From: Beroe forskalii
Lineage: Eukaryota > Ctenophora > Nuda > Beroida > Beroidae
Assembly: GCA_011033025.1 (NCBI GenBank)
Contig: WFMF01000175.1
Location: 186,001-250,000 of the forward strand
DNA: 64,000 bases
Reading direction: 5' to 3'
In this document: positions 1 to 64,000 of the stretch, piece after piece
Layout: each line of letters opens with the position of its first letter
Position numbering within the stretch: the stretch's first letter is position 1
Program-made: the position numbers and the translations under genes
Notes under the pieces: model-generated
What the model was told of the DNA's origin: nothing
Database searches by the model: none
What the model saw: the letters and a program-made list of their open reading frames with translations, nothing else

Positions 1-394
1 ACCGATTAAGATTTCGAGGGTGAAGGTTCCACATCTGATATATCTTCAGGGAGGGGTGTTGATCGTCTTTTTGAAGATGTGTGGAGTTTAATATGAATGA
101 ACTAGGTAGGATCAGATGACAGAGTGGACTAGCAACCTGAATTAAGAAATTGTTTTAATGTAAGGAGAGATGGTCACTGCATGATTGCTTATTTGCTTCA
201 TGATTTAATTAAAGATTATCTTCATGATTCCTATCTAGGTGTGATTCTTCTATCTACATTATACAAAAACAGTACCTTTATTCTGCAAAGTAGCTCCGTG
301 AAATGAGGGATATAGGTATCGCAGGCCCAGGATCCAGCACACTTTCCACGGATCAAGGGGTCACCGTGGGATAAAGGAGTACATCACAGGACAG
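1..394. other. No gene seen
   Basis: AT-rich sequence with no open frame of note, leading into the minisatellite. Confidence 0.5.
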
Positions 395-2150
395 ATGAGT
401 GTATCCCAGGATCAAGGTGTCTCTTACAGGATCAAGGAGTCTCTCTCAGGATCAAGGAGTCTTTCTCAGGATCATGGAGACTCTCACAGGATCAGGGAAA
501 CTCTCCTAGGATCAAGGACACTCTCTCAGGATCAAGGAAACTCTCTCAGGATCAAGGACACTCTCTCAGGATCAAGGAGACTCTCTCAGGATCAGGGAGA
601 CTCTCTCAGGAGTCAGGATCAAGGAGACTCTCTCAGGATCAAGGAGACTCCAAAGATCATGGAGATTATCTCAGGATCAAGAAGACTCTCTCAGGATCAA
701 GGAGACTCTCTCAGGATCAAGGAGACTCTCTCAGGAACAAGGAGACTCTCTCAGGAACAAGGAGACTCCAAAGATCATTGAGATTCTCTCAGGAACAAGG
801 AGACTCTCTCAGGATCAAGGAGACTCCAAAGATCATGGAGACTCTCCAGGATCAAGGAAACTCTCCCAGGATCAGGGAAACTCTCTCAGGAGTCAGGATC
901 AAGGAGACTCTCTCAGGATCAGGGAGACTCTCTCAGGATCAAGGAGACTCTCTCAGGAACAAGGAGACTCTCCAAAGATCATTGAGACTCTCTCAGGATC
1001 AAGGAGACTCCAAAGATCATGGAGATTATCTCAGGATCAAGAAGACTCTCTCAGGAGTCAGGATCAAGGAGACTCTCTCAGGATCAAGGAGACTCTCTCA
1101 GGAACAAGGAGACTCCAAAGATCATGGAGATTATCTCAGGATCAAAAAGACTCTCTCAGGATCAAGGAGACTCTCCCAGAATCAAGGAGGAATCAAGGAT
1201 CATGGAGATTCTTCCCTCAGGATCAAGAGACCCTCTCAGGATCAAGGAGACTCTCTCAGGATCATGGAGACTCTCCCAGGATCATGGAGACTCTCTCAGG
1301 ATCAAGGAGACTCTCTCAGGATCAAGGAGACTCTCTCAGGATCAAGGAGACTCTCTCAGGATCAAGGAGACTCTCTCAGGATCAAGGAGACTCTCTCAGG
1401 ATCAAGGAGACTCTCTCAGGAACAAGGAGACTCTCCAAAGATCATTGAGATTCTCTCAGGAACAAGGAGACTCTCTCAGGATCAAGGAGACTCTCTCAGA
1501 ATCAAGGAGACTCTCTCAGGATCAAGGAGACTCCAAAGATCATGGAGATTATCTCAGGATCAAGAATACTCTCTCAGGATCAAGGAGACTCTCCCAGAAT
1601 CAAGGAGACTCTTAGGATCCTTGAGTCTTCCCTAGAATCATAGAGACCCTCTCAGGATCCTTGATGCTTCCCTAGGATCATGGACACTCTCCCAGGATCA
1701 TGGAGACTCTCTCAGGATCCTTGAGTCTTCCCTAAGATCATGGAGACTCTCCCAGGATCATGGAGACTCTCCCAGGATCAAGGAGACTCTCTGTGATGAA
1801 GGCATGTAGCCTGGAATCTGGATGACAGTCTGTCCCAAGATAGAAGAGCCTTCACTGCTGGTTCAAGGATTCTTTTCCAGTGTCATCCCAGGACAGATGA
1901 GTGTATCCCAATATCAAGGAGGCTATCCCAGTCCAGGATCAAGGAGACTCTTCTAGGATGAAGAACTCAAAGCCAGGAACAAGGAAACAGTCCTATAGGA
2001 TGAAGGAGTGTATCCTGGGATAAATGAGACTTTCAGATGAAGGAGTCTTTCAAGGAGAGAAGGAGTCTTTCCCAGGATCAAGGAGTATCTCCCTTAAGGA
2101 TCATGGAGTCTTTCCCAGGATCAATGAATCTCTCCCAGGATCAAGGATGT
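395..2150. repeat. 20-bp minisatellite, degenerate at its right end
   Basis: Tandem copies of a 20-bp unit close to aggatcaaggagactctctc, nearly exact from about 480 to 1600. Variants (aacaagg, atcatgg, caaagatcat) are interspersed in a higher-order pattern, and copies become degenerate after about 1620. The unit has no stop codon in any forward frame, so long forward open frames with a 20-residue period run through it. I take these as a by-product of the repeat, not as genes. Confidence 0.95.
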
Positions 2151-2440
2151 TGGTAAGTTAGAGTACAGCTATGATAAGGTAACTAAACACATGCAGACAT
2201 CAGAATATTCAAACTGACTAAACTTGTGTAATCTTTGGCAAATCAACAACTGAAATTAAACAAGAAATTTCTTATTTCATTGCTTATATGCACCAATTTG
2301 AACTATAAATATTTGCTGATACTAACAAGCTTCAAAATTGAACTAAAATTGCATAAAAATATCGACCTAATAACCCATTTCCATATTATGAAATATTATG
2401 ATATTCTATAAAATTTTTGCTCGATTTCGCAATGGTGGAC
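2151..2440. other. AT-rich spacer, nothing recognised
   Basis: Unique-looking AT-rich sequence between the minisatellite and the GC-rich repeat cluster. No coding signal. Confidence 0.4.
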
Positions 2441-2975
2441 GTTAGAATGCGCGGCGCAGCGCAATTAGGATTCGGATCGCGAATGTCACGTCGAACTCTG
2501 ACTTGCTAAACACATATATCCCTGTCTGCGATGCGCGGCGCGCGCGTACACACACCTATGCGGACTTAAGAAAATTCTGACTTGTACGGCGCTCGCGACC
2601 GCCGAATTTCCGCGCACCCAGTGCCGCGGCCGGGCTGGGGGTGCCTATAGTGTGGCGCTACATACACCTATGCGGGTTCAGGAAAAGCAGAGTGCATGCG
2701 GGGAAAAGCTGACCATCTGCTGCTAGTGCTCTGCGGCTGAGAGGAACCCCTGATCTTGCTAAACACGTATATCCCTGTTAAGGTTTGCGTTCCTAAGACC
2801 GCATAGCTGTGTGTACGCGCTGCACGCTGCTGGGGAAGCGCGCCGCGCGAGCCACACAAGGATGTTCGTGTCCAGCAAAGATTTGCGTTGCGCGGCGCGG
2901 CGCACTCCCTCAGAAGGGATCAAGAGCCGCGCGCGTACGTACACCTATGTGGGCTTAGAAACCCCTGGTCAGGAG
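2441..2975. repeat. Cluster of GC-rich dispersed repeats
   Basis: Several copies of a unit of about 65 bp that starts near tgctaaacacgtatatccct, passes through a CpG-rich cgcgcg stretch, and ends near acacacctatgcgggcttag (2500-2575, 2640-2690, 2755-2830, 2860-2960). The same unit recurs at 61140-61205, 61615-61680, 61765-61840 and, inverted, at 63966-64000. Function unknown. Confidence 0.75.
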
Positions 2976-3089
2976 AAAATTACGCCGCGCATTGACAAAC
3001 CAAGCCGCACGGAGGAGTTTGACATAACAACTGACAATTTGATATTTATTGTTTGTTTGCGAATTCGTTTATTTTGGTTTTATGTGCAG

Positions 3090-3350
3090 TACGGTGGCCG
3101 AGCAGGCTCACTTTTTTTACATAAAAAATTTTTCATAAAAAATTTTTTTATAAAAATTTTTACTTGAAAAATTTTTTATATAAATTTTTTTGATCCTCTT
3201 TGTCCAACCCCGTGGCCGAGGAGGATCACTTTTTACTATAAAAAATTTTCAAGAAAAAAAAAACATGAAAAAATTTTTAGGCTCACTTTTTTTTTATGTA
3301 AAAAAAGTGAGCCTCTTCGTCCATGCCCGTGGCCGAGGAGGCTCACTCAG
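3090..3350. repeat. AT-hairpin repeat with ggccgag-aggctcact motifs
   Basis: Three copies of gtggccgagSaggMtcact (near 3093, 3212, 3330) separated by poly-A/T stretches able to fold back. Probably a small foldback or tandem repeat. Confidence 0.6.
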
Positions 3351-3611
3351 GGCATCACTTTTTCAATAAAAACTCGCGTGCGCGCTCAAATCCCGCGCTG
3401 AAGTGCTTGTAAGAGAATGGTAGCGTGTTCCATAATGTTCGAAATTCATGCACATTTGATAAATAAGCGGTCGAGATGTCGTCATTATCAGACTTCTATA
3501 TAGTAAGTTAATTACGCCTCATAGCTTATTTTAATATGGTGCATAGCAGAATCGACAAGCTGCCACACTTAAGTACGAATTCGACTACGGACAAAGGTCA
3601 CCATATTCGTA

Positions 3612-3655
3612 TACCTTAGTACAGAATATTTATACGAAATATTCTGTACTAAGGT
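3612..3655. repeat. Short perfect hairpin
   Basis: accttagtacagaatattt is followed after a few bases by its reverse complement (19-bp arms). Non-coding. Confidence 0.8.
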
Positions 3656-4261
3656 AATTCAAAGTTTTCACATTTATTCGTCTTTATCAGAAACTCAACC
3701 AGGAGAGCTGACCGGTACTGATAGCCCCATTTCATACCTAACTATCCAGGTGTCCCGAAAGGCATAACAAAATTAAATCAATATTCGAGGTATATGGCGA
3801 CCGATACGTCAGTACTTCAGTTAAATATACGGCGACCGTTGGAGTTCTTCATTTAATTTTTAAGATGCGTGAGTCGTGACTCGTAAGTATTAATGGTCTC
3901 ACAGAGGCATTTTGAAAGAACGTATTACAATAACATTCTGTAATTTTCCTTGACAAAACGAAGCTTTGTCAAGGAGTTTTAATCTTGTCGTGCCTTTAGG
4001 GTCCCTGATACAATTTTGGTTCAGTTCTGGTATAGCTAATTTGAAATGAAAGAAGTTCAGTAACAAATTTGAAGAGACAAAATAATACACTTCATATATT
4101 TAGTTCATTAATTGTCCAATTATATTCCACAATCATTATAGATACAATGAGTATATCTTTCAAAATTCTTATCACCACTCCCGTTCAAATAACTCCTACT
4201 ATGCCGTTAAAAGGAGAATATAACTGGCATTTTCACGGGCGTGCAAATTTAGGAATCATGT
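3656..4261. other. No gene seen
   Basis: AT-rich, with only short open frames lacking codon structure. Confidence 0.4.
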
Positions 4262-4457
4262 AATATACGGTAAATGCACACTTGCGAGTGGGATCCATGC
4301 AATAAATGCACGACCTTGCTAGTGGGATTCATGAAATAAATGCACCAGCTTGCGAGTGCATTAATTGAAGTCATTGCACGAGCTTGCGATTGCAATTACG
4401 ATGGTTATTCTAATACCCATGTGAGCATTTACTGTATCAATACCCTGCCATATACGA
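4262..4457. repeat. Foldback repeat, copy 1
   Basis: Bounded by tatacggtaaatgcacac on the left and a diverged inverse (gagcatttactgtat then gccatata) on the right. The interior has repeated cttgcgagtg / ataaatgcac blocks. A copy in the opposite orientation lies at 46290-46487, in an intron of IgR-B. Confidence 0.75.
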
Positions 4458-5611
4458 AACAATGAAAAGCAAACGCTATAAAAACAATTCATACGAATCA
4501 GTGTTTCATATGAATCATCGTGTCAAGAATTATATGTACATCATACATTATTTCTTTATATCATGATCGAAGAGGTTGAAAAAGTTGACACTCCCTTCGC
4601 CATTCGTTAATTCATAAAAAAGTCAATGTAGCATAAATGCCTAATCATAGCGCCATGGTATTATGTAACAAATAAATACAGAGGCCAATGATCACAACAT
4701 GCTTAAGCGGGAGTATAGACTATAGTACATCGAGCAATGGGAATGACGCCAATATGCATGTATATTTAATATCTATACCAATCTTAAAACCCTAACTTAA
4801 AACTCAAGAAATAAACTCTGACACATCAAACACGGCAGCAAAAAGATATGAAACATAACAAAACAAAATCATAAAATGGACCACAAGTCTGTGTTATCTT
4901 TATTTTGATCCCCAGACTGGGGATACAGATTACATTGTGCTCCATCCCTGCTTCCACCAGATATAGAGGTGATATTATATATATTTTAGAAATTTTTATC
5001 TTGCGTTAATAATCTATATTAATAATTTCAGAGTGTTCGTGCATCTGTCTGTCTGTCTGTCTGTCTATGTAAAATGACTATTTAAGAAGTGCATTTGATA
5101 TTTTGATCGTTTTTCGGGAAAATCTTCTCCCAATTAAGGGGCTTATTACTATTTAAGGAAAATTTGAATTGGACCATCCGTTGATTAGTTATTTGCATAA
5201 TAAATATCATGCGTTTACTAATGCTAATATATGCTATGGAAAGGCAATATTATATAGGTGATCTCAAATTACGAAGTATGTTGTGCGGTGCATTTCCGCG
5301 AATATCTGTAATCCTCGGTAAGCGGTAATGGTGATCCAATTACTTAACAAATTCCAAGATGAGATCATAAAGCAAGTAGCTGTTGGCTGCTGGATACAAG
5401 ATGAACCAAAGGTATCAGGTTGATTGTTTCATGAATCTTCGCGGGCAAACGCTATAACAAATAAACTGTTATTGCAGAAATGAGGATTCCTTTAGAATTG
5501 GGAAAAGGTCGAAAAAGTTGTGATATTGCTTAAAAATTTAAAGGGAAATGCTCGAAACGTTAAAGAAAAGGTCGCTTGAAGAGTCTGCAGTGGGTTTCTC
5601 TGATTTCTGAG
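4458..5611. other. Unique AT-rich sequence with a (TCTG)n microsatellite
   Basis: A short (tctg)n run lies near 5047-5066. I see no coding exon. Confidence 0.45.
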
Positions 5612-6531
5612 GTAGGGGAGATAGGCGGCAAATGGGACAAAAATTTGAGATGAACATTTTGAATGAAAGGATCTACGCTTTGTGTGAAATTTATGTTCCA
5701 GGATACTCGAATTGTGGAAATATGTTCTGTTGCACATTCCAAGGTCATTAATATGAAGGGTTTCTGAGATAATGAGCTGTCCCATTTGACGGACAGGTGT
5801 CCCATTTTATAAGTGCCATGATTAACAAATGGGACACCCTGTCCCATCACGCAAAAACCAGTCCCCATAGTTGTCTGCTGCCTGATATTGGGTGTCTGAT
5901 GTCATTTTGATATTTTTGTGCATTAGAAATGGACTTTTTTGATCAGATTTGAAAAACCATGCAAATGCCATAATCAGTTTTAGCCTGGAATAAGAGAAAA
6001 TTTTCGAAGTTGATGAGAAATGCCGAATACACCAGTACGCTGTTCCATGATGAAAAATACGCTATTTCTATTAATTCAAGTTGGTCAAAAAGCAATAATA
6101 CGTTTAATGAGATGGAAATATCCTGCCGAAAGGGTGTCCCATTTTCCAAATTTCGATCTGTCCCATTTGACCATTTCACATGGCATGCATAATTCGCATA
6201 ATATATTCTGAATATTAGAGAAGCAACGTTTTTTGACGTTTGAATAACATCATAAGATGTCTGATATCGGCTATAAAACCGAAAAAGCGACCTAAAACAA
6301 TAATGCGAACACAACAGTCGAAATGAAAATCTCAACTTCCTAGTTCTGATGACTTCGTTCAGCTTTGTAGCCTTAAACCGATTCTTATTGCATTCAACCT
6401 GCAATTAATTCCCATCTATGTTCCACTAATTGGAACATATTCAAAGGTCTCATGTTACATAGTGACCAAAATTAAGTGAGATATGAAGCTGTCCCATTTG
6501 ACATACTGTCCCATTTGCCTATCTCCCCTAC
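5612..6531. mobile_element. Terminal-inverted-repeat element (MITE-like)
   Basis: The left end gtaggggagataggc-gg-caaatgggac is matched by the inverse at the right end (gtcccatttgcctatctcc, then cctac). The interior contains further gtcccattt / aaatgggac blocks. At about 920 bp with no transposase frame it looks non-autonomous. Target-site duplication is not clear. Confidence 0.7.
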
Positions 6532-6547
6532 AGGAGGTTTGTTTCAG

Positions 6548-6647
6548 NNNNNNNNNNNNNNNNNNNNNNNNNNNNNNNNNNNNNNNNNNNNNNNNNNNNN
6601 NNNNNNNNNNNNNNNNNNNNNNNNNNNNNNNNNNNNNNNNNNNNNNN
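6548..6647. other. Assembly gap (100 N)
   Basis: Exactly 100 N, the usual placeholder for a gap of unknown size. It lies 16 bp beyond the right end of the TIR element. Confidence 0.99.
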
Positions 6648-8323
6648 TAGTCCCTCTACTTCTCTATTATAGGCACCTCATCATTGGAGACCTATGATTA
6701 ACAGAAGTCTCACTGTCACTGTACATATCTGCTAAGGGGAATTCACCCTCACCAGGTACATCCTTGCTCAGAGCACCTTCATGAAACCAGTTAAGGGCAC
6801 TGACCCCCAACCGTGCACATCCCCTGACCTTACATCCCTGGCCTTACATCCCTGACCTTACATCCCCTGAGATTACACCCCTACTTAGAATCTATAGAGG
6901 AAAGCGGGGATCAATCATCACAGTTCGAGGATTACTGCGACATTTACCCCCCCCTGACATTATATTCCTCGATGAATCAACACATTGATTCGCGGCTTAA
7001 TCAAGGTTTCTAAGTGGGATGAACCTCTTCTGAACCAAGATGTTCCGTTTCGTGTTCAAGCCATCTGCCCTGTAAACAAGGAGGAACGAGAGGATCCAGA
7101 TCATCACCCGGAACTTCTCCAGACCTTTTGCTGACAGCTTCCTGACTACGACAACATGTCTTATACAGTTTTTTAGTTTTATATGAGATCTTTTGTTTTG
7201 ATAAAATAACGTGTGATATACATATACAATTACTATAAAATTATTGTAATATCCAAATCCTGTTTAACACATTTTAGTAATGGGTGATCAAGTGACGGGA
7301 GATCAAGTGTCGGGGGATGTAATGTCGGATGGTCAGATGTATTGCATGCTGAACTACATGAGAGGCCTAAGCCTATCCTAGGAAACATTGCGAACTATAA
7401 AGCCATAGTACTTGAACTGCATAAACTATTTGGGACTGCTAGGCAAGGGCTCGTGAATGTCATCCCAAGGTTATATACTTCCAGGGAGACAGTCAAAAGA
7501 ATCGAGTGTTTCATACGTGAACAGGAAATAGTTCCTAGCGTGGCAGGGAATCAGGGATAAGACAATATGACTATAATGGAATACACTTGAACTTCTCAAG
7601 GGTTTAAAGTTAAAACTGCATATCCTTGACCATTAGCAACTTTCAAGTCTTACTTTCTTTGATTTTGTCGTCAACATAAAACAGCAATTTATATAAATGT
7701 ATGGAGCTTGGGCATTCTTCAAGCACAAGGGCAAATTTCGACTGTTTCAACGACCTTGACTGACACATTTGACACCCCCACCAATCAAATTAGCAGGAAA
7801 ATGTCAGTTATAGAAATTATAACAACTTTTTCTCTCACAACTTTCGACTATAATGCTTCTGGCCGAAACCAGGAATAAAAAAGGAAAAAACGGCCAAACG
7901 GCCAACGGCCAATTAGCCGAAACAGCAAATTTTTAAGACGGTTGGCCGTTGGTCGGTGGATCCCCCCACCCTAGCCAGAAAGGGGTGGGAGTAATATGGA
8001 CTTGATCAAGCTAATGTAAACACCGCGATGAAAACTTCAGAGGGTTAATCTTTAATGAATTAATTGTTTGGCGTTGTCAGCTACCACCTAAATAAATTTT
8101 AATATTTAAAATAATGGGTCTGACAACGTCAGACACTGGAAAATTAACGTCTCACTTTGAAAGCTGTGCAGATACCACTGCCAACTCAAAAAGTGGTTAA
8201 GAGCTCGAGGTATTATATTATCGGATGAAACGCTCGAACATGACCAATGGTTTTTACCTCGCTGAAAAAAGGCTGATACATTTCAAATGTACCACCATTT
8301 CACCATAGAAATATCCATTATTT
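6648..8323. other. Intergenic region downstream of IgR-A
   Basis: Contains C-rich repeats of ccctgaccttacatc type (about 6800-6890), a partly inverse gatcaagtgWcgggRgat series (7285-7330) and a ggcc-rich foldback (7858-7970). A 72-codon plus-strand open frame (7342-7560) has no recognisable domain. I found no further tail exon of IgR-A here. A possible ATTAAA polyadenylation signal for IgR-A is at 8097-8102 (minus). Confidence 0.5.
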
Positions 8324-8425
8324 TCATTTTACCTCTGGGTCTGTGGCAGGTTCTGTGTTAGGGGCAGCAGCAGCTTTAGCTGCTGAGATTGGTCTGTACT
8401 TGCTGATCACTCCTCGTTTGTCGTC
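8324..8425 (-). CDS. IgR-A exon 30: tail exon 3, likely terminal
   Basis: Phase 0 at entry; reads KRGVISKYRPIS, as in IgR-B 34380-34463. A donor-like gtaaaa follows Asp-Pro-Glu at 8333, but read-through meets TGA after only two codons (8324-8326). I found no later exon before the N gap, so the tail probably ends here. A downstream exon lost in the gap cannot be excluded. Confidence 0.7.
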   Translation of the reverse strand, partial: DDKRGVISKYRPISAAKAAAAPNTEPATDPEVK

Positions 8426-11400
8426 CTAATAGAGAGGTTTTTAGAAAATTTTTGTTAGATTTTTAAATTTTTAGCAAGTGAAGATCGCTCGATTGATGGA
8501 GAGCTCGGTAAAGACACAAACAGGGTTGGTAATAAATCGGCACCCCTGCTGCTATTTCTAATACGCCAAGTAAGATCAAATGCTTGGGATTTTTACCTCT
8601 TTCCAAGGTGGAGGTCGGGCCAGTGAGGCATATGTTGCATCAGAACCGGTTCTATTAATCTGGGAATTGGAAAAGAATTTCACAAATATAATACTTCACA
8701 AATAGAGTGATGATTCATCATACAGGAAATTAACTTTCCGAGCGTTATATCTGAAAATACTTCGGAACTCTCAATTTTCAGTTCCTCAGGTCTGGAAATT
8801 ATGATATATTTTAAGGACCAGTCTACCATACTTTTCCAGCTGTGCAACCGCCTCGACCTCGTCTCAGCGCTATCAGCAGAGCTCTTATTAAAGTGAGAAT
8901 GCTCCGATGCTTCCAAAGGTGTCAATGATACAAAGACACATGGCTGATCGGGCACAGTTGTCCAAAACAGGGGGTCAAGATATCATAGCCAAATTGTGCC
9001 TATTTTTGGTCAACTGTAAATCGTTTTAAACTTATTTGTAACCCAAAAATAGTTTCAACACTTTTGGCACTCAAAACCTCCTAAAATATTTTTTCGTCGA
9101 ATTTTCGGGTATTTTGATTCCCAAAAGCACACCTGGGTTCAAATTATTTAACACAAGGGTAGATATTCAATCTCATGCGGTATAAAAATGCTTTAAAGAG
9201 AAAGCCAATAGCCTAACGATGCCAGAACTTTTTGAATTTCAAAAAAATATTGATCACAAGCAAAGTTATGACAATTTTAACACCAAAAATCAGGAAAAAT
9301 TCCAAAAATATGTTGCTTTTCTATACTTGATAGCCTTAAATAGTCGATTTTTGTGAATATTGAGCCAATCACATCGATATCATAGTCTCAAATGACTTAT
9401 TTAGCTCTGCTGTGACTATTTCTAAAGTATTCAATCATTTTTGACTTCATTTGGCTTACAAATTTCACAAAAATGCAAATTTTTGGCCTCCAGATTTCTT
9501 GAAAAATTGTTAAAAATCGGCAATTTTTTCGTTTAAAAATTAATTTTCTGAAAAAGCCCCAAAAAACCCCAACTAGGTCTTTACAGCATCTGTTAGAGTA
9601 TGAATCAAGCTTTCAAATGGTACTAAGGAATAAAGCGCCCCATGGCGCCCCAACAACAATATGTGGTGGTTTATGCCCAAAAAATTCCAAAAAATAGGAC
9701 CAAAAATTTAAAAAATCCTAAAAATTTGGTATAAAACATATTAAAAAACGGATTTTTGCATCTTATTCAACAGAAAATGAACTTTCTGGAGCAGTTATCA
9801 TTACAGCACAGTTTATCAACAATTTCCAGCTATTTTAAGCCTTTCAAGTGATATTTTGACTGCCAAAAATGAAAAAAATTGACAGCCTAAATTTTCTGCA
9901 TTTTCAGCAGATCATAACTTTTTGCTTATAACAGATTTTTAATTACAGTTTTTTGCATTGGGAGCAGAAACTATCTAACTAACTATTTAAATTAAAGAAT
10001 TATGATTTAGAGGAAGTCGGTTTTTTGCCTAAGATATCATGGTGGACAACTGTGTCGGGTCCGTATATTGGTTTCGACTTGCAGAGCTTTTGAGAGGGTT
10101 AGCATCTTTTAAAAGCTCATTTGCCTTTACAACAATATGGACCCGATCAGGCATGTGGCTCTCAGAGCTTCATTTTACGTTCGGCAAGTGAAAGAATGGT
10201 ACAAATGCGTTCGTCTCGTCAAGACGAATCACCCCCACCACCTAATTATTACCCGGTTGTCAATGAGGGTGTCTGTTTAGCACCCTTGACACCAGCTGCT
10301 GGACTGGTGCCAATTATTGTACCAATCAACACAAGTCGGCTACGCCTCGATTGATTGGTACAGTTATCAACACTCGGCTTCGCCTTGTACAATTATTACA
10401 ACAGTACCACTACATGCTCCGTGATATAATTACCCGGTTATTTGAGAGAGTGTCTGCACCAGCTGCTGGAGTACTGGCCATGTTGTTCATGGGCTGCCCA
10501 TCAGCTCCAAACGCCGCGTTCCTGAGATGGAAATATCAAAGACGATTATTAAAAGTGTTTAGTTTTGTAGGAATTTTAAGTATTGTTAAAGGTATATATC
10601 TATGAAACGAAACAAATTAAATTAGTTGGTATGGTAAATTAGTTGGTATGGTTTATCTTAAAGTCACATTTAAAAGTATGTGTAAGATAATTTAAGTATA
10701 TCGGCTTTTTATGAAGGAGAAATAAATTAATCATATTGATATAAGGTGTCTACTCTTCATTGATCAAGTTGATCAAAAACTACTCACGGGTATTGTAGGC
10801 CAGAGTTGACGGTATACACATCTGGTTTCTTGGATGCTTCTGGGAACAGGAAAAGAAAAAGATTACTCATTATTTTGCATTGGTTTAAATTAAAAGAATT
10901 CGGTCATCCTTGAAGCTGTCAAATTATAGAAAAAGAGAGTATAGTCTTGTCCGCAATTAAATTTAAACCTAAATAAATGCATAATGATACTGAGAACCAT
11001 AGTTCTCCATATAAGGAAGTAAAGGCTATTCATAGAACTGTACTTACTTTTGCATTGAGGCACTAAGAAAACCAGAAGGAGCACAATGATAACAAGGGCT
11101 CCTATTCCACCACCGATTCCTATCTGAAGAGCAGGTGCAACAACTGAAGGGTGTTTTTGTATTCAAGAGACTGAAATTCAAACGATATAACTGACTAACT
11201 GATACGAGAGAGTTGTAATCAGAAGCTTTCAAAAATCTTGAGACTATCGCATTGTTTTTGTAGTTCAGAAGCTCGAACTGTGAGGTTCGAGAATGGTTCA
11301 CACTCCTTACATATCGGACAGTGAAAAGCAAATTTATCACAGAAAAATCAAAAAATGAAAGGTAAAACTTCCTCAGATCCTGAGAAGAAAACGGAAATTG

Positions 11401-14400
11401 AAAGTTCCCGAATATACCTTCGCATCCCTCGATAATGGGGCTTGGAACCCTCTGGAAAGCAGAGTCAACAACATCCCCATTACTTCGAATAGTCTTCACG
11501 TTACACACATAGGTACCGTCATCGCATGTTGCTTGGTGTTCGAATGTGAAAACCTGGATGTAAACAGTCAATGATGAATTAATCTAAATTATTGGATGCT
11601 TGAAGGAAGCTGAAATGAAAGTTTGTCCGATTGAGATGAAAATTTCCAGGCTATATTCGTGCAAGACATAGAATTATAATCTTGAATATCATAAATTACT
11701 GTGATTAACTGATTAAGTTTGATTAAAGAATTAATCAAAGAAAAACCTTTTCCTTACGAGAGGTTGATTGAGGGGAAAGTGTTTCGTTGACCCCTTTAGT
11801 GGCATCATAGTGCTCGATTGTTATGCTGACTTCTTTTTCTGGAAATCCTGCCAAAGGAGGCCTATCAAACTCCTATATGCTTTCATTTTTAATTAATAAG
11901 ACTTTAATAAGTGAAATGTTTCGTGATAAGAAACAACACTTTATGGTGGCACTGACCTCTAACTGCACACTCGATAGTTACAAAGCCTCCTTTCTCAACA
12001 CTACTGTTTGGGGAAAGGGTCAAAACCGGTTTTTCAAGGAACTCCTTCTCTGAAAAACAAAGAAAAAGGCATATTTCGAATTGAAAGGGACAATATCGAA
12101 AACTGGCTGATATTATCGCTATATTGGGGTCAGTGGGCTTTCTTTCTTGAGAAAACGACTAAGAATCGATCAAAGGACGTACAGCAAATGATCAAAGTAA
12201 TATCAGGATAAGCAGCAGAAACAAATTACAGTACAGATTAAGTGCTGTGGTTTGATCTGCCCATATCTCAGGGTTTGAGTCTAAGGTATAGAATAATCGA
12301 GATAGGTACCTGCTACAGTAATGTCAGGTGAAGTATCATTGACATCACCAGCAATGCAAGTGAAAGTTCCTGAGTAATCAACAGATGGCTTTTCTAGCAC
12401 CAATGTCGATATAAGAGAGAAGTTGTCAAGTTTTGTAATGGTGTAGTTTGCACTGAGGTCAATGTTTGTATTGCTGTGTGTCCATGAAACTAGGCCTTGT
12501 TCCACTAATGGCTTTCCAACTACTGAACAGTTGAGTTCCAAAGTATCGTCCGTTAGAATGTTTGTTGAACTTTCTGTTACGGATACTTCTGTAGGTCTCA
12601 CTGTGGAAAATGTTTTTCAATACTCCTAAGTCTCATTAATATTCTAATATTGATTTTTATTGAATTTTCAATGAAAATTTTGGCAGTACAATTCAAGATA
12701 GTTCATGGAATCTATCAGGCTTTATTCTTTTATTTGCATTCTTAACCTAGAGTCGATGTAAAATATAAAATGATAAAATGCCGATATAACACAAACAGAT
12801 CTTGCCTGTTATCAGTTCCACTTTTACTTCAGCTTCTTTATTAGATGATCTGACAAGGTTGTACCCCTTGCAAATGTAATCTCCATCTGAATCATACTCT
12901 GCAGTAAAGGAGTGTTCACATGTCACTTCATGTTCTCCTGAGCAAGACAAAGAAGATGCGGTGGTATTTGCCCTCGTCCATGTCTTCACTCCTGGAAAAA
13001 GGCCAATAATTATAAAAATTCAACATATTATGTTGTAAATTTCAATGAGTATCCTGGATAGGGCCAATCACTTTACTTATGAATGTCAAAAGATGTTGTT
13101 TATTTCAATGAGCATGATACTAACAAGAATTGCGCCTGCACCGACACAATTATTGTTGTTCCCGTAGGCCATATGCAGGCGCTTAATTTCCCTCCCCCGC
13201 GGTGCTTGAAGTAACCTTAGCATCATAATAAGATAATACAAAACGCAGTCGTTATAAAGTAATGAGAGTATAAGTATTGTTCCGACGCACGTGCTGCGCG
13301 CGACCACCGAGAACACGAATTGGCACGTGCCATTTCTTCCAAAATTCTTGCGCGCGCGTTCGTTGTTGTACTTAGTTCGTTGTAGATTTCGCGCCATTTT
13401 GTTGAATTAGTTTACGTTTCGCATCAAATTGTGTCACTGTTTATTCACGCGATGTATTTTCTTGAATGTTTATACTAAGTTGATATCACTTTTCATCTGA
13501 TTTTCAAATTTCGTGCTGTTGTTTTCTGTTTTAATGCTGTCTCTTGTTCCAAAAAGCAATATTCGTCTTTCACAGCGAATAGTATTTCTCAAACTTAGTC
13601 GAATCCAGCAGAAAGTCTAATAGTTATGCAGTTTGATACTAAACCTAGTACAAAACCGAAGCCTTTTCCTCCAATCCACCGCCCAACTCACACCTAAGAT
13701 TTCAACTCTTTAAGACAAGAATTCTTCAACAGCCTAATTAAATTTAGAACTTATCATAAATTAGGAGTTCGAGCATGCGGCACGGATGGGCCAGATCAAC
13801 CTATAAGATTTATACTTTTGACAACCGACAGCTCCATGAATTAAGAAATTCGTTATTTTGAAGATTTATGTGATATGGGGACGGAGGGACGGACGGAGGG
13901 ACATTTTCGCGACTGATATTATAAAGGAGCAATCCGGGCACTTTCCAGAAATTACAGTAGTTGTATTGCAAAACTGGACCTGATATACACATATTCTATT
14001 TCTCACCCTCCCAGACCACGATCTCTGCCAACCCTCTCATTTGCCTTTTTGTATACACAAAAAGGCCAATGGGGAGGGAAAAAATATGTACAACTTATTT
14101 GTCCAAAAAAAACTTTCGTTGTCAGTAGAAGATAACATTTATTAAGTATTCCGGATTGCCACTTGCCACTCACCATGATTGGGCAGTATAAGATCCACTT
14201 GGTAGGGTGGAAGACCTCCATTTACTGTACAGGTTATAGTTTGTTCTGCTTTGTACGTCATGTTACTATCGACGGCTGCAATCGAAATATTGTTTAGAAG
14301 TTTGAAGAATACATCCTATAAATTGAATACATCCTATAAATCTATCTTTCCATCAGTTCTACTTAACTTTACACTTCACAAAATTACTATCTGAGTACCT

Positions 14401-17400
14401 GGTAAGATCGAGGCTGTAACATTTTTGAAAATTTCCACAGTAAATGAATTAGTTGCAGTTTTCTCTTCATTTTCAGCAGCTACGTTTTTAGCAGTAATAG
14501 TGTAAGTTCCATCATGTGAGTAATCAGCTTCATCTTCACTTATAGAACAGGTCATTTCATTGGTCCCTGTACACTGGTTACTGTTACTTGATCGTGTCCA
14601 GGACAATATAACATTCCCATCAGGATTGGTAACTGTTACAGAGAAGGGGGGTCGACCACCATTCAGTGAAAAATTAACTGTGAAATTGGAACCAAAATCC
14701 ACGTCTATACTTTTGGGCTGTGGAATCTCTACATCCTTCACTGAAATATAATAAATCAAATATATTTGTTTTCAATCGATAACAAGGGGTTGATCAATTT
14801 CGACATCCTTCATTGAAAGTTCTATAAATCAAATAAAAATGATTGTCAATAATTATTTTCAAAAATCATCACGATGATATATCTAACTTGATAATAAATG
14901 AATTTATTTTGCTTTATTGGCATTTGATATAATCATACCTGGCAAAAAATCATGGGTTTTCAATTGGAGCTACGATACAAACACGGATTACAGACATATG
15001 GATTCATCTGGTAGGACTGAAATTAACGACGTTGTAATTGAACAATTTCATCAAATGATGGGTGGAAAGAACAGCAAAATCAGGATTTCACAAGATCAAT
15101 TTAACACAGTGATGATTATAGCAGGAATATTCCAGTGAAATTTTGCTTACCAATGGTAAGGAGCATGTCTTTCGTACCATTCTTTTCGATGCTTCCCAAG
15201 GCTAAATTCTTGGCTGAACACTCATAACTACCACCATTTCCATAATCAACCTCAGGAACTTCATAATCATACCCCAAAGAATATCCCGCTTTGGTAACGG
15301 ATTTATCAGCTGGTGTAACAGTCCCATTATCGTAAGTCATAACAGGACTCCCATCTAAATCTAGCTGCAGATAAAACGGTGCCTTGCTCCCCTCGGCAGC
15401 ACATGAAATGGTGATGTTGTCTCCAACAGCAACCTCATGATCAGAAGTCTGGTTGCCATTGGTTAGAGTAACGAACACATCTCGTGTTATTAGGATGTCC
15501 ACAGAGGTGGAAGATGATAGTTCGGTGGTGTTGTCAGAAGGAAGGAAGTTGTATCCTGTGCAGGCAAAGGTTCCTGAGGGGGTTTAGTTGGAAGTGGAGG
15601 GGGTGCTAGGACCAGGCTGGTGATGGAAGTCAACAGAGAGGTAATGAATAGGAGGCTCGGTGATCATATTCAAAGGAAAATGTTCGATTTATTCGTTTAC
15701 AAAGAGTTTAGATTCGATAGTGAATCATACTTATAAATCAAATGACCTTAGTTTATAATTCAGATTCAGTACTACACACCAGTGTTATCGTAGGCAGTGG
15801 AAGACAAGGGCAAGCTACACGACACTTCATGTTCTCCAACACAAGTGAGGGTACTGACAGTGCTGAGAAGATAGTCCTGGTTAACAATAGCTGATATTTT
15901 CAGGCGATCTTCCAAAGTGCCATGACGGCATGACTGACTAGAATAAACAGCTATTTTTTGATGTTTGAGTATTTCATTGCATCCAAATGTTGCATATTTC
16001 ATGCTTTTATAGACATTGGATAGCATGATTACGGAATGAATCCTTAAAACTTTTAGAGATAGTTCTCATCCGAAGTCTGAATATGAACCTGTTATCAGAT
16101 GTCCAAGTGAGCGTTGTTCCGGAAGGAGTGTCCAACTCAACTCTGTGTGGGGCAAGACCCCCTTCCACTGTGCACTTCAGATCAAGGTCATCGGAACCCC
16201 AATCCAGCTCCGTGTAGCTGGGGATTTAATAAAAGAGGAATCAAATTCAAATGCTTAAACTAGGATAGATTATTATGGAGGAGATAACACTGATTAAAAG
16301 TCAGGATAATGGGCTCGTTTACACCATTTGGTACAAATGCCATTGAAATTATGTTTAATATTTTTTCATTGCGTAAGTGAATATCTAATTTCTCGAGCCA
16401 ATAAACCTTGATGGATCCAGTGTCACCAAAACCTCTTGAGCAATTTGAACTTCTTGGCTCGAATAATCAAACGTTTCAATGTTTCCTGTTGCATTGTTTT
16501 TACTCGTGCAAGTGTAATTTCCTTCATCAGTATAGCTTGCGACGAAAACTTAGTTTAAATCAATTCACGAAAGATAGGATTCGCCATTTTCGTTCATATC
16601 TATGCTGTGAGAAGTATCAGAGTAAGTTTTCGTACATGAAAAGGCCACATAAAATGAATAAAATGATAAAACTACGAACTTGTGGAGGTTGAGACATCAA
16701 AAGTACAATTAAACTTGTAGAATTCAACTTCAGTGCAGTTGCTTCCCAGATCATCCCACACAACCAAATCCTGGCCATCTTTCGAAAGTTTTATCATGGT
16801 TGGTGGTCTGTAACCCTCGGCAGTGCATGAAATATCAAGAGGATTTCCTTTTTTCACGGAGGATGGAGCCGAAATTGCGCTCTCAACAGGTTTAACTGAA
16901 ATAAGGAAGAAATTGCAATTTCAGTGAAGTTAACTTTCTCAATAAGCTTAGTAATGCCAATGAAATATTAGAATATGCTTGAGCAAAAATGGACGGTTTT
17001 CTGAAACCAATTGATCAATTTAGATTAACTTTCTCTCACAGCCTATGAAAAGATGATAGTACAAACCAACGGCGATGTCAATGGACTGCTTGTTCGTGAC
17101 TTCTTTCCCTTGAGATGCAACGTTTTTAGAAGTACAGGTAAAAACCCCGTTATCACTGTATCCAGCTGATGTCACATCATCATAGATCACTGTCAAAGTC
17201 TGAGCATTCTCGTCAACAACCACATCACTCGGTGTAACATTCTGGTTTTGTCGTAAAGGACAAGCTGTGTTGAAGTAGAGTCATCCAAAGCTGTGTGAGT
17301 AAGCTCCAAATAAGTCGGAATTTGACCCCCACTTGCAATACACGTGATAGTGAACTCAGTTCCGAACTGAACTTCATCAGCGCTTGCAGTTAGTTTCACT

Positions 17401-20400
17401 TCCACCCCCTTCACTACATTGACATCAATAGTGACATTAGCTGAGAGCTCTGTGCCAGGATCTTCAGGGATGAGGTTGTATCCAGTACACGTAAACTGAC
17501 CTGGAAATATGGAGCAGAATTTTCACTCATGGACAAATAAATCGATAATTATTAATAAGAGATCCTTCTTTGAGTGCTTTGTCTGCCACTTTCATACGCT
17601 AGGTTATGTTATCAAACCAAATTCTTCAGGTAAGAATACTGCATGGTGACAACTTGACAATACCAAATAAACAAAACCGATAGATATCATTATCACCCTC
17701 CCGTGATTATAAGTGTAATCGAATACTAAAACATGGTGAAAATTTTCTTGACAATGCGAAGCCCAAATATAAAAACCAAATCTAGGCGGTACGAAAAATG
17801 AGTGCAGAAAAACTTGAAAATAAATTTTGATAAAGGAGCACTTGCAAATCTATAAAGGCGTTCAATCCGGACGAGGGTCAGAATTGAGTGGAAGAAAACT
17901 GTTGTATTGCTAGCCCCTGGCTGAATCCTGAAGAAAAGAGCTAGAATCCTGATGTAGGCAGCGTAAATACCGAAATCCACTAATCAATCATATGGATCGT
18001 GTTATATCGAAAATTGTCAAATAATCGTTCAATATAACCGAGTCATTCACATTTTGAAATTTCACATCAAAAGCGAAAAGTCTGACCACTGTCATCATAG
18101 GAGTTAGAATCTGTCGTGTAAGTGCAGATGAGAACATTCTCTCCAGAACAAGTTAGAGAACCTGTGTTGCTTCAAGAAAATGATGTTAGGGTTTGAAAAC
18201 TTTTTGGATGGTATCAGAGCCTTTATTAATCATAGATAAATCATGAATTCACTAATCCACATGACATATCAATGTTTTGGTGTCACATGTACGACTTACC
18301 CAGAATCCCTGGTCCAAGTCAGATCACTACCAGTCTTTGGTCTAGACAGCACCACCTTGTGAGGTGCTACTCCACCCTCAACGATACATGTGAGAGTAAG
18401 GGAACTTCCGAATGCCACCTCGTTGACAGAACTGAAGATAATTATGAGGCATTGAGTGTCGAACTGTGTAGCAAATACATGATCAAATTATTATGCTTAA
18501 ATCACATGACCGGGGAATGATCACGAACAATGAATATACCAAGAAATCATTACAATTATTCACGACAAGTTGAATAAAAAACCTAGACTGAGGGGACGAA
18601 ACTGCCACCCTTTGAGACACTTCCACCAGTGTATATGTCACATCTTGATGCTCGATATTATTCTCCACTCTGTTTCTTGCTAAGCAACTATAGTTTCCAG
18701 TAGCCGTAAAATCTGATAGATAAATAATATTTTAATTGCTTGATTTGAAGTTTCATGTGTCAGTCATCATTGTTTAGAAAAAGGTTGTTTTAGAAGCCAA
18801 CGTGGTCGGACTCACCAATAGATGTAAGTGTTTCAGTGCACTCAAGAGTAAAATCATCTTTATCAGTGCAAAAGCCAGCGTCTGAGTTTGACTTCAGAAC
18901 GACATCATCCTGTTTCAATTCCACGAGATGAGGCTTTCGACCTGAAATGTTGAATGATATTCCAAACAGCAAGGAGACCATGAAATGAAACCTGCGCTAA
19001 AACGATTTCATCATCAGAGGAGTACATATACTAGATGTAACAAAAACTCAAATCCACAAAATCCCCAAGCACTCAAAAATGAGGAAACAGAGACAAAGAA
19101 ACAAACCTCCAACAGCTTCACAGCTGAGTGTTACACTCTCATTTATCTTGGGATGCGTCTTATCAACGTTCATTGAAACCACTACATCTGATATCACAGC
19201 CAAACTCTTGACATCACTATCACTTACAGCTGAACCATTTCTCATGTTTTCTCCAGTGCAGTTATATTCTGATGAATCTGACAGCTTCAAGAGATTGATT
19301 GTTTTCGAATAGGATATCGAATAAGGACCTGTGGTAATTTCAGGATCACTTCCACTTGGTGCACTGTAGTTTTTGTAGGTTTCTCCCTTTCTTTCAAATA
19401 TTAACTTGGTGGGTGCTGGGTTTCCTTTGATTGTACATGTGAAGGTCATGTTGGTTCCAAGGTCTGGTTCAGCTGTGGGTGGGGTGAGGACCAGGGTTGC
19501 AATGGTGTCACTCTCTGAATGCAGTGGTCGTTAGTTACATTGATTTGTTAATTGTTGCCCTTAAAGTTATATTTAAATCGACAAAAGTTAAACCTACATG
19601 CAATTTTACATTTTGACTTTTGTATGGAAGGAGATGAGTTGTTTGATAAAATTTAATTCAAAAGTTCAAGTAATCCTACCTATGAGCAATGTTTGGTTAT
19701 CCGAAGAGGTCTTATTAATTCCATCAATAACATTTTGTCCATCGCACTTGTAAATCCCATTATCACTTAGATCAACTGGATCGAACTTTTTCACGCAAAT
19801 TTTAGTCATATTTCCTGAACATTCCATGGGAATGGTTGTGTTGCTACCATCTTGAGCAGTTTTGGTTAGGATTGGAGTTCCAGGTATTGGAGATCCCTCC
19901 ACTCTACAAGTTAGAGTGACAGTCTCACCCACTTCAGCAGGGTTCTTATCAAATGTCAGGGCTGTTGTGCTCGCTTTAACTGTGGAAGTTGATATAATAT
20001 TCAAGGAATTGTATTGTAATTTGTACCATCATGTCATTTGAATCTGTGGCGTAAAAAAGAAAACCATGGAAAAGTCAAACCATTACATCAACACAAAAAC
20101 TCAATATACATACTAAATCCATGTAACCATTGAGATTATGATTTTTTTTTAAATTAATCATCAAAAACAACCAACATCCATCATACCATAGTCTAAATCT
20201 AATGAGCCCTCAGCAGTGCTCCCCATCTCAGTACCATTTGTTTCATACCACTTAGTTGTAGCGGTACACATGTAAGTACCAGCTTCATCAGCAGAAAATG
20301 TTTCCACTTTTATCACAAATTCCGATGAGGAATTCGGATTTTGGGAACAAGTTGTATCACCAGATGTGGTCCCTGCTAGACAGTCTAAGATAAGGGAGTC

Positions 20401-23400
20401 TTTTGATACAGTAACAGATGTAACAGGGTATCCAGTAACAGTGCATGTAAATTCAGCCGTTGTTCCATCGTATATACTTGTTGCTGAGGAAGCTACCATT
20501 ACACTTGGATCAGCTGAAAGAGATTTGAATGAGTAGATTCAAAGAATTGTAATCTTTGCAGTAATCCACAATCCAAAAAGTCAAAATGAAATAGCACTAA
20601 CAAAAATACAAGCAATATCAAAATGCATAATCAAATATCTAAAAATCAAAGGAGTCATACTTGCAATCACAACATTTGTTGTCTTTTGTTTCATGAATTT
20701 AGCAACCCCATTATTCCTCATGATGCACTGGTATACCCCACTTTCTGTTGAACTGGGTGGTGATTGGAAGGTATATGCTGATGTAGCCACAGATTGACCA
20801 TTCCTATAGACTTCCCGAACAAAACTAGTGGACAAACTGTCTGATCCATCACAATCAATTTGAAATGGAGTATCAGAACTGGTTCCATCGGTGTTTGAGT
20901 GCCACATGTAATCCGGAGAGACAGAAGTGAATGAAAATGTTGAAAAATCTTCGACAGCAGCTGAGAATGAATGTACTGATCAGTATAATATAGCAAATAT
21001 CTTAATACCTAAAGTAAGTTCAAGTGTTATTCACCAACTCGTCATAATGGTGATAATGACCGGAAATTTGAATGAACAATATTTTTAATTATGAAAAATA
21101 ATGAGTTCTTACCATTAACATTGAAACTGATCTGCTTTGCTGATGGTTTGCCGCAATTCTTAACTCCACAAAGGTACGTGGAAACTCCTGTGGTTGCTGT
21201 AGTAACGGTGTGTTCTCTGGTAGTTGCAATAACATTCCCATTTTCAGTCCACTCATATTGCACAACATTACTCCCAGTACTAGTCCTACAAGCAGCACCA
21301 CACATCAGGAGCACTTTATCACCCACATTTGGTTCTGATTTCAACTTCCCTTTGTCAACAGCTTCAACAATGTATCCAGTAACAACAGATGTTGCTGTCA
21401 TTTGAAAAGTTAACTCGCTAACTGTGGAGATGATCTTAATTAGGAAAATCATTGATAAAGACTGAAAGATCAATAGAAAATGATTCGAAAAAAAATCAAG
21501 TTTCAAATTAATCCGAATCAAGCCAAGAATCCTTCTCATCTGAGATTACCAATTTACCATTATTTAAATGGAGAAAATGTAAGGTCAAAGGTAGTAAACG
21601 TGTAATGTTTATGTAAAAAAGTAAGAAAAAGCTATACCAACCTGAGCTGGAGACAGTCAATGCAGTGGATCCCAGGGTAACTGAATCTCCTTCTGACACT
21701 GCTTTACAGTAGTAGGTACCAGCATCACTAGACTTTACGTTGTAAATTACCAGATCATATCGATCTATTGGGATCGAATACTCAGTACCAGCTAATTCCA
21801 CTTTCAGTGATCCACTTGATGTGCCATAGTAAGTCCACATATTTTGGTGTCCTGCTTCCACAGTATCAGTTTCTGAATCCTTATACCAACTAATATTATA
21901 AAATTTCCCGTTGTTCAATTCAGAATCTATGTCAGGAGAGTTCCCGTTGCATTTTAAAGATAACATCACTGCATCAGGGTCAACATTGTCAACTGATCTG
22001 GATACATCGTAATTTGCTCCAGAGAAGGTAATATCATCTGTATGGAACAAAATTGATTCAGTAATTTGGAAACTTCTGTTTCAAGAAAAAAATCTGTCAC
22101 CCAAGATGGGATGGTTCTGTGGATAAGTGAAGAAGTAAGCTAATAATTGAGTAAGCTACTAATTAGGTAAGCTATTAACTGGTTAAGCTACTAATTGGGT
22201 AAGCTACTACTATTTGGTACCTGGAATAGAGTATTGAACGGTAGCAACATCACTGAGAATCACTTCATCCTCGTTAGAAGTTGCTTTACACTGAAACATC
22301 CTCCTGTCACTGTCATCGTCCACGTCACCTGGTGGTGGAATGTGCCAAAAGTGGAGGAAAATAATATGAAAATTCGGAAATTGAGCAAATTTATAGATAA
22401 GAGTTTAGTCGAATCAGGGTTCCTGGTTTGAAACTTCCAGACTTTAGACTTATTCAAAGAATAAGAAATAAAGTTAAATGTTGTTATTTTATTGTATTCT
22501 GAATCATAGGTCGGGCTATAGTACTCGATTCTGTGCCTAGCCGGGCGAACTCAGAATTAAGGGGAGAAACTGAGGGGTTCCGTACAATTGCGACCAATTA
22601 TTGCGATATAATGATATAAGTGAAAATAATAAAATAGCCAATATTAAAGGTTGCAATGTGAAAATAGCATGTTCATCTGCATTGACTACTAGAGTATTGC
22701 CCTCTTCCCCACATACACATCAGCATCTTTAGGAGGCATTGAGAAACCAGTATCTAGCTTATACCAGGTGTAGGAGATGTTTGCCCTCCCAGATGCCACA
22801 CAGTTCAGTGTGACGGAGCCGTTCAGAGAAACGGAGTGGGAGATGGGCTGCGATGTGAACTTGAATATGTCGGGACCTGAATATGATTGTGTTTAAGCGT
22901 TCAGTATTAGAATATTTCAAATGATTTGGCAATCTAGTTAATAGATTTAATAAATGTCAAAATATTTCTGAAAAGAGTGATAACTGAGAGAATTTTAAAA
23001 TGTAATGTTGGACTATTGTCATTGCCTTTTCAATCCCTGCTTCATGACATACAAAACTACCTATATCTGTAAAAATCGAAATTTATCGACAAATGACAAT
23101 GTGTCTTGGGGTCCTTTCCGATACAGATTTAAGTCAAAAACGGACTTAAGTCAAAATTGTAGTGTAAATTTAACTTAAGTCGTTTTTTTCTACATACGTT
23201 TGTTGCGGAAAGGGCCCCTGATTTCGCATTTAATATGAGTTATGACTCACCCCCTGAGACACTCCATACTAGATGAAGAAGGGCAATGGCAAATAACCTG
23301 GAAGATATACGGAGATGAATGTTTAAATAATAATGTGAAATTTATCTCATGCCCCCCCCTAGCTGAAAAATTAGCTCATATTTGGCACAATATTTAAAAA

Positions 23401-23450
23401 AAAAGGAAGACCGAAAAGAAAATATCGAAATAACAATGAACTCACAACAT
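8324..23450 (-). CDS. IgR-A: multi-Ig-domain transmembrane receptor (paralogue with short tail)
   Basis: Gene model from 31 coding exons on the minus strand. It encodes a predicted type I membrane protein of about 1,940 residues (counted as if the Ig10 frameshift were absent): signal peptide, about 17 Ig-like domains, one transmembrane helix, and a tail of about 70 residues with four tyrosines (VYTV, LQYP, TYAS, KYRP). Joining the exons at GT-AG (once GC-AG) sites keeps the frame throughout except for one missing base in Ig10. Most ectodomain boundaries are phase 1; Ig9 and Ig12 also use phase 2. Many NxS/T sites suggest a glycosylated surface protein. It lies 2.1 kb downstream of the stop of IgR-B, which has the same domain order minus Ig11-13. 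A role in immune or self/non-self recognition is inferred from the architecture only. The frameshift could be real decay or a homopolymer error. Confidence 0.85.
8597..8651 (-). CDS. IgR-A exon 29: tail exon 2
   Basis: Phase 2-0. Reads TGSDATYASLARPPPWKE: a YxxL motif followed by a proline-rich stretch. Close to the AAYTSLARPPP exon of IgR-B (36111-36173). Confidence 0.85.
8949..10059. mobile_element. 1.1-kb TIR element in tail intron of IgR-A
   Basis: Ends are imperfect inverted repeats: cgggcacagttgtcc on the left, and ggacaactgtgtcggg on the right. A further inverted aagatatcat block lies just inside each end. The AT-rich interior has no transposase, so it is probably non-autonomous. Confidence 0.6.
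10225..10470. repeat. Palindromic intronic repeat
   Basis: gtaccaatcaa and its inverse ttgattggtac frame a short loop at 10318-10361. Blocks of attacccggtt and caccagctgctgg are repeated on both sides. Short forward open frames here are artefacts of the repeat. Confidence 0.6.
10788..10839 (-). CDS. IgR-A exon 28: tail exon 1
   Basis: Phase 1-2. Reads KASKKPDVYTVNSGLQYP with two tyrosines. Counterpart of IgR-B tail exon 1 (DSYAVNNGVQYS). Confidence 0.85.
11048..11143 (-). CDS. IgR-A exon 27: transmembrane segment
   Basis: Phase 1-1. The helix runs from IGIGGGIGALVIIVLLLVFL to a Pro-Gln-Cys-Lys stop-transfer end. There is no charged residue inside the helix. A glycine-rich first half (GIGGGIG) could pack against another helix. 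Confidence 0.9.
11418..11553 (-). CDS. IgR-A exon 26: Ig17 end and juxtamembrane stalk
   Basis: Phase 0-1. FEHQATCDDGTYVCNVKT holds the last Ig Cys, then a stalk ending SPIIEGCE. Donor gtatat. Confidence 0.88.
11747..11847 (-). CDS. IgR-A exon 25: Ig17, middle
   Basis: Phase 1-0. FPEKEVSITIEHYDATKG, ending in a basic stretch before donor gttttt. Homologous to IgR-B 38782-38882. Confidence 0.85.
11957..12049 (-). CDS. IgR-A exon 24: Ig17, first part
   Basis: 31 codons, phase 1-1. FVTIECAVR carries the first Cys. Homologous to IgR-B 40868-40960. Confidence 0.85.
12310..12600 (-). CDS. IgR-A exon 23: Ig16
   Basis: 97 codons, phase 1-1. LELNCSVVGKP, VSWTHSN and GTFTCIAGD give a complete C2-like Ig domain. 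Homologous to IgR-B 41200-41490. Confidence 0.92.
12806..12991 (-). CDS. IgR-A exon 22: Ig15, second part
   Basis: 62 codons, phase 1-1. LSCSGEHEVTCEHSF then GDYICKGYNLV. The donor is GC type (acag|gcaaga), a recognised minor class. Homologous to IgR-B 41644-41832. Confidence 0.82.
13080..13420. repeat. CpG-richer intronic block, probable dispersed repeat
   Basis: In the intron between exons 21 and 22. It has locally higher CpG content and starts near acaagaattgcgcctgca, which also occurs at 43829 in an intron of IgR-B. The 103-codon minus-strand open frame in it shows no known domain. Confidence 0.4.
14174..14275 (-). CDS. IgR-A exon 21: Ig15, first part
   Basis: 34 codons, phase 1-1. TITCTVNGGLPPYQVDL carries the first Ig Cys. 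Homologous to IgR-B 42048-42149. Confidence 0.88.
14399..14740 (-). CDS. IgR-A exon 20: Ig14
   Basis: 114 codons, phase 1-1. Begins VKDVEIPQPKSIDV. The usual first Cys is replaced (TVNFSLNGGRPP), while QCTGTNEMTCSIS and DGTYTITAKN lie where the second half should be, so the canonical disulphide is missing. Nearly identical to IgR-B 42516-42851. Confidence 0.9.
15151..15573 (-). CDS. IgR-A exon 19: end of Ig12 and Ig13 (A-specific)
   Basis: 141 codons, phase 1-1. FACTGYNFLPSD closes Ig12; ITISCAAEGSKAP and GSYECSAKNLA mark Ig13. It is the counterpart of exon 14 in the duplicated module, without the frameshift. Confidence 0.88.
15780..15862 (-). CDS. IgR-A exon 18: Ig12, middle (A-specific)
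   Basis: 83 nt, phase 2 to 1, reading TLTCVGEHEVSCSLPLSS. Same length and phase as exon 13. Confidence 0.82.
16089..16217 (-). CDS. IgR-A exon 17: Ig12, first part (A-specific)
   Basis: Phase 2-2, containing LDLKCTVEGGLAPHRVEL and TLTWTSD. It resembles exon 12 in length, phase and sequence, which points to an internal module duplication. Confidence 0.82.
16407..16548 (-). CDS. IgR-A exon 16: Ig11, second part (A-specific)
   Basis: Phase 1-2. DEGNYTCTSKNNATGN gives the second Ig Cys. The acceptor ctaag at the high edge was chosen because it keeps frame; the donor is gtttat. Confidence 0.75.
16680..16895 (-). CDS. IgR-A exon 15: Ig11, first part (A-specific)
   Basis: Phase 1-1. LDISCTAEGYRPP is the first Ig Cys region, followed by an extra Cys pair (SNCTEVE, KFNCTF). 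IgR-B has no counterpart; its next exon follows after only about 100 bp of intron. Confidence 0.85.
17067..17500 (-). CDS. IgR-A exon 14: end of Ig9 and Ig10, frameshifted
   Basis: 434 nt, one short of an in-frame length. FTCTGYNLIPED closes Ig9, then FTITCIASGG and GVFTCTSKNVA mark Ig10. Between them, near 17250 (LYDK, then VTPSDVVV in the next frame), one base is missing from an A run relative to the frame seen in IgR-B. As given, translation stops soon after. No alternative splice that I can see repairs it. Confidence 0.85.
18087..18169 (-). CDS. IgR-A exon 13: Ig9, middle
   Basis: 83 nt, phase 2 to 1, reading SLTCSGENVLICTYTTDSN. It carries an internal Cys pair. Acceptor cttgaag, donor gtcaga. 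Confidence 0.82.
18300..18431 (-). CDS. IgR-A exon 12: Ig9, first part
   Basis: Phase 2-2. SLTLTCIVEGG gives the first Cys and DLTWTRDS an aromatic core. Homologous to IgR-B 43895-44056, which ends 30 nt further on. Confidence 0.85.
18583..18712 (-). CDS. IgR-A exon 11: end of Ig8
   Basis: Second Ig Cys in ATGNYSCLARN. Enters in phase 1 and leaves in phase 2 at donor gttttt. Homologous to IgR-B 44516-44639. Confidence 0.82.
18816..18941 (-). CDS. IgR-A exon 10: middle of Ig8
   Basis: 42 codons, phase 1-1, beginning RKPHLVELKQ and containing an extra Cys pair (GFCTDK, LECTET). Homologous to IgR-B 46724-46849. Confidence 0.88.
19107..19514 (-). CDS. IgR-A exon 9: Ig7 and start of Ig8
   Basis: 136 codons, phase 1-1. 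A full Ig7 (MTFTCTIKGNP ... SSEYNCTGEN) is followed by the first strands of Ig8 up to VTLSCEAVGG, so the exon boundary falls inside Ig8. Donor gtttgt. Homologous to IgR-B 47075-47488. Confidence 0.9.
19680..19979 (-). CDS. IgR-A exon 8: Ig6
   Basis: 100 codons, phase 1-1. VTLTCRVEGSP and DNGIYKCDGQN mark the Ig fold, with an extra Cys pair (MECSG, KICVK). Homologous to IgR-B 47690-47992. Confidence 0.9.
20187..20513 (-). CDS. IgR-A exon 7: Ig5
   Basis: 109 codons, phase 1-1. C2-like: AEFTCTVTGYP and DEAGTYMCTATTKW, plus a second Cys pair (LDCLAG, TTCSQN) between them. Very close to IgR-B 48276-48602. Confidence 0.9.
20661..20960 (-). CDS. IgR-A exon 6: Ig4
   Basis: 100 codons, phase 1-1. 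Contains FQIDCDGSD and ESGVYQCIMRN, the two Ig cysteines. Very close to IgR-B 48813-49112. Confidence 0.9.
21113..21421 (-). CDS. IgR-A exon 5: Ig3
   Basis: 103 codons, phase 1-1. Cys in VLLMCGAAC, Trp in YEWTENG, second Cys in TYLCGVKNCG. The extra Cys pair (CGAAC, KNCG) could form a second disulphide. Nearly identical to IgR-B 49533-49844, and the upstream intron is conserved too. Confidence 0.9.
21642..22037 (-). CDS. IgR-A exon 4: Ig2 (V-like)
   Basis: 132 codons, phase 1-1. V-set features: Cys in LSLKCNG, Trp in ISWYKDSE, and DAGTYYCKA at the second Cys. Nearly identical to IgR-B 50067-50456, but with two extra Ser before the donor. Confidence 0.9.
22221..22309 (-). CDS. IgR-A exon 3b: Ig1, second half
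   Basis: Reads DRRMFQCKATSNEDE and so on, aligning with KKFQCKVTSSENE of IgR-B exon 3. It carries the second Ig Cys and ends in phase 1 at gtacca. A longer version starting at the acceptor near 22328 is possible but would not be in frame with exon 3a. Confidence 0.65.
22310..22689. other. 380-bp sequence splitting Ig1 of IgR-A
   Basis: Sequence absent from the homologous exon of IgR-B sits between the two halves of Ig1. It is either a new intron or an insertion. The donor (gtagtc) is weak, and the acceptor (gatgacag) lacks a good pyrimidine tract. Confidence 0.6.
22690..22876 (-). CDS. IgR-A exon 3a: Ig1, first half
   Basis: Encodes the first Ig Cys (TLNCVAS) and the core Trp (YTWYKLD). The homologous exon in B is undivided. 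Here the B-like frame is lost by one missing G near 22700. A weak donor (gtagtc) at the low edge, in phase 2, would join exon 3b in frame, so splicing may rescue the domain. The exact low edge is uncertain. Confidence 0.6.
23108..23218. mobile_element. Short MITE-like hairpin in an intron of IgR-A
   Basis: About 110 bp. The left end ggggtcctttccg is matched by an inverted cggaaagggcccc with one mismatch. The interior has aacttaagt repeats in both orientations. Confidence 0.65.
23251..23297 (-). CDS. IgR-A exon 2: rest of signal peptide
   Basis: Joined to exon 1 it reads MLLFAIALLHLVWSVSG, a classic hydrophobic signal sequence. It enters in phase 2 and leaves in phase 1 at a gtgagt donor. Confidence 0.85.
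23446..23450 (-). CDS. IgR-A exon 1: start codon, 5 coding nt
   Basis: ATG plus two bases, then donor gtgagttc. Spliced to exon 2 it gives Met-Leu at the head of a hydrophobic signal peptide. IgR-B has the same 5-nt first coding exon, which supports this start. Confidence 0.8.
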
Positions 23451-25574
23451 TCTCCGTGAATTAACTTTCACTTTCTAGCGGAGTTCTTCTAACGTCACCA
23501 ATCACCATTGATTTTTCAGAAGACTGCGATACAAATGCTAGGAAGATTAGAACAAAAATGGAACACAAAATGCATTAAAATGTTTCAATTTTCGCACCGA
23601 TTTCAAGTTTTGTTTTGATTTCCGTAGTGATAGTGATTACTTATTCTTAATTTTAAGTAAAATCTACATCAGATAGTTAAGGACAATTGCCAATGAGAAG
23701 GAAAAAAACTGAGCAATTTTTTACTGAAACGCTTCTATTTTGAAATAAGATCTAACAAGCGGTAACATACAAAAACAGCGATGTAAATTCAAATCAGTTT
23801 AACCTGCAGGCATATTATTCAGGTTTCAGGTGTCATATAACCACAAGACTCGCACATGATTATAAGGCACGAACACGTGACGTCATTATCACGGTTTAAA
23901 GTGCTGCATTGTCAGCATCAACCCGTCCATTTCTCTGGCTCCTCCTTTTCTTTCTTGCTCTGAGAAACGGTGAGAAAGAAAGTACCTGATAAATACAATC
24001 GGGTTTATGGACGATAAAAAGTGGGTTCGATTACTTACAACTTTACAAAGGGGCTTTAAAGTATAACATAATGAGAAGTGAGAGCACATTATATTACTTT
24101 TTTGATAATTCATCCAGGCACATTATCGTGCTTGGCCAATTATAGTGCGTTAATTATCATCCTTATCAATAATGCGAGCCATCCTTATCAATATTTATTA
24201 ATTATTCGGGACATTGATTCTTTAGAGCTTTGCCATTGCCAAGTCAGGATGTTATCATTAAGAGATAGGCCACATATTATTCCGTAATCCATTTTCGGCC
24301 GATTTAACCCCCTCCCCCGCCGTAATCATGATAACAGTAGTTGTATTTGCTACAATAACACAAAGCTGGTAGCACTTTGAACCCTCGGCCCCGTGCCCCC
24401 GTCATGTGACCGATTCCAGTATCATTTGGGCGAAAAAAGCCCCTTTAAAAAAGGGCGGTTGAAGTAAATAGGGCCACTGGGCCAGTCAAATTTAAGGCCA
24501 GTTTATTTAGATTAAATGAAACTTTTATGACTTGCATCATAGGTACATGGTAAAGGTCTCTTGGGCGTCATTCTATAACACGGTAGTGACATAAAGCATC
24601 AGGATTTGGGTCGTTTGATGCAATTCATTTAGTATCAATGGGTGTTCGTGGCCATTTTAGAGCATGAAACCCTTGATCTGGGAACCACTAGAAAAGGGGC
24701 CGGTTCTATCAGGGAATCAAGGTTTAGTTATACAGTATTGAATCATTGTAACACACTGAGGACCATCAATTGTCTGAAGGAAATGTCAAACTATCAAAAA
24801 GTGTACAAAATTGGGAATTACAATTCAACAATAACAGTCCATTAATCATTATATCAAAATCTTAACGGTGGGAAAACATTATTATCTAAGCATTAACAAC
24901 TGCTTAACTGGAAATATAATAGTGCTTAATTATCTGAATATTCCTTATCAAATACATAAGTTCCATTGATTGTTGTTTAGAAAATTAAAGAAGTTAAAAT
25001 ACTGATAACAAACGGCTCAGTGATTATTAATTAACCTACTTATTTAGAAATTTTATCTGAATAAAAATAAAGGGGTTTTCATTATGAAAGATTGACTAAA
25101 AATTCAATTAAAAAACTACGGACAGGTATGAAGGAATGACAATTTTTCAAGAAATCGGTTGATGATCAACATTCAATGTCATTTAGAAATCGGCTGAGGA
25201 TTAGAAGTTAATTCCATCAACATTAATTCTTATTAATATTTGAGTTCATGATTTTAAAATATAAAAAGCTGAAGAATAAAAGGAAATCATTAATCAAAAT
25301 ATCACGCAAGTAAAGAATTAAGGATTCAAACAATCAAGTATCACTTAATCAGTGAATAATAAATCAAATAGGGTTCTGTCCGTTTCATCAATCTTTTACT
25401 TTTTTACTTTTTCAATTTCCAGATACCCATCAGGTGCATATCAGCTTTTTCTTGAACTCACTAATCAAATTGTAGGCCTGACGTCAAAACTCTAAATCGA
25501 TTCGCTACGTCTGACAAACAGGGTTAAAAACTATAGTTCAATAATCAAAATTACAATTAGCACACTCGGAGGGA
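23451..25574. other. Intergenic spacer between IgR-B stop and IgR-A start
   Basis: 2.1 kb, AT-rich, with no exon that I can support. It should hold the 3' UTR of IgR-B (right) and the promoter of IgR-A (left). I could not pin down a TATA box or canonical AATAAA. Confidence 0.5.
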
Positions 25575-25727
25575 TCACAGTTCTTTGAGTTCACTGATGG
25601 TAGTGTAGAGCCCCTCCGGATCGGAGGGCGAGGTGTAGGTAGGAGGTGGTGGTCGGGCAGCTTTAGGGATGAATTCCACCGTAGCGTAGGTGTCTTCCTC
25701 ATCCTCCACCGGGGGTGGTATCTCGCC
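25575..25727 (-). CDS. IgR-B tail exon 15, terminal
   Basis: 50 codons plus TGA (25575-25577), phase 0 at entry. EDTYATVEF, then ARPPPPTYTSPS, then EGLYTTISELKEL at the C terminus: three tyrosines and a proline run. Confidence 0.92.
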   Translation of the reverse strand, partial: GEIPPPVEDEEDTYATVEFIPKAARPPPPTYTSPSDPEGLYTTISELKEL

Positions 25728-28700
25728 CTGAAGCAACGCAGTTCAGAGCCCATGACAAGTGCTATTAAGTGGTGTGAGGACTGAGGGGTCAGGTTCAGAA
25801 CCCATGGCAAGTGTGAGGAGTCAAGTTCAGTGCCCATAGAAAGTGAGCACTGAGCAAGTGTGGACTGTGGAGGGGTCAAGTTCAGAGCAAGTGAGCAAGT
25901 GTGGGCTGTCATTGAGGGGTTAAGTTCAGTGAGCTGGTATCGAAGTGAAGTAGTGTCAAATTCTCAAATGTGTCTGAGAGAGGAGCTGAGTGAGGCCTGA
26001 GTGAACTGAGGCATTTCTTTGAACTGGAGCTGAATTCTCCTGCTCATCTTTTGCTGATAAGTGAACTGTTTTCCAATTGAAGTGGTTGAGAAGTGAATTG
26101 CTGTGCAAACTCTGATATCATCGGCAAAACGGTACTGTGACTGTATTTAGAAATATGTGCGTATATGGGTACAATTGATGTACATAATATACCATGTTAA
26201 AAGTAGTTTTAATCCAATCCTAACATTTTGTGTTTAGGAAGTAAAATGTCTTCACTGGCACAGATCAAATCGACATCATAACATGTACGTAACGCGCGGC
26301 GCGCGACATGTACTGTCAATTAACGAAAATAAGACACACGAGGAACCAGAAAATGTTTTCGCGCGTTACACAAATCACCCCACAAACAGCAAAATGTCAC
26401 AAATTGGCACGTTGCGATCGATTTTGACGAACAATACCTTCAGAATTACTGTAATCTAATAACGGTGACGAACAGGACACCCCCACCTATGAAAGTTAGG
26501 TCATAATGACATTATCAAAGCGAGTCATTTCAATGGAATGAAATAATGACATCGGAAGATGCGATATTTGTACTAATTTTGAATACAAGATGTACAAATT
26601 AACTAACTTACCGTGAAGTCTAAAACAGACAAAGAAAAAGTTCATTCACTCATAATTCATATAACTAACTTACCGTGAAGTCGCTCAAAGCGGCGTATAA
26701 TGGAACTTCAGGTGGCAAACCAACTTCCAACTCAGGTTGAAAGGGTGCTGATTTCTGAAAACAAGAAGCATGAACGTAAGGAAATTCTACTGACTACGGT
26801 GAATGAACAAAATATAAACAAGTAAAATATTAATGTCATTTTGTTGCGTAGTAGCATTTTACATTGAGATTGTAGATAAGGATGAAATTTGGGATATCAA
26901 AACCCATACTGATGCTTCAAATGACACTTGCTGAGTTGTGGAATTTATACTAAGCTGATTCTGTCTAATGATCGAAGCTAAAAAAGTAGAAAGTTGATGA
27001 GAGCAGTGATTTGAATTACCTTTTTCCTAGTCGCTATATCTACTTGAGCATAAACTGGGTCCTCCTGAGGGTTTGAAAGTTCTTAGTCAAATTTCCTTAC
27101 TGCAATTTATCTGATGTAAGTTGTATAAATGAGTGAATAAATATGCTATGATCTTCAATTCGATTGCAATTTGCACCTTTTTCCATCAACTTGCTCAATC
27201 CTTTCTATCTGTTCATTTGGAAGGCATCAAAGTCTTATCTACCTACTAACTTATTAAAGTATTAAGTGTCGGTTTTCAATTCCCATGATTGCGATACAAG
27301 TGACTATGTAACAATAAATTTTAATGTTTAAGCAGATTACCTACATAATACTATGTTATCAAGGGCTACATTTTTCATGCAATGTTTTTAAATCAGAATT
27401 TGGCCCTCTTTTCTAATCTCATTTATCCCTGCAATTAGAGGGCATGTGTTGCTAGTTTTTAGGTTTTTGTGTATTTTATTTTACTAATTTATTCAAAGTA
27501 ACAGATTGAATGCAGATCACCTCATTGAGATTGCCGTATACTGGGTCCTCAGGTGGTGCATCTAATATCGTAATATCAGCGTACTCAGACTTCTCCTGGT
27601 CAAAATAATCAACTTTATCAAATTATTACTTTCCTTATCATGCCTTATTTTGAAAAATAGGACAAGAAAATTCATTGGGGGATGGTAGAATAAACGTTAT
27701 AATGAGATCTTATGTTTTATCGAGTTATTAACATGAACCCTCTTAAAAATTTAAATTAGATGCAGATTACTTTGAACTTTGTTTGGTCACATATGGACAA
27801 AACTTGAATGGCATGCATTATTTCAAATTCGGTAGGTACACAGTGGACCAAGGGAAAGCCCCTAGAAAGCTAGAATAACATAGAAACTGAGAATAACTTA
27901 GCAATTACCATTTGTTTCGACTGGTCGATTGTTGAGTAAAGGGCGTCAATCTGAAACAAGTGATGATCAAATTTTATAATTTTATAAATCTACAGTACAT
28001 AATTCCTGTGGAAAAGCCAAATAGTGTCAGAAAAAATAGTGTCAGATTAAAGTGGTGTCAGTACGAAACGAATTCAATGCAAAACGGTGACAGCATGAAT
28101 TGACTTCAATGCAAAGTGGTGTCAAATTGAAATGGTGTCAGCAATGAATGTAGCATTTTGACTTACAGGATTGGAAGGCTTGTCACCAATCGTAGCGTAT
28201 GTCGAATCAACCTGGAATTATATTAGATGGTTTCGTTGAAGTACGACTGTGTTGAAGTCGAATCAACCTGAATTATGTTGGATGGTTTCGTTGAACCAAA
28301 TTTGTAGAATTAAAATTGTACAACAAAGAATGGTGCCAGATTAATAAGTGGTTTTAGCATTTTAGCAAGAAATGAGGTCAATGAGTCAGTGCAAAGTGGG
28401 CTCAGCATGAAATGAATTCAGTGCAAAGTGGTGTCAGCATGAAATGAATTCAATGCAAAGTGGTGTCAGCATGAAATGAATTCAATGCAAAGTGGTGTCA
28501 GCATGAATTAAATTCAATGCAAAGTGGTGTCAGATTGAAGTGGTGTCAGTAATGAATTTTGACTTACAGGATTGGAAGGCTTGTCACCAATCGTAGCGTA
28601 CGTGGAATCGACCTGGAATAATGTTGAATGGTTTCGTTGAACCAAATTTGTAGAATTAAAATTGTACCACAAAAATGGTGTCAGATTAATAAGTGGCTTT

Positions 28701-31700
28701 AGCAAGAAATGAGGTCAATGAGTAGTGCAAAGTGGTGTCAGCATGAAATGAATTCAATGCAAAGTGGTATCAGGATGAATTAAAATTCAATGCAAAGTGG
28801 TATCCAATTGAAGTGGTGTCAGTAATGAATTTTGACTTACAGGATTTGAAGGCTTGTCACCAATCGTAGCGTACGTGGAATCGACCTGGAATTAGTTAGA
28901 TGGTTTCTTTGAACTTTTGAAGTACTACGTAGTAACGATAAATTTAATCATGTGGGTACATCACTGTGAAGAAATCAAGTAATAAGTGGCGTCAACTGTT
29001 ATTAGTGTTACGATCAAGTGTTGCCAATAATATAAAGTGTTGTCCAGTATATAAAGTGTTGTCAAGTATATAAAGTGTTGTCAAGTAAATAAAGTGTTGT
29101 CAAGGATATAAAGTGTTGTCAAGTATATTGCAAAGTTTTGACAAACCGGTTTTGAAGTATTGTCACCAATCGTTGCGTACGTTGAATCAGTCTGCAATAA
29201 GATTTTTTAATTGGAGTACATCAAACATGGTACATAATTTGTTGATTTATGTAGTGAGTCAAATACAAATACCCCGTTAGTAAGTAAACGAATAGGAAGC
29301 TTTAATTTCTAAATTTTCCCTGTTTCGGAAGTTCTTACTTTTCTTAGTATGAATTATCAGAAACAAGGAAAATCAGATGCACATTACCAGCAAACAATGA
29401 ATAGCATACAAAGATGAAAAAGAGCTTTGCTAAATCTAAGTGCTTTTCTTGCGATACTTGCGGTAAGATTAATAACAGGTTATTTCATTTTTCAGTGGCA
29501 TCTGAAAATATATATTCGTTTTATAAAGGGCTGATGTCTGACAAGTTACATGGAATATCAAATTTCTTTGACTGGCTGTCTTTTTAAAAGTTTAAACTAG
29601 AATTCAAACACGTTTTTCAAGTAATGGTTGACTTGAATTTAAATATTTCAGAATTTATTGAGTTAATGGCTGATTATACGGATAATTAAACTCAATAAAT
29701 TCTGAAACATTTAAATTCAAGTTCAACCGTTATATTGTGAAATAAGTTTTTTAGTTTTAATAAATTCCAGTTCAAATAGAGTACAATGCCTAAATATCCA
29801 ATGGATTTTGGATACATTACGTTATGAAAACGACTTGATGAGTTTATGATGTATGTAACAAGAAATGAACAGAATTACTGTTAATGGTAATGTGTTTCTA
29901 CATAACCTAAAGTAAAGTAGTAGAGTATACACTGTAGTGGTGTGCTGAGAGAGAAAGTAGTTACCATGGTAACACGTTATTTTGTTATTGTAAAGGGTGA
30001 CACTTGTGTTACAAATAATATACACATAAGTGCCGAGTATACATGATATTTACTGTGCCATAACGTAAGTTGCCTTTTGTAACACAGAGATATGAACGGA
30101 TCAAATCACAGCACTTCTGTATGGTGGTTTGTAGATTAAAATTATATCTCTTACTCTCTTACAAGTGAATCTTCATAATCGTGATGAAACTTCATGGCTA
30201 TATTTTACCTATCAAGGTGAAATCATACCTAGAAAATCCTTTTTTCTCTCTCGAAGGCCACACAATTGTAGGTACATTACAAAATATACATTGGTAATTA
30301 AATCTTAACACAATATTTGACTCCTCACCAGGTTTCACTCACCTGTGACAAACACCAGGTGACATACAGTTTGAGTAAAGAACAGAATACCCAAATATTT
30401 ACCAGTGTGTTAATGTATAACTTCACAAAAGCGAAAGTTTAGATTCTCAAGACATCAGCATTTCGGATTCCAGATGGCACCGGTTTTTGGTTACATAAGG
30501 GCCAATAAGGTATTGGATATTGGAAGAGATTTTCTAGCTAGTTTGAAATGTGAAATAGTGAATTGATGACTGATGGTGAAGTGAAATAGAACATAGAATT
30601 TTGGGAAGAGGTTTTATTGTGAAATATAGAATATTTATGTCTGTTTTATTGTGAAATACTGAATATTTGTATCTGTCTTATTGTGAAATATAGAATATTT
30701 GTGTCTGTTTTATTGTGAAATACTGAATATTGGTGTCTGTTTCATTGTGAAATATAGAATTTTTGGAAGAGGTTTTATTGTGAAATATAGGATACTGGTG
30801 TCTGTTATATTGTAAAATATAGGATATGAAGTCTGGTCAGTATATGCAAAAATAGGCTCATATCTGTGCAAAAAATTCAGAACCTATCCTGCTATGTTAT
30901 TTGTGCTTCTTATCATGTTAGAAAACATATAAGCCCAGGAGTATTAAAAATACCTTTGGGAAACTTCGAAAATTGACCACGCCCTTTTTCCGACCGTGGG
31001 AAAATTTATCGATCACAGAAAAAATAAATTTATTGACATATATAGCATGATGGGTGTCTAAACCCATGTTTTTTGGGACGCTGAATCGATTGCAAGGGTT
31101 ATTTTTAGTCTCTGACCATCACATAAGTCATTAGTGACCACGCCCACCCTTTAGCGTGGGAATTTTTGAGTCATTTTCACATGATATTTTTCCAAATCAA
31201 ACTGTGGCATGTTAGGTGTCTAAACCCATGTTTTTTGGGACGCTGAATCGATTGCAAGTGTTACCTTCAGTCTCTGACCATCACATAAGTCATTATTGAC
31301 CACGCCCACCCTTTAGTGTGGGAATTTTTGAGTCATTTTCACATGATATTTTTCCAAATCAGGCTGTGGCATGTTAGGTGTCTAACCCCATGTTTTTTGG
31401 GACGCTGAATCGATTGCAAGGTCTATTTTTAGTCTCTGACCATCACATAAGTCATTATTGACCACGCCCACCCTTTAGTGTGGGAATTTTTGAGTCATTT
31501 TCACATGATATTTTTCCAAATCAAACTGTGGCATGTTAGGTGTCTAACCTTTATGTTTTTGGGACGCTGAATCGATTGCAAGGTCTATTTTTAGTCTCTG
31601 ACCATCATATAGGTCATTAGTGACCACGCCCACCCTTTAGCTTGGGAATCTCGTAGACATTTTCACATGCTATATTTTCAAACCAAGCAACACACAAGTC

Positions 31701-34700
31701 ACAAATCTTCTTTCATCAGTAGGGCAATTCATTACTTTAAGTGTTATGGCAAACTTTGCCAAACACTTTTTTTGGCAAACTCCAAAAAAGTGGAAGCATT
31801 TGCCAAAGTTCGCCAAAAATTAAACACCTTTTTGAGCACTTTTGCAACAATTTAGGTACCAATATTATGATTTTCAAGGATGAGGAATCGATTCCCAAGG
31901 TCTGTTTAACATTTTGACGTTATCCAGAGTCTGTAGCAGAGACCACAGAGAATAGAGTATGAGGCTACAGTAACAAATACGATATTTCATATCCTCTTAC
32001 TTAAAGCTTTATGCATTCAAGTACTACGTAGTCCGATCAAACCGTTGTATTAAGCCCTCAAACCGAAGCATGCACGCTACATAAGTCTGTTCAAGCTGCC
32101 TAAAATCAATAGTAAGGCCCCACTGTGACCATTGACCAGTTTCCATGGATTCATCCTCAGCTGTGTGGAGGCGAGTGGAGGCTGTGTGGAACCATTCATG
32201 CTCCACTCAGCCTCTACTAGGCTCCACTCAGCCTCCAATAGTTTCAATACAGCTCCATAGGCCTCAAATCAGCCTTTACTAGCAGTGGAGGCTCAGTGGT
32301 GCCAAGTGGGAGGCTGAGTGGAGCCTAGTAGAGGCTGAGTGGGAGACTAGTGAGAGCCGAGGGAGGATGTCGGGAGCCTAGTGGAGGCTCTTAGCGGTGT
32401 TCCAGGGAGCTGGAGTGGTGCCTACTGTCTAGTGGAAGCTCAGTGAAGACTAGTGGAGGCCTAGGAGCCAATTGGAGGCTGAGTGAGCCTAGTAGGAGGC
32501 TGAGTGGAGACTAGTGGAGGCTTTTAGCGGGGGGTTTTAAGGTGGGGGTGGGGTGGGTGCCCCTGTCTGGGGGAAGCTCATTAAGGACTTGGGGGAGGCC
32601 TTTTTGGGCCAATTTGGGGGCTAAATGGGGGGCCTAGTAAAAGGGGGCTGAAATGGGGACCAAATAGAGGCTGGGATTTTGGGGGTAGTGGGAGGGGGCC
32701 GGGGGAGGCTGTTTGGGGCCCAGTGGAGGCTTGGGGCCGTTAGGGGGGACTGAGGGTGGGGGAACTAGTGGAAACCAAGGTGAAAACAGTGGAGGCTTTT
32801 CCCTTTTGGAAACCCAGTGGAGGGCTGAGTGGGGCTTAGTGAGGCTGGGGGGAGCTAAATGGAGGGTTGGGGGAGCCCCGGGGGCCGTGGGCTGGGGCCC
32901 TTTTGGGAGGGGTGGGTGGAAAGGGGAGGGGGAGCCTTGGGGGGAGGCTGTGTGGAGCCTAGTGGGGGGCTGGTGGGCCTTTGGGCTGGGGGATAAGTGG
33001 GGGCTGGTGGGGGACTAGTGAGAGCCGAGGGAGGCTGTTTGGCGCAGGTGGAGGTTTAGCAGTGTCTAGTGGAAGCTGAGTGGTGTCTACTGTTCAGTGG
33101 AAGCTCAGTGAAGCCTAGTGGAGGCTGTAGAGCCTAGTGTCACAGCCTCCCACTAGGCTAAACAACACAGCCTCCACTAGACCACCACTAGGCACAGAGA
33201 AACCTCCACAGTAAAGGCTGACTTGAGCCTAGTGGAGACTGATTGGAGCCTTATGAGGCTATGTGGAGCCTATTGGAGGCTGAGTGGAGGCTGAGTGAAG
33301 ACTAGCATATGTTTGTGTCTCATTGAATTCCCCTAATTTTCATTCTCATCTCATTTATTGATACTTGACTGCCATATTTTGGAACTCACTTCTGAACATA
33401 ACATTCAAATTATTTTGCCTGAAGTTTTAATTGCAATTGAAGTTTTTAGTTGCAATACTTTAGATTCGATTCCGTAGTACGATAGTACGATATCCAACAT
33501 AACTCTATTAACATAATATTGTGTTCAGGATGATTCAGTATGAACTGAGTATCTAACTGGAAGAATGATCCTGTTGCCGTTGGATCTGAAGATCAAGATT
33601 TTCTAAAATAAATTGCCCTACTGATGAAAGAAGATTTGTGACTTGTGTGTTGCTTGTCGAAAATATAGCATGTGAAAATGACTCAGAAATTCCCAAGCTA
33701 AAGGGTGGGCGTGGTCACTAATGACTTATATGATGGTCAGAGACTAAAAATAGCACTTGCAATCGATTCAGCGTCCCAAAAAACATGGGGTTAGACACCT
33801 AACATGCCACAGTTTGATTTGGAAAAATATCATGTGAAAATGATTCAAAAATTCCACACTAAAGGGGTGGGCGTGGTCAATAATGACTTATGTGATTGAG
33901 ACTAAAAGTAACACTTACAATCGATTCATGTCCCAAAAAACATGGGTTTAACATGCCACAGTTTGATTTGGAAAAATATCATGAAATGACTCAACCCCAC
34001 GCTAAAGGGTGGGCGTGTGGTCACCATGACTTATGTGATGGTCAAATAACCCCTTGCAATCGTCCCAAAAACATGGGTTTAGACACCCATCATGCTATAT
34101 ATGTCAATAAATTTATTTTTTCTGTGATCGATAAATTTTCCCACGGTCGGAAAAGGGCGTGGTCAATTTTCGAGTTTCCCCAAGGTATTTTTCAATACTC
34201 CTGGGCTTATATGTTTTCTAACATGATAAGAAGCACAAATAACATAGCGGGATAAGTTCCTGAATTTTTGCAGGGTACATGCATATACTGACCAGACTAA
34301 TGGCGTCTGTTTTATTGTGAAATATAGGATATAAGTGTCTGTTTTATTGTGAAATATTGAATAATGGTATCTGTTTTACCTGTTTCCTGGGGTCAGGTGG
34401 AGCAGAGGAAGGCACTCTGTTGGAGATGGGTTTATACTTCCTGATCACACCCCGCTTTCCGTTCTGAAAGGGAAACTTGTGATATTACTTGTCTGGAAAA
34501 AGATATCAAGTTCTGAAAGGGAAACTTGTGATATTACTTATCCGTACTTATCCGCAAAAAAGGGATCATGGATTATTTATTGTCGACATACGTCAGTACG
34601 GAAGTGCTAATAATCATCAGCAATCGTCCGTGTCTCAATAGTAAGTAGGAAAGGCAAAAAACATATACTCATTCCGTAAATGGGGAAATTGATAATCCCT

Positions 34701-37700
34701 TGCGGTGTTCTATATTTAAACGGCAGGTGTTCTATGCACAGGCAAGGACCGCGTTTCAATGAGGAATTCCTTAACCACACAGTATTTTACCACACAAAAT
34801 TTACCACGCAGGATCCACTTGTAGGGTTCCTCATTGATGAAGCTGTAGACGCGGGAGTTTCGTATTTCATGTTTCCCATAAAATCACCATACAGTACCGC
34901 GATTTCTAATGTTTTATTGAAGCCGATGGGTAGAATGAAATACCTTCCTTAAACAAAAGTGCTATTGTTGTTTCGAGGAAGGTGGTACTCAACTTCAACA
35001 TTCAGTACTCTCAAGTTCTCACATGAATTCCACATCCCCCCTCACACACACACACTCACACACACACACACGCACACCCAAAACTTTTCGGGTATTACTG
35101 TTCCTCTCAATATTCACTTTGAGTTCACAGAACTTGGTAAAAATATGATAACATCGTGAGATTCATATTTCTGTTTCTATCGAAGTGAGTATAACCGTCT
35201 AGAATGAAAAATAGGTAGTTTCGTCCTCAACCCACTATTCTAAACCATAACAGTGACGTCACTCAGAACCATATATTATTATCCGTACAACACATAAAAT
35301 ATGAGTAGAAAAGTGGAAAACACAGTGCACTGAGTAGGCAGTAATATTATTCACTCTATTTCGTCAATAGCGTGCGTGTACAATAATTGCGTGGGTTTGA
35401 ACTTTGTGCTTGAGTAGACTTGAAAATACACCGCATCATCAAAGTACCACTTTACAACAATACCACATGGTTCTGCAGGGTTGTTATGCAGAATTGTGTC
35501 ACGTGATTATACACCAGATCACGTGATCATACACCAGATCACGTGAGAACGCATTACGTCATGCCCAGGAACACGTGTGTTGCTATAGCAACAAATACAA
35601 ACTAGGTACGATCAGTGTCGCGTGGTTACCGATCAATGATCATGTGATATGTCTACAAGGCATATCAAGTCTAAGTATTTTATATTAGCTAAGCAGGTAG
35701 TCGAATAACGGTGTGTATAGAGAAAAAGGAAGCTTTAGTGAAATACCGCCCAGTATTCAGAATCTAACCCTTCTTTTTGCTTTTCATCAGAAAAGCCCAG
35801 CAATACTCTTGTTATCAACTTAATATTTTATTAAATATCCAGGGCGAGCAATGGCTTATCAAATCCCCATTTTGATAAAATGTACAGTCCATTATTATAT
35901 TAAGTCCATTCTAGATTCGATATAATGCAACAAGTACATCAGGATACAATTTCCCGGGCGATTTTGCTCCAGAAAAACACAAATATGTCATCTTAATCAA
36001 GTTTTAAAGTTCATTATCGATACATATTTGCTTATTTGTCTCGCTCTTGGTAAGAGCATAGGTAGATTCAAGTGTTTAGATTTATTAACACATAAAATTT
36101 ATTTTCCTACCTCCAACCCGGGAGGGGGTCGAGCTAGGGAAGTGTAGGCTGCTTCCGAGTTCTTCCTCGTCAACTGTAAATAGTGTGGAGGTAACAGATA
36201 CTTTTAAGATAGAAGGTAAGGATCTGCGTGAAGGTGGTTACACGTTTATAACAGCTGATATTAAGCAATTGGTTGAAAACCCTTCAGGGCGGTCATCATA
36301 TTGTGTTTACCGGAAGTTTACACAATGTCCTCGGATTTGGGACACACTAAATGTCGAACCAAGTCAATTCTCCTCGACACACAAAAAGTATTGCAGCGTA
36401 GACTGCGAGTGTGAACAGTGAACCTTTCCAAGTTACCTCAGTTGGTTAGTAGTTGTAAAGACTCCTTTGGCGTGCAGGTAGTGTGAAGCAAGTAAAAGTT
36501 CAAAGTTACAATTATTGAAATACATAACTGCACCATAACCGGATTATTGCTTTATTGGTTACCTGTTGATTTGACAAGATGTCAAGATTCGAGTATCCGT
36601 CGCCAGGGTTAGTCACAGGCTGAAACAGTGAAACAATTACAAAATCAACTAAGTGAAAACGTAAAGACGTAAAACATATAACGGAGGATTGAAGTTGAAA
36701 ACTTGAAAATGATCGTGACAAGTAGAATAATATTACAAATAAAGTTTAGAATTCATTAAAACAAACTCATAAAAGCTGCTTTGAGGTTTGAAATAAATTA
36801 CAAACTTACAAAGAACTTAGGTTAATTAGAATTCAAAATAAAATTTTAAAAAAACTCACAAGGGTTGGTTTGAAGTTGGAAATGGACGCGTAACCTTCGT
36901 CAGTAGACTCAACTACAGGTCTATGTAGGTGAGAATACCCCGCCTAGTGGTGGAATGTTATTATTAATTATAATTTTACAGTATCACAACAAGTATAACA
37001 TTTTTCAATATCAATTATATAAAGGACACAGATACTTCGTCATCATCTCAGTTGTTGAAATGCTTATGGATCTACCAGAGACATATTTAATGTGGAACGA
37101 AATTTAGGTAATTCACGAAAAATGCCCCATCTTTTTAAAACTTCATCTTTCATTAAATTTCAATAATTGAGGTCATCATCGTTAATAACTCAATATAGGT
37201 AATATTGAGAAATTCACCATAATTTCGAACCTCCGAAACTTCGATCCCCAGATTTATTGTCCCACATTAATAATCAATAAGTCTCGTAAGGTAGACCATC
37301 ATGACAGCGGGTGCCAGAACATATAATAGCAGTAGTGCTGCAATAGCTCATGGTTATAAAATTTGTTATTCCAATGGAATAAAAGTTTCTTACCCTGTCA
37401 TTCACCGTCTGAGAATCTGCATATTCGGGGGCGAATGCAGAATTACTGAAGTGTATTATGACAAGTTTTATCACAAGTGTGCGACATCTGATAAAAAGTA
37501 AAAAGTGCGATTTGGGAAAACTCGCGCCGATCCAGTGCTCAAATCTTTATAAACTTTGCAATAATTGAAGACGTCTTGATGGATCTAGAAGTCAAATTAT
37601 GAAGTAGGTAAGCTAAAATGTCAATTTCTAAATTCTGCTTATTTTTTGAATAATTTATGCACATTATGCAAAAGTTCAAACTTACGAGTATTGCACACCA

Positions 37701-40700
37701 TTGTTGACAGCATAAGAATCCTTCTTACTCTTCAAGGCACCTTGATAAAGGAAATCTGTCAGAATTTCAGCAACATATATCAATAATAAGTGACAATTAC
37801 TCTAAATTCTTAAATTGTGGAAATGAGACGAGAACATTCAAAACACCCAATCAGTATCCTTGACAAAAGGCACCATGTCGCCATGATTATAGAATTCTAA
37901 AATAGAAATAAGTAACTACGATTCACAATTTTTATTGTCGTTCATAAGACCAACAGTCATATTACCGAAAATCATCAATCAAGAAATGTTTTAACTTTTT
38001 AATGATCTAATAATCAAGTTCATTCAAGGGAACATTGATGTGAACATATCAGAAACGCCAACGATGAAACTAGTAATAATTAGGTATAGAGGTATAGGAA
38101 CTACTTACTCTTACAGCGAGGTAGGAGGAAAACGACAAAGAGCACAATGACAACAATGAAAACCACACTCCCACCCACACTCCCTCCTATTATTGGTGCC
38201 ATATCTGTAATGTGAAAAATGTTGGGTGAGATACGATCAAGTTTGTTTTCTGAGGATTTCAATAATCGATCTTAGTTTTTCAGTGCATCCAGAATACATT
38301 TGAATTATGAACCTCTGTATAAATTCGTTTAGAAAACTCGTTACAAACTAAAAGATAACTAAAAAAGTACTTCAAGAAGTACTTTCAACGAGAGAATGAA
38401 TAAAGACGTATGGATATGAAAAGAGAAAAAGCAACATATCTTCACACCCTTCTATTATGGGACTGGAATGATTTTGTGACTTTTCTGCAATAGATGTTTC
38501 TCCCCTTCCTTCACCACTTACAGTCTCCACATAACACACATAAAGTCCGTCATCGCATGTAGCTTGGTGCTCAAAGTAAATATTCTGAAAAAGAAAGAAT
38601 TAAAGAATTTATGATTGTGTTTTCATGATTTGAAGTATAACTCAAATAACTTCGATCTTTAAATTTTTGCGAATTTTTGCGAATTTTTTTGAATAAATAA
38701 TTCAAAAAAGCTATGTCCTCCAATAGGTGGCTCAACCCAAAGATGGAAACGTGCAAATTAGGATATAAATAGTTTAAAAACCTCTTTCTTGCGAGTAGTG
38801 GACTGAGGGCTGAAAACCCTAATATTTCCTCTTGTGGTATCAAAGTTTTGGACGGTCAAACTGACTTTCTTCTGAGGAAATCCTGAAATGAATATTACTG
38901 ATTGAATGGGAAAAGATTGTTTGAACTTCTCTTATAAATAGTTATACCTCTCAAGTACTCAGTAATATGATGATAAAAACTAGAGGCACAAAATGTCATA
39001 CAATTCGCTAATGGGTGGTATACTAAGATACTAGTATAAATATACATATACCCGCAGCCTCTAGGGCTGAATTTCATATCGCACGCGCATGCGCGTGCGA
39101 TATGAAAATATATCCCTCGAGGGCGCTAGCCCGAGTGGGATATATATCGTATAGCACGCAGGGCTCGAAGAGCCCGAGTGCTATACGAAATTCAGCCCAT
39201 GAGGCGAGGAGTATATGGTATATATCCACTCGCGTGAGCTTTTTGGGAGAATGGCATATCTAAGATGAAAAAAGTTGAATGTTCAAGTAAATCCTCGAAG
39301 ATTTGAACACACAGGAAGGTTTTGCAACAATAATATTGAGTTTTTTCTCTAATTAACAAAAATTTAATTTTTTCACAAATGCAATACAAACACGATTGGC
39401 AAAGCTTATGTAGAAGTTATGAGCCCGAGGGCCCGAAGGGCCCGAGGGCGAAAATTTTAAAGGCGAATCGAATCAAAGCATGGATCAATCTCAAAGGTCT
39501 TGCAATCGAAGGATTATTGGCTAAAAATGTGGTTAGATGCTGTTAATTAAACTTAAAACACTAGCAATCTTGGAAAAACAAATAATAATTGGAAAAACAA
39601 ACAAAGGGGAAAATGGTAGCATGTCACTTTGTGAAACGCATCAGTTACAGCAGAACTTGAAGAGAGATACAAAACGATGAGAGAAAATGGGTTAAAATGA
39701 GCGTATTTACATTTGATGAAACTCTGCAGCACTGTTATAATAGACAAATGAGAATGACGTAATAACCATGGTTGAATATGGTAAGTCAATAGAATAAAGT
39801 GTCCCTCGAAATTTTTCTCACGGGAAGTTGCACAACGTATCAGAGTGTCGCGGTAATTAGGCGGCATTTATTTTACATCGTATCCGCTGTGTGTGAGAAA
39901 AAGTAATGCACCATTAATACTAATGATGATGACGTATTGCTCTCACTCACCTCTTGCTATTTCCGAAGAATGTGTAACCATGACAACATGGCAATGCAAT
40001 TAATGATCAACACAAATGCAAATTCCTAACTTTATTTCATGATATTGTATTTCATTCTCTCGTTTTTGATTTTGTATCTTTTTACTTCTCTTTCTCGGAA
40101 TGATTGCTTTTACAGAATTTTACAGAATTGCTGCTATCACTGCTATCATTGCTATCACTGCTATCACTGCAGTTCACTGTTTTCTCTGCTATTTGACTCG
40201 ACTTTTGTCTACTGTTGGCCACATATTTTGCTGAATATTTATTAATTCTATTTCGAAGTTGAACTACTTCTCATAATTTCATGATTCATTAAGCTGCTGA
40301 ACAATGATGAATGTCAGTTTCAGTGTTTTGACTCTTAACTTTCCATCGCCTCGATGTTTTTGTCGATAATCAACTCCACAAAAATCCTTCTATTTGCCAG
40401 TTTTTTGTCTCATGATCGATATTTTGCTGCTAAAATTGTTGTTGTGGACACTTTCAATGATCTCAGCCAGTTTAGCACCAAAAAATATTTTCTTCCAAGA
40501 GGCGGGCTATATTGCAACCGACGCAGAACTGCTCTCGCGGGACGGGCTATATCCGCTGGGTATATCAAATTTAGCATGCAGATATTTTACCGGGCCGCGC
40601 GCGCCCGCAACCTAAAATGTCTTCAAAAAGCGCACGCGAGTGGATATACTATAGAGTGTGCATAGAATGTTGATGAAGAAATTCCTATTGAAGCATTTAG

Positions 40701-43700
40701 CTTTATTAATATGATTTAGTAAAATAAAATAAGTCATCAGAATAAATTCAGACCAATTCAAATCTTTCATTATCATCAGTCTGGGGCTGTGATGAAACTT
40801 GAGAAAAACAATTTGTATAAAACAACGCCTGACAATAGCTTATTGAATAAAAGTCTCAGATCCCAACCTTCCACTTGACACTTGACAGTGACAACTGCAC
40901 CCCTTTCCACACTTGAATCTGGTCGCAGGGACAACACTGGCGTATTCAGATACTCTTTCTCTGGAGAAGAAAGGGATGATTATTGACCAAAAAGGGGTAT
41001 GACGGTGTAAAATATGCCTAAAACAAACCAACCATCAATCTAATATTATCTTATTCACTACTTAAAACAATATGTAATTCTTTATTGTTCTTCTTCAATA
41101 GAAATTGAAACCCACGGTGGGGTACCACTAAGGGCTTTGAAAGAAAGAAATTATGACATAATTATGAATTACATACTCCGATGACCGATAATGAATTACC
41201 TGCTACAGTAACTCTAATCGTAAAAGGATCTGCATTTCCAGCTATGCAAGTGAATTCTCCATCGTATGATACAGATGGCTTGTCCAACACCAGTACTGAG
41301 TAGAGAGTATAGTCGTCTGCCTTGCTGGTGCTGTAATTTCCAGTCAGATCAATATCTTTGTTGCTATGTATCCAAGTAACTTCATTTTCTCTGATTAAAG
41401 GTTTTCCTACTACAGTACAATTCAGTTCTAAGTACCCATCCGTCAGCACGTTAGTTGAGTTTGAAGTTATATCAGCTTGTATACCTCTAACTGAAAAAAA
41501 CATTCATGATTTCAAATATTTTTACCAAGTTTCATAATGCAGTAATATCAGGAGATACTTCAAACACTTCAAATACTGATAGATTGGTTAGTGACTAAAT
41601 TCATATAACAGAGATATGAAAGTTAAAAGCTACACATTTCTAACTGTAGTGAGCATAACATTCGCTGTGTCGTATCTTTCAGCAGATGATCTGACACGGT
41701 TGTACCCCTTGCAAATGTAATCTCCATCAGAATCATACTCTGCAGTAAAGGAGTGTTCACATGTCACCACATGTTCTCCTGAGCAAGACAAAGAAGAGGA
41801 AGCGCTGATTCCTCTGCTCCAAGTCTTTACTTCTGAAGTTGAGATTATAAAGTGGATAAAATTCTATAACAATCGTCACAAATATTCAAATAGCAAATCA
41901 ATCATTGATTGAAATTAATTGAACTTAACATTATCAAAAAAGACTAAAAACCTCTAGAATCCAATTGAACACTATATAGACTACTAGAAATTTCCTGATG
42001 GTTGGTATGGCTCTCTGATCTCAAGGTTACAATAACAAACTGCTTACCAAGATTGGGTAGTGTAAGATCCACTTGGTAGGGTGGAAGACCTCCATTTACT
42101 ACACAGGTTATAGTTTGTTCTGCTTTGTACGTCATGTTACTATCTGAAGCTGAAATTTGATGAAGATTTGAGAAAAATACGTAGATCCAAAATAAGTCTT
42201 TCATTTATTACACCTCGCTCCTGTCTCCATCACTTCATTCCTTCACTTCAGTCTTCACTTCGCCTAAATTTAGTACTTCACTCACTTCCCTTCACCAAAG
42301 TCTTAATTTCACTTCACCCCAGTCTCCACTTTTCTTCACTTCCTTTCAATTCACTTCACTTCGCCCTACTCTAGTAAAGTAGTACTTCACTCACTTCACT
42401 TCACCTCAGCCTTCACTTCGCCTTACTTAGGTACTTCATTTACTTCACTTTACCTCACTTCACTTCACATCAGTCTTCACTCCCCTTACTTCAAATCACT
42501 TCACTTCATGGTTACCTGGTGAGATCGAGGCTGTAACATCCTTGTAAGCAGTCACAGTAAATGTATTGGTTGCACTTTTCTCTTTATTATTAGCTGCAAG
42601 GTTTTTAGCAGTAATCGTGTAAGTTCCATCATGTGAGTAATCAGCTGTATCTTCACTTATAGAACAGGTCATTTCATTGGTCCCTGTACACTGGTTACTT
42701 GATCGGGACCAGGACAATATTACATTCCCATCAGGATTGGTAACTGTTACAGAGAAGGGGGGTCGACCACCATTCAGTGAAAAATTCGCTGTAAAACTGG
42801 AACCAAAATCCACGTCTATACTTTGGGGCTGTGGAATCTCTACATCTTTCACTGAAACAATAATCAGATCAAAATATCGAATAAAAAATCTAAAGTATAC
42901 TACCAGAGCCAAATCAATTTCAATTGGTAGAGTTTAAAACTAAAACGTACCGATGGTAATGATTGCTGACCCTGCATCTTCAACCACTTGGTTTCCAGCA
43001 GCTCTGTTCTTAGAAGAACACTTGTATTCCCCAGCATTATCGTAGCTTGCTGAAGTTACTGAGTCGTAAGTGAAGGATAAGGTTTGTCTCTGGGTATCGA
43101 CTACGACATTACTAGGGGTTGTACTGGCGTCTGTATTGTATAATGCTATCGGTTGTGGAGCAACACCAGATGAGGGAAGTTTAGAAAACTCCAGATAGAA
43201 TGGAATACGACCACCAATAGCGCTACAGTTGATAGTAAATCCATAGCCATATTCTGCTTCGTATGAACTCGGTGTTACAGTTACATCCACGCTTTTTATC
43301 ACTGCGACAACAATATTGACACTGCTTTGTTGTGGGTTTGTTGTTCCAGGTAAAACGTTGTATCCAGTGCAGGAAAACCTTCCTGTCAAATATTGGAGTA
43401 GAGAAAAATTGGGTCTAATCCAATTACAGAATAAATATGCCATGAAATAGTGAAAGATTTGGTAATTCCTGAATTGGCATTGCACACGTCACTGCAATAG
43501 AAATATCTTTGTGAGTGTCATGTTTGTAAGATAAAATCACACAATCAATATCCAGAGCATAATATAGTAATATCGGCAGGCTCACTGACACCTTCCACTG
43601 TCATCATAGGAGTTAGAATCTGTCATGTATGTGCAGGTTAGAACATTCTCTCCAGAACAAGTTAGAGAATCTGTGTCACTGGTTGATAATATTCCATCAT

Positions 43701-46700
43701 TTGATAAGGAAATAAAACATAAAATGATTGATGAGTTTCAATTGATTAGATATGATAAAATACATAATTGCTATTTTTAAAGCCAAAACAGTCAAACATC
43801 CGTACAAGTAATAGAAATTCAATCAGAACAAGAATTGCGCCTGCATTTTCCACTCCAACGTACTTGAATTATCATGATCGAGCTATAAACTTACAAAACC
43901 ATGAATTGATATTTGGTGGTCTCCCCAGAATCCCTTGTCCAAGTCAGATCACTACCAGTCTTTGGTCTTGACAGCACCACCTTTTGAGGTGCTAGTCCAC
44001 CCTCAACGGTGCAGGTGAGAGGAAGGGAACTCCCGAACTGGATCTCAGTTTCAGAGCTGTGCAAGAATATGGTGATTGTCACAACATGGTATGAAATGTG
44101 TAATATGGGTCTATCAAAATTTGTAAAAGAAATTGATAAATCATTAATTTCAATTAAAAATGCAATGACCATAATTTGTTGATGATAATTAGAAGGTATG
44201 AAATAAAAAAAAAAACGTCTCAGTGCTCTAAAGCTCTAAGATTTCAATGTCAATGTATGTTGTATTTAACTGTGTTTTTATATATAGCAGCCGATACACA
44301 GATTATATCGTATTCTATCATCGAGATTAGGTTTGCAAGTGTTACATACATACACCCTTAAGTACAAACCATCAATTAATGCTTGCAATCGCATAGATAT
44401 ATTCAAATTGAAATGCCTGAGTCACACCTTAATTTTCAGACTCGTCCAAGTTAGCAAGTTTGTGTGTGTGACTCAGGCATTTCAATTTGAAAATGTCAAT
44501 GTACATATTAGTTACCTCGACTGGGTTGATGAAACTTGCACAATCTTAGAGACATTAATAACCTCATTATTCGTTTCATCCTCTCTTTCAACATTATTTT
44601 TCACTCTGTTTTTTGCCAAGCATTTGTAATTGCCGGAGTCTTGATAACCGAAAATGAATTAATGGAATTATTACCCTGCAGTGTAATTACTTTTCGAATT
44701 TTTGAGCAATATTAATCATGTAATATCACCGTACCCAGCAGTTGAATTACTGTCAAGTGTGTAATTACTATACCTCAACTGTTGAATTACTATTCAAGTG
44801 TTGAATTACTATTCCCAACTGTTGAATTACTACTGTTGAATTACTACCAATTTTCTGAAACGGCCATTCGCACGAGTCTAACCTATTTGCTAACCTATTT
44901 GCTATCTCTGTGCGGATGTAAATAGGAGAATAATAAGCTCCTAATATCTGTTATCGCACTTTTCATATTAAGAACGATTCGATATAATCTATTCTTAACC
45001 GTATATATACTGTAAAACAAGATAAAATAGCGATAAGGAGCACATAATGTTCGGTACGATATATGTTATCTTCTTAAATATGGCACATTCGGTAGCACAA
45101 GATAAAGTAAATGATATGAGCACAATGTATAAAATACGATATATCTTAACGATATTATAGGGCAACACAAGATAAAGATTTAGATAAATAGATAGAAGGA
45201 ACACTATCGTGTACACCTAAATGGCGCCACCCAGACAGGCTTGATAACTCCATCCGTGTTTCAATGTTTATTTATCTAGTCTTAGAGATATAACGCAGAC
45301 TTGTGGCGCCATATATAGGGTGTTTTGCTCCGTTTTATCAAATTCAACTACATTATTTCTGTGCGCCGTCATTTCTATCTGTCAGTGTTCGTTACTTATT
45401 TTAGATCGGGATGAAGATAATGATTTTAGCGCAAAACTTATTGTTCAACCACTTCTGGAGGAATGGCCCCAATGGCTAAAGCATTCCATAGGAGGGTTGC
45501 AGAACTTGTGGCTGAGAAGAGAAGTGAGGAGTATAAAGATGTGATGAGTATGATGAGGACTAAACTGTCTTTCTGGTGTCAGTCAGAGGCTCTAGGGGCA
45601 AATCACCTAGAGTAGCAGAACTTCCATTATCATGTTTATCATTTAACTTGGTACCAAAAGGCCTCACGTATAATTCTTTTGTTCCAAATAAACCATAATT
45701 TTCAGTCTATCTTCATGAGTTTGTACTTGTAGATGTCAATTGACATTGGGTTTCTTTATATAACTTAACTGTTTTTATTTTTATTATTGTTCAACTGAGG
45801 CGTACATACATTCATTTTGATGAACTCTAAAGATTTAGCTGACTACATTTACATGTGATCGTGTTTATCTTTAAGGGCAGATTCTATACGAGAACCGCAT
45901 AAGATTGTAGCTCTCGAGTCAGTTGTTATTAATGTTTGTGGTGTGAATTGTTTGTTTTCGATTGAGTACTTAACTTTCGTGGTTCATTTTTTATGGCAAT
46001 GAAAGATCAAAACAAAATTTTTGTAAAGTACATATACATACACTACGTTGAATGCACTAACAGTATGTATCAATGCTGGGCGCTGGTTGTATCATTTGGA
46101 CTTTTGAACTTATTCGCTGAATTGACCCCGTTTCGATGATGATGTGATTCTGACTTTTACAAATCACTGGCAAATTTGTCCAAAATTCTCGCCTGTTTCA
46201 ATTATGTTATTATGAAATAGTGTACCCATTATTCATAAAGCATTGAGTTCGAATACTTAAGTTGTAAACCATCTACTTTGATTGATGCGTATATGGCAGG
46301 GTAATAATACAGTAAATACACACTTGGGTGTGTAAATTACCATCGTAATTGCACTCGCAAGCTCGTGCAATTACTCCAATAAATGCACTCGCAAGCTCGT
46401 GCATCTATTGCATGAATTCCACTCGCAAGCTCGTGGAATTAATGTGGTAATTACACACCCAAGTGTGTATTTACCGTATATAAATCCATTCAGATGAGAA
46501 GAGAGTAAAAATCATGACAGATCAGTCAGAACTGAGTGTACAGACAAAAGAAGTCAGAAAGGAAATAAGCGTGATAGCAGAAACTATCTGTGAATTGTGA
46601 TGTTAAATGAAAACGATACATAAATGGATGTGAGATGTCCATGGCCAGGACATCTTTAAATACTTAGATAGTTTATAGTTATTTCTAAGTCAGATCTAGT

Positions 46701-49700
46701 CTAGTCATAAACCATTCACTTACCGAAGTTTGCGATTGTTTCAATACATTCCAGAGTAGAACTATCTTTCTCAGTACAAAAACCAGCATCACTGTTAGAC
46801 TTAATAACTTTGGTATTGTGTAGTAACTGTACTAGATGCGGTCTTCTGCCTGGAATTCAAGGCGTATGATAAACTTGGGAAAACAGTAGGCCAAGGCTGA
46901 GTAATGAAAGGGAAATGGTACAGTAATTAGTGATAAGTAAATAAATTCCTCAATAAAATGTAAACGTTTAACGTAGAGTGAGTATAATAGTAAAATTTGC
47001 CAAATATTTTTATATCTGTAAACTCTTAAAAATGCAAATCACGAATAACGCAAAGAGTTCCTCAAATAACAAACCTCCAACTGCAGAACAAGTGATATTT
47101 ACTTCTGATCCCTTATCTGGAGTGTTTGTACTTGTTGTCATGGTAACAACGACATCAGACACAACTATCACATATTTCACAGTATCTCCACTATTGATAG
47201 GTGTGTTATTGCGTATATTCTCCCCTGAGCAAGTATATTTTGAAGTATCAGAAAGTTGTAACTTGTTGATGGTTTTTATGTAGGACAAGGTGTAGGTTGA
47301 ACGTGTGATTTGAGGATCATCTCCAGCACTTTGACTATCGTATTCTTTGAAAACTTCTCCATCTCTTTCGAATTTCAGCTTGTTGGGCAGTGGATTCCCC
47401 TCGATGATGCAAGTGAATGTCAGGCTACTCCCAACATTCAGTTCCTGATCTGCTGGTTCTTGTGTTAGAGTTGCAACAGCGTTACCCTCTGAAAAGGTGC
47501 AGTTAATATTTAATTGCAACTAAGGAGGAAAGTATGGAAGGGGAAGAAGGTATAAAGATGATAGAAGACATATTTTCATGGACCATGGTCAGATATAAAT
47601 ACTATTTCAACAAATTAGGTTGTCGAACTTAGTTGTCAAATGATCAATGTATAGTAAGATTAACAGAAACATTGATTATAAAGGCCTACCGATAACCAAG
47701 TCCTTGTTATCTGATGAACTTTTTGTCACTCCGTCAATAACATTGCTTACATCACATCTATAGTTCACATTGTCATTCAGATCAACATCACGCAATGTGA
47801 CTGTACACTCTTTTGCCATCGTCCTAACATTGCACGATTTTCCAATTAAGGTTGTGCTACCATCTTTAGCAGTTCTAGTGATGTTTGGAGATCCAGGCAT
47901 TGGAGATCCCTCCACTCTACAAGTTAGAATGACAGTGTCACCCACTTCAGCAGGGTTCTTATCAAATGTCAGGGTTGCAGTGCTCGCTTTAACTGTGGGA
48001 GATGTGTAAGAAGTGCTACATCCTTTATAAAGTTATTACTAGTTTCAGTAGCTGCTTATTACTTTGTTACATTCCTAGATTATAAGTTTAAAGTAAGTTG
48101 AATTTGCGTCTAGCAGTCGTAAAATTAATGAATCGTGTTACCGTAATTGTGCTAACTTTTATCACATTCCCAAAATTTAGCTTGCTTCAAATGGAGCAAT
48201 TATATAGTATTGATGGAAATTAATCAATAGCTTAATAGTTAATTACTAAATTGCACTCATAATCAACTCACGTACCATAATTAAGCACTATAGTATTCTC
48301 TGCAGATTTCCCCATCTCAGTACCATCTGTTTTATACCACTTAGTTGTAGCACTACACTTGTAAGTACCAGCTTCACCAGCAGAAAATGTTTCCACTTTT
48401 ATCACAAACTCTGATGGGGAATTCGGATTTTGAGAACAAGTTGTATCACCAGATGTGGTCCCTGCTAGACAGTCTAAAGTAAGGGAGTCCTTCGATACAG
48501 TAACAGATGTAACAGGGTACCCAGTAACATTGCATGTGAATTCAGCCGTTGTTCCATCGTATATACTTGTTGTTGAGGAAGATACCACTACACTTGGATC
48601 AGCTGAAAGAGAATCAATTGAATGTGACTTATAGAAATAGATTGACACTGTAAGCATGATCGACAATCCCAAGAGTCAAATTTCTGCACTATAATCAGCC
48701 AGTTGCCAGCACCACAATAAGATCTTATGAAAGTATGAAATACCACAACAAACGAAAAACAAGCTTAATGCACATAGAACAATCAAATTCGTCAATTTAA
48801 AAGAAGTCATACTTGCTATCACAACATTTGTAGTCTTTTGTTTCAAGAATTTAGCAACCCCATTATTCCTCATAATGCACTGGTATACCCCACTTTCTGT
48901 TGATTTGGGTGGTGATTGGAAGGTATATGCTGACGTAGCCACAGGGTAATCATTCTTATAAATCTCCCGAGAAAAACTTGTGGACAAACTGTCTGATCCA
49001 GCACAATCAATTTGAAATGGAGTATCAGAACTGGTTCCATCAGAAGTTGAGTACCACATGTAATCCGGAGAGACAGAAGAAAATGAAAATGTTGAGAAAT
49101 CTTCCACGGCAGCTGAAGAACATTGCTGATTAGTCTCTTAGGACTAAGTTTATAACATTTGATTCTTGCATTAGTTATTAATAAGAAAATTTCAGAACTA
49201 GTAGTGACGTAGGAAATAAAAAACAGCTATTAAACTTGAATCCCGATAGACTTGCCAGTCTGTGTGTAATGTTGGAGCTAACACGGTTAACAAGCTTAAT
49301 GGGGATCTTTCACATATCTATAAACTTATAAAAGTGGGACAGTACAGGGAGGCAGTACTAACGAGGTAGTTGGTTGAGGTCAAATAATAACATGACAAAG
49401 TATTGAATTATAGATAGAAGTTCTGTAAACATGATTTCAGAGGGGAGTAAAAATTCGTCAGATACGAAATATAAACTTTACAAATATGTGAATACCCCCA
49501 GAGGGGCCCTATAAAACAAGTCTAGTTTTTACCTTTAACAGTGAAAGTGATCGGCTTTGCTGGTGGTGTGCCGCAATTCGTTACTTTACATTCGTAACTG
49601 GATGTTCCTTTGGTTGCTGTAGTAACGGTGTGTTCTCTGGTAGTTGCAATAACATTCCCATTTTCAGTCCACTCGTATTGCACAACATTACTCCCAGCAC

Positions 49701-52700
49701 TGGTCCTACAAGCAGCACCACACATCAGGAGCACTTTATCACCCACATTTGGTTCTGATTTCAACTTCCCATTGTTGTCAACAGCTTGAACAATGTATCC
49801 AGTAACAACAGATGTTGCTGTCATTTGAAAAGTTAACTCGCTAACTGTGGAGATGATCTTAGTTAGGAAAATCATTGATAAAGACTGAAAGATGAATAGA
49901 AAATGATTCAAAGAAAAAAATCGAGTTTCAAATTAATCCGAATCAAGCCAAGAATCCTTCTCATCTGAGATTACCAATTTACCATTATTTAAATGGAGAA
50001 AATGTAAAGTCAAAGGTAGTAAACGTGTAATGAATATGTAAAAAAGTAAGAAAAAGCCATACCAACCTGAGACAGTCAACTTAGTTGATCCCAGGGTAAC
50101 TGAATCTCCTTCTGACACTGCTTTACAGTAGTAGGTACCGGCATTACTAGGCTTTATGTTGTAAATTACCAGATCATATCGATCTAATGGGATCGCATAC
50201 TCAGTTCCATATAAATCCACTTTCAGTGATCCACTTGATGTGCCATAGTAAGTCCACATATTTTGATGTCCTGTTTCCACAGTATCAGTTTCTGAATCCT
50301 TATACCAATTAACATTATAAGATTTCCCGTTGGTTAATTCAGAATCTATGTCAGGAGAGTTCCCGTTGCATTTTAAAGATAACATCACTCCATCAGGGTC
50401 AACATTGTCAACTGATCTGGATACATCGTAATTTGCTCCAGAGAAGGTTATGTCATCTGTGGGGAACATGATAATTTTCTTAATCCTCTGGCCGACGAAA
50501 CGTATAAAATATGGTACTGTTGACACACACTCACGTCTCACAGTGATAATATTTTCTATGGTCACCATGAAATAACGGTAAATTGAGCGATCCGTCGAGG
50601 CCAGTATCGCGCCAGTATCACGCCAGTACCGCGCCAGTATCAGGCCAGTACCACGCCAGTATCGCGCCAGTATCAGGCCTACCTCACGCCGTTATCACGC
50701 CAGTATCACGCCAGTATCGCGCCAGTAGCACGCCAGTAGCGCGCCAGTAACACTACAGAATAAAGTTATGAAATTAAATTTGATTTTTCAAAGGAGCTCT
50801 CAAAAATCTATAAAGGATTTGAAATCGGACGAGTTGGCAGACTCTAGTGGAAGATATGAGTTTAAGATCAGAGTAAAGTCGGTTCTCGCTTTTTCTGGTC
50901 ACTATTTCTGGTGTGTGACCGTATACCGTTGATAATGACCTTGGCATGCCTCGTTCATTATCCAACTTACATAATCTCGGCTGTCGCCTCGACCATGTTT
51001 GTTACGATACCGTCACTTCTTCAATGATATCATTAAGGGAGCCACAGGTTCGTGATCGACTTCAGGCGTTTGGGTGTTTCTGATAAAGTGATAAAGCAGA
51101 ACGCCGTCTACTGTAGGTTATTGCCTCATATTACTCCTGGCCGAAGTTTAAATGAATTATTTGATCAAATCGCCAGGATGCCTGTTATTACAGTAGCCAC
51201 TAGGAAACCCTTTATGAAAATTAGACAGACAACTCAAAATTTGCAGTCCCTTGGTTTCCATCCTTCCCAGGATCTCCTCCACCTTCAAACCTCCTGACTC
51301 AGGAATACTCTTCCCTAACTACTGACTCCAGTCTTCGTTCTTGTCATTGTTATTTATTGCTATTGTATTTGATAATCCCGTCACCTGCTCATCTTCACCC
51401 ATCTAACTCCTGAGGTCCTCATATTATTTATAAGCACAGTCTTTTGGTAGCCGACGACGATATGGAAGATTTTGCCTGATTTTAAACTTTATCTTAACAT
51501 TGAACGTTTCAACTTGCTCCCTAAACGTGAACTGAACTAACGTGATTTGCCGAAAATCAACTTTAAAGTCTATCTTCTCCAGCAAATTTTATGATAAACC
51601 CTTGCCGGTTAACATGGTAGTTATGTTTTGATAGCTTTTAGGGCATATACGTCATCTTTCCATTTTTGATTTAGGACCTAAACGTGAAAATATGAATTTT
51701 CACGTTTCAAATACAGTATCGATATTCGATATTTTCACTTTTAAGTCTTAAATCGAAAATCATGCCCGAGAACATAGCTACTAAGTTTCAAAAGTCTATC
51801 TCAAAATTTGTAGAAGATAATATTTGAAGATTGTTTTCGGCAAATTGTTCTTACCTAGTACAAAATACTTATTAAATAACAGGCTGAGTTGCGAAGAGCA
51901 ATATTTTTCACGGGAATAAAACCTACAGATAGCTGGCTTTCTCTTTAATAGGAAACATCACAAAACCAAATTCTACCTCGGACGCCCTTACATGGTCATT
52001 TAATCAAATATTTTACTTACCAATACTTTCGTGATTAATGGTGGCAACATTACTTAACAACGTTTCATTCTCACTGGATGTCACTTTGCATTGGAACTTT
52101 TTAGTCTCGTTTTTCACATCAGCAGCATTAACTGTTATACTCTTTCCATTTTCACCAGGGTATATGCTGTCATCTTTTGGCGGTATCGAAAATCCGTCTT
52201 TAAGACTGTACCAAAGTGTTGATACACTGGCCCTTCCAACTGTTACACAGCTTAGTGTAATAGATTCATCAGTAGAGATAGTCTGAGAACGAGGCTGATC
52301 GGTAAACTTGAAAATATTTGGACCTGAAAGATGATCATTTCTTGTTGATGATGCCGTATTGGTTTCGAAATCACATTGCTTTCAAATCACATACTCACAT
52401 AGCTTTCAAATCACAAGTTACCTAAATCCTTACAAAGTACGAAAGAGTAATCTTGTGAGAGCTCCTGACTCTTTAAATAATGAAATTGATGAAGCCTACA
52501 TGATCTCTGAAATGTTGATGCAAAGTAATTTTCATGCAAATCACTTCACTTTATAAAGATTGCTATGGGCTTCTCCCTCAGCACAACTGTTGTGTTGTAA
52601 AATTTAAAATTGAATTGAATTGAATTGAAGTTTGCCATACATCATTGCTAGCCAATGAATAAATCATTCTTAGTCAGAACATGTAAATGGGTTGTAGTAA

Positions 52701-52823
52701 AGTTAAGGAAGATAATTTCACTACTCACCAGCATCTGAATATCTGACAACAACAAATATTAGTGTCCTGAAATGTAGAAGAAGAGGATTACTGATTAACA
52801 AGTGAAGTTAAAACTTACAGCAT
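25575..52823 (-). CDS. IgR-B: multi-Ig-domain receptor with modular tyrosine-motif tail
   Basis: Gene model from 37 coding exons on the minus strand, totalling 5,610 nt including the stop (about 1,869 residues). It is open throughout when spliced at the sites given. Order: signal peptide, 14 Ig-like domains (equivalents of Ig1-10 and Ig14-17 of IgR-A), transmembrane helix, tail of about 311 residues. The tail has 19 tyrosines, mostly in YxxI/L/V settings: four STYATI and one SEYADI fit the ITIM consensus (I/V/L/S)xYxx(I/V/L), and YADI-x11-YGNL fits a relaxed ITAM. Proline-rich runs (ARPPPG, ARPPPP) could bind SH3 domains. Tail exons after the second are phase 0-0 cassettes. One exon edge (41644) lacks a GT or GC donor. 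Signalling through SH2 proteins is inferred from motif knowledge; no homologue was searched. Confidence 0.88.
26603..26626 (-). other. Duplicated splice-donor segment (possible 8-nt micro-exon)
   Basis: The donor and last exon bases of tail exon 14 (acttcacg|gtaagttagt) are repeated here after a ctgttttag acceptor-like stretch. If used it would add 8 nt and shift the frame of the last exon. Probably non-functional. Confidence 0.35.
26674..26754 (-). CDS. IgR-B tail exon 14
   Basis: 81 nt, phase 0-0. Ends PPEVPLYAALSDFT, a YxxL motif. Confidence 0.86.
27020..27064 (-). CDS. IgR-B tail exon 13
   Basis: 45 nt, phase 0-0. EDPVYAQVDIATRKK, a YxxV motif. EDPVY repeats the end of exon 12. Confidence 0.86.
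27521..27595 (-). CDS. IgR-B tail exon 12: ITAM-like
   Basis: 75 nt, phase 0-0. Contains SEYADI (ITIM-like) and VYGNLNE separated by 11 residues, so YADI-x11-YGNL matches YxxI/L-x(6-12)-YxxI/L. YGN also fits the Grb2 SH2 preference. Confidence 0.88.
27909..27950 (-). CDS. IgR-B tail exon 11
   Basis: 42 nt, phase 0-0. IDALYSTIDQSKQM, a YxxI motif. Confidence 0.85.
28167..28211 (-). CDS. IgR-B tail exon 10: ITIM-like cassette 4
   Basis: 45 nt, phase 0-0. VDSTYATIGDKPSNP, differing from cassettes 2 and 3 only at silent sites. Confidence 0.9.
28340..28535. repeat. 31-bp repeats between the cassette exons
   Basis: Tandem units near gcaaagtggtgtcagcatga. Related copies occur in the neighbouring introns (28020-28140, 28690-28830), and a 20-bp gtgttgtcaagtatataaa array lies at 29030-29125. 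They show that exon and intron were duplicated together. Confidence 0.85.
28568..28612 (-). CDS. IgR-B tail exon 9: ITIM-like cassette 3
   Basis: 45 nt, phase 0-0. Same protein sequence as cassette 2. Confidence 0.9.
28841..28885 (-). CDS. IgR-B tail exon 8: ITIM-like cassette 2
   Basis: 45 nt, phase 0-0. VDSTYATIGDKPSNP. Donor gtaagt. Confidence 0.9.
29147..29191 (-). CDS. IgR-B tail exon 7: ITIM-like cassette 1
   Basis: 45 nt, phase 0-0. TDSTYATIGDNTSKP. STYATI fits the ITIM consensus. Donor gtttgt. Confidence 0.88.
29622..29735. repeat. Intronic hairpin
   Basis: Arms with ttgacttgaatttaaat and cagaatttattgagtt face their inverses across a loop of about 25 bp. Confidence 0.85.
30590..30830. 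repeat. tgttttattgtgaaatata tandem repeat
   Basis: Units of about 35 bp containing tctgttttattgtgaaata. The same unit continues at 34305-34375 on the other side of the foldback element, so the element appears to have inserted into this array. Confidence 0.8.
30831..34297. mobile_element. 3.5-kb foldback element in the tail intron of IgR-B
   Basis: Ends are long inverted repeats (left gtctggtcagtatatgc, right its exact inverse). Arms contain about 163-bp tandem units (four in the left arm, 31050-31660, and partly deleted inverted copies at 33690-34090). The core (32200-33300) is a minisatellite of agtggaggctgagtggagcc type. The core part 32520-33050 is full of G runs and looks poorly sequenced. 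No transposase frame was seen. Confidence 0.85.
34380..34463 (-). CDS. IgR-B tail exon 6
   Basis: Phase 0-0, 28 codons. GKRGVIRKYKPISNRVPSS. Homologous to the last exon of IgR-A, but here followed by a real intron and nine more exons. Confidence 0.88.
35040..35080. repeat. (CA)n microsatellite
   Basis: Imperfect cacaca run in the intron between tail exons 5 and 6. Confidence 0.9.
36111..36173 (-). CDS. IgR-B tail exon 5
   Basis: Phase 0-0. KNSEAAYTSLARPPPGLE: a YxxL motif followed by a proline run. Homologous to IgR-A 8597-8651. Confidence 0.88.
36563..36619 (-). CDS. IgR-B tail exon 4
   Basis: Phase 0-0. PVTNPGDGYSNLDILSNQQ. YSNL is both YxxL and YxN, the latter being the Grb2-type SH2 preference. 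Confidence 0.88.
36860..36907 (-). CDS. IgR-B tail exon 3
   Basis: Phase 0-0. STDEGYASISNFKPTL, with a YxxI motif. Acceptor gttgag, chosen for frame. Confidence 0.75.
37394..37445 (-). CDS. IgR-B tail exon 2
   Basis: Phase 2-0. NSAFAPEYADSQTVNDR, one tyrosine. Donor gtaaga. Confidence 0.8.
37686..37740 (-). CDS. IgR-B tail exon 1
   Basis: Phase 1-2. SALKSKKDSYAVNNGVQY: basic membrane-proximal residues, then two tyrosines. Confidence 0.82.
38110..38204 (-). CDS. IgR-B exon 22: transmembrane segment
   Basis: 95 nt, phase 2-1, against 96 nt in IgR-A: one T is missing from a run. Read in phase 2 it gives an altered juxtamembrane stretch (NNRRECGWECG) and then a hydrophobic helix FIVVIVLFVVFLLP ending in Arg-Cys-Lys. 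The helix core and everything after it stay in the expected frame. Confidence 0.78.
38436..38584 (-). CDS. IgR-B exon 21: Ig17 end and stalk
   Basis: Phase 0-2. YFEHQATCDDGLYVCYVET, then a stalk ending SPIIEGCED. The donor position of IgR-A reads AT here; a GT 4 nt on (atat|gttgct) gives phase 2, which fits the altered frame of the next exon. Confidence 0.75.
38782..38882 (-). CDS. IgR-B exon 20: Ig17, middle
   Basis: Phase 1-0. FPQKKVSLTVQNFDTTRG, ending in a basic stretch. Confidence 0.85.
39064..39198. mobile_element. 135-bp TIR element with a perfect 36-bp palindrome
   Basis: Ends gggctgaatttc and gaaattcagccc are perfect inverted repeats. Positions 39072-39107 are a perfect palindrome centred on gcatgc. 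A second imperfect palindrome covers the right half. Probably a foldback or MITE inserted in the intron. Confidence 0.7.
40120..40175. repeat. ctgctatca microsatellite
   Basis: Short tandem ctgctatcact / attgctatcact units in the large Ig17 intron (38883-40867). The rest of that intron holds palindromes (39064-39198) and GC-rich fragments (39420-39450, 40500-40640), but no exon. Confidence 0.75.
40868..40960 (-). CDS. IgR-B exon 19: Ig17, first part
   Basis: 31 codons, phase 1-1. VVTVKCQVE carries the first Cys. Confidence 0.85.
41200..41490 (-). CDS. IgR-B exon 18: Ig16
   Basis: 97 codons, phase 1-1. LELNCTVVGKP, VTWIHSN and GEFTCIAGN. Confidence 0.92.
41644..41832 (-). CDS. IgR-B exon 17: Ig15, second part; donor not canonical
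   Basis: 63 codons, phase 1-1 by homology. LSCSGEHVVTCEHSF and GDYICKGYNRV. At the position of the GC donor in IgR-A, this copy reads acag|ttagaa. Nearby GT dinucleotides are in phase 0 and would break the frame. Only a gtgtca 14 codons earlier is in phase. The low edge is therefore uncertain. Confidence 0.75.
42048..42149 (-). CDS. IgR-B exon 16: Ig15, first part
   Basis: 34 codons, phase 1-1. TITCVVNGGLPPYQVDL. Confidence 0.88.
42225..42510. repeat. cttcact-type simple repeat in intron
   Basis: Imperfect tandem cttcactt / cacttcact units on the plus strand fill the intron between the Ig14 and Ig15 exons. Confidence 0.9.
42516..42851 (-). CDS. IgR-B exon 15: Ig14 equivalent
   Basis: 112 codons, phase 1-1. 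VKDVEIPQPQSIDV. It lacks the first Ig Cys (TANFSLNGG), as IgR-A does. Confidence 0.92.
42951..43378 (-). CDS. IgR-B exon 14: end of Ig9 and Ig10
   Basis: Phase 2-1, acceptor caggaag. FSCTGYNVLPGT closes Ig9; FTINCSAIGG and GEYKCSSKNRA form Ig10. The frame is intact, unlike IgR-A exon 14. Confidence 0.9.
43592..43678 (-). CDS. IgR-B exon 13: Ig9, middle
   Basis: 87 nt, phase 2-2. SLTCSGENVLTCTYMTDSN. The donor (aag|gtgtca) is 4 nt beyond the position used in IgR-A, and the next acceptor is shifted by the same amount, so the protein is unchanged. Confidence 0.8.
43895..44056 (-). CDS. IgR-B exon 12: Ig9, first part
   Basis: Phase 2-2. LPLTCTVEGGLAPQKVVL and DLTWTRDSG. The donor used in IgR-A is destroyed here; a gtaagt 30 nt further on, also in phase 2, extends the exon by ten residues. 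Confidence 0.8.
44403..44493. repeat. Intronic inverted repeat
   Basis: caaattgaaatgcctgagtc and its inverse gactcaggcatttcaatttg face each other across about 45 bp, just beside exon 11. Confidence 0.85.
44516..44639 (-). CDS. IgR-B exon 11: end of Ig8
   Basis: Phase 1-2. DSGNYKCLAKNRVKNN carries the second Cys. Donor gtaact. Confidence 0.85.
44670..45230. repeat. Intronic tandem and inverted repeats
   Basis: Repeats of tgttgaattactatt (about 44730-44860) are followed by diverged copies of a caagataaa / acgatatat unit (about 45005-45185). All lie in an Ig8 intron of IgR-B. The remainder of this 2-kb intron (45230-46290) shows no exon. Confidence 0.6.
46290..46487. repeat. Foldback repeat, copy 2 (inverted)
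   Basis: Opposite-orientation relative of 4262-4457, between Ig8 exons of IgR-B. The two ends, ggtaataatacagtaaatac and the inverse-like gtatttaccgtata, enclose aatgcactcgcaagctcgtg blocks. Confidence 0.8.
46724..46849 (-). CDS. IgR-B exon 10: middle of Ig8
   Basis: 42 codons, phase 1-1. Begins RRPHLVQLLH, with a Cys pair (GFCTEK, LECIET). Confidence 0.88.
47075..47488 (-). CDS. IgR-B exon 9: Ig7 and start of Ig8
   Basis: 138 codons, phase 1-1. LTFTCIIEGNP and SKYTCSGEN for Ig7, then VNITCSAVGG begins Ig8. Confidence 0.92.
47690..47992 (-). CDS. IgR-B exon 8: Ig6
   Basis: 101 codons, phase 1-1. VILTCRVEGSP and NVNYRCDVSN, with an extra Cys pair (KSCNV, KECTV). Confidence 0.92.
48276..48602 (-). 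CDS. IgR-B exon 7: Ig5
   Basis: 109 codons, phase 1-1. AEFTCNVTGYP and EAGTYKCSATTKW, with an extra Cys pair between them. Confidence 0.92.
48813..49112 (-). CDS. IgR-B exon 6: Ig4
   Basis: 100 codons, phase 1-1. FQIDCAGSD and ESGVYQCIMRN. Confidence 0.92.
49533..49844 (-). CDS. IgR-B exon 5: Ig3
   Basis: 104 codons, phase 1-1. VLLMCGAAC, YEWTENG and SYECKVTNCG. Very close to IgR-A exon 5, with the upstream intron also conserved. Confidence 0.92.
50067..50456 (-). CDS. IgR-B exon 4: Ig2 (V-like)
   Basis: 130 codons, phase 1-1. LSLKCNG, VNWYKDSE and NAGTYYCKA. Nearly identical to IgR-A exon 4. Confidence 0.92.
50598..50752. repeat. 11-bp minisatellite in an intron of IgR-B
   Basis: Tandem copies of about 11 bp (cgcgccagtat, with variants cacgccagtat and caggccagtac) in the intron between Ig1 and Ig2. 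Confidence 0.9.
52021..52323 (-). CDS. IgR-B exon 3: Ig1
   Basis: 101 codons, phase 1-1. ITLSCVTVGRA, STLWYSLKDG and KKFQCKVTSSEN give Cys, Trp and Cys. The exon is undivided, unlike its counterpart in IgR-A, and much more diverged from it than Ig2-Ig5 are. Confidence 0.9.
52729..52766 (-). CDS. IgR-B exon 2: rest of signal peptide
   Basis: With exon 1 it gives MLTLIFVVVRYSDAG, a short hydrophobic signal peptide. Phase 2-1, donor gtgagt. Confidence 0.8.
52819..52823 (-). CDS. IgR-B exon 1: start codon, 5 coding nt
   Basis: ATG plus CT, donor gtaagttt. This ATG is in frame with exon 2. A nearby upstream ATG (minus strand) is out of frame. Confidence 0.78.
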
Positions 52824-54340
52824 AATGCTAACATGAAAAATAATTGAGCTAGAATTATACACTTATACAGTAGATTAAACCTTTTTCTTGGCAAACCTAA
52901 ATCCTTCTGTAAACACAGGGTTGGAGGTCATTTTATACTATTATAAATGCATTACACAAGGCCATACCATTTAAGAGACATGGTTAGCATTTTCGGATAC
53001 CAGCATTTGGTATACCCTGACAAGTTGGCTTTGTAAGTTTGCAGGTTTCCACAAGAGTGAAGTGGTCGGCTACAAATAGTCTACTGGTTGGCAAGTATAG
53101 ATCCAGGCTATTGGGAGATTGGACCAGCAGTGGGCCAATTTACAAGCATGGATCCATGAATGTTCCAACGTGGATATGTACACTGTTATTTCAACAAAAA
53201 ATGAAAATTGAAGAAAATGTAGATTGAAATTTTATGCCATTCTACAAAATAAAATATGATCAATGTGCCAACGAAACGTGAACTAGTAGGCTAGTGGATC
53301 TCTGCAAAACCAAATTGTCTGGGCAGCTTCTCTTCTCTTGCTTAATAAGAGGGGGGAGGGAGGGAAGGGGGTAATCATAGTGTTTTACAATGGCCCCTCT
53401 CAGTCAAGGCTATATATATAATCAAGTTCAACACACAAAAACAAAAACACAAAACTCTAGTCCAAGGATCAAAAAGGGCTTGGCCTTTGGGCTTCAGCCT
53501 TTGCATACCTAAAAGTTTTTCCATGAATATATATTTTATATTTAGATAGATCTATTATCTTAAAAGGCACCTTATTGGCTATAAGCTCATTTCAACAAAA
53601 GTGAATTTTGTCATCAGAATCTACTGGATCTTTCAAGGAATAATCCAAAATATTTTTTACCTATCTCCTCGCAAAAATTTGGTATAGTAAAAGTTTTTGC
53701 TTTTCCTTTGAAAGGTTTCATTATACCTACTTGAACACTTACAAAGCAGAAATGTGATACATCTAAGAATCTTTACCATCATCTGTTGAACTAAGAATCA
53801 AATCCATTGAATGGTTGCATCCTTATCTCATCACTATCTAAAATCTGTTTGATAATTTGATAATCATATGATTGATTATTGTAGAGAATAACAGAATTCT
53901 CAAAATGAAAATGAAATCTGGACAACATAATGAGGCAAAAATGCACAATAATTCACTAGTAACATATTTAGGTACCTTATTTCCCTTATTTAACCAGTCT
54001 TTACACTATAAATAACTGGGGCCCCTTTTGAACAAAATTAGATGGATTTCTCCCATCCCTAGCACACAACACTCGGAAGTTTGGAGGGCCTTGTTGCAAC
54101 ACTGTGCATGCGAAGGAGGGTAGGGTAACAACCTACAAACCAAAATATTATGTATTTATCCTATGTAAAAAGCCTCAAGATATGCCACAGATCAAAATGT
54201 AAATCTTTTTGCAGTACCAGTGTCACACAAAAAGAATACTAGCAAAACCTTACAAACGATGTAGTGATGCTCATGAACATGTTGCTTGAGGCCCACAAGT
54301 GGCTTGAGAAACTTCATGATGCTCATTCCCCAATGCTTGC
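52824..54340. other. Region upstream of IgR-B
   Basis: No exon supported. It should include the promoter and 5' UTR of IgR-B. A dispersed repeat at about 54030-54140 (tcccatccctag, cacaacactcgga, ggtagggtaacaacctac) recurs at 60490-60590. Confidence 0.5.
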
Positions 54341-54349
54341 AGATGTTAT

Positions 54350-54945
54350 AGGGGGGAGTGTCACTGTCCCAATTGTCCCTGTCCCAATTTACTTTTTTTG
54401 AGTTTGGGACTGGTTTTTGGGACAATTGGGACAACTGGGACATTTGGGACAATTGGGGCAAACAAAAAGTTGGAAAAATCAGTCATTTATCATTTTTACA
54501 TTGATCAATGTTTTTCTATCATTGAAATAAAATTCATATTCATACTACTATGCTAATAAGTACAAGTTTTGGTTGTTTGCCGCTATGTAACAAGCTGTGA
54601 GACAAAAACACTAAACTGCCACTCAAAAACACAATCATTTGAGTCCCAGTTGTCTCTGTCACTTTTGTCCCAATTTTCCCAAATTTCCCATTTGTCCCAG
54701 TCCGTATTCACTTTCATGAGTCCCATTGGTTCAATTTTCTCTGTCCCATTTGTCCCAAATGTCCCAGCCCGAATTCACTTTTTCGAGCTGCATTCGTTCC
54801 ATTTCCTCTGTCCCATTTGTCCCAATTGTCCCATTTGTCCCAAATGTCCCACTTGTCCCAATTGTCCCTGTCCCAATCCACTTTTTCTTGAGTTTAGGAC
54901 AATTGGGACAGTGACCCCCCCCCCCAACCCCCCCTAAATACAAAC
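54350..54945. mobile_element. TIR element rich in tgtccca repeats
   Basis: The left gtcactgtcccaattgtcc is matched by an inverted ggacaattgggacagtgac at the right, beside a poly-C tract. The interior is an array of tttgtcccaaatgtccc units. Its tgtcccattt motif echoes the element at 5612-6531. Confidence 0.7.
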
Positions 54946-55198
54946 CAAGAAGAAAGAGAAAAGAAGGTAATAGCCAAAATATAATGTAATGTAATGTAAA
55001 GATTTTGCCATAAAGCAACTCAATTGGTCAGAAAATTCTTTCATCACACTTTATCATTTTAGCACGTACCCTAAACAAGGTACTCAAAATATTTAACTTT
55101 AAGTATTGTTCATCAAAGTTGTTAAAAAAACCATATATAGGAAGATCCATATGCATAACAGACTGCTATTCAAAACTTAACAGTACTCTGTCACACAG

Positions 55199-56092
55199 TC
55201 ACACAGTCTTCTCAACACTGTTTACAATTCCACTTCTGATGAAATGTCGCTTGTTAGGCTCATCAGCCTTCTTCCTCTTCAGCTCTGCAACAAGAGTCCT
55301 GTGTGCAAGCCTCTGATCGTAGGACAGGAAAACACTCTTATACTCGTCCTTCTCACTGAGAAGGGGAGATTTAGCAATGACCTCTGAAACAATCAAGGAA
55401 CTGGTCAAGGCAACCTTGACAGGGCGTGGTCTACTGTCCTTAGCCTTGCCCACTCTAAACACCTCCATCTTTGGTTTTTCTCCAATTACTTCTGCATATC
55501 TTCTGCATATCTTCTCATTGAGGTCCTCCTTGTCCTCCTCTGCCAGACCAAATACCATGATGTTTCGGCTCCTATCCTCCTCCTCTACAACTTTCTTAAC
55601 AACAGACACAATGCTGGCTGGTGTGACTGATGTCTGCTCCTGCAGTCCTGACTTCACAACGGAGCTGTAGCTCTTGAACTCCTCTTTGACTGTTTCCTGG
55701 ACAGATGACTTCACACATGATGTGACTGCACACAACTGTTTATCTTTAAACTCCAGCAACTGCTTCTGAAGCTGTACCACATTCTCCTGAGACTCAATCA
55801 GCTTCCTTTGCAGCACAACCATCTCATCAGAGATTTGGCTGAAGGGAGAAGTCTTCAGTGACTCATCATGCTTTACCTGCATATTATGATTCTCTTCCTC
55901 CAACCCTCGAACAGTATGGTGCATATCTGATATATGGACAAAAGCTTGACAAAGCATTGCAGCAAGTTTATCCTTTCCAATTGATTCACAGTGGTTAACA
56001 GTCAACTCCTTGGTACTTGGACAACTCAAAATCTTTAGTTTTTTCCTTATCCACTTATCCCACATGTCCACATTATCTTCAGCATGGTCCAT
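55199..56092 (-). CDS. LINE-type ORF1 (nucleic-acid-binding) protein, intact frame
   Basis: 297 codons in one uninterrupted frame. The N-terminal half is a likely coiled coil (about residues 75-125, Leu/Gln/Glu rich: QRKLIESQENVVQLQKQLLE). An RRM-like module follows, starting SRNIMVFGLAEEDKED, with RVGKAKDSRPRPVKVAL and KSVFLSYDQ, and ending HFIRSGIVN. This layout matches ORF1 proteins of L1-like non-LTR retrotransposons, which bind the element RNA. No reverse transcriptase follows downstream on the same strand, so the element is incomplete. The family call is from motif memory, not a search. Confidence 0.75.
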   Translation of the reverse strand: MDHAEDNVDMWDKWIRKKLKILSCPSTKELTVNHCESIGKDKLAAMLCQAFVHISDMHHTVRGLEEENHNMQVKHDESLKTSPFSQISDEMVVLQRKLIESQENVVQLQKQLLEFKDKQLCAVTSCVKSSVQETVKEEFKSYSSVVKSGLQEQTSVTPASIVSVVKKVVEEEDRSRNIMVFGLAEEDKEDLNEKICRRYAEVIGEKPKMEVFRVGKAKDSRPRPVKVALTSSLIVSEVIAKSPLLSEKDEYKSVFLSYDQRLAHRTLVAELKRKKADEPNKRHFIRSGIVNSVEKTV

Positions 56093-56119
56093 TGCAACAA
56101 CAATTCAAACTTTCAACTC

Positions 56120-56932
56120 AAAATTCATGAGATGAAGAAAATTCATGAGATGAAGAATGAACTTGAAAAGAAAACTCATGAAATCAACAATGTTTGGACC
56201 TACTCCAAGGTTGTTCAGGAAGGAGCAGCTATAGGCAGTGATGTTGCTGAGGTTGTTGCAACTGCAGTACATACTTCATTGGCAAAATGAGATAAGAAGA
56301 GCAATGTTGTTATATATGGAGCCCCAGGGCCCATGGATACACTCACATGATCTGAATGGTGCTCGGGTTTGTTAAATAGCATGGAATGTAGCAACATCAG
56401 TGCCATATCCTCCGAGTACATTGGTATTGACAATTATGGTACTAACAGACCAATTCGATTGTGACTCAAGTCCTCGTATGACACAACTGAAGTCTTACAG
56501 AAGGCACCTTTGCTCAGAAGTAATGTTGACTATAGAGGTATTTATCCCTCGGCTGATCTTACCGTTGATGAAAGGAAGAAAAGGAAAGCCGTAGTTGCAG
56601 TTCTGAAAGAGCAGATATGACTTCATCCTGAAACCCAATGGAAAATTCGCGGTGACACAGTGGTTGATGGTGGACCATTCCTCTGCACAGGAAAACAGAC
56701 TGAACTTGCAAAGAATGAAGAATCAGAAAATGAAGAAATCAAAAATGAAGATGAGAAAAAGGTTGAAGACAAAGCATGTGACTCAAGTTCAGAGGACAGC
56801 CTTGATGGATATAACTTTGAGGACGAGCCAGATCATATCAAGGAAGTGGTTAACAGAATAAGGAATGCAATCTCTGAGGGTTTGACTAACATGATCATGA
56901 CAAATGATGAGGATCCAGTTCAAGACAAATGA
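56120..56932 (+). pseudogene. Decayed ORF1-like gene
   Basis: Plus-strand coding remnants in order: a helical stretch (EMKNELEKKTHEINN), VHTSLAK then a stop, SNVVIYGAPGP (compare NIMVFGLAEE in the minus-strand ORF1), another stop, then DYRGIYPSADLTVDERKKRK, a stop, and an acidic C-terminal region (DSSSEDSLDG ... DEDPVQDK). Several in-frame stops and frame changes show that it is dead. It faces the minus-strand ORF1 head-to-head. Confidence 0.6.
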
Positions 56933-56980
56933 TTGTGCTGAAACTAAAGAGATTTTCAAGAAGTCTTTAAATGTGCCTAA

Positions 56981-57145
56981 GGGATCGTTCACATATTACA
57001 TAATCACCTAGGGGGAGGGAGGGGGTTTCTGAATGATTATGTTACATGTTATTGTAACAAATACACCTACTGTAAACTTGATTACGAGGGGGAGGGGGGG
57101 GGGGAAATCGGCCAAAAATTGATTATGTAATATGTGAACGATCCC
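56981..57145. mobile_element. 165-bp MITE, PIF/Harbinger-like
   Basis: Perfect 20-bp terminal inverted repeats beginning gggatcgttcacatattaca, flanked by TAA on both sides (56978-56980 and 57146-57148). A 3-bp TWA duplication is typical of PIF/Harbinger elements. The interior has poly-G runs. Confidence 0.85.
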
Positions 57146-57572
57146 TAATGCTAAAATTTGTGAATGATTATTGTGTGAATTGGAATAGGGTAGAAAAAAT
57201 AAATAAAGTATTTTGATTAACACATCAACAATGTTTTCATAAATCAACTGCCTTCAAACTTCCACTAATAACTGGATCTTCCAGCCTCTAATGAGATAAT
57301 TAAAATTAAAAATATATCGAGGTAACAAAACCTGCAATAATGAAAAGGAAGAGTATTAATTATCAACTTAAAATTATGCTGATTAAAAACGTGAAATTCG
57401 AATGCTTCAAATAATTTAAATAAATTAAAAAAATACGGTGAATATAATAAGTTAGATTTAATTACATTAAAGTAATTAGTCAGCTGAGTCTGATTACAAA
57501 ATAGCTTCCCATATATAGAGATAGATCATAAAAATGGCAACACATAATGAAGTTTAAAAATAATGAAAAATA

Positions 57573-58070
57573 CTAATACCGTAAGTTGAAGAACCTCTTC
57601 TTAGATAGGAATGGTCTTGTCTTAAGATAATCTACTTGCTGTTGTCTATTCTCTAAGTAATTCACAGTTTCTATCTTGGAGAGTACAACGTCTGAAATGT
57701 TCCAGTAGTAGTAGATACTATTATGCCCACCTTTTATACAATCATTTTTAAAAGACTCTAATCTACATTTAAATTCATCCACTGAACAAGAATCTTTCAC
57801 TGAAATTGGCAGTTTATTCCATAATTCTCTAACACGTTCAGTAATAAACCCTCTATGCAGCCTCTGAATACTTTTTAGGAATACTGTTCTTAATCTTAAG
57901 ACTTGAGATCAGATTATGCCTATTTTTACTGAAATTGAAGATATGGTTCAACCCATTAATATTCTTGAAAGCTTTAAAAGTTTCAATAAGGTCACCACGG
58001 TAACGTCTTTCAGCCAATGTTGTGAGCTGCAGGCATCTCAATCTCTCAGAGTATGGAAGTTGGCCCATCC
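57573..58070 (-). pseudogene. C-terminal end of a LINE reverse transcriptase
   Basis: Minus-strand fragments LPYSERLRCLQLTTLAERR, RGDLIETFKAFKNINGL, then after a frame change DSCSVDEFKCRLESF. This is the conserved tail of Jockey/CR1-like RT proteins (RL..L.LTTL..RR.RGDLI..FK). Cut on its upstream side by the foldback element at 58071. Confidence 0.75.
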
Positions 58071-60043
58071 CAAAATGGTACCACAGGAACACGACAAAAA
58101 TTAGCCTCCATTAGCCTCCATGGAGGCTGAGTGGAGCCTGAGTGGAGCCTAAGTGGAGGCTAATTTCAAAAATTAGCCTCCACGGAGGCTAGTGGAGGCA
58201 TGAGGCTAATTTTTGAAAAATAGCCTCCACTATGGAGGCTATATTAGCCTCCACTAGCCTCCATTAGCCTCCACTAGCCTCCACTCAGCCTCCACTCAGC
58301 CTCCATGGAGGCTAAATTTTTGGTTTAGCCTCCACTAGCCTCCACTAGCCTCCACTCAAGAATTAGCCTCCATTAGCCTCCACAGAAATTTAAAAAGTCA
58401 TTTTTGTGGAGGCTAAAGCCTCCATATGGAGGCTAATGGAGGCTAATGGAGGCTGAGTGGAGGCTAAGTGGAGGCTGAGTGGAGCCTAAATCAATAAGCC
58501 TACAAAACACAAATTTCTTGCTGAAAATGGTGATTTATGTGTACTAATGTGAAAAACAATATATAGCTTCAAACTTTCAGACAGCTCCAACTGTCCTACA
58601 CTCAGCCTCCACTAGGCTCCACTCAGCCTCCACTAGGCTCCACTCAGCCTCCACTAGGCTCCACTCAGCCTCCACTAGGCTCCACTCAGCCTCCACTAGG
58701 CTCCACTCAGCCTCCACTTAGCCTCCACTAGGCTCCACTCAGCCTCCACTAGGCTCCACTCAGGCCCCACTAGCCTCCACTAGGCTCCACTCAGCCTCCA
58801 CTAGGCTCCACTGCCCACCACTAGGCTCCACTAGCCTCCACTAGCCTCCACTAGGATCCAATAGGCTCCACTAGCCTCCACTAGGATCCATTCAGCCTCC
58901 ACTAGGCTCCACTCAGCCTCCACTAGGCTCCATTCAGCCTCCGCTAGCCTCCACTTAGCCTCCACTAGGCTCCACTCAGCCTCCACTAGGCTCCACTCAG
59001 GCCCCACTAGCCTCCACTAGGCTCCACTCAGCCTCCACTAGGCTCCACTGGCCACCACTAGGCTCCACTAGCCTCCACTAGGATCCAATAGGCTCTACTA
59101 ACCTCCACTAGAATCCATTCAGCCTCCACTAGGCTCCACTCAGCCTCCACTAGGCTCCACTCAGCCTCCACTAGCCTCCACTAGGCTCCACTCAGCCTCC
59201 ACTAGGCTCCATTCAGCCTCCACTAGGCTCCACTCAGCCTCCACCAGGCTCCACTCAGCCTCCACTAGGCTCCACTTAGCTCCACTAGCCTAGTGGAGGC
59301 TAGTGGAGCCTATTGGAGGCTAGTGGAGCCTAGTGGAGGCTGAGTGGAGCCTAGTGGAGGCTAATGGAGGCTGAGTGGAGGCTAGTGGAGGCTGAATGGA
59401 GCCTAGTGGAGGCTGAGTGGAGCCTAGTGGAGGCTGAGTGGAGCCTAGTGGAGGCTGAGTGAAGCCTAGTGGAGCCTAGTGGAGGCTGAGTGGATTCTAG
59501 TGGAGGCCTAGTGGTGCCTAATACTAGACTTTGGTCTATGTTACAAAATGTACTCTTTTGTAAAAACATGACATAAATTTAATTTTGTGGAGGCTAGCAT
59601 ATTATCTGTGTTTTTTCATGATTTTAGCCTCCATTTGGAGGCTATAGCCTCCACTAGCACTGTCAAAATAGCTTCCATAGAATCCAAAAAATGACTTTCT
59701 AAATTTCCGTGGAGGCTAATGGAGGCTAAATCTTGAGTGGAGGCTAGTGGAGGCTAAACCAAAAATTTAGCCTCCATGGAGGCTGAGTGGAGGCTGAGTG
59801 GAGGCTGAGTGGAGGCTAGTGGAGGCTAATGGAGGCTAGTGGAGGCTAATATAGCCTCCATAGTGGAGGCTATTTTTCAAAAATTAGCCTCATGCCTCCA
59901 CTAGCCTCCGTGGAGGCTAATTTTTGAAATTAGCCTCCACTTAGGCTCCACTCAGCCTCCACTCAGCCTCCACTCAGCCTCCATGGAGGCTAATGGAGGC
60001 TAATGGAGGCTAATTTTTGTCGTGTTCCTGTGGTACCATTTTG
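58071..60043. mobile_element. 2-kb foldback element with cctccactagg minisatellite core
   Basis: Long inverted arms of about 430 bp from caaaatggtaccacaggaac on the left, with the exact inverse at the right end. The core (58600-59520) is a roughly 21-bp minisatellite, gcctccactaggctccactca, that switches strand near 59290. The core matches that of the foldback at 30831-34297, while the arms differ. No protein coding. Confidence 0.9.
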
Positions 60044-60650
60044 CCATGGATTCCACAGCATAAATGAATGATCAGAGTTGGCCGTGTGGCCAAAATTCTA
60101 TTATCATTATTATTACTATTATTATTATTGCCCTAAACCAGGTGATCCTGGTGAATGGAAACATGGAACCCTTGAATGCCCTACAGTATCACCAGCTGAG
60201 TGACGTCACAATACCTAAAGGTCAATTTTTCTGTATCCCAAACCTAACCATGACCCTAACCAAAACCCTAACCTTAATCCTAACCCTAACCCTAACAAAT
60301 CCTGACCCTAATCGTGACCCTAACCCTAGACCTTAAAGCGCTAAGTGCACTTAACTATATTTTTCTGACTGACGTCATGATCATAGATAATGAAGAGCCA
60401 GGAGTTATATGGGACACTAGCCGGACATACATACCCCAAATTTCAAATGTAAATTGTCAATTCGATTGTCTGATGTTGACAGACCCTCTTAAGAATTTGA
60501 TGGATTCCTCCCATCCCTGCGCGCAACACTCGGAGGTCGTGGAAAACGTTGCGTGCGCGGCGGAGAGTAAGGTAACATCCTACAACTTAAAAATAAGCTT
60601 CGCGGCTGGCGTCAGCGGGTCTTACATCGTACGACAATCAATTCGAAGAC

Positions 60651-60806
60651 GTTGCCCTAACCAGCGCCCTGGTTTCGCGCAAAAAGTGCGCGACGCAACG
60701 CCTTCGGCGGACGCGCGCGCTTCGCGCGCGCGCCCGCCGAAGGCGAAGGGGTCAGACAACGTCTGACAAGGGTGTCGCGCGAAACCAGGGCGCTGGTTAG
60801 GGCAAC
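60651..60806. repeat. Inverted repeat, GC-rich
   Basis: gttgccctaaccagcgccct and its inverse bound this segment. The interior is cgcgcg-rich and partly palindromic. Confidence 0.8.
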
Positions 60807-60988
60807 GCAACGCCCCTGGTTAGAGGAAATTCGAAGTAGGTTACCAGCTACCCCGCGCGGTGCACAATTACGTTCGATTCCACATGACCTTTGGACGCGT
60901 CCAAAGGTCATGTGGAATCGAACGTAATTGTGCACCGCGCGGGGTAGCTGGTAACCTACTTCGAATTTCCTCTAACCAGGGGCGTTGC
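60807..60988. repeat. Perfect 182-bp palindrome
   Basis: The two halves are exact reverse complements as far as I checked, with no spacer, centred on ggacgcgtcc at 60893-60902. It explains mirrored open frames on both strands. Confidence 0.9.
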
Positions 60989-61024
60989 AAATGTTACCCG
61001 CGTCCGGACGCGGGTAACATTTGC
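60987..61024. repeat. Perfect 38-bp palindrome
   Basis: gcaaatgttacccgcgtcc followed directly by its reverse complement, abutting the 182-bp palindrome. Confidence 0.92.
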
Positions 61025-61135
61025 GTTTTAGCCATGGCCATTGCCCTAACCAGGACCCTGGTTACGCGCACGGCGCGACGCCATCGCATCCAGTTTTACC
61101 CTAACCAGGGCCCTGGTTTGGTATGTGTCCCATAT

Positions 61136-61850
61136 AACTCTTGCTAAACACGTATATCCCTGTGTGGCTCGCGCGGCGCGTACACACACCTATGCGGGCT
61201 TAGGAAATATAACTCTGGCTGAGTGACGTCACAGATCTAAACTGTAAACGCCATTTTTTTTGTATCCTAAACCTAAATATGGGTGAGTCTCCCATATAAA
61301 CGGGAGCCTTCATTATCTATGACAATGACGTCACTCAGAAAAATATAATTAAGCGCACCTAGCGCTTTAAGGACTAGGGTTATGGTCAGGATTAGGGTCG
61401 GGATTTGTTAGGGTTAGGGTCAGGATTAAGGTTAAGGTTTTGGTTAGGGTTATGGATAGGTTTAGGATACAGAAAAATTGACGTTTAGATCTGTGACGTC
61501 ACTCAGAGCCGTTTATATGGGAGACATACCTAAATATGGCCCTAACCAAAACCCTAATCTTAAATATCCTTGCCGGCTTACCTTAACCCTAACAAATCCT
61601 GACCCTGGCCCTTACCTTGCTGAACACGTTAAACACGTATATCCCTGTGTGGCTCGCGCGCTTCCCCAGCACTCAAATGTATTTTTCTCAGTGACGTCAT
61701 TATCATAGATAATGAAGAGCCCAGAGTTATATGGGACGCTAGCCGTGATATGGGAAACTAGCCCTTGGTTGCTAAACATGTATATCCCATAGGGAAGTGC
61801 GCGGTGCGTACGCCGTACACACACCTATAGTGGCTTGTGTCATTGGGTCA
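61136..61850. repeat. GC-rich dispersed repeats, right cluster
   Basis: Copies at about 61140-61205, 61615-61680 and 61765-61840 of the tgctaaacacgtatatccct ... acacacctatgcgggctta unit seen at 2441-2975. Confidence 0.75.
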
Positions 61851-62689
61851 GACAACATCCAACAACTTGATTGATGGGGCCTTAGGTAATAAAGATGTAC
61901 CAATGTCCTTTTCAAGTGCCAACTTTTTATATTAATTCTGTCAAAAAGTCAAAAACATGAAATTTTGTACCTATGTTTCTATTGAGCACTCTTTATTGAG
62001 CTGCCGGTTCAGTCTGGTTCAGTCTGGTTCAGTTTGTTTAACCCTGGTAATTTTGTTATGTATCATCAGTTGTACTTGAGAAGATTGAAGGTTGCAACTA
62101 TTTAGAAAATTAGTTTAAGTTCAATGATTTTTTGAGGGATAAGCTTTTCATAGCCAAGAAGAAAGGATTCAACATTTATTCTTAATTCCAATACATTTTT
62201 ATAATTAAACTTTGTTATTTTTGCTGTTGAATTGATTCCAGTAACTTATTTATCACAGTTGATCATTTATCACCTTATTTTATTCATTAAATGTTTATGA
62301 ATGATTTTTCAATTATGTTTAATGGGCATATATAACAACAATTAAAGAATAAATGGGCACCTGAGTTAAATGGCGCGTAAGAAAGTTACCATTGTCATTT
62401 ATATTGTTGTCATTTATATTGTCATTTATATTGTTGTCATTTATATTGTGTATGTTAATTGTGATGGTTAAATACCATTACCCTTTTATTATTTTTTATA
62501 AGTCATAATATGCATTATTAATAAACAATGATTTCTTCAAATTCAAACATATTAGATACAATAGACGGAATAATTTTCCGAAACTGTCAGTGCAGTAGAT
62601 TAGCGTGGTTATGTGAAAGGGTTCGATTCATATTCATCCATTCATTTCATTACAGAGTTTTACTGTTTCATTGTATTGCCTGTGATAAA
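61851..62689. other. AT-rich region with simple repeats
   Basis: A short ctggttcagt tandem (62010-62035) and a roughly 18-bp tgtcatttatattgt array (62390-62450). No exon seen. Confidence 0.5.
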
Positions 62690-63435
62690 GATGGGGGATC
62701 CTTTAATTGATACAATAGACTCCTTATTTTATTTATCATTGGAACTTGACAACAACAAGGCCAGTGACATCTCAGTCAGGGTGCTAAAAAGAATCTCTAG
62801 ACTTATATCTACATGTATCTCACTTTTCAACAAATTCATGAACATTGGCAGTTTCTGGAATTTTAAAAATTGGTAAAATAAGTCCTATTTACAAAAAGAT
62901 GATGCACAGTTATTTGATAATTACCGCCCGATATCGATTCTGCCAATATTTGGAAAAATATTTGAAAAAGTGATACAACCGTTTGTACAGCTTTTGTCAT
63001 CAAAAATGTTTCTTACAGTAAGCAGTTTGGCTTCCGTAGAAATCATTCAACTGGACATGCCATAAACTACTCAGTTGACAAGATAATAAAGGAATTAGAA
63101 AACACAATCATATTATCGGAATATTTATTGACCTTAGTAAGGCTTTTGATACTTGACCATGCAAAACTTTTACTTAAATTAGAGCACTATGGAATTAGGG
63201 GAAATTGTCACGAACTCTTATCTAGCTACCTCACTGATAGAAGTCAGTGTACTGTTTTAATGGAATTGAATCAGACCCATGTGATGTTGAATATGGAGTG
63301 CCACAGGGATCTGTCCTAGGGCCACTTCTTTTCCTTATTTATATTAATGATCTAACTAACTCGCATCTACTGGTGATTATGTATTATTTGCTGATGACAC
63401 TAACATATTTATAGCAGGAACCTCTGAAGAAGATG
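62690..63435 (+). pseudogene. Non-LTR reverse transcriptase fragment (Jockey/CR1-like)
   Basis: Plus-strand RT motifs in order but in shifting frames: DNNKASDISVRVLKRISRLI, NYRPISILPIFGKIFEK, FGFRRNHSTGHAINYSVDK, FIDLSKAF and DHAKLL, LLSSYLTDRSQC, YGVPQGSVLGPLLF, INDL, and FADDTNIF, the catalytic Asp pair. It has several frameshifts and is cut off shortly after the FADD motif, so it is dead. Possibly the same family as the fragment at 57573-58070; they do not overlap, so I cannot test this. Confidence 0.88.
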
Positions 63436-64000
63436 TATTTCACAAGTCTCAAATAAGCCAATGTTGTAGATAGCACAGAATTGACACGGACAACCAGATC
63501 CGCGAACGCGCATAGAATTACAATTGCGCGCGCGGAATCAGAGCGCAAAAGTACTAGCAGGCGGATCACGTGACAGGTCACGTGATGTGACGTCACGAAA
63601 CAGAAAAACGCCCAGAGGCAAAGGAAGACATTGTCCAATTTCAAAAAACTTGATATCCTCGTGATCAGCTCACTGAGATCCACAATCGAGTCAAAGAGCC
63701 CAAAAAACTTTGAAAAAAGGGCGCACCCTACGGGCGCGCGCACGAAGCGCGCGCGTCCGTAGAAGGCAACGTCTGACCAGTGCAAGTGACCATCGCAACG
63801 CAGCGCATGCATCATGTCGACGGACGTTGCCCTTTTATTTCTTTTGACTGGATAGTGGATGCGCAAAGTGACGTATGTGGAACGTTGCGCCGCGCGCGAG
63901 GGTAGGGTAACACATAACAAGCAGCATGACATTGAAAATTAAAAGTTTAAATTTAAATTTCATCTTTCCTAAGCCCGCATAGGTGTGTGTACGCGCGCGG
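63436..64000. repeat. GC-rich repeat mosaic at right edge
   Basis: Palindromic cacgtgacaggtcacgtg near 63570, cgcgcg-rich inverted blocks (63720-63760), a ggtagggtaac block (63900) shared with 54115 and 60570, and an inverted copy of the GC-rich unit ending the window. Confidence 0.6.

Follow-up and report, generated by a model that had tools for sequence, protein, structure and literature searches.

A row of tyrosine-motif micro-exons encoding a probable SH2 docking tail in a ctenophore Ig-domain receptor

Introduction

Can the output of a cell-surface receptor be altered by gaining, losing or skipping exons that each supply a docking motif? A gene of the ctenophore Beroe forskalii raises this question. 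The receptor gene, IgR-B, ends in a series of very small exons, most of which carry a single tyrosine motif, and a tail built in this way can lengthen, shorten and perhaps be spliced motif by motif. We analyzed IgR-B in a 64,000-nt window of the genome (assembly GCA_011033025.1, contig WFMF01000175.1, positions 186,001–250,000 of the forward strand); its coordinates below are positions in this window.

Results

IgR-B most likely encodes a type I membrane receptor

IgR-B lies on the minus strand and comprises ectodomain exons that mostly encode Ig domains (38446..52323, resolved on both sides of 47.1–44.1 kb), a transmembrane exon (38109..38204, phase 1-1, MAPIIGGSVGGSVVFIVVIVLFVVFLLPRCK) and 15 tail exons, which continue from the transmembrane exon in a single frame and yield 328 tail residues. 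The ectodomain was delineated using Pfam Ig models, exon joins and the homologue P0001 from Bolinopsis microptera. Pfam Ig models match 8 of 10 exon translations (E ≤ 0.01), and seven consecutive exons, all of phase 1-1, join into 782 aa. This query aligns with P0001 over 100% of its length at 42% identity, and by such full-query-length alignment of the ectodomain IgR-B belongs to the ctenophore multi-Ig family of P0001. P0001 was the only database match among the best 7,998 candidates scored, and because scoring was restricted to these, distant relatives may escape. The P0001 model, named 'hemicentin-1-like' by its source, is 1,116 aa long and stops in the Ig region; no transmembrane segment or tail was seen in it by eye. 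The transmembrane exon of IgR-B was itself identified by eye, and its peptide is the same in the paralogue IgR-C, with one synonymous change. IgR-B has the Ig-type ectodomain and single transmembrane segment of an ITIM receptor, and its predicted architecture is most likely that of a ctenophore type I membrane receptor, in which chained Ig domains precede a single transmembrane helix and a tail of some 328 residues.

In both IgR-B and IgR-C, exon 41832–41644 lacks a GT donor where another paralogue has GT; among in-phase GTs in the vicinity, the highest score is 1.1 bits. The exon may be skipped or use a rare donor, or the missing GT may stem from an error in the assembly or from decay.

Fifteen tail exons include twelve symmetric cassettes

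All tail exons are preceded by an AG acceptor, and all but the last are followed by a GT donor. T1 (37686..37755, phase 1-2, FLYQGALKSKKDSYAVNNGVQY) has two possible in-phase starts, 37755 (4.6 bits) and 37740 (-3.8 bits), both of which keep the frame; the homologous exon of the neighbouring paralogue IgR-A, starting at 10839, begins at the position matching 37740. T2 (37394..37445, phase 2-0, NSAFAPEYADSQTVNDR) has a homologue at C220:331853–331903. The next 12 exons, of 42–84 nt each, are consecutive phase 0-0 cassettes. T3 (36860..36943) carries two YxxΦ motifs, YSHL and YASI, and T4 (36563..36619) carries YSNL. T4b (36111..36173, 63 nt, LTRKNSEAAYTSLARPPPGLE) is homologous to IgR-A exon 8597–8659, and T5 (34380..34463), with RKYKPIS, to the IgR-A stretch 8419–8360. 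STYATI is found in four cassettes: T6 (29147..29191), T7 (28841..28885), T8 (28568..28612) and T9 (28167..28211). They are followed by T10 (27909..27950) with LYSTI, T11 (27521..27595) with SEYADI and VYGNL, T12 (27020..27064) with VYAQV and T13 (26674..26754) with LYAAL. The terminal exon T14 (25575..25727) encodes YATVEF, PPTY, YTTISELK and the stop, and has a homologous terminal exon on contig C1. Between T8 and T9 lies a non-coding remnant of a further cassette unit (28220..28300, bounds approximate), recognized by alignment and by repeat families D7 and D8, which consists of the repeated acceptor region and the first 11 nt of the exon.

A sequence-only reading had described a tail of micro-exons bounded at 37740; these exons stand, joined in one frame, and T4b, which it overlooked, brings the total to 15. 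It had also described all internal exons after the second tail exon as phase 0-0, which is correct for T3–T13 and extends to T4b. The small in-frame tail exons of the PECAM-1 type are thereby found in IgR-B as well.

Cassette-type acceptors in the tail stretch exceed chance. Acceptors opening a phase 0-0 Yxx[ILV] exon number 17, 13 or 11 here at three thresholds, compared with means of 3.7, 2.6 and 0.9 and maxima of 12, 7 and 3 in 409 other, mutually overlapping stretches of the same size; the splice matrices used for scoring were derived solely from 15 ectodomain exons. Not all counted acceptors belong to accepted exons; 11 of 16 candidates were accepted in a similar count.

The tail is enriched in Yxx[ILV] motifs preceded by acidic residues

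The tail contains 21 tyrosines when T1 starts at 37755 and 20 when it starts at 37740; the 19 counted earlier correspond to the 37740 start without T4b. Sixteen of the 21 lie in Yxx[ILV], a number that is the same with either start, whereas 20,000 shuffled tails gave a mean of 3.4 and a maximum of 10. With one VDSTYATIGDKPSNP cassette copy kept, 14 of 19 tyrosines fit the motif (shuffle mean 3.1, maximum 11). The second half of the ectodomain has 28 tyrosines, six of them in Yxx[ILV]. An acidic residue is present at positions -4 to -1 in 15 of the 16 motifs versus 8.2 expected (3 of 20,000 shuffles), and in 13 of 14 with one cassette copy (10 of 20,000 shuffles).

Five of the 16 motifs match the strict ITIM pattern [SIVLT]xYxx[ILV], and these are the same four STYATI and one SEYADI that had been named before. 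YSNL and YGNL are also YxN sites, as had been proposed, and a third (YSN) spans the T1/T2 junction; there is one PPxY (PPTY, T14). Scanning the IgR-B tail for the strict ITAM pattern Yxx[IL]x6-8Yxx[IL] gave 0 matches. Allowing V gives one pair, across the T11/T12 junction, and a spacing of x6-12 with V gives eight. The earlier description of the tail as 'combinatorial inhibitory/activating' is not supported in that wording: the tail has no strict ITAM, just the one V-relaxed pair at T11/T12. What the exons, frame and pattern counts do bear out is a modular tail with tyrosine docking motifs, five of ITIM type, in an invertebrate Ig receptor.

Several tail exons look coding

Patterns of substitution suggest that several tail exons are under purifying selection and look coding. 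T7, T8 and T9 differ at four sites, all four synonymous (chance about 0.004), and encode identical peptides; the flanking introns differ by 8–21% downstream and 32–39% upstream. T6 differs from T7–T9 by 5–6 nonsynonymous and 3–5 synonymous changes, and the constraint on the cassette is therefore limited to T7–T9. Between IgR-A and IgR-B, T4b has a pS of 0.80 and a pN of 0.29, and T4b with part of T5 a pS of 0.77 and a pN of 0.21. Comparison of T14 with the terminal exon on C1 (two blocks; pS 0.75, pN 0.11) shows that YATVEF and YTTI.ELK are kept, the C1 copy having both YxxΦ tyrosines but not PPTY. T2 and its relative at 331.9 kb differ by two synonymous and three nonsynonymous changes (pS 0.18, pN 0.08), a number too small to judge selection. 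T3, T4 and T10–T13 had no relative for this comparison. The plus-strand copy on C220, at about 330–341 kb, has a degenerate-looking 3' end.

The genome encodes an SHP-2 orthologue and other SH2 domains

An SHP-2 orthologue on C358 has N-SH2, C-SH2 and PTP pieces in order, and provides the SH2-type phosphatase expected in an organism with ITIM receptors. Coding exons for Src-type and Shc-type SH2 domains were also found. The one candidate piece compared for a Syk-type tandem-SH2 kinase is nearest to RASA1 and then PLC-gamma-1, with ZAP-70 lower. One tandem SH2 piece is nearest to PLC-gamma-2 and PTPN6, and an SH3-SH2 piece on C601 is nearest to BTK, with Grb2 second. Purifying selection, acidic flanks and an SHP-2-type phosphatase lend support to the reading of IgR-B as having a putative docking tail.

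Discussion

Comparison with known receptors

Draper of Drosophila is not known to be an Ig receptor and has alternative tails where IgR-B has a cassette row. Draper isoforms differ in ITAM/ITIM, the ITIM form being bound by the phosphatase Corkscrew (PMC9008705). PECAM-1 resembles IgR-B in its multi-Ig ectodomain, one transmembrane segment and ITIM tail spread over exons; its cytoplasmic domain has two ITIMs and eight alternatively spliced exons, and variants without exon 14 do not bind SHP-2 (PMC5664058). Against these two ITIMs, IgR-B has five, with 16 YxxΦ motifs and 15 exons, and homology between the tails was not found. The Botryllus fester co-receptor (FcoR) genes form a variable Ig-type cluster. 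Their tails carry ITIM and hemITAM motifs as well as core Yxx[ILV] motifs, of which half have an upstream acidic residue, and at oligomorphic loci alternative splicing switches between ITIM and hemITAM (PMC12065747). FcoR is a tunicate protein with a sushi and Ig ectodomain, whereas in IgR-B 12 phase 0-0 cassettes follow one another and three of them encode the same peptide. The cnidarian Alr family of Hydractinia, from another phylum, shares with IgR-B an Ig-type cluster and ITIM-type motifs; candidate genes carry ITIM/ITAM motifs (PMC12065747), and the family has 41 members (PMC11999971). The oyster CgIgIT2 is described there as having five Ig domains, a transmembrane segment and one ITAM (PMC11999971), while IgR-B is without a strict ITAM.

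PECAM-1, Draper, FcoR and Alr already provide examples of similar motifs, of tails divided into exons or of switching by splicing. The sequence-only reading had held that a combinatorial tail would be notable in an invertebrate Ig receptor; the IgR-B tail is less singular than that, as invertebrate ITIM, hemITAM and ITAM tails, some switched between isoforms, have been published. As to descent from PECAM-1, FcoR or Alr, the tail search gave no homologue at E ≤ 10 (1,128 candidates from 5.8 billion proteins), and the sole ectodomain match, among the best 7,998 candidates scored, is ctenophore, a scope in which distant relatives may be overlooked.

Proposed working and alternative explanations

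We infer that the IgR-B tail is probably a phosphotyrosine/SH2 docking array that grew by exon duplication and differs between paralogues. Upon receptor engagement, the Yxx[ILV] tyrosines with acidic flanks would become substrates of a Src-type kinase. SH2 proteins would then dock and set the net output, foremost among them the SHP-2-type phosphatase on neighbouring ITIM-like motifs, with other SH2 adaptors on other motifs. The array would have expanded as symmetric phase 0-0 micro-exons were duplicated (T6 to T9). Since it differs between neighbouring paralogues, tail length and motif content would be set at the gene level, and the phases, by permitting exon skipping, may allow a further setting at the isoform level.

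That splicing mixes the 12 cassettes, so that cells or tissues differ in inhibitory and other motifs, seems to us rather unlikely. Each of the 4,096 possible cassette subsets preserves the frame and introduces no stop, and together they encode 2,048 different peptides containing between 7 and 21 tyrosines; the weak acceptors of T3 (-1.6 bits) and T11 (-0.8 bits) lie below those of all ectodomain exons (leave-one-out 2.8 to 13.6) and are like those of regulated exons; and splicing of a similar kind is described for the tail exons of PECAM-1 and for the FcoR loci of Botryllus. However, phase 0-0 symmetry is no proof of alternative splicing, because duplication of symmetric exons leaves the same pattern, and seven ectodomain exons are symmetric (1-1) too. 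Of 11 internal tail exons that were scored, 9 have acceptors of at least 3.0 bits, within the ectodomain range, which makes constitutive exon use equally likely. A constitutive long tail could act as a LAT-like assembly scaffold that recruits several SH2 proteins together, and not as an inhibitory receptor, which we regard as possible at somewhat less than an even chance. The acidic residues before nearly all (15/16) Yxx[ILV] tyrosines, the three YxN sites and the genomic PLC-gamma-2/PTPN6-like tandem SH2 piece and Shc-type SH2 are consistent with a scaffold, and the Botryllus review likens core Yxx[ILV] motifs, half of them preceded by an acidic residue, to LAT/SLP-76 sites (PMC12065747). Four consecutive STYATI, SEYADI and the SHP-2 orthologue nonetheless favour a phosphatase-recruiting part, and the C601 piece is closest to BTK, with Grb2 only second.

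Yxx[ILV] is also the pattern of endocytic sorting signals and PPxY a WW-domain site, and the array might mainly govern receptor uptake through AP-2-type signals and the single PPTY. This we find highly doubtful: acidic residues before a tyrosine are a kinase-site preference, so their enrichment points to kinase sites, the C1 copy keeps the two YxxΦ tyrosines but not PPTY, and 16 would be an unusually large number of sorting signals for one array. It is also quite improbable that IgR-B is a decaying duplicate, pseudogene or unexpressed paralogue whose tail exons are fossils. The non-GT donor common to IgR-B and IgR-C, the degenerate 3' end of the C220 copy and the partial cassette between T8 and T9 would fit decay, but 782 joined codons are stop-free, as are 920 when joined across the non-GT donor, T7–T9 changes are synonymous only, pN/pS is low in shared exons and the transmembrane peptide is identical in IgR-C.

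Implications for the receptor family

The docking array may be part of a wider scheme, although we think this unlikely: the tandem multi-Ig family of this comb jelly would encode its output combinatorially, with micro-exon cassettes of approximately one motif duplicated, exchanged between paralogues and spliced, and with SHP-2-recruiting and other motifs tuned in number and spacing per gene and isoform. The ctenophore lineage may be the sister group of all other animals. If the scheme is true, motif-coded immunoreceptor signalling would date to the animal base, or would have arisen there separately. A search pairing ctenophore with ITIM found no paper in the literature collection covered. An ITIM-rich Ig receptor and an SHP-2 orthologue in a ctenophore would put the receptor/phosphatase logic of NK cells and of cnidarian and tunicate allorecognition at or near the animal root, or show its repeated origin. 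The cassette row is also well suited to studying how exon duplication under selection alters the number of docking sites: three copies hold one peptide while their introns have diverged.

IgR-B encodes a multi-Ig receptor

The multi-Ig receptor gene IgR-B lies on the minus strand at ~52.3 to 25.6 kb of the window. Seven consecutive Ig-type exons, all phase 1-1, give an open frame of 782 codons; further ectodomain exons precede a transmembrane exon at 38109-38204 (minus), and the exon model leaves out the ectodomain between ~47.1 and 44.1 kb. Eight of the 10 exon translations scanned at E<=0.01 matched a Pfam Ig model, some under the curated cut-off; one of the remaining two had no Pfam match, and the other (42499-42933) gave only weak MG2/PPC matches. 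When ~5.8 billion proteins were searched at E<=0.01 and the best 7,998 candidates scored, the 782-aa ectodomain returned a single match, the 'hemicentin-1-like' protein of the ctenophore Bolinopsis microptera (P0001; E 8e-169, 42% identity, whole query), on which the window is read as ctenophore DNA. Of the 7,998 candidates scored for the second ectodomain half plus the tail, none reached E<=0.01, a weak null result since this query also failed to recover P0001. Elsewhere in the window (55199-56104, minus), a 301-aa open frame resembles a LINE ORF1 by eye.

The tail is a row of symmetric micro-exons

The modular tyrosine tail of IgR-B is real. Fifteen exons follow the transmembrane exon (T1-T14 plus an extra exon, T4b, between T4 and T5); each has an AG acceptor, all except the last have a GT donor, and a single frame runs through them to a TGA. 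The exon list of the sequence-only reading stood as to these splice sites and the shared frame, but had overlooked T4b (36111-36173, minus), which was found by a splice-matrix scan and has a homologue at 8597-8659 in the neighbouring paralogue IgR-A (~8-22 kb), LTRKNSEAAYTSLARPPPGLE against INRTGSDATYASLARPPPWKE. T1 has two candidate starts, 37755 (acceptor 4.6 bits) and 37740 (the bound given earlier, -3.8 bits), either of which leaves the frame intact; the T1-like exon of IgR-A begins at the position corresponding to 37740. The former start yields 328 residues with 21 tyrosines and the latter 323 with 20, the number of Yxx[ILV] motifs being 16 in both cases; the 19 tyrosines previously counted correspond to the 37740 start without T4b. 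The proposal that all internal exons after T2 are phase 0-0 holds for T3-T13, with T4b added. These 12 successive cassettes each carry at least one Yxx[ILV] (12/12), and all 4,096 subsets of them stay in frame, specifying 2,048 distinct proteins because the T7, T8 and T9 peptides are identical.

Several other candidate exons were rejected. Insertion of T0 (37847-37896) into the tail soon disrupts the frame, and its donor is poor by eye; further 0-0 candidates (e.g. 29944-29879 and 28696-28568) either had no conserved copy or were extended forms of accepted exons. Between T8 and T9, at ~28220-28300, lies the leftover of another STYATI unit, comprising a repeated acceptor region and 11 nt from the exon start, which suggests that a cassette was gained or lost recently. 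The T5-T6 intron contains an inverted repeat pair (30871-31733 and 33607-34269; ~650 bp, 89% identical, the units of one arm offset by ~162 bp) that looks like a mobile element. A degenerate tandem repeat of cctccactaggctccactcag type occupies 32190-33310 and has related copies on the same contig, C220, at 244.6-245.5 kb and 302.1-303.7 kb.

The exon row and its motifs exceed chance expectation

Splice matrices trained only on 15 ectodomain exons were applied to the 12.5-kb tail region. At three thresholds, 17, 13 and 11 acceptors opened a phase 0-0 exon with Yxx[ILV], some of them not accepted exons, against means of 3.7, 2.6 and 0.9 and maxima of 12, 7 and 3 in 409 equal-size, overlapping windows from both strands elsewhere on the contig. 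Shuffling the tail protein 20,000 times gave a mean of 3.4 and a maximum of 10 Yxx[ILV], compared with the 16 observed; with one of the three identical cassettes retained, 14 were observed and the shuffles reached a mean of 3.1 and a maximum of 11. In the second ectodomain half, 6 of 28 tyrosines fall in Yxx[ILV].

Substitution patterns in tail exons

Three comparisons indicate that the tail exons they reach are coding and under selection. T7, T8 and T9 differ at 4 sites, all synonymous (4/4; chance 0.004 with ~25% of sites synonymous), and their flanking introns have diverged by 8-21% on the downstream side and 32-39% on the upstream side. T6, the more distant member of the STYATI cassettes (T6-T9), is separated from T7-T9 by 5-6 nonsynonymous and 3-5 synonymous changes. 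Between IgR-B and IgR-A, the proportions of synonymous (pS) and nonsynonymous (pN) differences in T4b plus as much of T5 as could be aligned were 0.77 and 0.21. The third comparison came from a genome-wide search (216 Mb, 1,134 contigs) with a 338-residue version of the tail lacking T4b, which returned one significant relative off the contig, at C1:2247818-2247991 (E 4e-8); two more off-contig matches, with E 0.9 and 3.0, were at chance level. At C1 the match corresponds to a terminal exon, entered through a phase-0 acceptor, in which YATVEF and YTTI.ELK are preserved; its middle part lacks the PPTY. The two blocks aligned with T14 gave pS 0.75 and pN 0.11. The exon belongs to a second gene whose tail ends in a homologue of T14; no ectodomain-family match was found on C1, and no Ig_3 match lay within ~340 kb among the matches listed. 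T2 and its relative at C220 331.9 kb differ by 2 synonymous and 3 nonsynonymous changes (pS 0.18, pN 0.08), too few to tell. T3, T4 and T10-T13 have no relative with which to compare them.

The protein search of the assembled tail that the sequence-only reading had proposed found no homologue in the protein collection, and there was no Pfam match. Two PDB matches, to UspA1 (E 0.0005) and mS125 (E 0.6), track the repeated STYATIG or low-complexity sequence and were put down to chance. A DNA search with a degenerate form of the cassette lacked specificity: allowing <=2 mismatches, the pattern matched 100 sites and its reversed control 136; at one mismatch there were 8 matches, four in the IgR-B tail and four elsewhere. 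The absence of cassettes elsewhere consequently depends on the genome-wide tail search, which found no STYATI cassettes outside the IgR-B tail; diverged ones could escape it, because the STYATI exons score just E 0.002-0.04 against themselves.

Motifs and candidate SH2 partners

An aspartate or glutamate stands within 4 residues before the tyrosine in 15 of the 16 Yxx[ILV] motifs (shuffle mean 8.2; 15 reached in 3/20,000). With one cassette copy only, the proportion is 13/14, reached in 10/20,000 shuffles. Tyrosine kinases prefer acidic residues before the tyrosine, and this enrichment favours reading the motifs as kinase substrates rather than plain sorting signals. The four STYATI, at 15-residue spacing, and the single SEYADI are the five matches to [SIVLT]xYxx[ILV], in agreement with their earlier assignment to the ITIM consensus. 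A motif scan of the tail found no strict ITAM; a V-relaxed ITAM-like pair, YGNLNEEDPVYAQV, spans the T11/T12 junction and would be present only if the two exons were joined.

The genome contains an SHP-2-type phosphatase gene (G000:C358:1533958-1538843) with N-SH2, C-SH2 plus linker, and PTP pieces in order. The N-SH2 piece matches PTPN11 at 1e-26 and the piece with the C-SH2 end and linker at 4e-17, with more PTP exons downstream; these pieces had no match in NCBIfam, a prokaryote library. Among the 35 SH2 matches in the genome are Src-type and Shc-type SH2 domains and a tandem SH2 whose closest matches are PLC-gamma-2 and PTPN6; neither a Syk-type kinase nor Grb2 could be demonstrated among the SH2 pieces tested. 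We consider it probable that the tail is an SH2-docking array, with at least one part that would recruit SHP-2. Such an array might act as a LAT-like scaffold or as a net inhibitory receptor.

Possible alternative splicing and decay

The symmetric phases would permit any cassette subset to be spliced in, and the weak acceptors of T3 and T11 could mark regulated exons. However, symmetric phases are also required for, and propagated by, exon duplication, and a similar cause explains why the seven Ig exons are uniformly 1-1; on this exon structure, combinatorial splicing is possible but rather doubtful. The frame would also be kept if the Ig exon at 41832-41644 (minus) were skipped. Its 3' edge reads ACAG|TT instead of GT, as does that of the neighbouring paralogue IgR-C near C220:272052; for the same edge, the copy at C220:329135 has ACAG|GT and IgR-A has GC. 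Copies at C220:320074 and 324494 also have TT, with a good GT 20 nt beyond that does not keep the phase of the usual edge, and the best in-phase GT near 41644 in IgR-B scores 1.1 bits. The TT may mean that the exon is skipped, that the assembly is wrong here or that the gene is decaying. It slightly lowers our confidence in the docking array and slightly raises the likelihood that IgR-B is a decaying duplicate, which we still regard as quite unlikely.

Paralogues of IgR-B

Ectodomain-family exons are concentrated on C220, with at least 30 of at least 32 matches, and single matches on C192 and C895; that at C192:441659-441994 is a lone copy of the first IgR-B Ig exon (88%) with stops within the match. 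The closest relative of the IgR-B transmembrane exon is in IgR-C (C220 ~263-280 kb), with an identical peptide and one synonymous change. The DNA match extends over 142 bp (95.8%) and stops ~14 bp into the following intron. By eye, the IgR-C tail is short: a pair of small exons precedes a terminal exon whose end reads NPLYEQVYADQWESPGDKTSSRVKTIITC. Its four tyrosines and one YxxV make it a contrast to IgR-B and not a second instance. IgR-A shares T1-, T4b- and T5-like exons with IgR-B, but no convincing terminal exon was found beyond T5 between window position 8350 and 13 kb below the window start. The 3' end of a plus-strand copy at C220 ~330-341 kb has two T2 exons, one B-like and one C-like, and a C-like terminal exon that is broken; this end looks degenerate by eye. 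This pattern of tails against transmembrane and ectodomain exons points to the outer part and the tail as separately evolving modules, which would change by duplication and perhaps exchange. Below the window, C220 ~172.4-172.8 kb (minus) carries exons GLRYMNSTDLVHLDIKPGNIIISHRE and VADDENRKGMFYKVGDLGMVTKISDPKVEDVDVRHLPRELIDD, which resemble those of a Wee1-type kinase.

Relation to known receptors

Every element of the IgR-B tail has precedent. The PECAM-1 cytoplasmic domain is described as having two ITIMs and eight alternatively spliced exons, with no SHP-2 binding without exon 14 (PMC5664058), and Corkscrew binds the ITIM of Draper-II (PMC9008705). In Botryllus, FcoRs carry core Yxx[ILV] motifs as well as ITIM and hemITAM, with a splicing switch at some loci; half of their core motifs have an acidic residue upstream, and candidate Hydractinia Alr genes carry ITIM/ITAM motifs (PMC12065747). 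An ITAM is reported in oyster CgIgIT2 (PMC11999971). The main text of a 2025 Mnemiopsis immune-gene paper does not mention ITIM, SYK or tyrosine (PMC11797021), and a literature search, mostly without subscription papers, returned no paper with both 'ctenophore' and 'ITIM'. What is apparently new, at least to us, is the long row of mainly one-motif phase 0-0 cassettes and its setting in a ctenophore.
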